A DNA stretch of 64,000 nucleotides from Homalodisca vitripennis. Taxonomy: Eukaryota > Arthropoda > Insecta > Hemiptera > Cicadellidae. The notes beneath the pieces are model-generated. The model made no database searches. It was not told the DNA's origin and saw nothing but the letters and a program-made list of their open reading frames with translations. Below, one piece after another: positions 1 to 64,000 of this stretch. Location of the stretch: positions 188,984,501-189,048,500 of the forward strand of contig NC_060210.1 of assembly GCF_021130785.1 (NCBI RefSeq). The letters run 5' to 3'. The translations under genes were made by a program, and so were the position numbers. Position 1 is the first letter of the stretch. Each line of letters begins with the position of its first letter.

Positions 1-475
1 TATTACTGACTAGCTCTAACATATAGTTTTTCTAATTTTATTAATTGAGTATTTTAAAATTCAAATTTTATAACGTACAAAATTAAGAAAACCAGGCAGG
101 ATAGTACATTCATCCTAGTTATTGTTATACTTTAACGAAACACCTTCATTATACCACATAATTGATTTTTCTTTGAATTTATGAAATTTCTGAATTTGTG
201 CAGAGGTGCCTACATTAACTCAAACGTTCTCATTTAGAAATAATGCAAACACTGAAATTGTTACAAATTTATTAATTTTTGAAAAATATGCTGCTAAAAA
301 TATTGTTTAAAATGGAGCATCAATTAATCATCAGTCATTTTAAAGAAGGCATAGGATTACACCACTCGGAATAATTTAACTAACCACATTCAGTGTAAAT
401 AAAATACACTCGAGAAATCTCAAGCTCTGTAGCATTCATTCAATATTAATTGAAGTAGGCTCTATTTATATCTCC
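1..475. other. AT-rich intergenic DNA
   Basis: I see no reading frame, RNA gene or clear repeat in this stretch. It is unremarkable AT-rich sequence leading into the GC-richer block that follows. Confidence 0.5.
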
Positions 476-851
476 ATGAAAAGATCCCTCTCTCAGTCAA
501 TTCCGACATTCAAATTCCTTTCGTGCTCGACGAGGGTGGGCCAGAACCCCTGGGCAGTGAAGGGGGGCCCCTCGCTTAATTCATACACTTGTTACCCGCA
601 GTGTTCGGGATCACGGAGCTATTACCATGTACGGTCTGGGACAATAGGTGCGATAGATAGCGGCTCCCCTCTCACAGCAGCTTGCTGGGGTTACTTGAGG
701 GACTTCGGGACATGTGTTCTATGTTACGCGCCAACACCTCCGCCCACACGCACACACGCTGTCACACGCGCATGGCTTCTTGACGCCTACTCGAGGAGTG
801 TAACCGAAGCGGGCGGTGTGGCTTCAAGGACAGGTTTAAAGACAGATTTCA
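476..851. other. GC-richer block, unassigned
   Basis: Base composition rises sharply compared with both flanks. A 142-codon frame is open on the plus strand (476-904). It has low-complexity Cys/Thr/Pro content, no recognisable domain, and it runs into the inverted-repeat arm at 852. I do not call it a gene. It could be an exon, a CpG-rich regulatory patch or the edge of a transposable element. Confidence 0.3.
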
Positions 852-1612
852 CGGTACTTTGGGATTATACCGACCACACCAATACGAAGAACACAAAAAT
901 ATAAACTTATAGAAACAAACATGATAGAACGAAAAAAACAACGGTTTAATTACAAAATTACAAACTTACAAGCATTTCCAGGTATTGTGATCGGTATTGT
1001 TGTCGCCCTTATCTTATCTTTCTCGAGAATCCCGATTACGGCAGGCCGCGCGGCATCACATGATTTGCACGGTACATAATTGCCTGTCCATTACAATTCA
1101 ATTTATATTTCTGATCAGCCCCTCTAGAATTTGATATTTTACTGATAGGTATCAGTATTATCTCGAGGGATGTTTTTCTTTCGTCGACATCAGCGCGGGC
1201 TTGGGCAGCTGCCGAAGCCCGCGCTGATGGCCGGAGGCACTCGCATTTTGGGTGGCGGAGTGTGATCAAGAATAAAAACAAGTTTTGAGTGTTTTTTTCA
1301 ATAAAGAGTTTAGTTTTATTTTGGTAATATTTGTTTTTGTTGAATTTTTGTGTTTGGAGAAATGTAGAGGTAAAACACGGAAGTACAACAAAGCGACGCA
1401 CCAGCTGAACGGGCGGCGAGACTCTGCAATCACGTTATCTACTAGACCGCTCGACTTTGACCTCTGTCTGAGGATGGGGAGGGGTTTGCGATAAGACAAT
1501 TCCTGTTTTATATTGAAGAAATATTGTTCTACGCTAATCCAGTAATCAGTAGAAGCAAAATGTCAAATAACGATTCATGTCTGGGTGTGGTCAGTATAAT
1601 CCCAAAGTACCG
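852..1612. repeat. Inverted-repeat unit, 29-bp arms
   Basis: The arm at 852-880 (starting CGGTACTTTGGGATTATA, ending GACCACACC) recurs in reverse complement at 1584-1612 with one mismatch. The unit encloses about 700 bp, including the palindrome at 1189-1228. This could be a small nonautonomous DNA element. No target-site duplication is evident next to the arms, so the true ends may lie outside. Confidence 0.6.
1189..1228. repeat. 40-bp near-perfect GC-rich palindrome
   Basis: The left half ATCAGCGCGGGCTT is mirrored exactly by AAGCCCGCGCTGAT. The centre GGGCAGCTGCCG also pairs except for one position, giving 19 of 20 complementary pairs. It would fold into a very stable hairpin or cruciform. 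It sits inside the larger inverted-repeat unit and is far more GC-rich than its surroundings. Function is unknown. Confidence 0.85.
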
Positions 1613-2850
1613 ATTTCACTATGCATGATGTGGTGGGATGGATTTAAATATTTATCCCAAAAAAACATTCATGACAACAAAAATTTCACACTTTGTGAAT
1701 ATTATTCGTTGATCTGAACCATGTCATATGTAACATCTTTGTAAACAATAAATTATATAGGTCCAATTTCGTCAGTTGCCCCTAAAACTTTTTTGCGCTA
1801 ATTTAACTGAAATAGCAGTGCAAACAATATAGATAATAATTTGACATTCTTTTTTAAGGTAAAGTTTGCATATTCACTTTTTACTTTTACAAATTTTTGT
1901 AATTAGATTTACGTTGCGAGAAAGATTCGAAAGCAAAATATTGTGTAGGGAGAAGTATGGAGTGAGTTAATTTCGTAGACATACTGCATGGTAACTTAAT
2001 CCACAAGTGAGAAGCAACACTTTTCAGGAATTCTGGATTAGGCTGCATAACAATTAAAGTATAAGTTTTTACATTATTTACAAGTACAAAAACTCAAAAA
2101 CAGTGCTATAAATAAAATTTAATATACCTGTTTAGCTTTTAATATTCTTAAATTTCAATAAAAGCTCATTTCGTATCTAATGTTGCATTAAATGTAAGAA
2201 ATTATTTTAAACCTAATATATTATAATTTAGTGGAAATAATAAAACACATTATACAATTAAAACGTTAAATATGTGTTAAAATGTAGGCTTACTTGATTT
2301 GAAGTTGTTTCACCTTTAAAAAAATATCACATCACAAATGAAACGCAATTCTTTTTACTTTTTATTCTTGGAAGGAAATGCTCACTTTGAGATAAGCATT
2401 GCTTAAGGATACCTTTTCGATCGCCGTTGCAATTCTAGAAAAGTGCACCCCCGTTAATGGCGCGCTCTTTATCCCGGAGTGTAAACCTTTCACTCAAGTA
2501 CCCTCACTTCTCCTCGAAGGAAAGAACCTTGTAGATCGCAGTCGGTAAGAATCACATGGTTTCCATCGGTAGCATGTGCCAGTATCCCGATAGTTAGAGA
2601 CATTCATCGAATCGCCACCGCGACGTGGATTTATGATGAACCGTATTGGAGATTTGTGTTCGCTCAGTCACTACTTGAGATGCTATTGGCGGTTCAAAAA
2701 GTCGATTAACGAAGATCCCACTTCTCCTGGCGCTAAGTCCAATGTAAACACATCGCTACCCCTGTGTAGCCTCAATAAAATGTTTGATGTTTGAAGGGGG
2801 TGAAAACTCTTTCTTTCCTCTAATCGAAAGTGTATCGATGTGTTATAAAA
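1613..2850. other. AT-rich intergenic DNA
   Basis: Mostly AT-rich with no coding signal. A moderately GC-richer patch at about 2400-2660 has no readable domain in any frame and no repeat partner that I found in the window. Confidence 0.4.
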
Positions 2851-3530
2851 GTGTATTGTTACTATAATCACATGTTGTTTTGTTTTGTAATTTACTCAGA
2901 ATACAATTAACATGTTACATTCACATGCTAAGTGTTCTATTTTTACGTTAAGCATATAACAAGTGCTGTTTTTAGTATAAGAGGATGGTACTGTTTTCTG
3001 GTAGATAATGCCACAAGCATTTACAAAATCCTTAATTCCTGAGAAGCAAATTGTGTGCCATTGTCTGAAACTAACAGATGGAGAAAATAGTGTAGGAAAT
3101 AGTTTCCTTAGTTCATTCACTGTCCACGTGGTTGTTGCTGTAATGGGTTGGCACTACTGCAATCCATCTAGTGAAGGCATCCACAACTATTAGGTATCAC
3201 AAGAAGTTACCGTATCCTCAATATCCTTCTCCATATTTTCCACAAACTATTGTTTGCGCTAAAGCCTTCAATTTTGTTTTGCCAATATGTGCTATAAGCA
3301 GTTCATGAAGCACATGTTTAAAAGAGAGTTTGGGATCATTATTTTCCAGCCTATGAGCAAACACCCATCTTGAACGGTTAATTCATTGTCATGACACCAC
3401 AAAACATTAAAAGTGTATTGTTATTATAGTCACAAATTTTTTTTTTTAATTTACCCAGAACACAATTTACCATAAATATGTTGCATTCACATTATAAGTG
3501 TTCTATTTTTACATTAAGTACAAAGTGTCC
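2851..3530. repeat. Direct repeat pair, ~110 bp
   Basis: The segment at about 2851-2962 is repeated in direct orientation at about 3413-3530. Shared landmarks are TGTATTGTTA at the start and AAGTGTTCTATTTTTAC near the end. The two copies are clearly diverged. The ~450 bp between them carries nothing recognisable. Confidence 0.65.
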
Positions 3531-3554
3531 CGTAATAACTGTTCACAATTTGAC

Positions 3555-4255
3555 CATCAATCAATCAATCAATGTTTTATTACGAAGAAGATATAGCACA
3601 TGTATAGCAAAAGTAATTTCGAAAATTGTTGAACATTCTTACTACATCAGGATCACGCTCGAACATACAATTATGGATTTATTGATGACGGATTCATGCA
3701 TCCGTCATCCATTTGCCAACTGTCCACCCACAGCGCCGAAGTCAATCTCCTGATTGGGTGATCTCCCAGTCAAATGCCAAAAAACTCAGTAACATTATAA
3801 AATGTTTGTGACGCTAAAAAGCGTTTCAAACGAGTCTTTATCACATTGGGTGTCACGGCATTCTTTCATAAAATTGGGCAGCTTGTTGACGAAATGAACA
3901 CCTGCCTGTGAGGGCAGACGTTTATAAACCACCGTTCTGTGTTTACCAGTCCGGTAGTTTCCTCTGTCTCTGGTCTCATACGAATGGATGTCTTGTCCAG
4001 TTGTCATGGCACATTTAGACATACAGAATGTAGTTGTTTCGAAAATGTAGAGACTTGGCAGAGTCAACAGCCGAAAGTGTATGAAGGTTTCTCTACATGA
4101 CTCTGAAATTCAAATGAGCTATTATTCGACTCTCGTCAACTGGTTGTTTGCACAGACACCCCACAATACCACTCCGTAGGTAAGGTAGGGGTAAATCAAT
4201 CCATAGTACGCCATCAGAACCTGAGTTGGGCAATACTTAGTTAAAGACCTCAAGA
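3555..4255 (-). pseudogene. 3' end of a decayed non-LTR retrotransposon (LINE)
   Basis: Read on the minus strand, about 4255-4100 gives a reverse-transcriptase C-terminal pattern ([19 protein letters not shown]). In-frame stops follow, then a 90-codon open piece (4067-3795) with LTLPSLYIFE and DIHSYETRDRGNY, a typical end of CR1/jockey-like ORF2 proteins. Downstream is an AATAAA-like signal followed by TTGA repeats (plus strand 3558-3575, ATCAATCAATCAATG), the kind of short-repeat tail such LINEs carry. No RT catalytic motif is present. It is a 5'-truncated dead copy. Confidence 0.75.
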
Positions 4256-5032
4256 CATAAATGCCTGAGGATTATTTGGCGTAAACATTACAAATGTTAT
4301 TCAATAAGCCAAAATAAATAATTTTTGTAATATAATGTATAGTTATATGACTATCTTGCTTAATTGTCCGTCTTTTTGTTGTTTTTATAGAACATTATTC
4401 TCTGTAACTGTTTGATATATTAAATAAAAGAAATTAGGATTGTTTGTCTTATCAGTCTCCATGTTAAATAAAAATCTCAAAATATTGCCATTTACTAAAA
4501 CAAAATTACAGCTACTTAAAATTTCAACACTTAATAACTTTTAAAAAGGTTAATTTTAGTGAAAAATGTAAGGTAAATAAAAAAATATATTTTCTGTAAC
4601 CACTTATTGTACGAGTTTGAATAAAGTACCAAAATGTTTGTATTCAAAAATGCCATCTTTATGTACCTAGCTATTTACATTGCAATTTGAAAAGTGGCGT
4701 TAAAACACAATTTTCAATCGTTGGTTCCTGAGATCAAATATCAGATCAGCTAATTCAAGTTTTATTTCTCCAGGTTCAAAAGAATTTCTATAATCGAACT
4801 AAATACTTTGGTGTTTTGTGTCGAGTTTATCTACTGCGCTGATACCTATTTGATAGGTTCGATCATTGCCTACACTTTACCTGTATTACACAATTCATCA
4901 ATGGCTCGGTCATTGGTTGAAGAAAACTAAAAGTTTGATGTATTTAACTATGGTTATGTTCAATGTTTACAAGTCATTTTAAATACTGGCTTTCAGTATT
5001 CCAACAAAAGGACTTCCACTACCTCAAAACTT
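4256..5032. other. AT-rich intergenic DNA
   Basis: No supported feature. Confidence 0.4.
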
Positions 5033-5310
5033 GAATTAAGAGAATAATGCAAGGGTGGAATAGAATAATTCCAGTACTTGCATAGTAAGTGTATTGTTTA
5101 CCGCCAAAACCCCAGAAAGACAGTATACGACATTGAACCTTAGAAATTTCATCCCCTAACTCCAACATTGAATTCAGGGAATAATGCAAGGGTGGAATAG
5201 AATAATTCCAGTACTTGCATGGTAAGTGTGCTGTTCACCGCTAAAACTCCAGAATGACAGTATACAACATTGAACCTTAGCACTCAGAAATTTTTCTCCA
5301 TTACCTCAAA
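5033..5310. repeat. Two-copy tandem repeat, ~137 bp
   Basis: AATAATGCAAGGGTGGAATA starts at 5043 and again at 5180. The following text (TTCCAGTACTTGCAT, GACAGTATAC, ACATTGAACCTTAG) is shared in the same order, with scattered substitutions. Noncoding. Confidence 0.8.
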
Positions 5311-5895
5311 TCCTTGTTTACTGCAAAAAGGTCGATGATACTATATGTTTCTCAAGTTAGAGGATTTTGCCTTGAATACTGTTGCATACCAAACCCTATT
5401 AGATTTGTACATAACACTGACACTGTGTATGAAAAATTTTCCTTGTTTACTGTAATCGTTTTTTGCTGACCACGTTAGGGCATATGTACTCTTTCTTACA
5501 TTAGTGTACATCCAAGAGTCAAAATAAATGAAATTCCTTTCAGATTGTGTCGTGTACGGAAGAATTGACACTATTTGTGGGAAATTCCCCTACACCCCTA
5601 TCAATTTTTGAGGGATGAATCCTCAACCATAAAACGGTAATAATACCATTTTAACTTCATCTTTGGAGAGCAGTGGTTTTCTCTGAAGAGCTCCAATCCT
5701 AGGTTGCCTCGATTACAAGAATTCGATGTGACATTCGTCTCGCCCGTAAGTACAAAAAGTGTACCGAGGTTGACCTTCAGCCTTGTGAGATTGGTTTTTC
5801 ACGTACCTCTAATCCTCGTCGCTCGAATTACGGTACACCACAGCGTCACTTGCCGACCGAAGACAACATACATAACTTACACAAATCCAGGACTA
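5311..5895. other. Intergenic DNA
   Basis: Short frames occur on both strands (for example 5341-5571 minus and 5704-6039 plus) but show no domain or codon signature. Composition becomes steadily more GC-rich toward 5900. Confidence 0.35.
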
Positions 5896-6340
5896 CATCT
5901 AAGTGTACCTACAACTGACCTTAGGGTTCTGGACGAAATCCACCACTGCCTCCAGTTCCGGGTTGCTGGGATGAACCCTGTAAACCCAACGGTACACTTG
6001 TCACACAAAGGTCGTCCACACAAAGGTCGCCCACACTGAGGTCCTCCACTCTACACTATCACTCACCTGTGGGCGAGCGTTGGCCTGTGAGGGTGAGGCA
6101 CGGTGAGCACGCGTCGCTTTATTGATCCTCACCCCCGCCCCGCCCGCCACGCCGCACCCTCGCCTCCTGTCGCTCACTTCGCTCTCTTCACAGGCCTCTA
6201 GAGCCGCTAATTGACCGCAGATAATATCGGGACACTCTGTAATTGGTGCGTTATTGTCACTAGAGGCGTTAAACGCGTCCTTACGGAGTTAATGGGGCTC
6301 AAGCGTGAATGTTAAGAGAGCCCTCACAGCTCGCCTGCCT
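5896..6340. promoter_or_regulatory. GC/CpG-rich block, candidate regulatory island
   Basis: This is one of the most GC-rich stretches of the window. It has CCCCGCCCCGCCCGCC-like runs (6130-6155) that resemble Sp1/KLF sites. AATTG-type homeodomain core sites follow in CTAATTGACC and GTAATTGGTG (6208-6250). Short direct repeats of AAAGGTCG(T/C)CCACAC occur at about 6006-6035. No neighbouring gene or initiation site is recognisable, so promoter or enhancer activity is inference from composition only. An unrecognised exon is another possibility. Confidence 0.3.
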
Positions 6341-6948
6341 TACAGCACAAAGATGTCGAGTGTTTTGCTTTCAAAGCCCGTCTGAGTGAATCAAACCGGA
6401 TAAGCAGCTAATTTGTCGAGCCACTTTTGTAAACGTTTTGAAAAGCGAGGTTGCTTTTTAAATCCGAAGGTAATATTGCTTTCACAGGTTAACAATATGG
6501 GTAATAACAACTTTCTTATGATGAATAAGATGTTCCGACCATTGAAGAAAATATTATATTTTGTCTCGATATTTATGTAGAAACACAGTTAAATAGTATC
6601 AATATATCATAATTTTTCCACTCACTCAATAATTTTCTTTAATATGAAGAATATAGCAGTTACAGATCCTTTGTCTTTCCAATTAGTAACATGGTAATAG
6701 TTTAAACGTAAAAAGTTAAGGCTATCTTTCTACCATCCTTGAACTTACATTGCTCTCTAGTACATGTTCGATTCTTCCTGATTGTAATTAAATTGTAATA
6801 TTTGGTAGTGCTAAAAGCAAACAATTTAAGAAATAGTGTGATTTTGACTTCATCATACAACTGACTGAAAGGGGTTGAATGCACCACCTGAACAGTCATG
6901 TAACGATGATAGTCCAGTTATTTCCAGAAAGAGCAGATACTAAAAACA
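6341..6948. other. AT-rich intergenic DNA
   Basis: No supported feature before the satellite array begins. Confidence 0.4.
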
Positions 6949-8800
6949 TACCGAAAGACCTCTGTGGTCTTCACAGGAGAGAACAACCAAGAGTACTGAT
7001 AAATTGGAAATACTAGAGAAGGGTACCGAAATCCCACTATAGTTTGGATAGCAAAGACCAACCAAGAGTACTGATTGTATAGCAGATACTAGAGAAGGAT
7101 ACCGAAATTCCACTATAGTCTGAATAGGAGAGAACAAACAATACTACTGATTGTGTAGCAGATACTAGAGAAGGATACCGAAATTCCACTATAGTCTGAA
7201 TAGGAGAGAACAAACAATACTACTGATTGTGTAGCAGATACTAGAGAAGGATACCGAAATTCCACTATAGTCTGAATAGGAGAGAACAAACAATACTACT
7301 GATTGTGTAGCAGATACTAGAGAAGATACCGAAATTCCACTATAGTCCGAATAGGAGAGAACAAACAATACTACTGATTGTGTAGCAGATACTAGAGAAG
7401 GATACCGAAATTCCACTATAGTCTGAATAGGAGAGAACAAACAATACTACTGATTGTGTAGCAGATACTAGAGAAGGATACCGAAATTCCACTATAGTCT
7501 GAATAGGAGAGAACAAACCAATACTACTGATTGTGTAGCAGATACTAGAGAAGGATACCGAAATTCCACTATAGTCTGAATAGGAGTGAACAAACCAATA
7601 CTACTGATTGTGTAGCAGATACTAGAGAAGGATACCGAAATTCCACTATAGTCTGAATAGAGAGAACAAACAATACTACTGATTGTGTAGCAGATACTAG
7701 AGAAGGATACCGAAATTCCACTATAGTCTGAATAGGAGAGAACAAACAATACTACTGATTGTGTAGCAGATACTAGAGAAGGATACCGAAATTCCACTAT
7801 AGTCTGAATAGGAGAGAACAAACAATACTACTGATTGTGTAGCAGATACTAGAGAAGGATACCGAAATTCCACTATAGTCTGAATAGGAGAGAACAAACC
7901 AATACTACTGATTGTGTAGCAGATACTAGAGAAGGATACCGAAATTCCACTATAGTCTGAATAGGAGAGAACAAACAATACTACTGATTGTGTAGCAGAT
8001 ACTAGAGAAGGATACCGAAATTCCACTATAGTCTGAATAGGAGAGAACAAACAATACTACTGATTGTGTAGCAGATACTAGAGAAGGATACCGAAATTCC
8101 ACTATAGTCTGAATAGGAGAGAACAAACAATACTACTGATTGTGTAGCAGATACTAGAGAAGGATACCGAAATTCCACTATAGTCTGAATAGGAGAGAAC
8201 AAACAATACTACTGATTGTGTAGCAGATACTAGAGAAGGATACCGAAATTCCACTATAGTCTGAGTAGGAGAGCAATACTACTGATTGTGTAGCAGATAC
8301 TAGAGAAGGATACCGAAATTCCACTATAGTCTGAATAGGAGAGAACAAACAATACTACTGATTGTGTAGCAGATACTAGAGAAGGATACCGAAATTCCAC
8401 TACAGTATGAATAGGAGAGAACAACCAAGAGTACTGATTGTGTAGCAGATACTAGAGAAGGATACCGAAATTCCACTACAGTATGAATAGGAGAGAACAA
8501 CCAAGAGTACTGATTGTGTAGCAGATACTAGAGAAGGATACCGAAATTCCACTACAGTATGAATAGGAGAGAACAACCAAGAGTACTGATTGTGTAGCAG
8601 ATACTAGAGAAGGATACCGAAATTCCACTACAGTATGAATAGGAGAGAACAACCAAGAGTACTGATTGTGTAGCAGATACTAGAGAAGGATACCGGAAAA
8701 TCTCACCATGGTCTGTACAAAAGAGAACAACCAAGAGTACTGATTATATAGCAGATTTAGCAAAGGATACCGAAAACCCGCTGTGGTATGTATAGGAGAA
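6949..8800. repeat. Satellite array, 76-bp unit, about 24 copies
   Basis: The unit contains GCAGATACTAGAGAAGGATA, CCGAAATTCCACTATAG and GAATAGGAGAGAACAAAC. Period is 76 bp with 75- and 77-bp variants. Central copies (about 7100-8390) are nearly identical. Edge copies carry a different variant (ACAACCAAGAGTACTGAT), and the outermost are degenerate. The unit length is not a multiple of three, and the frames across it are by-products of the repetition. It is a tandem satellite, not a CRISPR array, because there are no unique spacers. Confidence 0.95.
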
Positions 8801-9952
8801 AACTGACTACTATTTATACATTAAATGTAATCTAAGGTTAAAATAATATAAACATTAGAGAAGAGATAGAAAGTGCTCTTTTTATCACACAGATTTATTA
8901 ATCTGGCCTCAAAAGAGGGATATGAGTACCTAACTCACCTCAGCCGGTACAGCTTTAGAAAATCTACTAAGTCAATACAATTTAAGTCATCATATTGATC
9001 CACTAATTAACTGTCAAATCAGCTTTATTAATCGCATTGATCAATTAATTATCAGTTACTACAGCATTAGCAATTTTCCTTAACCATCAAACCTCAACCA
9101 ATACAGCTTTTTTTAATACTATATATTCACTAATTATGAGCCAATACAGCTTTAGCAATCGTCTTTCTTGCTTCGCTAATTGTAAGCTACTACAGCTATT
9201 TAATGTGTCAAAAATCGGTACCAAATTCCTGAGTTTCTTATTTAGAGAAAATATTTTCCTGGTTTCTACAAAACAAATAGTATTCTAAGAGTTGTACACA
9301 AAACTCTCGAAACTTCACCAATAACGAAAATCTTATTTTGAAACCACCCATTCTAGTTGTCAGTATAAACGCCAACCTCAAAAATCTTCTGGTGCGGCCC
9401 AAATTGCTACCCAATAAAATTCAAGATTTGGAAGAGAAACGTTTAGAAAACGTTGTGATACTTGAAAAAGTGTGTAATCGTCCAATTCATTTCCAGAGGA
9501 GAATTGAACTGTAAACCAAAATGTTATTTATCAATTAAACATGTAACAATTATACAATGGAAATTTGAGATTGAAAACAAACCGACTGTACAAACAAATG
9601 CATAACCATCGTGTTTCTTAAAAATACAGAAAGAAACAATACGCTTTAGGCCATCAAAACAATTTAAAAAAATGTTATTACCTGAAAGATATTTTCATAG
9701 AATGTTCAAAAGATTTATTTAGTCACATCAATTAATATTAAAATCTAAAGTATCTTTCAGTTTAAGCAAAATATAAACAAATACAGAAAGCAACAATTGT
9801 CATAAGATATTCTGCAGCTGCCGTTTCTACTCTACTTTTGTATTGTTGGATGTTCGCTGAAAACTTCAAGTGCGCCGTGGCTTGTCACAATAAATCTGCC
9901 CTAAATCAGTTATTTATTATTCAATTTAAATAATTTTCATGACATTAGGTTT
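8801..9952. other. AT-rich DNA with degenerate TACAGCTTT-type motif
   Basis: A motif like (A/G)TACAGCTTT(A)GCAAT recurs about six times between 8940 and 9200, at roughly 40-70 bp spacing and strongly diverged. It may be an old tandem array. The rest (9200-9950) shows no feature. Confidence 0.3.
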
Positions 9953-10771
9953 TTGACGTGACAACGTCTTAAATTAGGTTGCGGCTCGGAGTCACTCATG
10001 AAAAAGTGTAACGCCCGGTAACGTTACGATGCCCGTCCAGTGGGTCCGCCGCACGAGATCCGCACGGGATAAAGCAGATAACTGTGGGTCCGCCGCACGG
10101 GATAAAGCAGATAACTATGTTTATTCGTGAAAATGTGGAGTGCTTAGATTCGTCATTTACAACAACTACAACAATAAAGGTAAATAATTGTACACTGATA
10201 TTTCATTATCGTAAACTATGATTGATTGATTAATTGTTAGATTGACACAAAAGTTGAGAAACTGAGTTTATAGGTTATGTCATACTATTGACAAATGTTG
10301 ATAGTGTTAAGTAAATTATTAGTTTAAATCACTCTGCAATCAATCGTAATTCAGTCGATTGAGAAGAAACAGCGCGTATTGCTAGTCAAACATTTAAAAT
10401 AACAAATTATAACCTATAACCTGTCATAACAGTGCGACCAAAAAAACGAACTAAACCGACCAATCACCACGCGCGGAGTTTAGAATTTAACTGTGTTTAG
10501 CAAGAATTTCAAATTCCAATTTTAGTAAATGTTTTATTCAACTTTACCATTTACAATAACAAATTTTAATTAATTTCAAATTATGTACAATGTTTTAGTA
10601 AACAAAATATATTTCTATAGTTACAATTTGTGCAATTCTTATTTTCATTCAATTCCTTGTTCCTATTGTGCAATTTAATAATATTCATATCAATAAATAT
10701 TCTACCGAGAAAAAGACGTTGTCACGTAAAATCTTCGCCCGTAAAACCGACTTTACAGGCAACCCTAATTT
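9953..10771. repeat. Element with inverted ACGTGACAACGTC motifs
   Basis: ACGTGACAACGTCTT at 9956-9970 recurs exactly in reverse complement at 10713-10727. A second inverted pair, AAATTAGG(G)TTGC, is at 9971-9982 and 10759-10771. The order of the two motifs is not mirrored, so this is not a simple terminal inverted repeat. A GC-rich insert at 10008-10116 holds a short tandem duplication (GTGGGTCCGCCGCACG at 10040 and 10084, each followed by a GGATAAAGCAGATAACT block). Probably a nonautonomous transposable element. Family not identified. Confidence 0.5.
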
Positions 10772-11204
10772 GTTTTATCAAATCCACTCGAAATGTGTTC
10801 TTATAATCATTTAGTAAAATTGCTGGTTTTTAAATCTACAAATTTAATAGTTTTTATTGATCTTTTTAAAGTATCAAACATCAAATCATAATATTTTTTG
10901 TATCTAGCCTTGTTACCAACATTTAGGCCTGAATTCTTTAGGATTTATTTTTTTTTAATATTAATTTTCCTGTGAAAAACATACAGACAGACATATTAGT
11001 AATTAGCACCGGACACTCATGTTTGTATGGTGAAATGTGTTGTTTGACCTGAATAATAATGTGATATCTTTTTCCAGGGAATTAGAAGAATAGAAGAAGA
11101 ATAGTCAGTTAGGTTGTAGTCAACATATATTTCCAAACGATAACAGTAGCGACTCAACCACATGCATTGCAAGTACGGAACTGGATAAAGGGATTACACT
11201 GGAA
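10772..11204. other. AT-rich intergenic DNA
   Basis: No supported feature between the inverted-motif element and the 24-bp array. Confidence 0.4.
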
Positions 11205-13415
11205 ATCAATAACGAGCAGTGACTGGGGAAACTGACGAGCAGTAACTAGGCGAAGCTGACGAGTAGTGACTGAGGGAAACTGACGAGCAGTGACTGAGGG
11301 AATCTCACGAGTAGTGACTGGAGAAAACTGACGAGAAGTGACTGGGGGAAAATGACGAGCAGTGACTAGGGGAAACTCACGAGCAGTGACTGGGCGAAAC
11401 TGAGGAGCAGTGACTAGGGGAAATTTACGAACAGTGACTAGGGAACACTGACGAGCAGTGACTAGGGAAAACTGATGAGCAGTGACTGGGCGAAATTCAA
11501 GAGTAGTGACTGTGGGGAAACTCACGATCAGTGACTGAGGGAAACTGACGAGCAGTGACTGGGTGAAACTCACGAGTATTGACTGTGGAAAACTGACGAG
11601 CAGTGACTAGGAGGAATTTATGAACAGTGACTGGGTGAAACTCACGAGTACTGACTGGGGGAAACTGATGAGCAGTGACTGGGCGAAGCTGACGAGTACT
11701 GACTGCGGGAAACTGACGATCAGTGACTGTGGGAAACTGACGAGAAGTGACTAGGGGGAATTTACGAGCAGTGACTGTTGCAAAGCTGACGAGCAGTGAC
11801 TGGGTGAAAGTCACGAGTATTGACTGTGGGAAAACTGACGAGCAGTGACTAGGGGGAATTGAGCAGTGACTGGACGAAGCTGACGAGCAGTGACTGGGAG
11901 AAACTCACGAGTACTGACTGGGGGAAACTGACGAGCAGTGACTGGGCGAAGCTGACGAGTACTGACTGCGGGAAACTGACGATCAGTGACTGGGAAACTG
12001 ACGAGCAGTGACTGGGTGAAACTCACGAGTATTGACTGTGGAAAACCACGAGCAGTGACTAGGAGGAATTTATGAACAGTGACTGGGTGAAACTCACGAG
12101 TAGTGACTGGGGAAAACTGACGAGCAGTGACTGGGGAAACTGACGAGAAGTGACTAGGGCGAAATTACGAGCAGTGACTAGGCAAATCTGACGAGCAGTG
12201 ACTGGGTGAAAGTCACGAGTATTGACTGTGTGAAACTGACGAGCAATGACTAGGGGGAATTCATGAGCAGTGACTGGACGAAGTTGACGAGCAGTGACTG
12301 GGAGAAACTCACGAGTACTGACTGGGGGAAACTAACGAGCAGTGATTGGTCGAAGCTGACGAGTAGTGACTGGGGGAAACTCACGAGCAGTGACTAGGGG
12401 AAACTTATGAGCAGTGACTGGGCGAAGCTGACGAGAACTGACTGGGGGGAACTGACGATCAGCGACTGGTCGGAGCTGACGAGCAGTGACTGGGTCAAAG
12501 TCACGAGTAGTAACTGGGGAAAGCCACGAGCAGTGACTGGCGTAATTTAACGAGCAGTGACTGGGTGAAGCTGACGAGCAGTGACTGGGCGAAGCTGACA
12601 AGTACTGACTGCGGGAAACTGACGATCAGTGACTGGTCGGAGCTGACGAGCAGTGACTGGGTGAAACTCACGAGTAGTGACTGGGGAAAGCCACGAGCAG
12701 TGACTGGCGTAATTTAATGAGCAGTGACTGGGTGAAACTGACGAGCAGTGACTGGGTGAAGCTGACAAGTACTGACTGTGGGAAACTGACGATTAGTGAC
12801 TGGTCGGAGCTGACGAGCAGTGACTGGGTGAAACTCACGAGTACGACTGTGACTGGGCAGACGAAGCTGACGAGCAGTGACTGGGAGAACCCACGAGTAC
12901 TGACTGAGGGAAACTGACGAGCAGTGACTGGGCGAAACTGACGAGTACTGACTGGGGGAAACTGACGAGCAGTGACTGGGTCGAAACTGACGAGTGTGAC
13001 TGGGGGAAACTGACGAGCAGTGACTAGGGGAAACTCACGAGCAGTGACTAGGTGAAACTTATGAGCAGTGTCTGGGCGAAGCTGACGAGTACTGACTGGG
13101 GGAAACTGACGATCAGCGACTGGTCGGAGCTGACGAGCAGTGCCTGGGTGAAACTGGCGAGCAGTGACTGGGCAAAGCTGACGAGCAGTGACTTGGTGAA
13201 ACTCAAGAGTAGTGACTGGGCAAAACCACGAGCAGTGAATGGGGTAAATTGACGAGCAGTGACGGGGCGAAGCTGACGAGCAGTGACTGGGCGAAGCTGA
13301 CGAGTACTGACTGCGGGAAACTGACGATCAGTGACTGGGGGAAACTCACGAGTAGTGAATGGGGTGAAACGGACTATAAGTGACGTGGCGAAACTGAAGA
13401 GCAGTTACTGGGCGA
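11205..13415. repeat. Minisatellite, 24-bp unit, about 90 copies
   Basis: The basic unit is of the form CTGACGAGCAGTGACTGGG(C/G/T)GAAA, with heavy substitution and occasional short indels. Some copies carry TACTGACTG or GATCAGTGACTGG variants. At the right end the variants recur in a block of about seven units (GATCAG(T/C)GACTGGTCGGAGC or a one-base variant at 12457, 12624, 12791 and 13111), so a ~167-bp higher-order repeat is superimposed. Because 24 is divisible by three, open frames of 60-140 codons with 8-residue periodicity appear on both strands. I treat these as artefacts. Confidence 0.95.
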
Positions 13416-14375
13416 TTAATCAGTGAGGTTTCTATATTCCAAAACACACAATTGAGCTCAGCTCAATTTCACCTTCGGTTTAGTAACATAACTATTTCCA
13501 CCATAGCTGCATTACGTAATTACCTTATATCAGTTGTCTACGGATTAATATACAAACAAAGTGACGAAACCTTACAGCGGTATAGTGCTGTAGGCTACAC
13601 CATTCAACAAGCATCAAACAATTTATATTGTTATATTGATTTGTCCTCTATTGATGTTACGGTACGGTGTACAATCACGTACATCACACGTACAGCACGG
13701 TGTACGGTGTACGGTGTACGTGAGTACCACACAGTGTACAGGGGTGAACCGAAGCGGAATGTTTGTGTTTTGTTGTGAAATCCAATATAACGTACGACTT
13801 GCCGCGGTGCTGCTGATGATTTGTGGTTGTGACAAAGTGAAATGTAAAATATGGTTTGCAAAAAACGGACTTTCAGTTATAGGTGTTTTTTTTTCTTTCT
13901 AATTAGTAGATTTTCATTTTTTAATCAATAAAACTGTAAAGCCTTATTTTGATTTTAAATGATAATCTGCAACATTATTGGGACATTTCTATATTCTAAA
14001 TGTTTAATGCGATATTTCAAATCGTCACAGCTCTCTTATTAGTACCTCTATTGAAACATTTGTTTGCATGAGATCTGAATGAAATTTCTTCTAGTTTTTA
14101 TATATTCTAATTTAAAACTTTTAAGACCAGCAAGCAAGTGGTGTAGGATTCGAGTTGATGTTTTTAAATTAATCAACACATTTTTTACTCAATCAAAAGT
14201 AAGTAAGTTTTTTACTGATTTCATAACATTTAGTATTTAATACTATATGTGTTATACTGTCCTTGTGGTTTTCAACAAATAATTAATAAAAACCAGTCTT
14301 TGTATAGTTGTGTGAAAGGAATTTTGATTGTACTTTTCAGATAGTTGATAGACCTTACTGATATTTCGTCGCACA
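13416..14375. other. Intergenic DNA with GTGTACG repeats
   Basis: A short cluster of CGGTGTAC repeats and related GTAC palindromes lies at about 13664-13730 and gives overlapping frames on both strands. No domain is recognisable. The remainder is AT-rich and featureless. Confidence 0.35.
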
Positions 14376-15026
14376 CAGTGTTGGATCAGCTGTTTGGTAA
14401 ACCATAGAAATTACAGACAAGGTCATTCTATAAATGACTATTTCTGACATTTATGTAATTGGTCAAAAAAATAACTTTAAGTTGTACTATATTTCATAAT
14501 TTTATAACAACTAAATAACATAATATAAAAAATAAAACAACCTAATTAAATTATAACGCAACTAAGTTTGTTCTAACTAAAAAAAATATAATAAATAACT
14601 CAATTGTTTTATATAATAGTTATGCAAACGTAGACTCAGTTTTTGAAGTAAATTTTGGTTTACAAAATATGTTCAATGACGCATTTGCCTCAGTCACGTC
14701 CTTCAGCAGTTTCAGCATTGCTTGCTACTCTGAGCGTGTACACTTTGGTGGTGATTTTTTATGGGGTGGATGTCTTGTGAAAGTGGGGACCAGCGGACTT
14801 TTATTAGTTCGAGTAACATAAGCTGTGTTCACATTTAACAATGTTGTTTAATTATTTTTACATAATGAATTCTATTTTTATATTTCATAAAATTATAAAT
14901 TATGATAATATTTTAAACGAACATGCTATTTTGCTAATCAAACACAACAATTTCAGTAACAGTTGTTTTTAGACTGACCTTGTCTGATAATTTCTATGTT
15001 TTACTAAACAGCTGATTTCAACACTG
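14376..15026. mobile_element. Nonautonomous TIR element, ~650 bp (MITE-like)
   Basis: The left end at 14376 (CAGTGTTGGATCAGCTGTTT, then ACCATAGAAATTA and ACAAGGTCA) is matched in reverse complement by the right end finishing at 15026. The terminal inverted repeats are about 60 bp with a few mismatches. The interior is AT-rich with no transposase. The CAGTGTTG start recalls hAT-type termini, but the 8-bp flanks do not match, so no target-site duplication supports that class. Confidence 0.65.
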
Positions 15027-16091
15027 TATAGTTCTGTTACACTTAACTGATCATAAATTGATTGACTGTGATGCTTCGCATTTCGATTTAATAGAAAATA
15101 ATATTTTATAATCTTTAATCATAAGCATTGTACTATTTTTCATGTGATTTGTTTAATTTAAAACTAATGACTATCGAGTTTCAGTGGTAATTCGTTGCCT
15201 ATATATCCGGGATGTGTTCATTCTTCCCGTATAAGAGAGAGCGTTCTGTTTTGCCCTTTCGTGTAGGCGATGTTTAAGTAAATCACTTACCATACTTAAG
15301 GATAATTCTATTATAAAGAACAATCGGAGGATCCACAATCCTTACCATATCGATACCATATTTGTGAACAGATATATCGTCCGGAGCTTTAATGAAGGTG
15401 GCAATGTGGTGATACTAATAGGCAATCTGCGGCCAGTAATGACAATGATCGGCCGATTTCCATATTCCCTCTTCCCGTCCGATCATGTGGTACACAGCTC
15501 GAAAGCTTTAGTTTCCAAACTATGCATGAACCTTCATCTGTAAAGCTTTACATAAAATAGCCAAAATCTTCTTATAGGCAATACTTGTGTGTTATGGCAA
15601 TTTATAATGCACTGGTCAAGTTGTGTAGTATATGCAGTAGACGTTGGGTCACGCTAGGTAACATTCCAACAACATGAGGAGTTTGCAGATTCCGGCTCTT
15701 TGGAAAACAGCATTTTTTCTATTTATTGGCTTCATTGAATTTTATTATATTATAAATAAACGATGGTCATGCGTATGCCAAACTCGTATATGTTAGTTCC
15801 TCTTTTTGTTAGAATCATCAAATCACCAAAACATAATTTGTCTCACATCACTCGTTTTGATGTGCCTATTAATAAGCACTATAAAAATTCTTCACAAATA
15901 AAAAAATCTGTTAGTAATTTTAAATGTCCTCATTATGCACGAAAAATGAAAAATACGAACCTAAATTACTTAGTGCAAAAACTATATGGTTGTAGGTGGT
16001 TGTTTCTTTTTACACTTTAAAAGGCAATCATAATAAGTGAGTCTAACTACTGAGAATAGACGAGGTTATTATGTTATTGTAAGGTGGCATA
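15027..16091. other. Intergenic DNA
   Basis: An 85-codon plus-strand frame (15763-16020) has no recognisable domain. The rest shows no repeat partner in the window. No feature is supported. Confidence 0.35.
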
Positions 16092-16725
16092 TGTTTGTCA
16101 CGGATGGTAGGGCAGGTTTTGAAGCCATTGTGAAGGTAATTTGTTCGTAAAGACGGGTGCTAAGGCGAGTATTAAACCCATTGTGAAGGTAACCTGTTTG
16201 TAAAGACACTTGGTAGGGCGACGTTTAACCCATTGTGAAGTTAACCTGTTTGTAAAGACAGTTGGTAGGGCGACGTTTAACCCATTGTGAAGTTAACCTG
16301 TTTGTAAAGACACTTGGTAGGGCGACGTTTAACCCATTGTGAAGTTAACCTGTTTGTAAAGACAGTTGGTAGGGCGACTTTTAAATCCATTGTGACGGTA
16401 ACGTGTGTAAAGACGGATGGATAGGGCGACTTTTAAATCCATTGTGACGGTAACGTGTGTAAAGACGGATGATAGGACGACTTTTAAATCCATTGTGAAG
16501 GTAACGTGTGTAAAGACGGATGGTAGGACGAGTTTTGAACCCATTGTGAAGATAACGTGTGTAAAGACGGATGGTAGGACGAGTTTTAAATCCATTGTAA
16601 AGGTAACGTGTGTAAAGACTGATGGTAGGACGAGCTTTGAACCCATTGTGAAGGTAACATGTTTGTAAAGTCGGTTGGTAGGATGAGTTTTGAACTCACT
16701 GTGAAGGTAACCTGTTTATAAAAAA
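16092..16725. repeat. Tandem array, 51/52-bp unit, about 12 copies
   Basis: The unit is of the form GTAACGTGTGTAAAGACGGA, TGGTAGGACGAGTTTT, then AACCCATTGTGAAG. In the left half the period is 52 bp, and CACTTGG and CAGTTGG variants alternate (16201, 16253, 16305, 16357), forming a 104-bp dimer. In the right half the period is 51 bp, which opens 17-residue-periodic frames on both strands (16417-16668 plus, 16329-16646 minus). These are taken as repeat artefacts. Confidence 0.9.
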
Positions 16726-16959
16726 ACGTGTTCGACTTAACCATGCGATCGAATATTCAAATTATTATTTTTATTGTTTGGAATATATACGTTTTATGGC
16801 ATTATCCATTAAATTCAATTCCATTGATGAATTTATTGAATTCCATTTCAATGGAAATGGTCATAATCTGTTAATAAATTGCGTATGTGGCAGATGCATT
16901 TCAGCATACATTTTAATATAAGATAATAGTACTCCACATCACTTGTCACTTAACAGACT

Positions 16960-17275
16960 TCTCTGAAGTTTCATGACGAATTTGAAGTCAACACCACATT
17001 TCATTCTCATGTCCTGCGGACAGACAATCAGGCAGAAAATATTTACATCCCCCAGGCAGACAGAAGAGTAACTCAACTTATTGAGTGGTAGACTTAGATT
17101 ACGCTCAGCCGAATCCCATCAAGGACATGCATCAACATGGAACTTTATCTTGAAAAAATGCTATAGTTCAGTTAATTCTCAAGATATCGCGTGGACAGAC
17201 GTACAGTATAACAAAATGTTTCCAGTCCCACGATTGATTAGCCTCGTTGACGCTCGTCAAAGAAAAAGATGTTTT
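16960..17275 (+). repeat. Remnants of the GCTCAGCC-ended dispersed family
   Basis: Two diverged module ends are visible: TACGCTCAGCC at about 17100, and a corrupted GACGCTCGTCAA at about 17250. Between them is the family's internal CAAGATATCGCGTGGACAGAC block. The frame at 17081-17281 merely crosses these remnants. Confidence 0.5.
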
Positions 17276-18243
17276 CATTAAAATGTAAGGTAGCTAAGTT
17301 TAAAATTATTTAAATATGAATCAACATTTTCGTATATAATTTTTAAATTAAATGTTTACGAATTTAATTAGTTCTGTATGTTCAATAGCTTTACACAATC
17401 AATGTGAACATAAGATTTTTTGCAATAAAGAAATGTGAACGGATTCGAATTACTCTTACTTAATATATTTTTGGTATTCTATTCACCTGGTCAAGGACGT
17501 AGCCAGTGAGGGGTCCAAGGGTCCGGACCTCAACCGCTCAAATTTTCAACTACTTTTTTAGTTAACGATTATTATTATTTAAATAATTTAGTAGTAGTGA
17601 CATGTAGTGCTGAGAGATCATTATAAACAAAGAAACGGGTCAAGAACTCTTTAAGGAACAAAATGGGTGTTACTCTCTGTCCACTACAGGAAAATATCTA
17701 GAAAAAAGTCTAGACCCCCTAAACTTTTTATCCTGGCTAAATTCATACACCTGGTCTTAATTTATTAAATTCATTACTGAACTCCTATCAAGTTCCCAAT
17801 ACTTGGACTCGATAGAAGCACGCCATTCCACGTGCCATACGTAACAAGATTCGCTGAGTGCATACTAAAGATCAAATCTATACCTCATTTCACTCCTGAG
17901 ATACAAGAAAATCGCGCAAAAGATGTGGAAATAAACATTACGCATCATAAAAATACTAAATATAAAGTATCCACATGAAATCTGTCTTGATATATCTTGC
18001 TAAATAATACATTCACATATTTTTTTTTCAATAAAATGGGTTTCATATCAGTGTTTAAATAATAAAAGTCTACACACCAAGTTACTATAAAATGATGTTG
18101 TATTGTATTGTTGATAGTTACACTACGTTGTGTTAATAACTCACATGTTTGAATTTCTTATGGTTTCTATACAGTTTTTTTACAAATTTTTTATTCAGAT
18201 ACTTTCTCGTTGACGTCATAGTTGGTCAATAACAAAGAATATT
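17276..18243. other. AT-rich intergenic DNA
   Basis: No supported feature. Confidence 0.4.
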
Positions 18244-18478
18244 CGCTACCGCTCAGCCCATATAGGAAGAGTAACATGTACCATCATCTAACTAGGTGTA
18301 CCTCATATAATATAAATGAAGGTTCGTGCACAATTTCAGTTCTATATGTCAGTCCGTTTTCGAGATATCATGGAAACTGACAGACGCATTGACGTACTTA
18401 ATCTGAGAGAGACAGAAATTCCAATTTTCATCCCAACGAGTAATAGGCTTCGCTGTATTTACAAGGCTCAGCCAATTA
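18244..18478 (+). repeat. GCTCAGCC-ended dispersed element, ~235 bp
   Basis: It starts with CTACCGCTCAGCC and ends with GAGTAATAGGCTTCGCT followed by GGCTCAGCCAA. Internally it has GTCTATATGTCAG-like text, TTTTCGAGATATC and GACAGACG, in the same order as the copies at 23391-23573, 24130-24305 (minus), 50062-50230 and 61440-61612. Similar text at both ends makes the module look bounded by short direct repeats. No tRNA-type promoter boxes were seen. Classification (SINE-like or other) is open. Confidence 0.65.
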
Positions 18479-19490
18479 TACTATGATCATTATTCTTTTA
18501 ATAGCAAACTAACTAGATAGTTGAGGGTGCCACCGCTAGATCGTGTTACTTGTACCAACCAACTGTGTTGTATTATAGAACGCAGAGCAAGAGCAGGAAT
18601 TCACTAATTGACTGAAGACCTTTCCTCTTGAAACAGGGGTTTCAAGACACCTTGTTAGACTAATTATTGAAGACAAAAGTATAGTCTTGTTTTGTTCGCG
18701 ATTGTGTCGTCTTAATTAGGAGACAAATGGTGCTCTTGCACTTTCCTTGGTGGTATCTTGTATTAAAGTTCTAATTAAATGTAAATCAAATTAGTAAAGC
18801 AAGGCAATATTGTTACCTGTAATTTTTAGTTTTAATTTAATATGTTAACTACGAACACTATATTTGAATTTATTTCTTCGTAATGGACTGTTACCTCCAA
18901 AACTTTATTTATCCTTAATTAATTTCTTCGTATAATATAGAATAAAAATAGAAAACGTGTAAATGATTTAAAGCATAATTTTCTCAACTTTAGTGTGTTT
19001 ACTTAATGTCTATTTAAATAAATTATATTGTGCTTCAGATTTTGACCCACAAGCAATATAGTGTATTGTTGTTTTATGTTGCGCATTATAAAATCTAAGG
19101 TTTTGAGTGTTATAATATATCAAAAAAACAAAGATTGTTGGTATAAAATATTTGAAATTGTACCTCAGTACTTTGTTTGAAGTTTGTTTTGACGATGGAA
19201 AGTTTGTAAAGGAAACATGATTTTCCTGAGAATCTCAGCGCTAAAAAAAGTGTATAGCATTCTTTTAACTTCTGGTTGTTTTCTACTTTTGTATATTCAG
19301 ATAAAATATTATGTAAGTTGACTCTACCTTGAATTGGTACATGTCCAAATAAATTTAATCCATGTTTTTGGAGAGTCTATAAATTTAATTACGTTTTATT
19401 ATTATACATTGTAAACTACAAAATATAGTTGAGAGATGAATAGGTATGCACAATTGATAAAACAATAAGAATTCGTGTTCACTTAGATTA
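18479..19490. other. AT-rich intergenic DNA
   Basis: No supported feature up to the target-site duplication of the LINE. Confidence 0.4.
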
Positions 19491-19510
19491 CACTATATCA
19501 CTTAGTGAAC

Positions 19511-20250
19511 TATTCAGGGCGAGCCTAGCCTATGGGTACATACCACAAGTCTGGCGTCTCAACAGGGTGGTCTTCATCCCTAAAAAAGGGAGAGCGGACT
19601 ACTCTGTCCCTAAATCTTTTCGTCCCATCAGTTTATCTTCGTTTCTACTGAAAACATTAGAAAGACTGGTGGAGAGGCACTGAGAAAGGGAGTTCTCTCA
19701 GACACTCCCCTTTCATCGCAACCAACATGCATACCAGCAAGGCAAATCCTGTGAATCAGCACTGCACAATTAGTCAGTAGGATTGAGGATAGCCTGTCCG
19801 CCAAGGAATTGGCATTGTGCACCTTCATAGACATTGAAGGAGCTTTCGACAATGCCAAATTCACTGCAATGGTAAGTGGAGCACAGCGACGTGGCTCGAG
19901 CCAGCTCTGTGCCGGTGGCTTAGGGCCATGCTGTGCTCCAGACGGATCAGGGCCGATCTCAATGAAGTATCGCTTGTGATCGCACCCACAAGGGGATGTC
20001 CTCAAGGAGGCATCCTGTCACCTCTACTGTGGAATCTAGTAGTAGATGGTCTACTTTGAGGACCTTACTAACAACGGAATCTATGTCCAAGGATATGCAG
20101 ACGACATTGTCCTTATGGTACAGGGAAAATACACAAATGTTGTTGTTGATATCATGAATACCAACCTTCAACATGTACACAACTGGTGTCAGGGAGAGGG
20201 ACTGAAAGTAAATCCCTCTAAGACAGTTAGTTGTACCATTCACTAGAAAA
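19511..20250 (+). pseudogene. LINE reverse transcriptase fragment
   Basis: Across several frames one reads YIPQVWRLNRVVFIPKKG, SFRPISLSSFLLKTLERLV (19615-19671), FIDIEGAFDNAKF and PQGGILSPLLWN. YADD, the catalytic box, is encoded at 20094-20105 and is followed by GLKVNPSKTV. These are the RT fingers/palm motifs in normal order. Frame changes occur near 19680, 19860 and 19990-20060, with at least one short deletion. The catalytic YADD survives, but no continuous protein could be made. Confidence 0.85.
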
Positions 20251-20695
20251 AAGAACCTAGAGTCTCTTTCTAGGCTGAAACTCGCATCCACTCAGCTGGA
20301 GTGGTCAAAGACAGTCAAATATTTAGGACTGACTCTAGACCATAAGCTTACGTGGAATGATCATCTTAACAATATCCTGCACAAAGCAAAGTGGGCGCTC
20401 ATGACGTCCAGGAGACTTGCAGGAATCTCATGGGGCGTAAAAAACCCCATATAGCACTATGGCTTTACAAAGCAGTTGTAAGGCCTCAAATCACTTATGG
20501 TTCATTAGTCTGGTGGACAAAGGTGAATCAGGTAAACTGCCAAAGCCAAGCTTGAAAGCTTACAAAGGCTTGGCACAATCTTTGTAACCGGAGCATTCAG
20601 GAGCAGTCCCTCAGCGACCCTCGAGGTGGCTTTAGGACTTCTATCCTCTTGATGTTCATATAAAAGCTGAAGCGCGTAAGTCAGCTTATCGGCTG

Positions 20696-21569
20696 ATGGT
20701 TGCTGGCTTGTGGAGGAATGGCGCGTCTAACGCGAGCCATGGCGCCATCACTGAAGCTGTAAACCCAAGCGCTATTCTCGAAATGGTCTCCGACACAATG
20801 AGAACGGAGTTCGTATTCAATAAGCCATTCTCTGTTGACTTCTACTCCAGAGATGAGTGGAAATCGCAAGATAACATCCCAACAATAAGAAAGAGCTTTG
20901 TCTGGTACACGGATGGCTCGCTTATTAAGGGTAGAAGAACTGGATATGGAGTGTTTAGTCAATCCCCTAGAACTGCCCTTAGCGGCAGTTTGGGTCGGAA
21001 CTGCTCCATATTTCAAGCCGAAATCTATGGTTATCCTAGCCTGTGCCAACCTAGGCCTCACCAGAAGGTACCAGGAAATGAACATCTGTATAATGTCAGA
21101 CAGTCAGGCAGCTCTTAAAGCTCTTGACTCCAACAGCATTTCATCCAAGCTTGTGTGGGAGTGCTTTAACACTCTCTGCAAGCTTGGATCACGCAACTGT
21201 GTGCGTCTTGGTTGGGTACCGGGCCACACAGGCATAGGTGGCAACGAATGCGCCGACAGGGCTTGCCAAAAGCGGAGCAAGCATGCCATACACCGGTCCA
21301 GAACCGAGTGTTGTGGTATAAGCAAGTCAGCCGCTTATCAAAGTATAAACAAATGGTCCAGGAAGACACACCGCTTGCGGTGGCAGAGTCACCAAGGACA
21401 AGCACTCGGCAAAAGACTGCTTGCCGATTCTAGCTCCGGATTCACCAGATGGCTGATGGGGCTGGGGAGGGATCGGGTTAAGCAAGTGATTGCCTTGATC
21501 ACTGGACACGGCCACTTCAGGAAACACCTAAACACTCTAGGTTTACGAAATGAGGACTCGGAGTGTTAG
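20696..21569 (+). pseudogene. LINE RNase H domain and C-terminus, frameshifted
   Basis: The RNase H domain begins with WYTDGSL (20903-20923) and continues with SIFQAEIY. It then shifts frame near 21028 and resumes with ILACANL, MSDSQAAL and WVPGHTGIGGNECAD (about 21211-21257). The D-E-D-D residues are therefore all encoded, but in two frames. After LITGHGHFRKHLNTLG the frame is lost again, and a Cys-x2-Cys...His...Cys tail is readable only piecewise to about 21690. The two overlapping open frames (20696-21118 and 20898-21569) are one broken gene. Confidence 0.85.
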
Positions 21570-21848
21570 GACTCTGCAATAAGTCTGAAGAGACTGCAAA
21601 ACACATAATACTGGGACTGTGAGAGACTGGGAGCAAGGAGAAGGGCTCTTTTCGGTGATAAACAACCAGGCGACGAAACCAGATGCTAGTATCGGGGAAA
21701 AGCTTCTTAGCCTAATTAAGGGCACGAAGATAGGCTTACCCCTCTAACATCAAAGGGGCACACACAATAAGCTCAGGTTGACGTGTGAGGATCTAGGAAA
21801 TCCACCCCAATATCCCAAAGGAAAAAAAAAAAAAAAAAAACACTATAT

Positions 21849-22511
21849 TTTAAATTATATGTGTATATGGTGTCTAAACGAAGTAAACAGTTCATTTTGA
21901 GCTTCTCGTCGCCGATTTTTTTATCTCATCAGGCGAACATGACTCCAGACTCTGCACTAAGAGGAAGGTGAACTGGAGCTAAACTTAATACTCATATTGA
22001 ATCAACCCTTCCAACATAGCTACGTTATGTGTGAAACGTTATGTTGTTCCTGAAAGTATTACGAAATCATTCTCTCAGTTACAATTTATATATTAATAAT
22101 ATTTTTTACTATTAATATTCCACACTTTTTACTTAGTTCATAGTGTAACGTAGTGATTTTCTCTAAAATTTCGAAACGAAGCGGGCAGGATAGATAGGTC
22201 TTGAGTGCTCGTCATAATTTGCATATATTAGATCTGGTATTGGTGAACTGTATTTATCTTTCATTCATTTGGAAATCTTCCACGGCTTAAGGATTTGTTC
22301 ATGAGGTTTCGAGATGTTTAATGGTTTTAATTTCAAAAATACTTAAATATATTTGTATCAATTGATACAAATAATAGAACAGCCATACTACGTCATTCAC
22401 ATGCTTAAAATTCAACTTATTCGCCGATTCCTTTTTTTATGTATAAAGCTTTTAAACAGTTTAATGGACAATATTGTTACATATAATTATAGAAGCAGCT
22501 CATTGTAATAC
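21849..22511. other. AT-rich intergenic DNA
   Basis: No supported feature. Confidence 0.4.
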
Positions 22512-22819
22512 ACTCAAGCTTGAACTTAAGGCAAGATCAGCATAATTTTCATATGTCAAGAAATTTTAAGAATCGTGTATAAGGGAAAATGCAGCTCATA
22601 TTCATGATATGGAGACAAGTCAAAGTAAAGGAATCAAATCGCTTGCGGCAGAACTCTCCAGACAGCACATTTCTCATTTCAGTTCTATTCTCACAAAGAT
22701 TTTTCAAAGCAATATTCCCAGACGACGAGAAGTCTAAATGTATTAATCTATCTCTTTAACTTACCACGTAAAAAGTACGGCAAACAACGTGTAGTTTATC
22801 AGGCTTCGGTGGGATTGCA

Positions 22820-22972
22820 AGTAATATTTCAGGTCTATAGATAATTTCAGTATCGAATCTTCTAGACAGATAGACAGACATACATCATACAGAAAAGAAA
22901 TTTTTACATTCCTCCGTCAGACAAAAATTAAATTGTGTCGGCCTACTGAGTGATAGGCTTCAATGACGCTCA
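22820..22972 (+). repeat. GCTCAGCC-ended family, 5'-truncated copy
   Basis: Internal AGGTCTATAGATAATTTCAG and GACAGATAGACAGACATAC are followed by the terminal GAGTGATAGGCTTC...GACGCTCAGCCAA. The 5' part is missing or too diverged. Confidence 0.55.
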
Positions 22973-23390
22973 GCCAACATCCACGTTTAGACATAAACCA
23001 TCGCAGAACTCATTCTTTTCAACGTAAAATTGAAGTTTCATGCTAAATTTAAAGTCTGTGCTCTGCAGATGATCTTTATCGAGATACTTTGCTAAGTGAC
23101 GCGTTCATATTTTCATTCAATGAGTATCATAGCATTGTTTTAATAATAAAATTTCCAGTGAGCTAGGGAAGGAAGCTACACCGCAGGAGTGCACAAAAAT
23201 ACAAACTTGTCACCGCCACGTCATAACATTGACTCTCCATTCTATTATTTATTAATTTTATTGTACAAATAAACTACAGACGTCACATGTTAAAATCTCA
23301 TACTTGTACTATACTATAGCTTGTTTATACATTTATTCTGCTATTTACTCGTTACCACCATGGTTACCCATAAACCAATGTAAATATATT

Positions 23391-23573
23391 TGCTAACGCT
23401 CAGCAAAATCCAATAGAATTACATACATCAACATTGTTGCCTACCAGAAATGAAGCTTCATGCAAATTTCCAAGTCTATAGGTCAGTTTATGTACGAGTT
23501 ATCGTGTGGACAGACAGACAGAAATGAATATTATCACCACTTCGAGTAATAGGCTTCGCTGACGCTCAGCCAA
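23391..23573 (+). repeat. GCTCAGCC-ended family, full-length copy
   Basis: The 5' end is GCTAACGCTCAGCAAAATCC. The body includes AGAAATGAAGCTTCATGCAA, CAAGTCTATAGGTCAG and GACAGACAGACAG. The 3' end is GAGTAATAGGCTTCGCTGAC, GCTCAGCCAA. It is one of the clearest copies. Confidence 0.65.
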
Positions 23574-23842
23574 TAAACTCAAGCTTGAAATTTAGGTAAG
23601 ATTAACATAGCTTTCTAATTTCAACAAAGTTTAAGAATCATAGGCAAAGGAATATGACGATCATATTCTTGATATTGGAGCCTAGTCCAAATAAGTTAAA
23701 ACAAATGGCTTGCAGCATGACTCTCCAGATAGTACAATTCTTCATTCCAACTTCTATTCTCTCAAAGTTTACCATAACAGTAAACCTAGACGCGAAGTCT
23801 TAATATATTCATCTATCTCTGTAACTTGTATAATTACTTTCA

Positions 23843-24030
23843 AGCAACGTCGAGTGTGGCTGCTGCTTGGATGGGTGATCGCTGAGCGATCCTGTCCTTG
23901 CAAGCAGCCCGCCTGCCCGGCCATTGGTGGTGGTTCGTAAGTCACCTTTAAACCGTTGGTCCACAGGTTGTGTTAGAGGGCGCTTCTTACCCTAACTTCG
24001 CCTGGTAAAATAAGGTATCTTTACTTTACT
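23843..24030 (+). mobile_element. 5S rRNA-derived SINE, 5'-truncated
   Basis: It starts at CAAGCAACGTCGAGTGTGGC and continues GCTTGGATGGGTGATCGC, which resembles the 3' half of 5S rRNA with its box A and box C internal promoter elements. The body (CAAGCAGCCCGCCTGCCCGG, GTTGGTCCACAGGTT, CTGGTAAAATAAGG) is shared with copies at 28366-28545 and 30429-30670. The 5' ~45 bp of the full copy are absent. It is a retroposed element, not a 5S gene. Confidence 0.75.
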
Positions 24031-24129
24031 TTTACTTTTTATTTTTATTTCAGCATTAAATATGGCTACCCTTCTTTCAACTATACGAGAAATAAAGTAA
24101 TTGGATCTATTTAAAATTTGTGATTTAGA

Positions 24130-24305
24130 ACACAAAGTTTCGTTGGAGGAGCGTCTGTCTGTCAGCACGATATCTCGAAAACTAACTGGCCTACTGATAT
24201 GGAATTTTGAATGAAGTCTCATTTCTATGTGAGGAAACTGAGTTCGATTATGGTACTTGTCACTTCACGGGATTTTGCTGAGCTTTAGCGAATATATGTA
24301 CGCTG
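24130..24305 (-). repeat. GCTCAGCC-ended family, reversed copy
   Basis: On the minus strand it reads CGCTAAAGCTCAGCAAAATC, TAGAAATGAGACTTCATTCA, then GGCCAGTTAGTTTTCGAGAT and GACAGACAGAC. This is the family order. The far end beyond GACAGAC is missing. Confidence 0.6.
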
Positions 24306-24740
24306 TTTTTATGGGTACATGATGGCAACGATAAACTAGCAGAATAAATAAATTTCTATATAAAAATCAGCAAACTCAAAAGAGATCTTAACATAAGGCA
24401 TATTACATTGTAAAAGATCTTTCTTATTGGAATTCGTAATTAATTTAACTAACAATATGGTCTAATGATTTTTTTTTTTTTAACGAAAGGCCTCACAAAA
24501 ATAAAAATTGTATTATTGGAGTGTTTAGCATAATTTTCCTAACACATCCTCCGTAATTTTACGATGACTTGGTGTGTAGACTTTTATTATTTAAACACAT
24601 AACAAATATATGAGTATATCATGTGGCAATATACATCTAAAGAAAGATTTCATCTGTAGACTTAAATTTTGCATGAAACAGCATTTCTACATAGACAGCC
24701 ACGAGTTCTCTGATGTTGCATGTCCAATCATGGAATTTGT
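24306..24740. other. AT-rich intergenic DNA
   Basis: There is a poly-T run near 24471. A 77-codon frame at 24610-24843 overlaps the inverted repeat and is not supported as a gene. Confidence 0.35.
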
Positions 24741-25156
24741 GAAGGAAACAGGATTTTTTCCGGACATTTGCCATCGTTCAGTGAAACAAGAAATCAGTAA
24801 CACTACGTTTCGAGATCTGCAATCTGATCTCTTCTTCAGGTAAAGAACTAACCTAATACATAATTACAAACTAGGTTAAAATAAACAAATCTTACCAAAG
24901 CGTTGTGGCACGCCTAAGTCAGGAATCACAACCTACATGTTGTTTGTTAACTTCACTAACTCTATAAACATGCACTTAATAAAAAAACTATACAAAACAC
25001 TAATCATTAAAACTGAACTACGGGAATACAGGTCACAATACGTCTGCATTCGTCTACTAACCACCAACGACTGAAGACGTAGTGTTACTGATTTCTTGTT
25101 TCACTGAACGGTGGCAAAATGTCCGGAAAAATCCTGTTTCCTTCACAATCCTTCCA
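24741..25156. repeat. Inverted repeat with ~70-bp arms, Penelope-like candidate
   Basis: The left arm (about 24741-24811: GTGAAGGAAACAGGATTTTT, CCGGACAT, GAAACAAGAAATCAGTAACA, CTACGT) is repeated in reverse complement at about 25083-25156. The left arm runs into a hammerhead-core-like motif at 24807-24839 (minus). The same GTGAAGGAAACAGGATTTTT text occurs at 42708, again near such a motif. Head-to-head fragments and hammerhead motifs are known for Penelope-like elements, hence the tentative assignment. Confidence 0.5.
24807..24839 (-). ncRNA. Hammerhead-ribozyme-core-like motif
   Basis: On the minus strand: CTGAAGA, then A, a perfect 6-bp stem GAGATC/GATCTC with an 8-nt loop, then GAAAC. This is the CUGANGA-stem II-GAAA arrangement of hammerhead ribozymes. 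A stem III with a UH cleavage site and a closing stem I were not identified, so catalytic ability is unproven. Confidence 0.45.
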
Positions 25157-26715
25157 TCGTCAAAAATAACCTTCAAACATGAAATTTGGTTGAACGTCGT
25201 TGAACAGTATCATTTAGTACGCTGACACAAAATTTCTCTTTTGTTTGCCGGGGGTTGCATGTTTATATGATAGTCTGTAGCTCTATCTGTCAATATGAAA
25301 TGAGCTATGGACTTGAAACTTTCCATTGAACCTCGACAAAGCCTGTTATATGATACTTAGTGTGGCGTAGTCCTACTTTGTATTAAATGTACGATAATAC
25401 GAAAATTAATACACATATTTCAACATTCCTTGTTGCAAGCTGACCTATTGTTTTTAGTACGTGTAGGAAACAACGACAAAAATAAGCTACCTACTTTGCG
25501 CCTAATTTATTTACTCAGGGAGATCCATGGTTATAGATTATTTAAAGTTTTGCAATGTTACATTTTTACAGTTTAAGCAGTTAGATTTGTATAGTTTCGC
25601 AGTTACATATGTACATTTTGGCAATTAAATTTGTACAGCTTTGCACTTAAACAGTTAGATGTTTAAATTTGGGAGTTAAAGCATGCCCACAGATATTTTG
25701 AGTTTGACAGGAATATGCTGGATGTCGTACTACAAATCTTTTGTCCCTTATTAACTTATATTATTAGTGACTATATACCTTTACTTCAGTGAACGTCTAA
25801 AATATTATTTAATAGATGGGAAAATTTGAAATTCGCAACCTAAGTTTTCAAAATAGAGATCGATTAGGCATAAACTTTAACTTTAGACGTCCAAAATGTG
25901 ATACCTCTTTTCTGATATCCTAATAATAAAACAACTTCTTAATTTTCACAAATCCTGAGTTAGGCTTATTACACTTATGCGTATTTCAACTAATATCTAT
26001 ATTGCAGTATTTGCGGTTGAAATGAACTGTCATGAACGCATACTCTGTCATATTTGACGAAGTTTTCTCTTCCAAGGAACTAGAACTCTTCCCCACGTTA
26101 ACAAATGGACACCTTTATTGTTGGGTCTTATTTTTCATTTTCTTCACCCTAAAAATTATGTATTACAATTTTAGTATTTACACAAAAATACGTCTCCTCA
26201 TTTTGGAAAGTGAAGACAAAAATTTCACGAACATTTAAAATGGAATTGTAGCCTTTTACTGTGACATAAAGGCTTATATCAGGCTAGAGAGAAGAAATTT
26301 TTACTTATTTATAGTTTGTTATGTTTTATATATATTTATATAAATATACTTTAATCATAGGTTCCATTATATTCCATTATATTAAGGAAATTTTCCTGGA
26401 AATTCTTCAACTCCAAATTTCTTATTAGCTCCAGAAGGAAATGTTGTATTATTTAATTAAATTATTGTATCAGTCCTTTAAGTATTTTAAATGGGGACTT
26501 CTACAGCAATGACAAATTTAATTTTAAAATAAAAATACAAAAATATATATCACTATGATTTATATTATTGCCACGTTGGTTAGAGGAACGGGATTGCACA
26601 AATAACTATATAAAGGTTATAAATATACTAGTGCACTTATGCTATTATTTCGAATTCCGGAATCCACGTTAGAAAATTATTTTATATTAAAAACAAAGTA
26701 GTTATACAAATCGAT
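25157..26715. other. AT-rich intergenic DNA
   Basis: No repeat partner in the window and no coding signal. The 68-codon frame at 26032-26238 is not supported. Confidence 0.4.
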
Positions 26716-26772
26716 TATACTGTAAACTCTCGATAATCCAATCGCGGATTAACCGAGTTGTGGCTAATCCGT
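26716..26772 (+). repeat. Possible pogo/Tigger-type terminus
   Basis: ACTGTAAACTCTCGATAATC followed by CGCGGATTAACCGAG resembles the ends of pogo/Tigger DNA transposons (CAGT...CTCGATAATCCG...GGATTAATCGG). No opposite end was found in the window, so this would be a solitary relic. Confidence 0.3.
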
Positions 26773-27607
26773 GCTCCTAAAACAAACATGGATTAAACTT
26801 GTTAGCCAGCCACGGCCATTACTTCAATGATCGATAATCTTTTAGACCTTTTTATCTATGTTCAGGGGAATAATAAATTCAATTATCATATCTGTTAAGA
26901 AGATGAAATCATTTTTTCGGTCGGGTTAATATATGTGTTTTTTATGTAATATCAGACTTTTTTAAATATCATCTTTGAAGCCAGAAAATAGAAACAAAAT
27001 GTTATAAAAATGATTAGTAACAGTAGTTAGTTACTTAGGATAGTTATTTAATAATAGTCTAACTTATCATTTTGTACAACATTTTAATCAGGCTCAAAGG
27101 AAAAAGGATAAAAAAGATGCAACTTTTTACAAAATGACGACATGTTTTTAATGAAATATTACTTAAGTGTAGTATAATAACAAAATTACATACCTATAAG
27201 TACACGCTCTGTAATATTTCATACCCATACTGTAACACATTTATTTACTTGCCATCACATGTTTTTCCCCTGGGCCTGATTATAATTTAATGTCCTTTTG
27301 TAAAACAAAAAATATTTAAAATGATTAAAAAGAGCTTAACTAGATTTTTTTATTAACCTAACTAAAAATCGATTGCAAAAAAGAATGTTCATAGCACGTA
27401 CTAAACCATCTGGATAAAAATGTACATTAGATTAGACTTGGATTTATTTAAATTATCGTATATCGCCCTCAAAAATAATTTTTTTTAATTACCCTCAAAT
27501 TTTGAGTTCAGAATATTCAAAAACCACGTCACGGTCGTATTAAACTGATGACGACGATACATTTTATAGCTAGAGCTATCAATCAACCTTAACGATTGGA
27601 AAACATG
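26773..27607. other. AT-rich intergenic DNA
   Basis: No supported feature. Confidence 0.4.
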
Positions 27608-28350
27608 GAAACTCTTGGTATGACCCATACAGGAATTTTAATTCAGAATTTTTTTAACCCTTTCCAATATTTTGACAAGTAAATTACATCATTATTGCCA
27701 GCAATAGTTTGAACCATACGTATTATTTTTCAATAATCGCACACTCATCAATCAAATACGAAATAATTGTTCTGCAGCTTATTGTTTATCGATTTTTCAA
27801 GAAACACCTGTACATGTGGAACTATTTTGACACATTAAAACACATACAATACTTTAGCAGACTTGTTTTGTAACTTTTTGTTATTTTAGTTCAGTGCGGA
27901 ATTTAATAATTTGAAGTCGTAATCAAGTTGTAATGCATATCCTAGTTGATGAGGTGGTTAATCAAATTTGCTAAATCAAGAAACTCTTGGTATGACCCAT
28001 ACAGGAATTTTAATTTAGAATTTTTAACCCTTTCCAATATTTTTACAAGTAAATTACATCATTTTTGGCAGCAATAGTTTGAACCATAGGTATTATTTTT
28101 CAATAATCGCACACTCATCAATCAAATACGAAATAATTGTTCTGCAGCTTATTGCTTATCGATTTTTCAAGAAACACCTGTACATGTAGAACTATTTTGA
28201 CACATTAAAACACATACAATACTTTAGCAGACTTGGTTTGTAACTTTTTGTTATTTTAGTTCAGTGCGGAATTTAAGAATTTGAAGTCGTAATGAAGTTG
28301 TAATGCATCTCCTAGTTGATGAGGTGGTTAATCAAATTTGCTAAATCAAG
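27608..28350. repeat. Tandem duplication, 2 x ~371 bp
   Basis: GAAACTCTTGGTATGACCCA begins at 27608 and again at 27980. The two copies remain collinear to the shared end AATTTGCTAAATCAAG (27980 and 28350) with only a handful of differences, indicating a fairly recent duplication. The first copy opens after TTGGAAAACATG, so its left boundary is sharp. Noncoding. Confidence 0.9.
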
Positions 28351-28365
28351 TTAGTCAAAGAATAT

Positions 28366-28545
28366 TTTACTTCACCAGGCAAAGTTAGGGCTAAGATGCC
28401 CTATCTAACACAAACTAGGGACTTCAGAACCCGCTACCAATGGCCTGCTTGCAAGGACAGGGTCGCTCAGCGGTCCCCTATCCAAGCAGCAGCCACGCTC
28501 GCCTTTGCTTGATTCGATTATCTTGCGATAATTGTCGTACTTGCG
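28366..28545 (-). mobile_element. 5S rRNA-derived SINE, minus strand
   Basis: On the minus strand: TCGCAAGATAATCGAATCAA, GCAAAGGCGAGCGTGGCTGC, GCTTGGATAGG, then GCAAGCAGGCCATTGG and TAGGGCATCTTAGCC, ending with GCCTGGTGAAG. It is the same family as 23843-24030 and 30429-30670, with internal deletions in the 5S-like and central parts. Confidence 0.75.
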
Positions 28546-29209
28546 TAATCATGATTTAACTGCAAATTTAATCATGATAGAACTGATATATTTAATGTTA
28601 TTATAACCGGGCAAAATCGATACTATTTTCGCGTATGTATGATTTTGGCAAACAGTTCATGTTTTAACTACAAAATGTATTTGATTATGATCCGTATAGT
28701 GCAAAATCGAAAATTTTGATAATACTTTCCCTTCAAATATTGTAAAACTTTTCATTTAAGGTAATTATATCAAACTGCATTGCTGATGTTTAAATAATAA
28801 CCTAAAATCATGCAGGAATAAGATAAGGCATGCCTCCATTCCGATACACCTTAAATCTATTATTTTTTGCCTGCTTCCTTTTTATTTCTTTTTGAATAAC
28901 AAATCTGTATTTTTTCAGTATAAAACTTAAACTTTATTGAATAATTCCGTTACATTGTTTGAATTCTTATCATAATACTAGCTTGTTTAGTAGGGTTTTA
29001 ATTGAACTTCATTTTGCGTTTGATGTGTATTCTCAGTTTAGCAAATAATCTATAATACGAGTTTAACCAATTTGAAACAAAGTTTTATTGCCACAGCAAT
29101 AATTATAGTTTATATAAGTAATTGTTATATTTCTTAAATTATATGAGAATGAAGTTTGTGTTTAATCACTATTTAACGTTGATATATATATATTATTTTA
29201 TGAAGACGC
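28546..29209. other. AT-rich intergenic DNA
   Basis: No supported feature. Confidence 0.4.
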
Positions 29210-29285
29210 CTAAAGATGGAATCATTGATTCTGAAAGGCCTCCCAAGAATAAAATTAATATTGTTAAATGTGTATATTTACTAGT
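29210..29285 (+). repeat. Short module with degenerate hammerhead-like core
   Basis: CTAAAGA (29210-29216), a stem GAATC/GATTC, then GAAAGG (29233), followed by CCTCCCAAGAATAAAATT. The same module is at 36849-36920 (CTGGTGA...GAATCATTGATTC...GAAAGGCCTCACAAGAAT). One core position is changed in each copy relative to CTGANGA. Likely remnants of the element family that carries the better motifs at 24807, 42511 and 59263. Confidence 0.4.
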
Positions 29286-29351
29286 TAAATTAAATTAAAC
29301 TTTTTCCAATGCTCCAAGATTCTTAATTGTTTCGTTGTGCTTGTTATCTGT

Positions 29352-30279
29352 TGTTATCTATATATATATAAAAATGAATGTTTGTATGTTTGTCCTTTAT
29401 GGAATCGTGAACTATTGGACCGATCATGATGAAAATTTGTACGTATATGTATTTTTCCACGGAGAAGGTTTATAAGCTATGCCCATCCCTTTCCCGATTC
29501 AGGATTCCGCCCCACTGGTTACAGAAATACCCATAAGAAATGCATTGCAGCAAACATATGTTAACGTCTTTTCAAATTTTTAATCAGCTGTTCTTTGTAA
29601 ACATATATTACACTTATAGTTTTAAAGCATAGAGTAAGCTTAAGAGAAACGACAAATTTTGTTTAAACTGTTTTTGCAATCACTGTTAAACATAGACTTT
29701 ACTATCCAGATAATACAATTCAAATTTGACGTAAAAATTCACCTTTAACTGCAATATTTATTTAATATAAACCATGCTCATGCTTGATCAGAAGAGTAAT
29801 GCAGATATCATAATTACTATCTTACGTTGGCTACAAATATAAAGAATGTTATAAAATCAACCTTAGTTGTTTTTTTTGACAGAAGTATGGTTCTCAAAAC
29901 TCCGTGTGTACATATTCTCTCGATCGAGACAACAAAGCAAGCTCAATCGTGGCATCGGAGATATAACTAATTTAATCTAAAATTTATTATAGTAAAAAAA
30001 AATTTACTAAGTAATATAAGGACTTCGGTTCTTAAGATTTGCGTGCGAAGCCGTGGGTAACAGCTAGATAGAGGCAGGAATATGGTACATACCTTCATAA
30101 TACGCCCAAGAGGCTCACGATGGAACGACTATCAATTATCTCAGCAATGTTTAGAATGTGATAGAAAAAGAATAAGTGAATATAGTGTACTGTTTTCAAC
30201 GGGAAATTGCGTGCGAAGCCGCGGGCAACTTTTGCAAAAAATTATTGAAATGCGCAGCAAAGCGCGCCGGGCCCGCTAG
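29352..30279 (+). mobile_element. CTAG-ended nonautonomous element (Helitron-like candidate)
   Basis: It begins with TATATATATAAAAATGAATG at about 29354 and ends with GCGCGCCGGGCCCGCTAG at 30279, followed by T. A second copy lies reversed at 43976-44748. Compared with that copy it carries an extra ~180 bp (about 29891-30073), itself ending GCGTGCGAAGCCGTGGGTAA, CAGCTAG, so a second terminus is nested inside. CTAG-T ends after a GC-rich stem recall Helitrons, but no Rep/helicase and no A|T insertion proof are available. The 65-codon frame at 30082 is part of the repeat. Confidence 0.55.
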
Positions 30280-30428
30280 TTATTACTAAATAGTTTTTTT
30301 ATATCACAGTTGGTATTCCTTGTTTGTATTTTAAAAACATCGCGGTTGGTAAGAAATACTGAACAAATACAAATAGTAATTTTGATAACTATTAAATAAT
30401 TTTGAAAGAAAAGCCTATTATTAATCCA

Positions 30429-30670
30429 ATGGCGTAGTGTAGCGGGTACAACGGTTATCGCAAGATAACCGGATCAAGCAACGTCGAGCGTGGCTGCTGC
30501 TTGGATGAGTGACCGCTGAGCGATCCTGTCCTTGCAAGCAGCCCGCCTGCCCGGCCATTGGTGGTGGTTCGGAAGTCACCTTTAAGCCGTTGGTCCCCAG
30601 GTTAAGTGTTAGAGAGGGTTTCTTAGCCCTAACTTCGTCTGGTAAAATAATACATCTTTACTTTACTTAC
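30429..30670 (+). mobile_element. 5S rRNA-derived SINE, longest copy
   Basis: The head TGGCGTAGTGTAGCGGGTAC (A-box-like TGGCGTAGTG) is followed by TTATCGCAAGATAACCGG. Then comes the 5S-like segment AAGCAACGTCGAGCGTGGCT and GCTTGGATGAGTGACCGC. The body is GCAAGCAGCCCGCCTGCCCG through GTTGGTCCCCAGGTTAAG, ending CTGGTAAAATAATAC and a CTTTACTTTACTTACTTTA tail. The frame at 30509-30829 runs through the SINE and is not a gene. Confidence 0.8.
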
Positions 30671-31794
30671 TTTATTGCTAATGTAATCTCCGATAATACA
30701 ACTTTATGCCAAGTTTGTTCCACAAACGCACCCCACCCGGTCGAACATTTTCATGAAACCAGGCACAAAACCGATTACCATGCAAAACACTGTCTTAACC
30801 TCAAAATATTTTGGACAGTCAGTAATTAACGTTTGTGTAATGGAGAGTAAAATGATTGTCTACTGTATTTGGACCCTCGTATTCGGAGGTAACTTAATAA
30901 AGAGTATCTTAATTTATTTATTTCCAACGGTTCCACCATAACAACGGTTCCATAAAGGTTCTTAATGTTCAATATTAGAAAGAACACCGTAAATCAAAAC
31001 TAAAAGTAAATTTGTATGACTGAAAATTATTGTAGTCACGCGGTGTGAAACAACTTGTAAAGTCAATGTCCTCAGAGATTACGAGGAAAGTTTAATGATA
31101 TTCAGCCAACTTGAATCTGATGTTGTAAGCTTAAGCTCTTGGCTCCATCACAAACATTAATTTTAACTCCCTGAAGATGAGTAGTGCACATTGCTAGTTC
31201 CAGGACTGTTGTATATTTATAATGTTGCGGCAGGAGGGGGTCCCTCGCGTGACTGAGTCACGTGTCCTTTCTCCTGCTCGCTGATAACCGACATTTCCTT
31301 TGTCTTCGGAAACCATCCGTAACTGCTTTGTTGGCATTCAACGACGTTTTCATCTGGCACTAGAAAATCACATCGGATTTGGTACTTCGCTAAGTAGTTA
31401 TTACATGACTAATGGTTGTTTTTTTAATAAATTTATACAGGTTGAGTCAAGTAAGGTGGCCTTAACGTATATTTGGAGAACGGTTAGAGTTATGACTCGG
31501 AAAAATGCAAACTTTCTAAACCTTATACAGTGAATACATTTAGAATAACATTTAGAATTTAGAATAATACTTTTATCCAAATTAAGGAACAAGATGTGCC
31601 ACAACTGAAGGTATCTTGTTAGAGTCAAAAATTGTCTAATCTAAACATATTTTTTGGGAGTGGGAACATTTTAGTAAATTTGTTCATGCGACACAACATT
31701 TTAAGGGGTATTTAATGCAGATTCAGAATTTATCTGTTTTATTTTGAAATTTGCAGATAATACATGGTTTTATGTAAAACAGCAAATTTTTATA
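30671..31794. other. AT-rich intergenic DNA
   Basis: A CCCTGAAGATGAG-type text at 31172 recalls the hammerhead-like core but lacks the GAAA box. Other small frames are unsupported. Confidence 0.35.
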
Positions 31795-32452
31795 CAGGGT
31801 GTTAATAAAGTCCCGCACGGGCTTGATAATTCCCGAACGATTGTATGTATAGCAATAAAACTTGCTTAATCATTCATTAATGCAATTATAAATCTACTTT
31901 TTGAAGTAACTATCATTTTTTGTCATGTCAGAGGGATGGCCAGCAAGGAGTCGGAAGGAAATCTTAAATGAGAGCTTAGGTCGAATAGTACATCAAATTA
32001 AAGGTCTTTATTAGTAGAGTACACTGCAACAAATCTGATCTCAAAAGGTTCACTGTTTAAAACATTACGCTGGTTTAAAGTTTGAAAACTTTACAATGTA
32101 GATCTGTTCTGGATCGGTCCATATCCTTGTCTTGGCTCAAGATGCGAAAGTTGAACTTGATAAATGAATAATTTACTTAAGAAATAGTTTTTATGTACGC
32201 CTTTCCAACAGTCAAATAACAGGAGGTGAACAATAACATCACTTATTCAAAAAAACTTTGAACATCTGTAATTTTGTAATCCATTAACCTTTTCAAGTGG
32301 TGTTTGCAGTATTCATCTCTGCTAAATAACCCATTTAAAATTATATGCATCTTGAGCTATGCTTACATTAAATGTTTTGCCGAACTCCTTGAAGACCATC
32401 CTCCATTCGTTCGGGAATTATCAAGCCCGTGCGGGGCTTTATTAACACCCTG
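31795..32452. mobile_element. MITE copy 1, CAGGGTGTTAA TIRs, TA target site
   Basis: The terminal inverted repeats are 46 bp (31795-31840 and 32407-32452) and differ at one position. They start CAGGGTGTTAATAAAG and include GGGCTTGATAATTCCCGAAC. The dinucleotide TA flanks both sides, as for Tc1/mariner-type insertion. The 658-bp interior has no open transposase. Sequence near both ends (AAATCTTAAATGAGAGC, ATCTTGAGCTATG) is shared with the second copy at 39144-40008. Confidence 0.85.
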
Positions 32453-35400
32453 TATGATCACTCAGTATTGAAAAGTGTTTTTGTCAACCAGAGCTTTAAA
32501 AAATGTGCAATATGTTACAGATACACATTTGAATATTTCCAGATTCGAACCCGAGGCCTCCACTTTTGGTACGCATTTTGTTCCTTAAGTAGGATGAGAT
32601 TATTTTAAATAGATTCCCTGACTGTAATTTAGAGGGGTTGAATTTTACTAATTTGTTATAGCTCTAACCGACCTTGTAATATAAATTTATGAGACCACTT
32701 CCAACTCGCACCTACTTTTTGAAAGAAAAACACATCTTTTGCTACTTCCTCTAGAAATTACGGATCTCTGTTTCCTTTAGATTAATGTTACAGACTTATT
32801 TTTGTCAACACTATTAGGATTAATTACATTATTTATACTTGAAATCCTTTGTCCATACTTCCTCTCTACTTTCTTTTCAATAATTAACCTCTTTTTAAAG
32901 GTGAAGGTGTTGACAGGTGCTAATGATGTACAGTACACGTCGATTTGACATTTTGGAAAAAATCCTGAACTTTCCCTTGTTAATCGGGTTGTGGAAGGTT
33001 GGGGGGATGAAGGGGGGAGGTTGCGGACATGAATGGGCGGCGGGGGGTTGCAGCCCCACTGCACCAGTCTTCCCGAGCCATCTCTCTCAGTCGCCATGTG
33101 CCCCGTGATCGGTAGACATCTCGACTCCTCTGCCGTCTTCTGACTAATGTGTTATGTGAGTATCTACCCACACAATTTTGAAAAACCAATTTGCAAAAAA
33201 CATTTATATCCTATAATTTAAAAATACAAACGTAAAGTAGAATTTTTAAAATTTTATCACAACTTAAAAAATGTTTTAATTGTATACGTTATGTACTTAG
33301 CGCAGAGCGTATAATAGGGTTTTATAAATATTGCATATAAGCATTTACTACATAGAAAAATTAACCGTGAGTTCGGAAACATATGGTAAGTGAAGTAAAT
33401 TTTACTACAACAATGAAATGTTAATGCATCTTAAAGTGTGCCTTTAGAAATCAAGTACGTTCTTTAACAATATGCCTTTTAGTCATATGTGTCCTGGCGG
33501 TCTTTTCTTAAAGTGCAATTTGTATTTTATTGATCTTTTATTGAAACTATGGTAAAAAGTTCATTAGAAATTAAATTGCTTTGATTTTAAAACTTTGAAA
33601 AAATGTAATGGTGACAGTAAAAAAAAACACAAAAATTATACATACTAATTTTGTAATAAAAATAAAAATTATTATCGGTCTTAATAAACGAGTAGTATTA
33701 GTTCAGATCTTTGCGCGCACTCTGAACATTATTTTTACGTAAATGATAATTTTCTAAAACGATGCTGAGAAGAAATATCTCACACAGACTCGGTTATGTA
33801 CATCAGTTGAGAATTAATAACCACATAAAAAGTTGTGATAGTTTGAAGTATCGTCGGAAATTCATCAATAGTAGTTGGCAAATAGTTGGTAATGTTATTT
33901 TATGGGTTTTTTATAATTCGTCAACCACGAGACAACATCGAAGTTTTCTATTTAAATGCAATATTTCGTTGCTAAATTTATGAGAATAAATAGAAAATAT
34001 CCCAAAAAAGTTTCGGAAGTTCGATATATCGAGAGATTCGTAATTAACTACAACTGTTTCTATTCTTCTGAAGAAGAACCAGAAGTTGGGGTCCGTCTTT
34101 ACGCTGCGAATTCCCACAAGAAGCAAACCGAGTTAATGTGCTTAGAAAATTTGAACAAACCTATGGAAAAAAACCATTATTCTAATCGTCTCATTCAAAA
34201 CCATAGCTACTCTACATGGTGGAAAAGAGTGTTTTGAAAGCGCACCTGTCTCTATATGAAATTCGTTTATCACACAAAACGACTCGATGTGTGGATCGAT
34301 GTAAGGGTCAAAGTGAATACAAATTATTATGTTATATTCGGAAATAACTGTTGTATTGTTGGAATATTTCAATTTTCACATAACCAAATGAGCCCAGGCA
34401 GGCGTTAACGATCTGTACAAAATAGTTACGTCTATTCTGACGCATATTTATTATCATTATATATGGAATGTGCGTATTCGAGTTAATATACAAAACGTTC
34501 CTAACTTATTTCCTGTGCAAAATATAATGGTAAATACAAATCCAGTGATTGCACTAAAACTTAGCTTGAGTACAATTCTTGCCTGAACTTTTTTTAATGG
34601 GTTGGGAATAAATTCTTATGACAATGGTTATCAAATACTTAGTTATTTAAATTTTAAAATTGGAAGACTAGAGTAATGGAGAACAATAGGAAGGCGTAGG
34701 CTAATCATTATTACATCTATTATAGATGTTCTCCTTCTTAACCAGACAGCTGTTCTGCCAGAGATTTGATTGTGTGGAAACTAGACAGTAAGGCTGTCAG
34801 GCTTTTCTGTAATTTATCATAAAAAATATTTATTTATTCTTCCAACTGAATTACACCAGTAGTACACTTAATAAGTTAAAAAGAGTATAAATGATTAATA
34901 GCACTAATAATGTATACCTATATATATATAATTAAATAACAAACAGTGTTAAAATAAATAATCAACAAAACAGTGAATTAGTAATAAATATAAGTAAGTT
35001 AACAAATAATCAACAAAAAGGTAAAAAAAAAACAAAGACAATAATAAATAGTTAAATATAAAAACGAGCAACAGTAATAAATGTGTGGTGTATGATAAGA
35101 ACTAAATAACAATTAAGTGATAAAAAAATTTGACAAATGCAAAAGTAACAATATATAACTAGCAAAATGCAAGAAAAGATAATCAGGAACATGCGTAAAC
35201 ATAAATAATAATCAACACCATCTTAAATAATTTAACATTAAACTAAACATTAACTAAATCCACTACATGCATGCCAGTGACGTGCGTGTTTGTTCTAACA
35301 TTGCAGTTATTCCTGGATATTGTACAGCCACGGATATATTATTCAGTAAGAATTCTTGTAAATCCACCCCTGGACACAAGGGAACAGAATGATGGGAATA

Positions 35401-35505
35401 CCGATACTAACTCTGAGGAGATGACAAACCAGCTCCGTGTTAAAGCAGTTTTCTTGGAAAATCAACCGACTTTCTTTGGGAGAATAAGGATAAATGTCAT
35501 AACTG
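32453..35505. other. AT-rich DNA, few features
   Basis: An isolated B-box-like AGATTCGAACCCGAGG lies at 32541 (minus-strand tRNA T-arm sense) without a matching A box. A GC-richer patch at 32990-33140 has purine-rich GGGGGG runs and a short unassigned frame. From 34800 to 35270 the sequence is extremely AT-rich with simple TAAATAA-type stretches. No gene is supported. Confidence 0.35.
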
Positions 35506-35950
35506 GCCAGTTCTCTCTTCTTCCAGAACCCAGTCCATTGGCTATCTCCAACCGCTCATGAGCAAACTTGAAAACCCATAATCTATCATGTCAAACTCAA
35601 AGAACTAGAGAATGAATAGTGAGTGATTAAATATGTAAATTTGGATTAACATAATAAGTGACCAGTTCTCTCTTTCTCCAAACTCCAGGTCATGAGTTAT
35701 CTCCAATCACTCATGAGGAAACCTGAAACCCATGATATACCATGTCAAACTCCAGAAATTGTAAAATGAGCAGTGATTAAATATGTAAATTTGGATTAAC
35801 ATAATAAGTGACCAATTCTCTCTCCTCCAATTCCAAGGTCATGTGCTCTCCAATCTCTCATGAGAAATCCTGGAAAGCTATAATCTATCACGTCAAACTA
35901 AAAGAATTGCAGATTGAGTATTGATTAAAAATGTAAACGTAAATCCTTGT
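35506..35950. repeat. Three-copy tandem repeat, ~150 bp
   Basis: CCAGTTCTCTC at about 35507 and 35662, and CCAATTCTCTC at 35812, start successive copies. Shared landmarks are CTCCAA, CTCATGAG, TATC(A)..GTCAAACT and AGTGATTAAATATGTAAA. Copies differ at about one base in seven. The frame at 35271-35561 enters the first copy and is not supported as a gene. Confidence 0.8.
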
Positions 35951-36028
35951 TAAATTCGAAATGCGTATCGTTATTTTACCATTGTATGCTCGAGATTCCC
36001 AAGATGGAGAAAAGATTTGATTAAACTT

Positions 36029-36134
36029 ACTTTTGTATACTACAGGTAATTAATTACCTTTGAACAGTATGCCTCTTCTATTTTACAAAATAGAAGAGGC
36101 ATACTGTTCAAAGGTAATTAGCCAATACAAAAGT
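36029..36134. repeat. Perfect long hairpin, 34-bp arms and 2-nt centre
   Basis: Arms 36051-36084 and 36087-36120 are exactly complementary (TAATTACCTTTGAACAGTAT... against its mirror), separated only by AC. A further outer match, ACTTTTGTAT at about 36029-36039 against ATACAAAAG at 36125-36133, extends the fold with a small bulge. The pairing is more perfect, and the loop shorter, than usual microRNA precursors. A fold-back element, a siRNA-type hairpin or an assembly snap-back are alternatives. Confidence 0.9.
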
Positions 36135-36848
36135 ATCAAACGTTTCTTAAAACCCTGATCGCCTAAAGAGCTTATATTCTTTTCCTTGTGAGAGTTACTT
36201 TAGAATACTTTTTAGTTGTAAACTCAGTAATACTATTAAATAAAAGATTAATTTTTTATCTAAAAATCACAAAAGATAGAGCTAATTTCCTTGTATTTTT
36301 ACTCCATCGCCATCACTATTCCGTAGTAAAAATAAGTTTAATTTCTTATTTGTTGGTTTATTTTACTTTACATTTATACTAATTATTTTACCACGTGATC
36401 CGTATTCTCTTTAGTGTTGTTTATTCTGTGTCAGCATCAAACTGGAACACTGACAAAGCGACAAGAAACTCAGTAGTAGAAGACATTGAAACAAAGCTTT
36501 CATCCAGAGCGTCAACATTCCTTGAACAGTTATATTCTTTATTTTTATTATTCGTTTTCCTTGGAGGAAGGCAACATTTCTTTTTATCTACAATTCCCCA
36601 CCGGAATTTGGGGGTTTTCGTTTATTCGAACTTAGTTACATTACCTATTTATAGATGACACCCTATACTTGCACCTTATCTTCCAAAGTGAGTGGAAGAA
36701 ACTTTTCCACCAGTGACCCACGGGAATTTGTAAAGGTCCTTATTGAGTGTCCATGAGTTCAAAGAGTCCTACCTCAAGACGGCTATATAATGCGAAGACG
36801 GGTGCGAAGTCTAACAAAACCAATTATACCAATGATTTGTAAAGTTGC
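36135..36848. other. AT-rich intergenic DNA
   Basis: Two short plus-strand frames (36188-36382, 36395-36658) show no domain. No feature is supported. Confidence 0.35.
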
Positions 36849-36920
36849 CTGGTGATGGAATCATTGATTCTGAAAGGCCTCACAAGAATAAAATTGATAT
36901 TGAAAAATGTATATTCATTT
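36849..36920 (+). repeat. Second copy of the GGAATCATTGATTC module
   Basis: CTGGTGA (36849-36855), stem GAATCA/TGATTC, GAAAGG, then CCTCACAAGAATAAAATTGA. It matches 29210-29285 closely. It is degenerate as a hammerhead core because one invariant A is G. Confidence 0.45.
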
Positions 36921-38235
36921 ACTAGTGATAATAAATGATAATCCACTCCAGTAAACTGATTTTTGAATTAATAATCCAGATGCTACGACTAAAAGAGTTT
37001 GAAATTAGAAACAATTCTCTAGAGGGGTATCTGAATTACATTTGGAGGCTTCAAAAATTTCAGAAACTCGTATTGGTCGAAAAATGGTCTAAAATAATCA
37101 TATTTATAGAATTTGCTCTGAACAGCTCTTAGGCATTATTCCCTTAAGAGCTTAGTCTAAATATAATAGGAATATTTAATGTTTCTAGGAAAATTTGAAT
37201 TATTTGGTACAACAAGAACATTTTGCAATACAAGTGATGAAATGTCAATAGTGTCTAAATGACAGAAAAATCAATTAATATAAAAAAAACTAAAAATTGA
37301 AGAAATTTTAAAATCTGTATTCAATTGTGTAGTTCTGTGAACACAATTGAATACAATCCTATTTCTATATAAACCTTAATCATTATTACGTCACTAGTGG
37401 TCTATACTCGTGATTAAAGATTTAGTTGGCAGAGATGATTACATGCTGGGCAAAGCAAAGATGCTGTTTTTCGTCAACCTTTCCGCAAGCTTATAAAAAC
37501 CTTTCAACAGTCGTCTTATTTATATCCCTCTATGTCAAAGTGACTTAATATGGCTCAGAAATTGCTAACCTCTCAAAGAATTTCACAATTTGGGCGGTTT
37601 TCAGCACACGATTGAGAGATTATTAAATTAAGTACGTTAATTCCTCAAGAATAACAGTAAAATACAACCATATAATAAAAGAAAGACATACAAATATTAA
37701 AATTGGTTTAAAAAAGAAAACCGAGCACTAAGTTTTAAGAATGTTCAAAAACTTTAAAGGTTACATGGAATTGTTTAGTTTTAATTTATGTAGGTACTTC
37801 AATTTAATTTCATTCATATTTTTCTCATTCATAAGTGTTGTTTTATGTTAAAACATATTATGAGTGTCCAGAATGCAGTATGATGAGATCTGATAAAAAA
37901 TGCATGTGGTCATGAAACTCCATTAATTGGCAAGGTGCACTCTGAATACTACCTTTCTCATACAAGGGATGTAACTCTCCACTGATCCTCCTACATTAAG
38001 GAGTGTAGTACCTCTAGTACTGCATGCATATGACGGTTTTAATGAAGGAACAGCACGGCATGCCTAAACAAAGAGGCCGCGCTTGTTACAGAAGTACTCT
38101 TACTTTTTCCATGAACTCGGTCTTCATTCACGATTTTTTTCTAGCAGTCTCATTTTGTATACCCAATGTATGGTTTTTTATACACCACCAAGCTAGCTAT
38201 AACTTGTCTTTTTATAATGTTACAGAAATTGTATT
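36921..38235. other. AT-rich intergenic DNA
   Basis: No supported feature. The 71-codon frame at 38024-38239 ends where the 158-bp array starts and has no domain. Confidence 0.35.
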
Positions 38236-38866
38236 ATGAAGGAGAGGCTGATCCTCTTTGAAGCCTTATTCAGTCTGACTTCATGGGCTTGAGGTCTGTG
38301 CGAAGATCTTATGGAACAGAATTAGGAGGGGATTCAATACAGTACAAGGTTGATGATATTGATAAAAAGTGTTTACAAACAGAATTTGAACCTATGAAGG
38401 AGAGGCTGATCCTCTTTGAAGCCTTATTCAGTCTGACTTCATGGGCTTGAGGTCTGTGCGAAGATCTTATGGAACAGAATTAGGAGGGGATTCAATACAG
38501 TACAAGGTTGATGATATTGATAAAAAGTGTTTACAAACAGAATTTGAACCTATGAAGGAGAGGCTGATCCTCTTTGAAGCCTTATTCAGTCTGACTTCAT
38601 GGGCCACTGGCCTGTGCGAAGATTTTATGGAACAGAATTAGGAGGGGATTCAATACAGTACAAGGTTGATGATATTGATAAAAAGTGTTTACAAACAGAA
38701 TTTGAACCTATGAAGGAGAGGCTGATCCTCTTTGAAGCCTTATTCCATCTGACTTCATGGGCTTGAGGCCTGTGCGAAGATCTTATGGAACAGAATTAAG
38801 AGGAGATTCGATACAGTACAAGGTTGATGATATTGATAAAAAGTGTTACAAACAGATTTTGAACCT
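38236..38866. repeat. Tandem array, 4 x 158 bp
   Basis: ATGAAGGAGAGGCTGATCCT starts at 38236, 38394, 38552 and 38710. The copies are almost identical. Each can be read as MKERLILFEALF...TSW followed by a different frame, because 158 is not a multiple of three and a TGA interrupts most copies. The unit could derive from an exon (frame 38441-38641 runs VDDIDKKCLQTEFEP into the next copy), but no family is recognised. Confidence 0.9.
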
Positions 38867-38888
38867 GTGTTATGTCTAATTGAGATCC

Positions 38889-38930
38889 AAAATGCGACGC
38901 CTGCTACGCCTTAGACCGCTCGACCATCAG
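38889..38930 (-). ncRNA. tRNA-like fragment (A-box region)
   Basis: The minus strand reads TGGTCGAGCGGTCTAAGGCG at about 38907-38926, typical of the D-arm/A-box of tRNA-Leu/Ser-like genes. It is followed by GCAGGCGTCGC. No B box or acceptor pairing follows, so it is a fragment or SINE head, not a functional tRNA. Confidence 0.4.
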
Positions 38931-39143
38931 AACTATCTTCATTCATGTCTTTGTCTTATGGTTTAGTTTTTAATAATCGCTTAAAGTAATGCAATTATTA
39001 TTCATTACACACGCTGTCTACCGAGCCTTAATGGGGCTCAAACTTAATAGGAAGTATTCATATGTTTTACACGATGTACTTTCGTTTTGTTCTTTATTCG
39101 CGTTTTTTCTGGTATTTTCATATTGCATACTTATTGTATTATA

Positions 39144-40008
39144 CAGGGTATTAAAAAAGTCCCGAACAGGCTTGATAATTCCCAAACTATTACAGGCAAA
39201 GCAATAAAACTTTATACATCACTACTGCACCTATAAATATACATTTTTAAGTAACTATCAATTTTTTTCATTTTAGGGGGGTAACCCACAAGGAGTAAGA
39301 ACGAAATCTTAAATGAGAGCATAGGTCGAGTAGTATATCTAATTAAAGGACTTTATTACTAGATTGCAATGCCGCAAACCTGAACTCAAAAGGTTCACTC
39401 TTTAAAAAATTACGCTGGTTTAAAGTTTTAAAACATTTACAATTTAGGTCCTGTTCTAAATGGTGTAATATTCTTGTTTTGGCTCAAGTTGTAAAAGTTA
39501 AACCATCCTCTTCACAGCCAATAGAGGATGGTTTACAAGGAGTTTGGCAAACAAATTTAATGTTAGTATACATCTTTTTAAAGTGTAATGTAAGATGTAA
39601 ATCAAGTAAAATCCAAAATCCAACCTAAAATAAGAACTTTCTATTATAATAACGTATACCAGGTTTTTCTATTTGTCATTCATCCTTGCTAAACAACCCC
39701 TTTAAAATTATGTACATCTTGAGCTATATTCTTTAAATCAAAGGTTTAAAGAGTGATCCCTTTGAGGTGAGATTCGCCGTATTATAATCTACTAAAAAAT
39801 ACCTTTAATTTGATGTACCTACTCGACCTATTCTTTCAATTACGATTTCCTTCTAACACCTTACGGGCCATCCACCTAACATAACAAAAAATGGTATTTA
39901 GTTCAAAAAGTAGATTTATAGTTGCAGTAATCAAATACAAAGTTTTATTGCTTTACCTGTAATCGTTCGGAAATTATCAAGCCCGTGCGGGACTGTTTTA
40001 ACACCCTG
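39144..40008. mobile_element. MITE copy 2, fold-back form of the CAGGGTG family
   Basis: Ends CAGGGTATTAAAAAAGTCC (39144) and ...ACACCCTG (40008) lie inside TA dinucleotides and match the element at 31795-32452. Here the inverted complementarity continues far inward. GCAATAAAACTTT, CTATAAAT and AAATCTTAAATGAGAGC..AGGTCGAGTAG on the left are mirrored on the right, giving arms of some 300 bp in 865 bp. This looks like one end duplicated in inverse, a fold-back derivative. No transposase. Confidence 0.8.
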
Positions 40009-42439
40009 TATATTACCCAAACTGGCCACCGAACTTGCAACAGTAATATTCTTATTTTTCACTTTAATTCTGTCTCAATTCACGTTTATTTCTGAGAGTC
40101 TCAATTTGTATACTCAATGTATTATACATTACACAAACCGTCCTCCCTACAAGAGCGAGCTTTAATGTAACCAGGCGTAGCAACCCCGCCATCCATCACA
40201 GAATGTGTCCATTGTCACAGTAATCCACCCACTGCTTGCCTATTTCGCTACACTGAAACCCTTAGAGAAAACCTAGGACTAGTTCTTTGTGTTTATGAAT
40301 GGGACGAATGTAATAATCTCAATTATTAAAAGAGGACAAATTTTTAGTGAATTGTCGATCGATTTACGTTGTCTGGCATGTAAAGGAAGTTTTTGTAAGA
40401 TAATCTGTCTGATAGCACAGAAGCTTGCATGATGTAACTTATATAATATGTAAGATTACATAAGGGTAGTCATAAAGATATTAACGACTTTGTACTTTTC
40501 GTTTTCAAAACACATGAAAAATACCTGAATAAGACTGTATTTTTCGTTTTGCGATTTTATATTTGCTAAATCTTTATCAAAATTGGTGTTTGTGTGTTAA
40601 CACCGTCATTTTTTTAAGTTCTTCTTCAAATATTAAAACCAGAATATACACCAAAACGTACTGTTCTGTGTTCAGGAATTTGTGTATTTTGGCACATTTA
40701 AGAATATCCTATCATTAAACAGCATTAAGCATAGCATCAAACAGATTTTAAAAATTTAATTTTTGGAAATACTTAACAATTTAATTTTTAAAACAATCAT
40801 AACCATCATGCTGTCACCATGTAAAACGTTTTCGGTTATTGGATACACTTTTCTACTGAGATTTATAAAGAAACTCTCCATGCTTTTGATCCGGTAATGA
40901 ATATAAATATTTTAAAATATATATTATATTAAATACTGTTAAAAATAATTAATAAATAACATTTATTATTATATAACTAAAGTATTGAAAATGTCTTCTT
41001 ATCTCTTTTATCTATACATTACAATGATGGATGTGCGTGATATTTACGAAGAGAATTTTGATTATTGCACGACTAATAAATTAAATTTTGTTACTTTCCT
41101 AAAAGTAGTGACTGGCGGATTAATAAAGATTTAAAATAATGAAATGTTTAATTTAATCTTAACAAGCTACGATAGTAAATTTCTACCTTAAATTAAAATA
41201 CCATTTAAGATCTAACGATAACTAAGGCATTATTGATATTATTTGTTAGAAAGTTTAAAAAATAAATTTCCCATAACATAATAATGTTTTAAATAAATTT
41301 TAAAACATGCGAGGTATTTTTCAACAACGTTTGTTTGTCTTGTAAATATTTTATTAAATGGAGCGGACTGGTTTTTGCACCGAGTTCTTCAATTATTCTT
41401 CTTTATTAAATTGTTGGAAGATTAAATTTGTTTGCGTGTAAACGATGATAGTACAGAAATTCTATCAATGCCGAACGAGCCCCAGCTCGTTTTTCTGCTG
41501 TAACAGGGACACACCAGTAACAAAGGGCTGTGACAAAAGGGTTGCCACGGGACAATCGGATTCTTGTGCCATTAATATTAACTCCGCGACCAAGTCAATG
41601 TTGCGCAAATCCTTTGTCATGAATACGCTCGCTGCATATCCATCGTTATATTTTACAGATCGGTGACAGGACAAGTATCTCTAGAACGTGACTGTACTTC
41701 GACATATTGGATAGTCACTGTCTCGGGCCAATAATACAGTCCAGGGGCCAAGAATCTATTTCCTTTGTATGAGCGCACCCTCTGGTTATTATTGAAATCA
41801 ATAGAGATTCCCCCTAGAAAGAAATCAATTTTCGGTTGAAAACGGAACGGTGTCAAAGGGTTAAAAATACGAAATAATATATAACTTGATTATGGTAATG
41901 AAGACAGATAATGCTGTCCTTAATTAAATCACTGTGGTTTTTATTGGTTTTTTCAAAAGGATAAAATGATGTTGTTGAAAAGGGCATCTAATATAAAGAA
42001 ATAGCTTGGAGTCCTCTTACAAGATACAATTATAATTAGTCACTGAACATTGTTCATTGTTGCTAAAAGGCGAATTACGTATATTTTTAGTTGAATTATT
42101 GAATCTAAAATCGTACGAATTGAAAATTTTCAAGGTTTCTGAAGACATTCAAATATTCTAGGCTTTAATTAGAGTTGAAAATACTTTTTAACTTAAATAT
42201 ATTTAAAACCCAATAATGATATAATATATTCATTTAATACATCATGTAATTAATTAGTCTAAAGAGATAAATTATAAAAAGGCTAAAGTATTTTGAAAGC
42301 AATTCTAAAAACATTTACTTGCAAAAAACTAATCGCCCAAAACACAAAGCAATATCCTAGGTGCAAATCTAATTACATTTTACTCATTAAGTTCTAATTT
42401 CATTAAAGGAAGAGCTCTTCTTATTAGAAAAATTATTTT
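40009..42439. other. AT-rich DNA, no supported feature
   Basis: A GC-richer patch at 41465-41680 is open on both strands (73 and 69 codons), which argues against either being coding. It begins after a good polypyrimidine-AG (CTGCTGTAACAG at 41498-41509), so a lone decayed exon cannot be excluded. The rest is featureless. Confidence 0.35.
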
Positions 42440-42600
42440 CTATTATTTTATAAAAGAAACTCACAATTATCCAATAATTTTGATATTTTCACACAATTGT
42501 TTATTCACACCTGACGATGGCATCTTTGATGTCGAAAGGCCAATGTGTTAAAATATTAAAATTATGGGATAATTGTGAGTTTTCTTTTATAAAATAATAG
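42440..42600. repeat. Palindrome with 50-bp arms and a hammerhead-like loop
   Basis: The left arm 42440-42489 (CTATTATTTTATAAAAGAAA, CTCACAATTATCC...) is mirrored at 42550-42600 with about four differences. The 60-nt loop holds CTGACGA (42511-42517), the stem GGCATC/GATGTC, and GAAA (42534-42537), the core order of a hammerhead ribozyme. CACAC before and GTGTG-like text after the core can also pair. Confidence 0.75.
42511..42537 (+). ncRNA. Hammerhead-ribozyme-core-like motif
   Basis: CTGACGA, T, a 6-bp stem II (GGCATC/GATGTC with one G-U pair and a TTT loop), then GAAA. The motif fits CUGANGA-stem II-GAAA. Stem III and the cleavage triplet are not obvious. It resembles the motifs reported for Penelope-like retroelements. 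Confidence 0.45.
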
Positions 42601-43344
42601 AATATTAAGTTCTAATGTGATTTTTTAAATTTCTCTATAAGACTGTTTAGACATATAAATTTCATAGATACGTTGTTTCAAGTTTGTTTGTGACGATGAA
42701 AGAATAGTGAAGGAAACAGGATTTTTCAGGACATAAAAACTTAATCAAAGACTTACAGGTCACGATAGGTCTGCATTCGCCGACCGACCACCTACGACTT
42801 TTCATATTTTCATCGAAGCTTCTTTCATAGATTAATACGCTATTCCCCACAATGGTAATTTGCAACATTTTAGTCACAGCTTTATTTAATGATTTCATAA
42901 ATGATAATATTAGGAGAGTTTTGAGGGACCTCCTCCTTACTAGGGTAAAAACAAACAACCCAAATAACGTCCTTTCTTCACATCTACGCAAATGTCACTC
43001 TGGCTCAGACTCTTCTCTGGTTGCTTATCTGAGACTGTTCTTAGAAGGCTCTACTTTTTGTCAGTGTCCGCTTTGTCAGGAGCGCTATAAAATATTACAA
43101 AACTCCTGTGATTAGTTTTATTTTATAGATAAAGGTTACCAAGTTGGAGTGCCAAGGCCTGCTGTGCATCTGCCCGTCCGTTATCTTAATAGCGATAAGA
43201 CAATTGATAGTTTCACTGATAACAATGTAAAACTGACTCCAATTTTGGATAGTTAAATTTTTCTACATATAAAGATTAAGATTAAGAGGCATGTATCGGA
43301 ACATTCATTACCGGTTTGAACATGACTGAAACAGTATAGGGGTT

Positions 43345-43740
43345 GGTATTTATGTGTGGTTAAACAAGTTCATATTAACAGTTTAGTGACTGGTCTTCCC
43401 ACGGTAGACAGCTATAATTGATGACGTCATTACCGCGAGGCAAAAGGACGTAAGGAGGAAAGTTTATGGCGGATGTAGGCAGGAGACATCGCGTTTATAG
43501 CGCATCTCCATTCCACCCGATATTCCGCTACCTCTGCGTAGGTATTTATGTGTGGTTAAACAAGTTCATATTAACAGTTTAGTGACTAGCCTTCCCACGG
43601 TAGACGGCCATAATTGATGACGTCATTACCGCAAGGCAAAAGGATGTAAGGAGGAAGTTTACGGCTTATGTAGACAAGGCGTTTATGGCGCATCTCCATT
43701 CCAGCCGATACTCTGCTACCTCTCAACGGGTATTTATTGT
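43345..43740 (+). repeat. Tandem duplication, 2 x ~197 bp
   Basis: GTATTTATGTGTGGTTAAAC starts at 43345 and 43542. Both copies contain GTTTAGTGACT, CCCACGGTAGAC, TTGATGACGTCATTACCGC and CGCATCTCCATTCCA. A partial third start (GGTATTTATTGTCAG) follows at about 43727. The right arm of the long inverted repeat has only one copy, so the duplication arose after the arms formed or was lost there. Confidence 0.85.
43422..43429. promoter_or_regulatory. TGACGTCA palindrome (CRE/ATF-type site)
   Basis: The exact 8-bp CRE palindrome lies within TTGATGACGTCATTA. It recurs at 43618-43625 and, in the opposite arm, at 45428-45435. Conservation in three diverged copies is notable, but CREB/ATF binding is only inferred from the motif. 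Confidence 0.4.
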
Positions 43741-43919
43741 CAGATATATTTTCAGAAAACCGTTCAGATATGATAAGTGATTATGACCTCTTAGTTTTCC
43801 TTGACTATTAATGTTGTTTTATTTTCCAGTCTGCAATAGTTCTTAAAATATGTGGTTAAATTTGTTTTTGATCCTGTTTCTTCTTCTATTAAAGAATAGC
43901 ATTAACGTTTTCCAAATTT

Positions 43920-43920
<1 letters not shown>

Positions 43921-43975
<55 letters not shown>
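43921..43975. repeat. (TA)n microsatellite
   Basis: An uninterrupted run of TA dinucleotides, about 55 bp, directly abuts the CTAG end of the reversed element. The overlapping frames on both strands reading (Ile-Tyr)n are artefacts. Confidence 0.95.
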
Positions 43976-43976
<1 letters not shown>

Positions 43977-44748
43977 TAGCGGACCCGGCGCGCTTCGCTG
44001 CGCATTTCAATAAGTTTCCCGCGGCTTCGCACGCAATTTCCCGTTGAAAACAGTACACTATATTCACTTATTCATTTTCTATCACATTCTAAACATTGCT
44101 GAGATAATTGATAGTCGTTCCTTCGTGAGCTTCTTGGGCGCATTATGAAGGTATGTACCACATTCCTGATACTTCTGTCAAAAAAAAACAACTAAGGTTG
44201 ATTTTATAACATTCTTTATATTTGTAGCCAACGTAAGATAGTAATTATGATATCTGCATTGCTCTTCTGATCAAGCATGAGCATGGTTTATATTAAATAA
44301 ATATTGCAGTTAAAGGTGAATTTTTACGTCAAATTTGAATTGTATTATCTGGATAGTAAAGTCTATGTTTAACAGTGATTGCAGAAACAGTTTAAACAAA
44401 ATTTGTCGTTTCTCTTAAGCTTACTCTATGCCTTAAAACTATAAGTGTAGTAATTAAATTATATATAAATATATTTTTTGTCGCATTATATATGTTTACA
44501 AAGAACAGCTGATTAAAAATTTGAAAAGACTCTTTCACTTAATAACATATGTTTGCTGCAATGCATTTCTTACGGGTATTTCTGTAACCAGTGGGGCGGA
44601 ATCGTGAATCGGGAAAGGGATAAAAAGTATCCTATAACCTTCTACAGATCAAGACGAACAAATTTAAAAAAAAATTAGGCGAATCCGTCCAGCCGTTTGT
44701 GAGTGATGCTGTTACACACGAACAGTTTCATTTTTATATAATAGATTA
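43976..44748 (-). mobile_element. CTAG-ended element, reversed copy
   Basis: On the minus strand it runs from TATATAAAAATGAAACTGTT (about 44740) to GCGCGCCGGGTCCGCTAG at 43976, then TA repeats. It matches 29352-30279 along most of its length (CCCACTGGTTACAGAAATAC, GCAGATATCATAATTACTAT, TTTCTATCACATTC and so on, in reverse). It lacks the ~180-bp inner segment of that copy. It sits in the spacer of the long inverted repeat and therefore inserted later. Confidence 0.7.
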
Positions 44749-45885
44749 TTTAACATTTTAAAATTCAATGTCATATTATACATTAATAATAACAATTCAA
44801 TAGTTTTATTATAACAATAATAACAGACAATACTTCTTAGAGTGGTTATATCTAGAATTTGCGCTTTCAACATTTTTTTATTAACAATATAAAACTATTA
44901 AAATAACGTTATAATGCCATTTAAATATTGGTATTAACAAAGTAACTAGAAGCCGAGTTTGAAAATGTTAAATTGTATTCTTTGAATCAAGCACAGGTGC
45001 CATATGCACACGCGCATGCATATTTCGAAATTCCCAAATACAAATTGTTTACTCATCTGGAATTCAAAAACAAATGTTACCTCATCTACTACATTGGTTA
45101 CTATAAGTATATTATTATTTATTGGGAACAAATAACCAAATGAGGGCAGATGCAAGAAAAGGATGTTGGTGACAATAAAAATCAAATTTAACCACATATT
45201 GTTGGAATGTTTGCAGAGCGGAAAATAAAATATCATTAATAATCGAGTAAAGCTCAAAGGCTGTAATCAATTATCATATCTGAGCGGTTTTCTGGAAATA
45301 ATACCTGACATAAATAACCGCCCAGAGCTAGAGGAGTATCGGGTGGAATGGAAATGCTCCATAAACGCGATGTCTCCTGTCTACATCCGCCGTAAACTTT
45401 CATCCTTATGTCCTTGGCCTCGTGTAATGACGTCATCAATTATAGCTGTCTACTTAGGAATGGCCAGTCACTGAACTGTTAATATAGACTTGTTTAACCT
45501 CATCTTAGTTAATTTCGACCCAACCCCTTCACTATTTTAATCATGTTCAAACCGGTCAAAATCCGTTTTATGGTCCTTAATCTTAAACTTTTCTGTACAC
45601 AAAATATAACTATCTAAAACAAGAATCGGTTTTATGTTGTTATCAATGGTGCTATCAAATTGTCTTATCGCTTTGAAGAAAACAGGCGGGCAGATGGACT
45701 TGGAACTCTAAATTGGCAAGTTTTATCTATAAAATACAACTAACCGCTGGAGTTTTGTAATATTTCATAGCTCTCCTGACAAAGCGGACACTGATAAATG
45801 GGGCTTTCTGAGAAGAGTTTCAGATAAGCGAGAAGAATCTGGGCCAGAGAGACATTTGTAAACATCTCAGGAAGGAGAGAGACAC

Positions 45886-46940
45886 CCGGAAGGAAAAGGT
45901 CCTGCACAATCTCCTAAGCTAACACAAGCATGTATGAATAGTGCTTTTTAGAAATCACTCCTAAGAAAGTTACAAAGTTTGCAATCAAATTATTTTCATG
46001 GTAAATTCTTATTTGTGCTTTCTTATTACGTTACAGTGTTAGAACAGCTTTTAAGAACACACTTCCATTTTATGCAGATATGATACTTGAAATCTTAAAA
46101 GAAAGCTGTGGTTAAAAAGTTGTGATTTATCAATAAGAGGAATATATAGTATTAATCTACATAATACACAAGTAGGATAGGCTGTCTGAGAAATATGTGA
46201 TTCAATTCAGTGTGCACACGTTAATTCTGATTAGTAGGCTACACTAAATACATTAAATGTATAGTTTAAAATAGGAAGGTATTATCCTAAACTGAAGTTT
46301 AATTGGTTGATTAGGATGCTTCATCTGATATATCTTTTCATGTATTGCATGTATGCAAGTATAACACTTAGCTATAATATAATCTTAAGGTTATTTTAAA
46401 ATACAACCTGATATCTCTCTTATTATATAGTACGTACCACCTTGGCTTGTACGTACTCTATAATTGGCAATGTCTAGGATCTTGTACTTTTTCCAAAGAG
46501 CGTATCTGAAATACCCACTCTGCTCTGAAACTGTACATCACGATAACTCATTAGGCATTGCCATTAAAATTACTATGGATGTTATTGCTCCTTTAACTTT
46601 AATACTTTACTATTATACTAATATAGTAACTTTTTATCATTCAGTATTTTTTTTATAACGTTACAGTAATAAAAATACAATTATTATATCTAACTTTGAA
46701 AAATTTGAATACTTTAAATTTTAGCAGTAACACTCAATGTAATTTTGTTTAATTTTGGGGATTTTCACATTAACGTACTAAACTACACCCCCTCTCAACC
46801 CAGTGGTTGCACACCAGGTTGGTTTACTACTGCTGGTTCATACCTTCTAGTTTAACCCACACTGTGTCACAGCAAAAACCTGTGTCACTTAAATCTGGGT
46901 AACATTATGAATGTCCAGGAGTGGCACATCACTAACCGCA
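45886..46940. other. AT-rich intergenic DNA
   Basis: No supported feature. The 64-codon frame at 46464 has no domain. Confidence 0.4.
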
Positions 46941-48000
46941 AATATCGAGATTCTGGAGCATAAGGGTAATTCGATAGGTCTAGTCTACTGCAGGAGATGA
47001 CTGTTGCCAGTTGGTGGGGTTCGTTCCCTAAGAGCCAAAGGTTCTTGCTAGCCTAGACATAGGGGTGTGCCTACCTCCTGGCTGCTTTGACTGGAGAGGC
47101 TGGATCAGAGGTGGCGTCCTCTTCTTCCGAGGGGATTGGTGTCCTAAATTCTTCCACGCGGATCTTGACAGATGACAGATGATGACCCCATCCCCAACTT
47201 TATATATCCAGAATATCCTGCAATTCCGGAAACAACGCAAAGGTCCTTTTAGAACTATGTGCAGTTTGTAAGCTTCTTGTCCTAATATAACAAAAAAGAT
47301 GTTAAGGGTGCTCCTAAACTCGAGGTAAAATTTAAAGATATAATTTTAGGTTCTCTTCCTGGCACTTCCCCAAGAGCCTGTGTCTACAATAAGAACACTC
47401 TAAATGATGTATAGATCACTGGAAAAATATGTTTTATTTAAAGTACATAGATATATTTTCGTAAAGTTCTACGGTAGTATATTTTGTATTAATTTAGTTG
47501 AGGATATTAGCAACAAAACCTTTTGTTACTTGAGCACATGGAAACAGTCTAATCAGAGTAGCAACTTCTGCATATTTCATTTCTAGTCAAAAATAAACAG
47601 AACATAAGCTATAAATTAACGCAAGCATCACGATGTAGGCTGTATAAAATATGAACCTTACAGACGTACTTGATTACGAAATCCCACAGTACCACTGCAC
47701 AGAGTACCGTACAGGTAACACAGCGTGGGCCTCTCGAGATTCGATTCGCAGCTTCCAAGTTTGGCACCTGAGAGCAGCCTTGGGGAGAGCGGGGGTTGTG
47801 AGGGGCGGAAGGGGGATTTATGTGACCAGTTAGGAGGTAAGCCGTGGTATATCGTATGGGAGCGAGAGAGAGGGTGAGTACCCACCCCCAACTCCCACCC
47901 TCCCACAGATATCTGCAACGCTACCTATCGGTCTGCTCTAGCCCTACTTTACCAAAGGTAGCCCTAATGATCTCGGTGAACAATGCTTGGGGCTGAACCG
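46941..48000. repeat. Duplicated block Y, copy 1
   Basis: AATATCGAGATTCTGGAGCA marks the left edge. The block is nearly identical (about 97-99% by eye) to 62936-64000. It contains a GC-richer part (47010-47240) with a minus-strand frame, and a G-rich part (47690-47990) with an intron-like AGGAG/GTAAGCC...CCTCCCACAG (about 73 bp). No family is recognised. Short frames inside are shared by both copies simply because the DNA is duplicated. Confidence 0.95.
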
Positions 48001-48314
48001 AACCTATAGAGTTTTATCAAGAGTAAACAGACATTAGTAACAAATTAAGTTTATACGAATATCATATTAATTAACGTTTAAAATAATAAGAAAACATTCA
48101 TATGATGCAGTACTAATATGGAACTATGTAACATAGAGACATATTTAAGAAATTATGGTTTTGAAAGTTAGTGCATTAGACATGTATAGCTAATTAAGCT
48201 CTCAAAAAATAAAACAATTTCTATTTATTCCAAATAGGATATATTTATGGCTAAATAACTTTTGGCAGATAAAAAACATTATTGTGATTGAAAGTTTTAC
48301 AATATATTTTAACC
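48001..48314. other. AT-rich spacer between blocks Y and X
   Basis: This ~310-bp segment has no counterpart elsewhere in the window. In the circular-permutation model it contains the point where the circle was opened. Confidence 0.5.
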
Positions 48315-48353
48315 CAAATAATATTATAAATGCGAAAGTGCCTTTGTTTTTCT

Positions 48354-48387
<34 letters not shown>

Positions 48388-48704
48388 TGCAAACTATTCA
48401 ACCGATTCTACTGAAAGTTTTCATCGACATTCTTAGAATCCCTGGGATCCCTGGGATGAATATAGGCCTGTTTTCCTTCGAAAATCTCTCCGGGCCATGC
48501 CCCACTGATCTCTTAAGCAGTAAAACATCACATCTTGGACTCTAAAATTAATATGAACTGAAAAGAGCCTGTTAAATGTAATAAACTGTTCTGTGTAAAC
48601 ATTCTATTATGAAAGCACGACCATATGTTTAATTAATGTAAACACTATTTTGTTTTAATTGTAATATTTATGTTTCATAATCAAAATTTAACTGACACTA
48701 AACT

Positions 48705-49325
48705 CCTGTTCTCAGTCCTAAGACGTATGTTTATTGTCTTCATCGTGACAACAAGGCAAACTCAACTATGGCACTGGAAATATCGTAGAACTAAGAAAAT
48801 TGCCAGAGACTTAAGTAGGCCCTTTTTGACAGAAGTAGTTTTCTGAGATCTACATCTCTATACATTTTCTTGGTCGGAACAATACAGTAAACTCAAAACT
48901 GACACTACAAACACGTTAGACCGATAATTTAAAAGGCCTGAAGTAGACACCTCTTGGTTTTTGGCCGAAGTAGGCTTCTCAGTTCTAAGTGTTTAAATAT
49001 ATTCTATTTATAAAGACAACGTGTAAAATTCCAATATGGCATTGCAAATATCTTAGACCGGAAGTCAACGCTTTGACAGGAGTAGGGTTCTTAGATCTAC
49101 ACACATCCACACACCTGTATATGTATAAACATTTTGTTGATCGAGTAAATAAGGCAAATTCAACATAGCACTGCAAATACATTAGGCAAGAGGCGAATTA
49201 AAAAACCCGGAAGTAGACACTTTTTACTGAAGTAGACTTCTCAGTTGTAAGTAGGTTAATATATTTCTTCGTCGGGACAACGATGCAAACTCAACTATGG
49301 CGCTAGAAATATATTATACCAGAAG
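48705..49325. repeat. Degenerate ~130-bp tandem repeats
   Basis: About five diverged units share CAGAAGTAG, TTCTCAG, a TATATATTTTCTTCGTCGGG-like stretch, ACAA..GGCAAACTCAA, TATGGCACTGG and AAATAT. A related single unit is in the CTAG-ended element at about 29878-29975, linking block X to that element family. Confidence 0.6.
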
Positions 49326-50061
49326 TATCTAATATTATTTTATGTATTTTTCTTTTGCTGTGAGCGTGAGGTTACTTCACTCCTGAAGGCAACTTTGACG
49401 CATTGAATGTAGTTTTGATGGTTCCCTAAGCGAAGATTCTTGTTAATACTGAACATTTTGTACCGCCTGCGAAGTGAGCTATAGCAATTTCTGGATTCAC
49501 AATACTAGAAACTCTTGCCGATTTGACAGAAGTTAATAGGATGTTCCATAAACTACTAACTTCTCCAATTACTATCGACGACCTAGTTATATTACTACAA
49601 CCTTGATTTGACAGGTCCAACCCAGTTCTTGGTTGACAATATTGTTTCATAAGATAACGCGGATGTCATTTCACAAAGACCTTGGATGTACTCATCTATA
49701 ATCAGTTTTATTGTTGTACTTTAAAAAGTAAACTTGACCTTTTCAAAAGGCAACAACTCTTAGGAACCATCACGTAAAAGGACATAAAGCATAAAATCTA
49801 AACTCATAAAAAAACTTGTCTTATGTCTTTATCATCATTACCTTAGGTTTCTCAACAGTGTAGGCTACTAAGACGCAAGACTGCGCTTAAATGAAATTTT
49901 TTCATCGACTTATGACAATGACTTTTCTCTCTATTATTTTTCATTTTAATCTATAAAAAAGTCACATGTAAAATCTGGTATGATTGTACACCTTTTGTTT
50001 TCAAATTTATTTACTTTGCTGTTTTCTCATTACCATCACGGCTATTCATAAGACTAATATC

Positions 50062-50230
50062 AAATATTGGCTAACGCTCAGCCAAATCACAAGTGGTGCA
50101 ACTCAGTGTTGCCTATATAGAAATGAAGCTTCATATAACATTCCAAGTCTATATCGTGCGTACAGAGATAGTCAGATGCGAATTATTTCACGCCCCTTGA
50201 GTGATAGAATTCACTCAAGCTCGACCAAAT
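50062..50230 (+). repeat. GCTCAGCC-ended family copy in block X (copy 1)
   Basis: TTGGCTAACGCTCAGCCAAA at 50067 forms a short self-complementary start. It is followed by AGAAATGAAGCTTCATATAA and CAAGTCTATATCGTGCG, ending CTTGAGTGATAGAATTCACT. The equivalent copy in the second X block is at 61440-61612. Confidence 0.6.
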
Positions 50231-51571
50231 AATTTAATATTCTGTTTGCTAACTTCATATGTGGATACGCCTCCGAAATACGGATAAAGCAAAAAGGGGA
50301 ATTTATTTAGGGAATTCAACAAAATATGAAGATGGTAATACCATTAATTTAAAAGAAAAGAAGTAGAATAAACAAATAAGGTGACAATGTTCAATAACCA
50401 CCGCTTAAAACCCTGATCCATTTTTATTTCTAAAATAGAAGGGGGATGCCTTAATTTCCACCCCATATAGTATATTACGAGGATGAAAGCTGGATGTTAA
50501 TTAACTTGAACCCTGTACGAGCCACAAAAGAAACAAAGAGACTAACGACTATGTCTGGAGCAAGTGACAAACAATGCCATGTGCAGCTCAGTGTTAGGGC
50601 TGGTTCTTGTAGTGAAAAACTGTTCTTGCCTCCAGTAACGCATCTCAGGCGACACTTTCACTGATGAAAACAGACACCTTGTCTGTGTTTTAATGCTCCA
50701 AATGGAATGGCAAAAATTATATAACGGAATCAGTTGAAGTGGTCTTTCGACGAACAGTTTATTTTAAACCGTCATGAAATCCCATGGAGTGACATGCACC
50801 GTTATAGAACTCGATGTTGCCCATAGAGAAAAGGATCTATCTCCATGGAAATAATTGTATAGCTTAGTTCGTTCTCGAGACGTCGTGAGGAATTTTTTCC
50901 AGCGCCTCGACTGATAGGCTTCGCTAACGCTCAGCCAGTGAACCGGATTAAGGTACAATAGGTGTATTTAAAGTTTAAAACTGTTGAAAATTTACGTTAA
51001 AATTCCGAGTATAGTTAATAATAATTAAAAATTGAAATTTGTATCTCGAATACTAATATAATACATATTAAGTTTTGAAACTTTAAAATAAAATTAATTC
51101 TTTTATGTCTGATACGTCATTAAAAATCAGAACATGCCATTCATAAGTAACATTGCTAACTTTCTAAAAATGTTAGTGTTTGAGCTTTTTTGCACAATGG
51201 TGGTTATGAATATTGAAGAGAAACGTACCATACTTCTTATATTCTTGCAATCCTTCATTATATGAGGTCCAACACATGACTGATAAAAAAGATAACAGCA
51301 AATTATAACTTATAGTATGAATAAAAAAAGCAATAAAGAGTATGCTACAAAAAATAAAAAAAGGTACACTACATGACGTAGAAAAAACAAAAACTATTTA
51401 TATTTTAATACAATTAGTGCAGAGGTAGAAAATTGTACTGGGAGAATTCAGAAAGTTCAAAATACTCAAATCATGTATATCACTCGTATATTACAAGAAT
51501 ATTCATTCAAAGATTTGGAAAACTTAAAAAATACTTTAAACAGATTGCTAGATAGTTTAAAAATACTAATA

Positions 51572-52479
51572 CAACAAAATTAAATCTCGATTAAATCAGA
51601 TTAATATGATACATAAACTTAGACTGTACAAATACATGTTACCTTTTGAAGAGGTTTTGATAGTATAAAACATAAAAATCAAATTGAATTTCAAATTACA
51701 AGAGGACAACTATTGAAATTAAATTTATCTAAGGAAGTAAACTCGATACAGTTAAAGAATTTTGACATACAGTAAAAACACAACTATTTATTTCAACTTT
51801 CTTATTTTATTCTTTTACTACACATAGTGTAAAAGTCTTATCCTTATTTGTAGAATTTCCTAAAATCAATTAATTTCAAGATGATTTCGATTTTTTCTAA
51901 AATACAGACAATAAATGATGCAAAACGTATTAGAATTAGAGCATATTAACTCAAGAATATTATACCTGGTACCTAGCAAGAATATTAACGCGCTCGCTTA
52001 GAGTTTGGTATGGTCTTAATTGCTTCATAACCATTAAGACCTATACTTCATCATGTCGAGGAAAGGAATGGAACTGGAATTCGTGCGGCAATTAGAATTA
52101 GTGTGCTTAGTGTTCTGTTAGCAACGAATAAGCCATGATGTCAATACTCATTCATCATTATTGAATTGTTTTCTCGTTATTTTGTTTATTAAATTTATAC
52201 AAATGTAAATACGGGTACAAAGCACACAATGTGTTCAGTATTAAGGCACTTTTTCAGTTTATAACATTTTTAGAACTAATTTCTGTTGTAACTGTTTGAA
52301 TACTTAACTTTATTGCCATTACTAATTCAGCTTTTATTCATAGGTCTTTAATTCTGTACAGTATTCTAAAAGTGTATTGTACTTTATGACTAATATTTAT
52401 TGATTTAATAACTACTCTTTGTAGATCATCTTATGCTTTAATACGATTGTATTTATCGTTCTCTCAGGCTAGGCAGAAA
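51572..52479. other. AT-rich intergenic DNA
   Basis: No supported feature. Confidence 0.4.
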
Positions 52480-52590
52480 TTATTATTTATTACCCTGCAA
52501 AAATACAGAGGCCGTACCGGGATTCGAACCCGAGTGAGTTCCCGTGATGATAAGCCGACACGCTAACCACTCAGCTACCAGAAACAGCGA
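52480..52590 (-). mobile_element. tRNA-derived SINE (A and B boxes intact)
   Basis: On the minus strand the A box TAGCTGAGTGG (52567-52577) and B box GGTTCGAATCC (52520-52530) match the RNA polymerase III consensus exactly, 36 bp apart. The T-arm can pair, but the expected 7-bp acceptor stem does not form and the anticodon arm is irregular. A nonhomologous body (TTTTTGCAGGGTAATAAATA) follows. This is best read as a SINE head or tRNA pseudogene rather than a working tRNA. Confidence 0.75.
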
Positions 52591-53744
52591 GTGACATGTT
52601 CTTAGACTGATTAAGTTAGCTTTTATTTTAGGCATTCATTGAATAAATAGCCTCGGGACAAATTCAGACTCTTTTGGATCATATTTTATTATTTATTCAC
52701 ACAGATTGTACATACTCGTATAATTTAAAAGTACTCATTGAACAGAGTCTTTTTGTTTTTAGATGTAACACATCAATATAAGTAAAACAAAGTATATTAA
52801 TTTCTATTTCAAAGGTTTCAACTTTTCAAATACAATATTATATCATTCTGAAAGAAGTTTCAATGTTATGTGTTAATGTGAAAGAACGTTTGATTAAAAG
52901 TTTACCTGTGGAAAACATATTTATATGCTAAGACAGAGCAATCCACAACAATTACTTTTTTTGTAAGAAAGTTTTTTGACGCTAATCTATTATGAATTCT
53001 TTATTTTGCAATAATATATTGGACTTTGCAAAATGAAATAGTAGAACTGGAAAACGTGGCCAAATAATTTCCAAAATATTGCTGTTTTGTTGCATTTTTT
53101 CAATTATTGGAAAAAAGTCATTATTATTATGAATTAAATTTAAACAGGAACCTTATAAGTAACATAAGTAAAACTAAATACAAAAGTGATTCTACTATTA
53201 TTTATAGATGAGTCAGAGTTGTATTAAAATATAAATGTCTAGGCATTCGATTAAAATAATAAGCCTTTAAATAATAGTATGAATGTTGTTTTACTTATCT
53301 GAACTATTCACTAAGTGGTTAAAATAGTACAATCAATTAGTAAATGTAAAATTATTCAAACGACCGGTATCGGTTTTCACGAAACCACAGAAGTTAATAT
53401 ACCGTTCCCAGCTCTAAACCACGGACTTTGGAACACATGGTGAAGGAGCAGGATCACATCCCTGCTCTTTTATTACATTTACCCTCTCTGAATACCGATT
53501 GCGTACATATTTACCCAATACAAGAGATGCTGAATGTAACTCTACAGTTCGAGTCTTCATATTTACATAACGACTGTTTTAATTGTAGCTGGTTTAATCG
53601 CTGCAGAATTATTTCCTGTAAACTTAATCAAATTTATATATCCGGAGAGTAGTGAAAAGATGGATGAACTGCTGTTTGTAAAATTGTGGTACATGTCGCT
53701 TTTGAAATTTTTATTAAAAGTTTTTGGTTCGAAATATAGTGTGT
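52591..53744. other. AT-rich intergenic DNA
   Basis: The 74-codon frame at 53428-53652 has no recognised domain. No feature is supported. Confidence 0.35.
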
Positions 53745-53814
53745 CCACAAATTAATGTCACACATTTAAAGAACTTTATTTACAAATGTATATACAGCAC
53801 AAGAATTATATTAA

Positions 53815-54080
53815 AATGGGATTAAAGAGTACTTTAAACAGTTTTACGGCAGTTATTCTGACCTCTACATGAGCACCATGAATCACCCTGAAGATGTCCA
53901 AGCGAATTTTGATTATGACCTCTGGGGTAACTGATTTAGTTGGAGCTCTAATTAATTTTTTCCTTTAAGAGTTCAACATAAGAACATTATTTACTATGTA
54001 TATTTCCAGAAAAGTGAAAGATAGCCTCATCACTAAAAACACTGTGTTGTATAAAATGTTGATGCAGTCAAAAACACTGT
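53815..54080 (-). pseudogene. Relic of a mariner-type (DDE_3) transposase C-terminus
   Basis: On the minus strand, SDEAIFHFSGNIHSK is encoded at about 54034-53990. It corresponds to the block around the second catalytic Asp of Tc1/mariner-like transposases and ends in a stop. Further on, in another frame, VTPEVIIKIRLDIFRVIHGA (53931-53870) matches the usual C-terminal section. The relation is by motif recognition only. GTGTCCACAAATTAATGTCA at 53741 may be part of a terminal repeat. It is inactive: frameshifted, with stops and truncated. Confidence 0.65.
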
Positions 54081-54271
54081 CAACCCTATATCGTTGTACC
54101 TTGGCTTAGCGTTTGTTCTTGGAATATAGATAATAAGTTCATTGCACATGTATAACTGTACATTTTACTTCTCTTTGTTTAAAGTTTGTTATTTCCGATG
54201 TAAGGTTTGAAAGTATGATAGAATTTCGAACATCTGGTATCGTTGTGGTGTCGCAGAAAAGTGACTCTGAC

Positions 54272-54303
54272 TTTCGAGGATTGAAGTCTATCCTCTTTTT
54301 CAG
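54272..54303 (-). ncRNA. Degenerate hammerhead-like motif
   Basis: On the minus strand: CTGAAAA, AGAGGAT, an 8-nt loop, ATCCTC, then GAAAG. Stem II is perfect (GAGGAT/ATCCTC), but one core G is A. Flanking DNA (54180-54340) resembles the 60915-61197 insertion of block X copy 2. Confidence 0.4.
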
Positions 54304-54340
54304 GTGTAAAACATCCACTAAAAATGACATAATAAACTAA

Positions 54341-55244
54341 AAAAATGTGGCAATAGATTGCCACTCAAAGTTATAATAATCAAGTGATATCTGATTAACA
54401 ACATAAGTCCAGATTAGAGAGAATGAACCCAAGCGATGTCACTGGACAGGAGCCAAAACACATCACATCCGAACTAACAAAGGTGCAGTAATAACGCGGA
54501 ACTCAATGTCGGCATTTCCTGTGATATCGCGGCGCGTTATCTGAAACAAAGGGGACAGGAAGGTAATCTTTGGAATGGGGACCATCGTACATATTGCTTA
54601 TGGGGAAGGGGTTACATATTACTTGCGGGCATATTATTTGCTTATCTAGTTTTGGAGAAAACTATGAATTTCTAATCAAACCGATTTATCTTGAATTTGA
54701 AATACGTGGTATTTAATAATCTTTTGAAATAAAGTAAAAGAGTCGCAATTATATAATATTTCTTGTTTCTAATGCTAGAAATTGTCCAATTGTTAAAACT
54801 ATAATTTAAGCTAATGGAGATAGTTTTCAGATGACATTTCTAGTTTTAATTCTTGAAAAAACTTTGGTCACGTAAAATTAATATTGAGAATAGGAAATCA
54901 GGGAATTTTGTATCCTTCGAGTAGTAGACGTTTGAAGGGGAACCTTATAGAATGTCTTATTACTAGGCTCTATGATAAACGTTTGAAGTTATAGTATCAT
55001 ATTTTTATAGTTTCTACATAAAAAAACAACTGGAGAGGGTGTCTTTCTTCAAAATTGTAAAAAAATTTAATTTTCTTAAGATAAAATATTTTAATACATT
55101 TAATTTCCCTAAATTATATTTAATTTGAAAACGTATAAACGATTCACCTCGTGAAGTGTTGAAAACTGTTGTATGCTTCTTCTGTGTCCAGGCATATTAT
55201 CTTAATAGGGTATATTTTAAATTTAAACAATTTTTCTCGGCCAA
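54341..55244. other. Intergenic DNA
   Basis: No supported feature. Confidence 0.4.
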
Positions 55245-56955
55245 TATATTTTTGCACCTCCTTAAACAAGACATGTAATGTTTTAGTTCATTTATACATA
55301 CACAGCCACCTACATCACAGTAACTATTCCTGTTTTGTTTTATTAATCTTTACATATAATTATCAATCAATTTAATATATGTATAACATATATATATATA
55401 ACAGTTATAGCTTTAAAGATAATATTTTGAAAACAGCGCTAATTGAAAATGTATTGTTTCACATTGTTATTGTTTTGGCAACACTGATTTAACACAGTGT
55501 TCTCATGTACCTTGTTCTGAGTCTGTAGGAAAGTGAATGTAACGATGCACTGTAGTGCGGTGGAGGGGTCAGTTATCGAGGAACTGTAGTAGACAAGTCC
55601 GAGTGGCACAAGGCAGTCTGCTCAAATATTTAGACGCACTGCCCCCACAAGGAGGAGAGGTGGAGTTGTTTAGAACTATAGTGTAGAAACTAATTTTGGC
55701 AGCACTGCTTGAACACATTAGTTCCTCATCTTCCAATGACCCTGAGTACGTATCTAGATGTAAGGATGAAAGCGGTGCATATTAATTAACATGTACTGGA
55801 TTGGAAGTAGGGAAATCTTAACGATACCGAGAACTCTACTGCAATATTTAAAGGCTTACCCCAACTACGGAGGCTGAGATCTTTATTCCTTTCTGTGGAA
55901 ACTTATCAGAGGAGCTTTACTTAAATACGGCACTCTGCACTTCAATGTGCGTTTCAGCAGTATATTAATGAGTGTTTTATATTTATATTTATTCACCATA
56001 CTAATTGTTCTATTCCCATCTTTCTTATTATTCGTTACATGTCTTATATATAACTCAAGCGCTTACTACATACGATTATAAATGGTAGAGATTTTACCTG
56101 TAAACGGTGGTACCAGTTTCCACCTCCTTCAACAAGACATGTAATGTTTTAGTTTATTTATACATACACAGCCACCTACATCACAGTAACTATTCCTGTG
56201 TTGTTTTATTAATCTTTACATATAATTATCACTCAATTTAATATCTATTATATGTTACAGCTTTAAAGGTATTACTTTGAATACAGCATGTAAAATGCCT
56301 TCTTGGCATTGTTTCACATTGTTATGGTTTGGCAACACTGCATGAACACAACTCGTCAGCCACCACACACTGAGTATGTAGGAAAGTGAATGTAACGATG
56401 CACTGTAGTGCGGTGGAGAGGTCAGTTATCAAGGAACTGTAGTAGACAAGTCCGAGTGACACAAGGCAGTCTGCTCAAATATTTAGACTCACTGCCCCCA
56501 AAAGGAGGAGAGGTAGAGTTGTTTGTTCTGTTCTTTAGAAACTAATTTTGGTAACACTGCTTGTACACATTAGTTCGCTCATCTTCCAATGGCCTGAGTA
56601 CGTATCCAAATGAAAGGATGAAAGCAGTGCAGATGAATTAACATGTATTAGAGATCTTAACGATACCGAGAACTCTACTGTAATAATTTAAAGGCTTACC
56701 CCGACTACAGGGGCTAAGAACTTTATTCTTTTCTGTGGAAACTTATCTGAGGAGCTTTACTTAAATGCGGCACTTTGCACTTCAATGATCATTTTCAGCT
56801 TTATAGTAATGAGTATTTTATCTTTTATTTATGCATCATACTATTTGTTTTATTCGCAACCTTTTTACCACCAATTACATAAACTACAATTCAATCGCTT
56901 ACTGTGTAAGATGTATGGTAGAGGTTTTATATTTAAACGGTAGCTTTGATGTTAC
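55245..56955. repeat. Tandem duplication, 2 x ~866 bp
   Basis: ACAAGACATGTAATGTTTTA occurs at 55266 and 56132, and the copies stay collinear to TTTA(C/T)...GTAAACGGT near 56110 and AAACGGTAG near 56945. Landmarks such as CGATGCACTGTAGTGCGGTG, GAACTGTAGTAGACAAGTCC and GCAGTCTGCTCAAATATTTA are conserved. AT-rich parts have drifted and carry indels. The GC-richer centre is the best conserved. No frame spans it. Confidence 0.9.
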
Positions 56956-57351
56956 ATAATGAATTACAGTATTATGATGTTGTATGAACATCACAGAGAG
57001 ATGTTGATGTAGCACTTTGACTGTAAAGGTAAGCAATTGAATCGTTTATTGCAGAAACCACATAACCAACATTTTCTTAATTTTAGGGAAATAAAAAACA
57101 CATAATTTCTAAAAAAGTAACAAACATTTCAATTTAGTAAGTTTTCATTGTTAACTACCAAGGTATTCAAAGTCGTGGATGTCGATCTTAAGTATCAGGG
57201 TTGATATGCCACTTAAAAAACTTTTTAATTGTTTGTATGGTGTTTCTGCAATAAAAGCTGTTTTTGTTAATCAAATTACAATTTGGTTCCGAATTTTCTG
57301 ACAGATTTGCAGGTTTGGGCACAATGGAAAACAAAAATATGGTTAAGACAC

Positions 57352-57357
57352 TTTATT
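57352..57357 (-). terminator. Poly(A) signal of the 57.4-58.9 kb gene
   Basis: AATAAA reads on the minus strand, about 62 bases past the stop codon of the terminal exon, an ordinary distance for a cleavage signal. It supports this as the true 3' end. Confidence 0.6.
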
Positions 57358-57419
57358 CAAAGATAGAACTCATTAACTAGTATAAAAACATGAAAATATA
57401 TACATTTTTCGGACTTAAC

Positions 57420-58896
57420 CTACTCGTCATCTTCATTTGACCTCTCAATCACTTCGGCATCTGTTGTTGGCCATTGTAACAAAGCATTGTAGAAGTCTTC
57501 ATACCCTGTGGTATAGTTGGTCAACTTTGTGATGTCATTGAGCTTTGCCTTTTGGATAGGTACCTGTAACCAAGAAATCAACTTGTTGATTCAGCAAAAA
57601 TAAGTTGTGACTGGCTAGCATATTTTTTCAAAAATTGTACACGCTGTTGATATTATTTTTATTAACTAATAACATTATGTTCATTATTATTGTAAAACAA
57701 AAATAACTTCATTGTTTTCTTTTAATTGTTCCGAATAAAATTGTAGGAATTAAAAAAAAGTCTTACCTGTCCTTGAGGGTAGGCAACTGCAGTTGGTAGC
57801 TCCGGTGGTTGGTTACATTTCAGGAGGGTGAATGTGGACTCACGTAAGCCATCATTGAAATCCCTCACTACTACTTTCCCTTGCGAATGTGAGGAGAAAT
57901 GGAACTGTCTGTAAGTGGATATTTTAAATGGTTCTTTGTCCTTCTTCGGAATGGCTCTTCCTGCTGATTCATCGGAGGCTGAAACTGTCTTGTAATAGTA
58001 TGCATGCCACCAGCTCTTAAAGTTTAATATTTCATGGGTTTTCACTTCATGGACTGTTAATCGACTAGAATTACTGGCCCTCAGTATCAGTTCAATGTAC
58101 TCCTGTGGTGTATAAATCCGGTCAGCTTCTCGTATTAGGCGCTTTATACAGCGAAATTCCCTATCACAGGGGCAAAAAGAATGCCCTCGCACTGGGAAGT
58201 AGTATGTAATAGTCTTAAAATGTGAATTGTCACACAGAGCCATTAAGAATCTTATCATGGTGTGATTCTTATTTTGTCCGAAAGGGCCATCACTAAACCG
58301 TACCAATTTCTTTATTGTATCAGGGACTTCAGTCTTCATGTAGTCAAAAAGAAAAGAACACACCTCATCTGGTGATTTATTTCCTACACCCTCATGGTAT
58401 ACATAAATTTTTGCCTTACTTGTCTTTAGGTTGTGGATACAAAAGCAGTTCACCCACAATTGCCGCATATAGAAGACTTCCTGGACAGGAATGTGCGGCA
58501 AAGGTAGATTTTGCATGAAGTCGAAACATATTGCCAGAGTTTCGTCATCTTTGTCATTACCGGTACTGTAATCTTGCAATTTCTTGAAATACTTCTTAGC
58601 CCTGTTTTTATGAACCATCATCTCTGCCACAGCAGTACGTTTGGCACTTTCACACAGAAGAGGGTCTCTTAGCTTACTAGATAGACTTTCACAAGTGCAA
58701 CAAACATCCACTTGAGGGCGACCAAATCTGTAGTCAAAATTCTCTTTGAAATATGTGTAGTAAAAGTTATACTTAACTACATTGGTTAGATCTGGATGTT
58801 TATCAAGAAACATTTCATACATTTTCTTAACAGTCAGTCTGGCGTCCAAATATTTTTTTGGCTTTCCTCCATTTACAATTATTGTAAAGGCCAGTG
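57420..58896 (-). CDS. RNase H-fold/DUF7869-like protein, 3' two exons
   Basis: Two exons are supported: 58896-57767 and 57563-57420, joined in phase 0 across a 203-bp intron with donor CAG/GTAAG and acceptor TTACAG. The product ends PQGQ-VPIQKAK...SNEDDE-stop. In the long frame (residue 1 counted from 58927) I see Cys76, Cys79 and Cys92 (possible zinc site), CFDFMQNLPLPH (Asp136), SDGPFGQNKN (Asp213) and GHSFCPCDREF (Asp255), spaced like an acidic RNase H triad. The order matches uncharacterised DUF7869-type insect proteins, probably transposase-derived. That assignment is recognition plus inference. The 5' part is missing. The frame opens without ATG (TTG at 58927), and two acceptors fit (TTTATTTAG before 58896, CCTTTTAG before 58933). 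It is intact, unlike every other coding relic here. No partner gene is nearby. Confidence 0.8.
57564..57766 (-). other. Intron (GT-AG, 203 bp)
   Basis: The donor CAG/GTAAGACTTTTTTT begins at 57766. The acceptor TCTTGGTTACAG ends at 57564. Removing it keeps the frame open and adds the last 47 residues. Reading through instead would add only 14 low-complexity residues, so splicing is strongly preferred. Confidence 0.8.
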
Positions 58897-58933
58897 CTAA
58901 ATAAAGGGATAGGTATAAACATCTCAAGTTATA

Positions 58934-59262
58934 CTAAAAGGAAGATTTTAGTAAAAGGTTTATTTACCACTATCAGAAAGAATTAATTTGTAAGTTTTTC
59001 AAGGTCGATAATAAAGTAGGTATGTTTCTGTGAATTTCATAAAAGACGCATAAAACAAAAGTTCCTCAAAATTATTACATACTACATCAATAAAAACGGT
59101 ACGTGAAGAAATTTAATTTGGCACACATTTAATCAAGGTAGGTGTGTGGGGAAGTCTTATAATCGTTATACTCATATGGGGACATGTGGCCCTCATTAAC
59201 CCAATTTAATTTCTTTAAATTAATTTGACTAAATCAATTAATTATACAGTCCGTAAAACCAC
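58934..59262. other. Presumed intron/upstream DNA of the gene
   Basis: AT-rich. It holds the candidate 3' splice site CTAAAATCTTCCTTTTAG on the minus strand (58934-58951). No upstream coding exon is recognisable in the window. Confidence 0.35.
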
Positions 59263-59295
59263 GTTTCGAGTTTTGCTATCTGATCTCTTCCTCAG
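59263..59295 (-). ncRNA. Hammerhead-ribozyme-core-like motif
   Basis: On the minus strand: CTGAGGA, AGAG...CTC (weak stem II), GAAACGTGG. Close in text to the motif at 24807-24839 (AGAGATCAGAT shared), so the same element family. Stem II has decayed here. Confidence 0.4.
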
Positions 59296-60914
59296 GTGAA
59301 TACCTAACCTACCACATAACTACAACTACGTTACAAACATCAGGGTGTTGTGTCCGGTTCGTGACATATGTGTGTCACAGCGCCCTGCTATGACTTGATT
59401 ATCCTAAGTTGTAGTTAAATTGTACCTAATTCGCAAAATCCTAATAATATTATAAATGTGAGTCCTTTTTTTTGCTTTCACGCGTAAACTAGTCAGCCGA
59501 TTGTACCAAAATGTTACATTGACATTCTTACAGTTCCTGGGATGAATAAAGGCCTACTTTAATTTTCAAAAATCCCTCCGGATTACGCCCCACTGGTCTT
59601 AAAAGTATCAAAAATCCCATCTTGGTCTCTAAAGTTGTGAAACATTAAGTAAAATAGTCTGATAAATGTAATTAACTCTTTTTGAACATTGTTTTATATG
59701 TTCGGAACACAACTATACGTTTAATTAATTTAACCACTATTTCGTTTTAAAATTTAACTGGCACTAAACTCCTGTTCTCAGTCCTAAGATGTATGTATAT
59801 TGTCTTCATCGTGACAACAAGGCAAACTTAACTATGGCACTGGAAATGTCTTGGAACAAAAACGATTGCAAGATACGTAGACATTTTTGACAGAAGTAAT
59901 TTTCTGATATCTACATCTGTATATATTTTCTTCGTCAGGACAATACAGTAAACTCAAATTTGACACAACAAACACATTAGATCGTTAATTTAAACGATCT
60001 GAAGTAGACACGCACAATCATATTATAAAAAAAAAACAAAAAAAAACTATAAGGTTTATCCGAGGAAACACGATGAAAAATATGATTTACAACGCACTTA
60101 AAAATAATAAATATATTTACAAAGTACTCCGCATAAAATACACAGTTATTCATGCTCTATAAGTTCACCGTGGTAATCTTACAACAAAAACTAGTCCTAG
60201 AAATATAAAAATCTTTTATTAATTAGGTCTATAGGAGATTAAATATGTTTTCAGGTTAATGTGGATTTAAATTTTTCTTGTAAATAGATTATGAATCAGA
60301 TGTCCATGTGGAAAGAGAGATGCTCATGGACTTGCAATTAATCATGAGCAACTCAGCTTTTACCTGTGTATCCTGCAGAATCTCCGAGCGAAAGAAAATT
60401 ATTGTCTCGACCAAGTAAACTAGCAGCTGTCAGCTTTCCAGCTCCTCGAAGGATTGCATTCTCCTTTGAAGAAGCCGTTGTGGATTTATTATTTTTTTTC
60501 CTCTGATATTAACTGAGCGTGAGGTTACTTCATTGCGGAAAGTAAATTTGAGGCATTGAATGTAGCTTTTTTGGTTGCCTAAGTCAAGATTCTTGTTAAC
60601 ACTTGACATCTTGTATCGCCTGCGAAGTGAGCTATAATAGTTTCTGGATTTACAATTTCAGACCACCTACCATCAAACCGTTCTATTACCACAATCTTGA
60701 TTTGACAGGTCAGACCCAGTTCAGCCAGCATCTTGGATGACATTCTTGTGTCAGAAGATAACACGGAAGATCCATGGTCTAACAAAGTCCTTTGATGCAT
60801 TACTCGTCTATAATCCGTTTAATAGTTGTACTTTAAAAAGTAAACTATACCTTTTAAAAAGGCAATCACTCCTTAGGAACCATCTCGTAAAAGACATAAA
60901 GCATAAAATCTTAA

Positions 60915-61197
60915 ATCTTAAAAAAAACATTTTTGCTTAAACAAATTGGTGACTGATCCATTCATGGTTGGACTTTATATAGTTTTTCAGGTATCACTTA
61001 ACGACTTTAACTTTGAATTGAAGTCCTTTGACACATTTTTTCAATGCTTTAAGTCTTTTTTCATCTGAAGAAAAGTGTAGATTTCAATCCTCGAAATGAA
61101 GTGTTATACTTTTTTCAAAGATATAACGATGGCAAATTTCAACAATTCTATCTTTACAAGTTTAAAGTCTAGAAATTATTTTTTTTTCTCGAGATAT
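60915..61197 (+). mobile_element. Insertion in block X copy 2 with hammerhead-like motif
   Basis: This segment has no equivalent at the matching point of copy 1 (near 49808). It contains CTGAAGA (61065-61071) and CCTCGAAA (61089-61096) in hammerhead-like order with a poor stem. It resembles 54180-54340 in reverse. Probably a Penelope-like fragment inserted after duplication, or lost from copy 1. Confidence 0.5.
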
Positions 61198-61439
61198 TTT
61201 GTCTTATGTCTTTGTCATAATTACCTTAGGTTTCTCAGCAGAGTAGGCTACAAAGACGCAAGAGTGCGCTTAAATCAAATTTTTTCACCGACGTATGACA
61301 ATGACTTTTCTCTCTATTATTTTTCATTTTAATCTATAAAAAAGTCACATGTAAAATCTGGTATGATTGTACACCGTTTGTTTTCAAATTTATTTACTTT
61401 GCTGTTTTCTCATTACCATCACGGCTATTCATAAGACTA

Positions 61440-61612
61440 ATATCAAATATTGGCTAACGCTCAGCCAAATTCCATGTGGTGCAACTCAGTGTTGCCTATA
61501 TAGAAATGAAGCTTCATATAACATTCAAAGTCTATATCGTGCGTACAGGGATAGTCAGATGCGAATTATTTCACGCCCCTTGAGTGATAGAATTCACTCA
61601 AGCTCGACCAAA
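61440..61612 (+). repeat. GCTCAGCC-ended family copy in block X (copy 2)
   Basis: Nearly identical to 50062-50230, as expected from the larger duplication. It was therefore present before the duplication. Confidence 0.6.
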
Positions 61613-62935
61613 TAATTTAATATTCTGTTTGCTAACTTCATATGTGGATAAGCCTCCGAAATACGGATAAAGCAAGACGGGGATCTATTTAGGGACTTCT
61701 ACTAAATCTGAAGATGGTAATACCATTAATTTAAAAGAAAAGAAGTAGAATAAGGTGACAATGTTCAATAACCACCGCTTAAAACTCTGATCCATTTTTA
61801 TTTCTAAAATAGAAGGGGTGCCTTAATTTCCACCCCATATAGTATATTACGAGGAGGAAAGCTGGATGTTAATTAACTTGAAACCCTGTACGAGCCACAA
61901 AAGAAACAAAGAGACTAACGACTATGTCTGGAGCAAGTGACAAACAATGCCACGTGCTGCACAGTGTTAGGGCTGGTTCTTGTAGTGAACAACGGTTCTT
62001 GCCTCCAGTAACGCATCTCAGGCGACACTTTCACTGATGAAAACAGACACCTTGTCTGTGTTTTAATGCTCCAAATGGAATGGCAAAAATTATATAACGG
62101 AATCAGTTGAAGTGGTCTTTCGACGAACTGTTTATTTTAAACCGTCATGAAATCCCATGGAGTGACATGCACCGTTATAGAACTCGATGATGCCCATAGA
62201 GAAAAGGATTTATCTCCATGGAAATAATTTTAGAGCTTAGTTCGTTCTCGAGACGTGAGGAATTTTTTCCAGCGCCTCGACTGATAGGCTTCGCTAACGC
62301 TCAGCCAGTGAACCGGATTAAGGTGCAATAGGTGTATTTAAAGTTAAAACTGTTGAAAATTTACGTTAAAATTCCGAGTATAGTTAATAATAATTACAAA
62401 TTGAAATTTGTATCTCGAATACTAATATAATACATATTAAGTTTTGAAACTTTAAAATAAAATTAATTCTTTTATGTCTGATACGTCATAAAAAAGCAGA
62501 ACATGCTATTCATAATTAACATTGGTAACTTTCTAAAAATGTTAGTGTTTGAGCTTTTTTTCACATGGTGGTTATGAATATTGAAGAGAAACGTACCATA
62601 CTTCTTATATTCTTGCAATCCTTCATTATATGAGGTCCAACACATGACTGATAAAAAAGATAACAGCAAATTAGAACTTATAGTATGAATAAAAAAAAGC
62701 AATAAAGAGTATGCTACAAAAAATAAAAAAATGTACACTACATGACGTAGAAAAAACAAAAACTATTTATATTTAATACAATTAGTGCAGAGGTAGAAAA
62801 TTGTACTGGGAGAATTAAGAAAGTTTAAAATACTCAAATCATGTATATCACTCGTATATCACAAGAATATTCATTCAAAGATTTGGAAAACTTAAATAAT
62901 ACTTTAAACAGATTGCTAGATAGTTTAAAAATACT

Positions 62936-64000
62936 AATATCGAGATTCTGGAGCATAAGGGTAATTCGATAGGTCTAGTCTACTGCAGGAGATGACTGTT
63001 GCAGTTGGTGGGGTTCGTTCCCTGAGAGCCAAAGGTTCTTGCTAGCCTAGACATAGGGGTGTGCCTACCTCCTGGCTGCTTTGACTGGAGAGGCTGGATC
63101 AGAGGTGGCGTCCTCTTCTTCGGAGGGAATTGGTGTCCTAAATTCTTCCACGTGGATCTTGACAGATGACAGATGATGACCCCACCCCCAACTTTATATA
63201 TCCAGAATATCCTGCAATTCCGGAAACAACGCAAAGGTCCTTTTAGAACTATGTGCAGTTTGTAAGCTTCTTGTCCCAATATAACAAAAAAGATGTTAAG
63301 GGTGCTCCTTAACTCGAGGTAAAATTTAAAGATATAATTTTAGGTTCTCTTCCTGGCACTTCTCCAAGAGCCTGTGTCTACAGTAAGAACACTCTAAATT
63401 TAATGATGTATAGATCACTGGAAAAATATGTTTTATTTAAAGTACATAGATATATTTTCGTAACGTTCTACGGTAGTATATTTTGTATTCATTTAGTTGA
63501 GGATATTAGCAACAAAACCTTTTGTAACTTGAACACATGGAAACAGTCTAATCAGAGTAGCAACTTCTGCATATTTCATTTCTAGTCAAAAATAAACAGA
63601 ACATAACCTATAAATTAACGCAAGCATCACGATGTAGGCTGTATAAAATATGAACCTTATAGATGTACTTAATTACGAAATCCCACAGTACCACTGCACA
63701 GAGTACCGTACAGGTAACACAGCGTGGGCCTCTCGAGATTCGATTCGCAGCTTCCAAGTTTGGCACCTGAGAGCAGCCTTGGGGAGAGCGGGGGTTGTGA
63801 GGGGCGGAAGGGGGATTTATGTGACCAGTTAGGAGGTAAGCCGTGGTATATCGTATGGGAGCGAGAGAGAGGGTGAGTACCCACCCCAACTCCCACCCTC
63901 CCACAGATATCTGCAACGCTACCTATCGGTCTGCTCTAGCCCTACTTTACCAAAGGTAGCCCTAATGATCTCGGTGAACAATGCTTGGGGCTGAACCGAA
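62936..64000. repeat. Duplicated block Y, copy 2 (runs off the window)
   Basis: Matches 46941-48000 with only scattered single-base differences. The match continues to the last base of the window, so the true right end is not seen. Confidence 0.95.

Follow-up and report, generated by a model that had tools for sequence, protein, structure and literature searches.

The two copies of a rearranged segment in the leafhopper Homalodisca vitripennis, which carry the same blocks in swapped order, belong to a large tandem array and are an ordinary case of such an array. A tandem duplication of the ordinary kind, reshuffled by unequal exchange, probably left the swapped order as its seam, and no circle is needed. 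Coordinates refer to the window (the whole 64,000-nt stretch of DNA that was analyzed), and values beyond it continue the same numbering. By self-alignment of 194 kb, both copies lie on one chromosome in an array of about 97 kb that spans coordinates 40.6 to about 137 kb. Its units, at least eight in number, are arranged as A-B-C-A'-B'-C'-A''-B'', and the pattern repeats about every 35 kb. The window's right end falls within this array, and units continue past 64000. Two diverged unit types were distinguished, type 1 (P-Y-G-L1-X-Q) and type 2 (R-L2-X-Q). Copy 1 is unit A, an intact type-1 unit, and copy 2 (unit B) combines type 2 and type 1 as a mosaic. Their parts are as follows.

44735..46940, forward strand: P, left neighbour of Y in type-1 unit A; aligns with 79452-90673 and 115103-126129
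46941..48002, forward strand: Y of unit A; its first 4 bases are the AATA overlap; 97.75% identical to 62936-64000
48003..48314, forward strand: G, the continuation of Y; present in copy 2 too, past 64000
48315..49911, forward strand: L1, old repeat, type-1 version; 74.8-84.6% identical to L2 of unit B in separate pieces
49912..51571, forward strand: X' of unit A; AATA at its end; 40 mismatches in 1643 ungapped columns against unit B
51572..56108, forward strand: Q, right neighbour of X' in unit A; X/Q string at 6 array sites
56117..59440, forward strand: R, left part of unit B; aligns with two further regions of the array
57722..58933, reverse strand: 403-aa open frame with DUF7869 in unit B (Pfam PF25273, E 2.3e-9)
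59441..61288, forward strand: L2, old repeat, type-2 version, left part of unit B; 59 of 63 diagnostic sites type 2
61289..61343, forward strand: interval of type-2/type-1 exchange (best split, 206 diagnostic sites)
61343..62939, forward strand: X' of unit B, type 1 (135 of 143 diagnostic sites)
62936..62939, forward strand: AATA overlap at the X/Y seam; seam string once in 194 kb
62940..64000, forward strand: Y of unit B; continues past the window end to 65540

An earlier note, made from the window alone, had described X and Y as blocks duplicated across the two copies. For Y this was borne out (46941-48002 against 62936-64000, 97.75% over 1067 columns), except that its end at 64000 is a mere window edge, the alignment of 46941-49582 with 62936-65540 continuing at 96.7% identity. 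X does run directly into Y at 62936-62939 in copy 2, and the AATA described at 46941-46944, 51568-51571 and 62936-62939, with its 4-base overlap, is present. The duplicated X proved to be smaller than the single 3.3-kb block that had been described: 49912-51571, like Y, is about 98% identical between copies (96.1% over 1758 columns for 49816-51571 against 61199-62939), whereas the copies of 48315 to about 49911 are only anciently related, as versions of a diverged repeat, the three longest unique pieces having 74.8%, 84.6% and 79.8% identity with gaps counted. The best match of 48951-49332 to 60012-60486 reached only E 0.19. In a scan of 49586-51571, the mismatch rate falls from 13.0% to 2.4% at 49911 (2dLL 55.5, against a maximum of 19.7 in 500 permutations); when the scan is confined to 49816-51571, this change point is only borderline (10.6; permutations gave a 95% point of 10.0 and a maximum of 14.9). 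The share of transitions is low in the X part (11 of 40) relative to Y (11 of 17; Fisher p 0.016) and is unexplained.

By a genome search with 50000-51000 as probe, at least eight long copies of X (the probe itself counted) were found on one strand, in one cluster and within 83 kb; this copy number is a lower bound, 40 of 1521 first-look candidates having been scored. Unit A aligns with 79452-90673 at 90.8% identity (44735-56108) and with 115103-126129 at 91.5% (44735-55718) in the self-alignment. Likeness of units at the same position is clear for A (A-A' 90.8%, A'-A'' 94.6%), and B and C units are not separable by identity (C-C' 93.9%, C-B'' 94.3%, C'-B'' 93.8%, B'-B'' 90.7%). The left part of unit B recurs at 94.1% identity in both cases (56117-60011 against 89844-93802; 56328-60011 against 126106-129835), and L1 and L2 are about 73-78% identical in the long piece.

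Within unit B, 59 of the 63 diagnostic sites left of 61288 are type 2 (2 are type 1 and 2 neither), and right of 61343 type 1 is found at 135 of 143 (4 are type 2 and 4 neither). Across 60514 to 61319, unit B is 94-99% identical to B', C' and B'' and 93-99% identical to C in 150-column windows. Unit B' switches in the same direction between 96683 and 96718 (A 50690-50725): it is type 2 at 109 of 112 sites before this interval and type 1 at 114 of 117 after it. Since this point differs from that of B, exchange between the types occurred more than once. Several same-orientation units in one cluster, with exchange between units in B and B', fit a tandem segmental-duplication array with higher-order repeats.

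The X/Y seam string was found once in 194 kb when both strands were searched with up to 6 edits allowed, a count that covers this region only. The X/Q string occurs six times (51555, 65930, 86201, 97559, 121862 and 133578, the last with 5 substitutions) and the P/Y string in three places in the array; none of the three strings was found on the opposite strand in 194 kb. The P/Y boundary is ancestral, because two old repeats outside the array (167329-167607 and -8280 to -7996) cross it. From these repeats and the counts of the three strings, X/Y is therefore a derived junction. The AATA overlap is only mildly unusual, since 2.3% of 200,000 random junctions drawn in the window overlap by 4 or more bases. 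A tandem array that later lost pieces, which the earlier note gave as its alternative, was thus close to correct, given the same-strand X copies in one cluster, the single seam and the repeated normal neighbours of X and Y.

The data show the array, how its parts are ordered, where the exchange lies, that X/Y is derived and that the two X ends are kin; the order of events and the duplication in place are what we infer. In a type-1 unit, a stretch of about 4.6 kb from Y to the X end would have been tandemly duplicated, the X end being joined to the Y start at AATA. By unequal crossover or conversion, a type-2 unit would then have supplied R-L2 in place of all sequence left of about 61.3 kb, and the second copy would have lost the counterpart of 49583-51163 through a 1.58-kb deletion. 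On this view the permuted order would be a tandem-duplication seam beside a single unduplicated copy. As a counterpoint, the first Y-G-L1 copy expected of the duplication was not seen, and under in-place duplication it must therefore have gone in the exchange. The array offers a readable order of events, with old unit types, separate exchanges in B and B' and one recent duplication, and could serve for the study of unequal exchange in a large genome. Yeast CUP1 arrays, in the part of the report available (PMC4232551), arose by non-homologous tandem duplication and then changed by unequal crossover. The present array likewise has tandem copies, a non-homologous seam and later unequal exchange within the array; unlike CUP1 as described there, it has no recognized selected gene, two diverged unit types and a three-unit period of about 35 kb.

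Between the X ends of unit B, 2 of 407 sites differ; these ends have in common five states that are absent from A, A', A'' and B', and they form one group with 97% ultrafast bootstrap. Separate units differ at 3 (A'-A''), 4 (A-A'') and 5 (A-A') of about 407 X-end sites. The sister relation of the two ends is supported chiefly by the shared states and less by the count, because 2 differences are barely below this between-unit minimum. Gene conversion could be the source of the X-end likeness. These data bear on an unlikely alternative, namely that a type-1 unit once came after B and that a deletion from Q to P, with the AATA overlap, fused X to the Y of this next unit. Such a deletion would yield the seam in a single event from two normal array neighbours (P/Y and X/Q), and 2 differences are compatible with two former units when separate ones differ at as few as 3. 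However, the five shared states and their bootstrap support are unexpected for separate units without conversion, and an extra type-1 unit would be required in the first A-B-C set.

Beyond 64000, copy 2 runs through the counterpart of 48003-49582 (97.8% identical between A and A', 97.2% between A and A'') as one alignment with 4 gap openings, lacks 1.58 kb, and resumes at 51164 to continue into the right flank of copy 1. After 65540, unit B consists of the X' end, Q and the unit's own minisatellite of 71 copies (66134-68267). The earlier note had proposed an excised circle that was reintegrated after opening near 48.0-48.3 kb, and had advised comparing the sequence past 64000 with 48001-48315. 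This comparison does not support the proposal: the region is uninterrupted in copy 2, which spans 48003-48314 in one alignment, and no donor opening point is seen whose two sides flank copy 2, the right side being type-1 X end and Q.

Reinsertion at copy 2 of a Y-G-L-X circle closed at AATA is a decidedly improbable explanation. It would account for the swapped block order between the copies, the AATA overlap and the identity jump at 49911, which lies inside a shared old repeat. Segmental duplications mediated by circular DNA, with altered block order, are also described in the available parts of two reports (PMC7450558, PMC7188851). As in those accounts, block order is swapped here and a short overlap lies at the closing point; unlike them, the copies here share one tandem array, an opening point is not seen, and the seam unit adjoins a sister X end. 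Entry of a circle into a type-2 unit at 49911 predicts that the X end and Q to its right are type 2, but the first 500 columns there match unit A at 481 of 491 sites, C' at 364 of 464 and B'' at 383 of 469. Recombination of a circle with a resident type-2 repeat near 49911 was dropped on account of this type-1 right side. Insertion into a hybrid unit is compatible with the same test, because B' matches at 474 of 491 sites. The sister X ends of B also speak against a circle, which would therefore need to originate in B's own type-1 ancestor, and duplication in place is simpler. It is just as doubtful that the 4.6-kb piece left a type-1 array unit as an AATA-closed circle and re-entered a neighbour unit with the same X variant; if it did, tandem arrays would be taking up circles of their own making, and circle libraries could be searched for the exact seam as a marker. 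A flank-joining comparison of empty sites leaned slightly to X/Q continuity and was too weak to use. Swapped blocks with a short common overlap can mimic a reinserted circle when the view ends at 64 kb, and about 75 kb of further sequence turns the apparent circle into an ordinary tandem-array mosaic.

Such repeats are difficult to assemble, and an assembly error at the seam would be conceivable on that ground. It is highly improbable: B's own variants, the five states common to both X ends, flank the seam on both sides, and a random mis-join would yield neither B's own 71-copy minisatellite nor a single clean exchange point.

Least probable of all is a Helitron-like mobile element of 4.6 kb, with copy 2 as a head-to-tail pair. 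Unit A does have TC at 46945 after A and CTAA at 51566 before T (51566-51570), as expected of Helitron ends (5' TC, 3' CTRR, insertion between A and T), and a 7-bp stem lies just upstream of the CTAA end, where 11 of the 487 CTRR-T sites in the window (2.3%) have a stem of at least 7. This fold is weak, however, being equaled in 30 of 200 shuffles. Helitron circles join precisely, according to the available part of PMC4778049, but two extra bases (TA, 62938-62939) lie between CTAA and TC at the present seam. The end bases resemble those of the head-to-tail circles in that account (PMC4778049), probably by chance; unlike them, the seam is imprecise and the ends are internal in other units, P/Y and X/Q being ordinary boundaries there. 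Units A' and A'' carry CATGTCAAG in place of A's AATATCGAG. No Pfam match to Rep or helicase, domains expected of autonomous Helitrons only, was found in six frames of 48315-51571 or in two Y frames (105 and 104 aa), and nothing convincing in the way of terminal or inverted repeats was found at the ends of the piece. Helitron or other element ends were set aside on the six X/Q sites and on the older repeats outside the array that run across P/Y.

The AATATTATAAATG motif was presumed by us to be linked to RTE elements. The link was dropped, being absent from the main text of PMC2887409. No domain in L or X scored above its cut-off, and a match there to a plant-virus model (E 0.0038) was below its cut-off and taken as chance. 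The window gave 0 Rfam matches, a chance 119-aa frame used to look for further copies of Y gave 2 candidates and 0 passing, and three pattern scans of viral and prokaryote collections gave 0 copies each. The stretch with the DUF7869 frame is common to B, B' and B'' and is skipped by the alignments in C and C'; in B' and B'' the corresponding frame is disrupted, with split frames at 91782-92679 and 127516-128718.

The window lies at C4:188984501-189048500 of the 2.3-Gb genome, and it was self-aligned together with 120 kb on its right and 10 kb on its left (194 kb; window numbering continues beyond 64000). With 40 of 1521 candidates scored, a probe made from block X gave at least eight long matches, all on the same strand, within C4 189034500-189117497. 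Two of them are the window's own; apart from the long matches, the probe met short old relatives. Match starts were spaced by 11.4, 13.8, 9.4, 11.4, 9.8, 14.5 and 11.9 kb, which places A' 34.6 kb from unit A and A'' 35.7 kb from A'. Relative to unit A (44735-56108, holding copy 1), A' (79452-90673) was 90.8% identical and A'' (115103-126129) 91.5%, and the two were 94.6% identical to each other. Unit B, which holds copy 2, has further copies B' and B'', and unit C, which ends inside X at 76020, has C'. The B and C units are not separated by identity alone (C-C' 93.9%, C-B'' 94.3%, C'-B'' 93.8%, B'-B'' 90.7%); a stretch with a DUF7869 frame is common to the B units and is skipped by the alignments in C and C'.

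57722-58933, minus strand: open DUF7869 frame of 403 aa, unit B

Counterparts of this frame in B' and B'' are broken by stops or frame breaks. Its closest relatives among the matches listed are mostly about 600 aa long, and the named ones belong to a moth, a stick insect, beetles and an aphid, which makes an insect host probable.

Type-1 units such as A are ordered P-Y-G-L1-X-Q, where P and Q are the left neighbour of Y and the right neighbour of X, G is the stretch 48003-48314, and L1 is one version of the old repeat forming the left part of X. Type-2 units carry the other version and read R-L2-X-Q, without Y, R being the left part as in unit B. Junction strings were searched with up to six edits on both strands of the 194 kb. 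X|Q was found at six places, P|Y at three places within the array (plus a P|Y-like match with six substitutions at 167411, outside it), and X|Y at one; the opposite strand held no match to any of the three. The P|Y boundary is also crossed by two old repeats, 67% and 62% identical, that lie outside the array. These counts and the spanning repeats show that X|Y is the new junction and that P|Y and X|Q are the older ones.

The earlier note had described both blocks as duplicated between copies 1 and 2. This holds for Y (97.75% identity) and the right part of X (96.1%), and fails for the left part of X, whose three longest unique pieces reach 75-85% identity and in which one pair of stretches (382 and 475 bases) matches no better than E 0.19. 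Across 49586-51571 the mismatch rate drops abruptly from 13.0% to 2.4% at 49911, a jump that one duplication covering all of X could not produce. Of the 40 differences in X (49912-51571 against 61295-62939), 11 are transitions, compared with 11 of the 17 in Y (p 0.016), a contrast that does not fit the proposed history. Diagnostic sites (206) place a type switch in unit B between 61288 and 61343, with 59 of 63 sites type 2 on its left and 135 of 143 type 1 on its right. Unit B' has a separate switch between 96683 and 96718 (109/112 type 2 on the left, 114/117 type 1 on the right).

Alignment past 64000, as had been proposed, showed that copy 2 continues through Y-G-L1 to 65540 (96.7% identical to A) and resumes at 51164 of A, running through the X end into Q. 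A 1.58-kb deletion, with roughly 1 base of overlap, accounts for the jump, and the full order is R-L2-X-[Y-G-L1-X end]-Q. The earlier note preferred an excised circle opened near 48.0-48.3 kb; its swapped block order, as in circle-mediated duplication, is present, and the opening point is not, copy 2 reading on to 65540. From the window alone, the favoured model had been a circle closed at AATA and recombined at 49911 with an old resident repeat copy, which forecasts G, then L, then a right flank of the resident's type past 64000. A type-2 resident was rejected, since the flank right of 65540 is type 1 (over the first 500 columns, 481/491 sites match A, 364/464 C' and 383/469 B''). It is possible that a circle entered a hybrid unit such as B', which matches at 474 of 491 sites over the same columns and is compatible.

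Comparison of the two X ends within unit B gave 2 differences in 407 sites, against 5 to 15 when either end is set beside A, A', A'' or B'. Distances between separate units can come close to this (A'-A'' 3, A-A'' 4, A-A' 5), so the count alone is not decisive. Five states are common to both unit B ends and absent from A, A', A'' and B', and in a tree built from eight copies the ends cluster with ultrafast bootstrap support of 97%. Judged from these shared states and this grouping, the duplicated piece most likely already had unit B's own X variant beside Y-G-L1, which would imply a type-1 context at the time of duplication. A tandem duplication in place, joined at AATA, would yield the X|Y seam in one step. 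Exchange, as the diagnostic sites show, brought unit B its type-2 left half. Possibly, a deletion that fused neighbouring units, or gene conversion acting on the X ends, made the same pattern. The AATA overlap was confirmed at each end of copy 1 and again at the copy 2 seam (62936-62939). Random junctions would have an overlap of at least 4 bases in 2.3% of cases, and overlaps of this length or longer are common in overlap-guided joining. Given the array evidence, the Helitron-like end bases of the Y-to-X piece are most likely a coincidence.

For yeast CUP1, a published study describes tandem arrays that are founded by non-homologous duplication and can be altered by unequal crossover (PMC4232551). 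Two reports on human DNA describe duplications that arose through circles and have their blocks in swapped order (PMC7450558; PMC7188851); the present array shares the swapped order with them but lacks the opening point.

Further features of the array and the genome were as follows.

66134-68267: minisatellite, 30-bp unit, 71 copies, 99% match, Q part of unit B
109055-111794: non-LTR retrotransposon-like frames in unit C' (endonuclease E 3.6e-10, reverse transcriptase E 2.5e-34)
29485-30280 and 43975-44621: two recent copies of a repeat in inverted orientation, with indels; one piece matches at 397 of 404 ungapped sites
C2:234973419-234975963: part of X (about probe 68-152), repeated every ~163 bp

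With up to 4 edits allowed, A, A', B' and A'' each contain a single 30-bp unit, so the minisatellite expanded in unit B. In other units, the stretches on either side of the C' frames adjoin each other directly. The second copy of the inverted pair falls in a stretch of unit A (43947-44734) skipped by the A' alignment. The C2 repeats are apparently a small satellite built from the same old repeat as X.

Seven separate tandem-repeat stretches with a score of at least 300 were listed in the 64-kb window, which also holds an RNase H domain probably belonging to a decayed retrotransposon.

5031-5280: tandem repeat, 137-bp unit
6932-8803: tandem repeat, 76-bp unit
11212-13412: tandem repeat, 24-bp unit
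16100-16722: tandem repeat, 52-bp unit
27608-28350: tandem repeat, 370-bp unit
35499-35937: tandem repeat, 148-bp unit
38235-38866: tandem repeat, 158-bp unit
20889-21569, plus strand: RNase H domain (E 1.5e-6)
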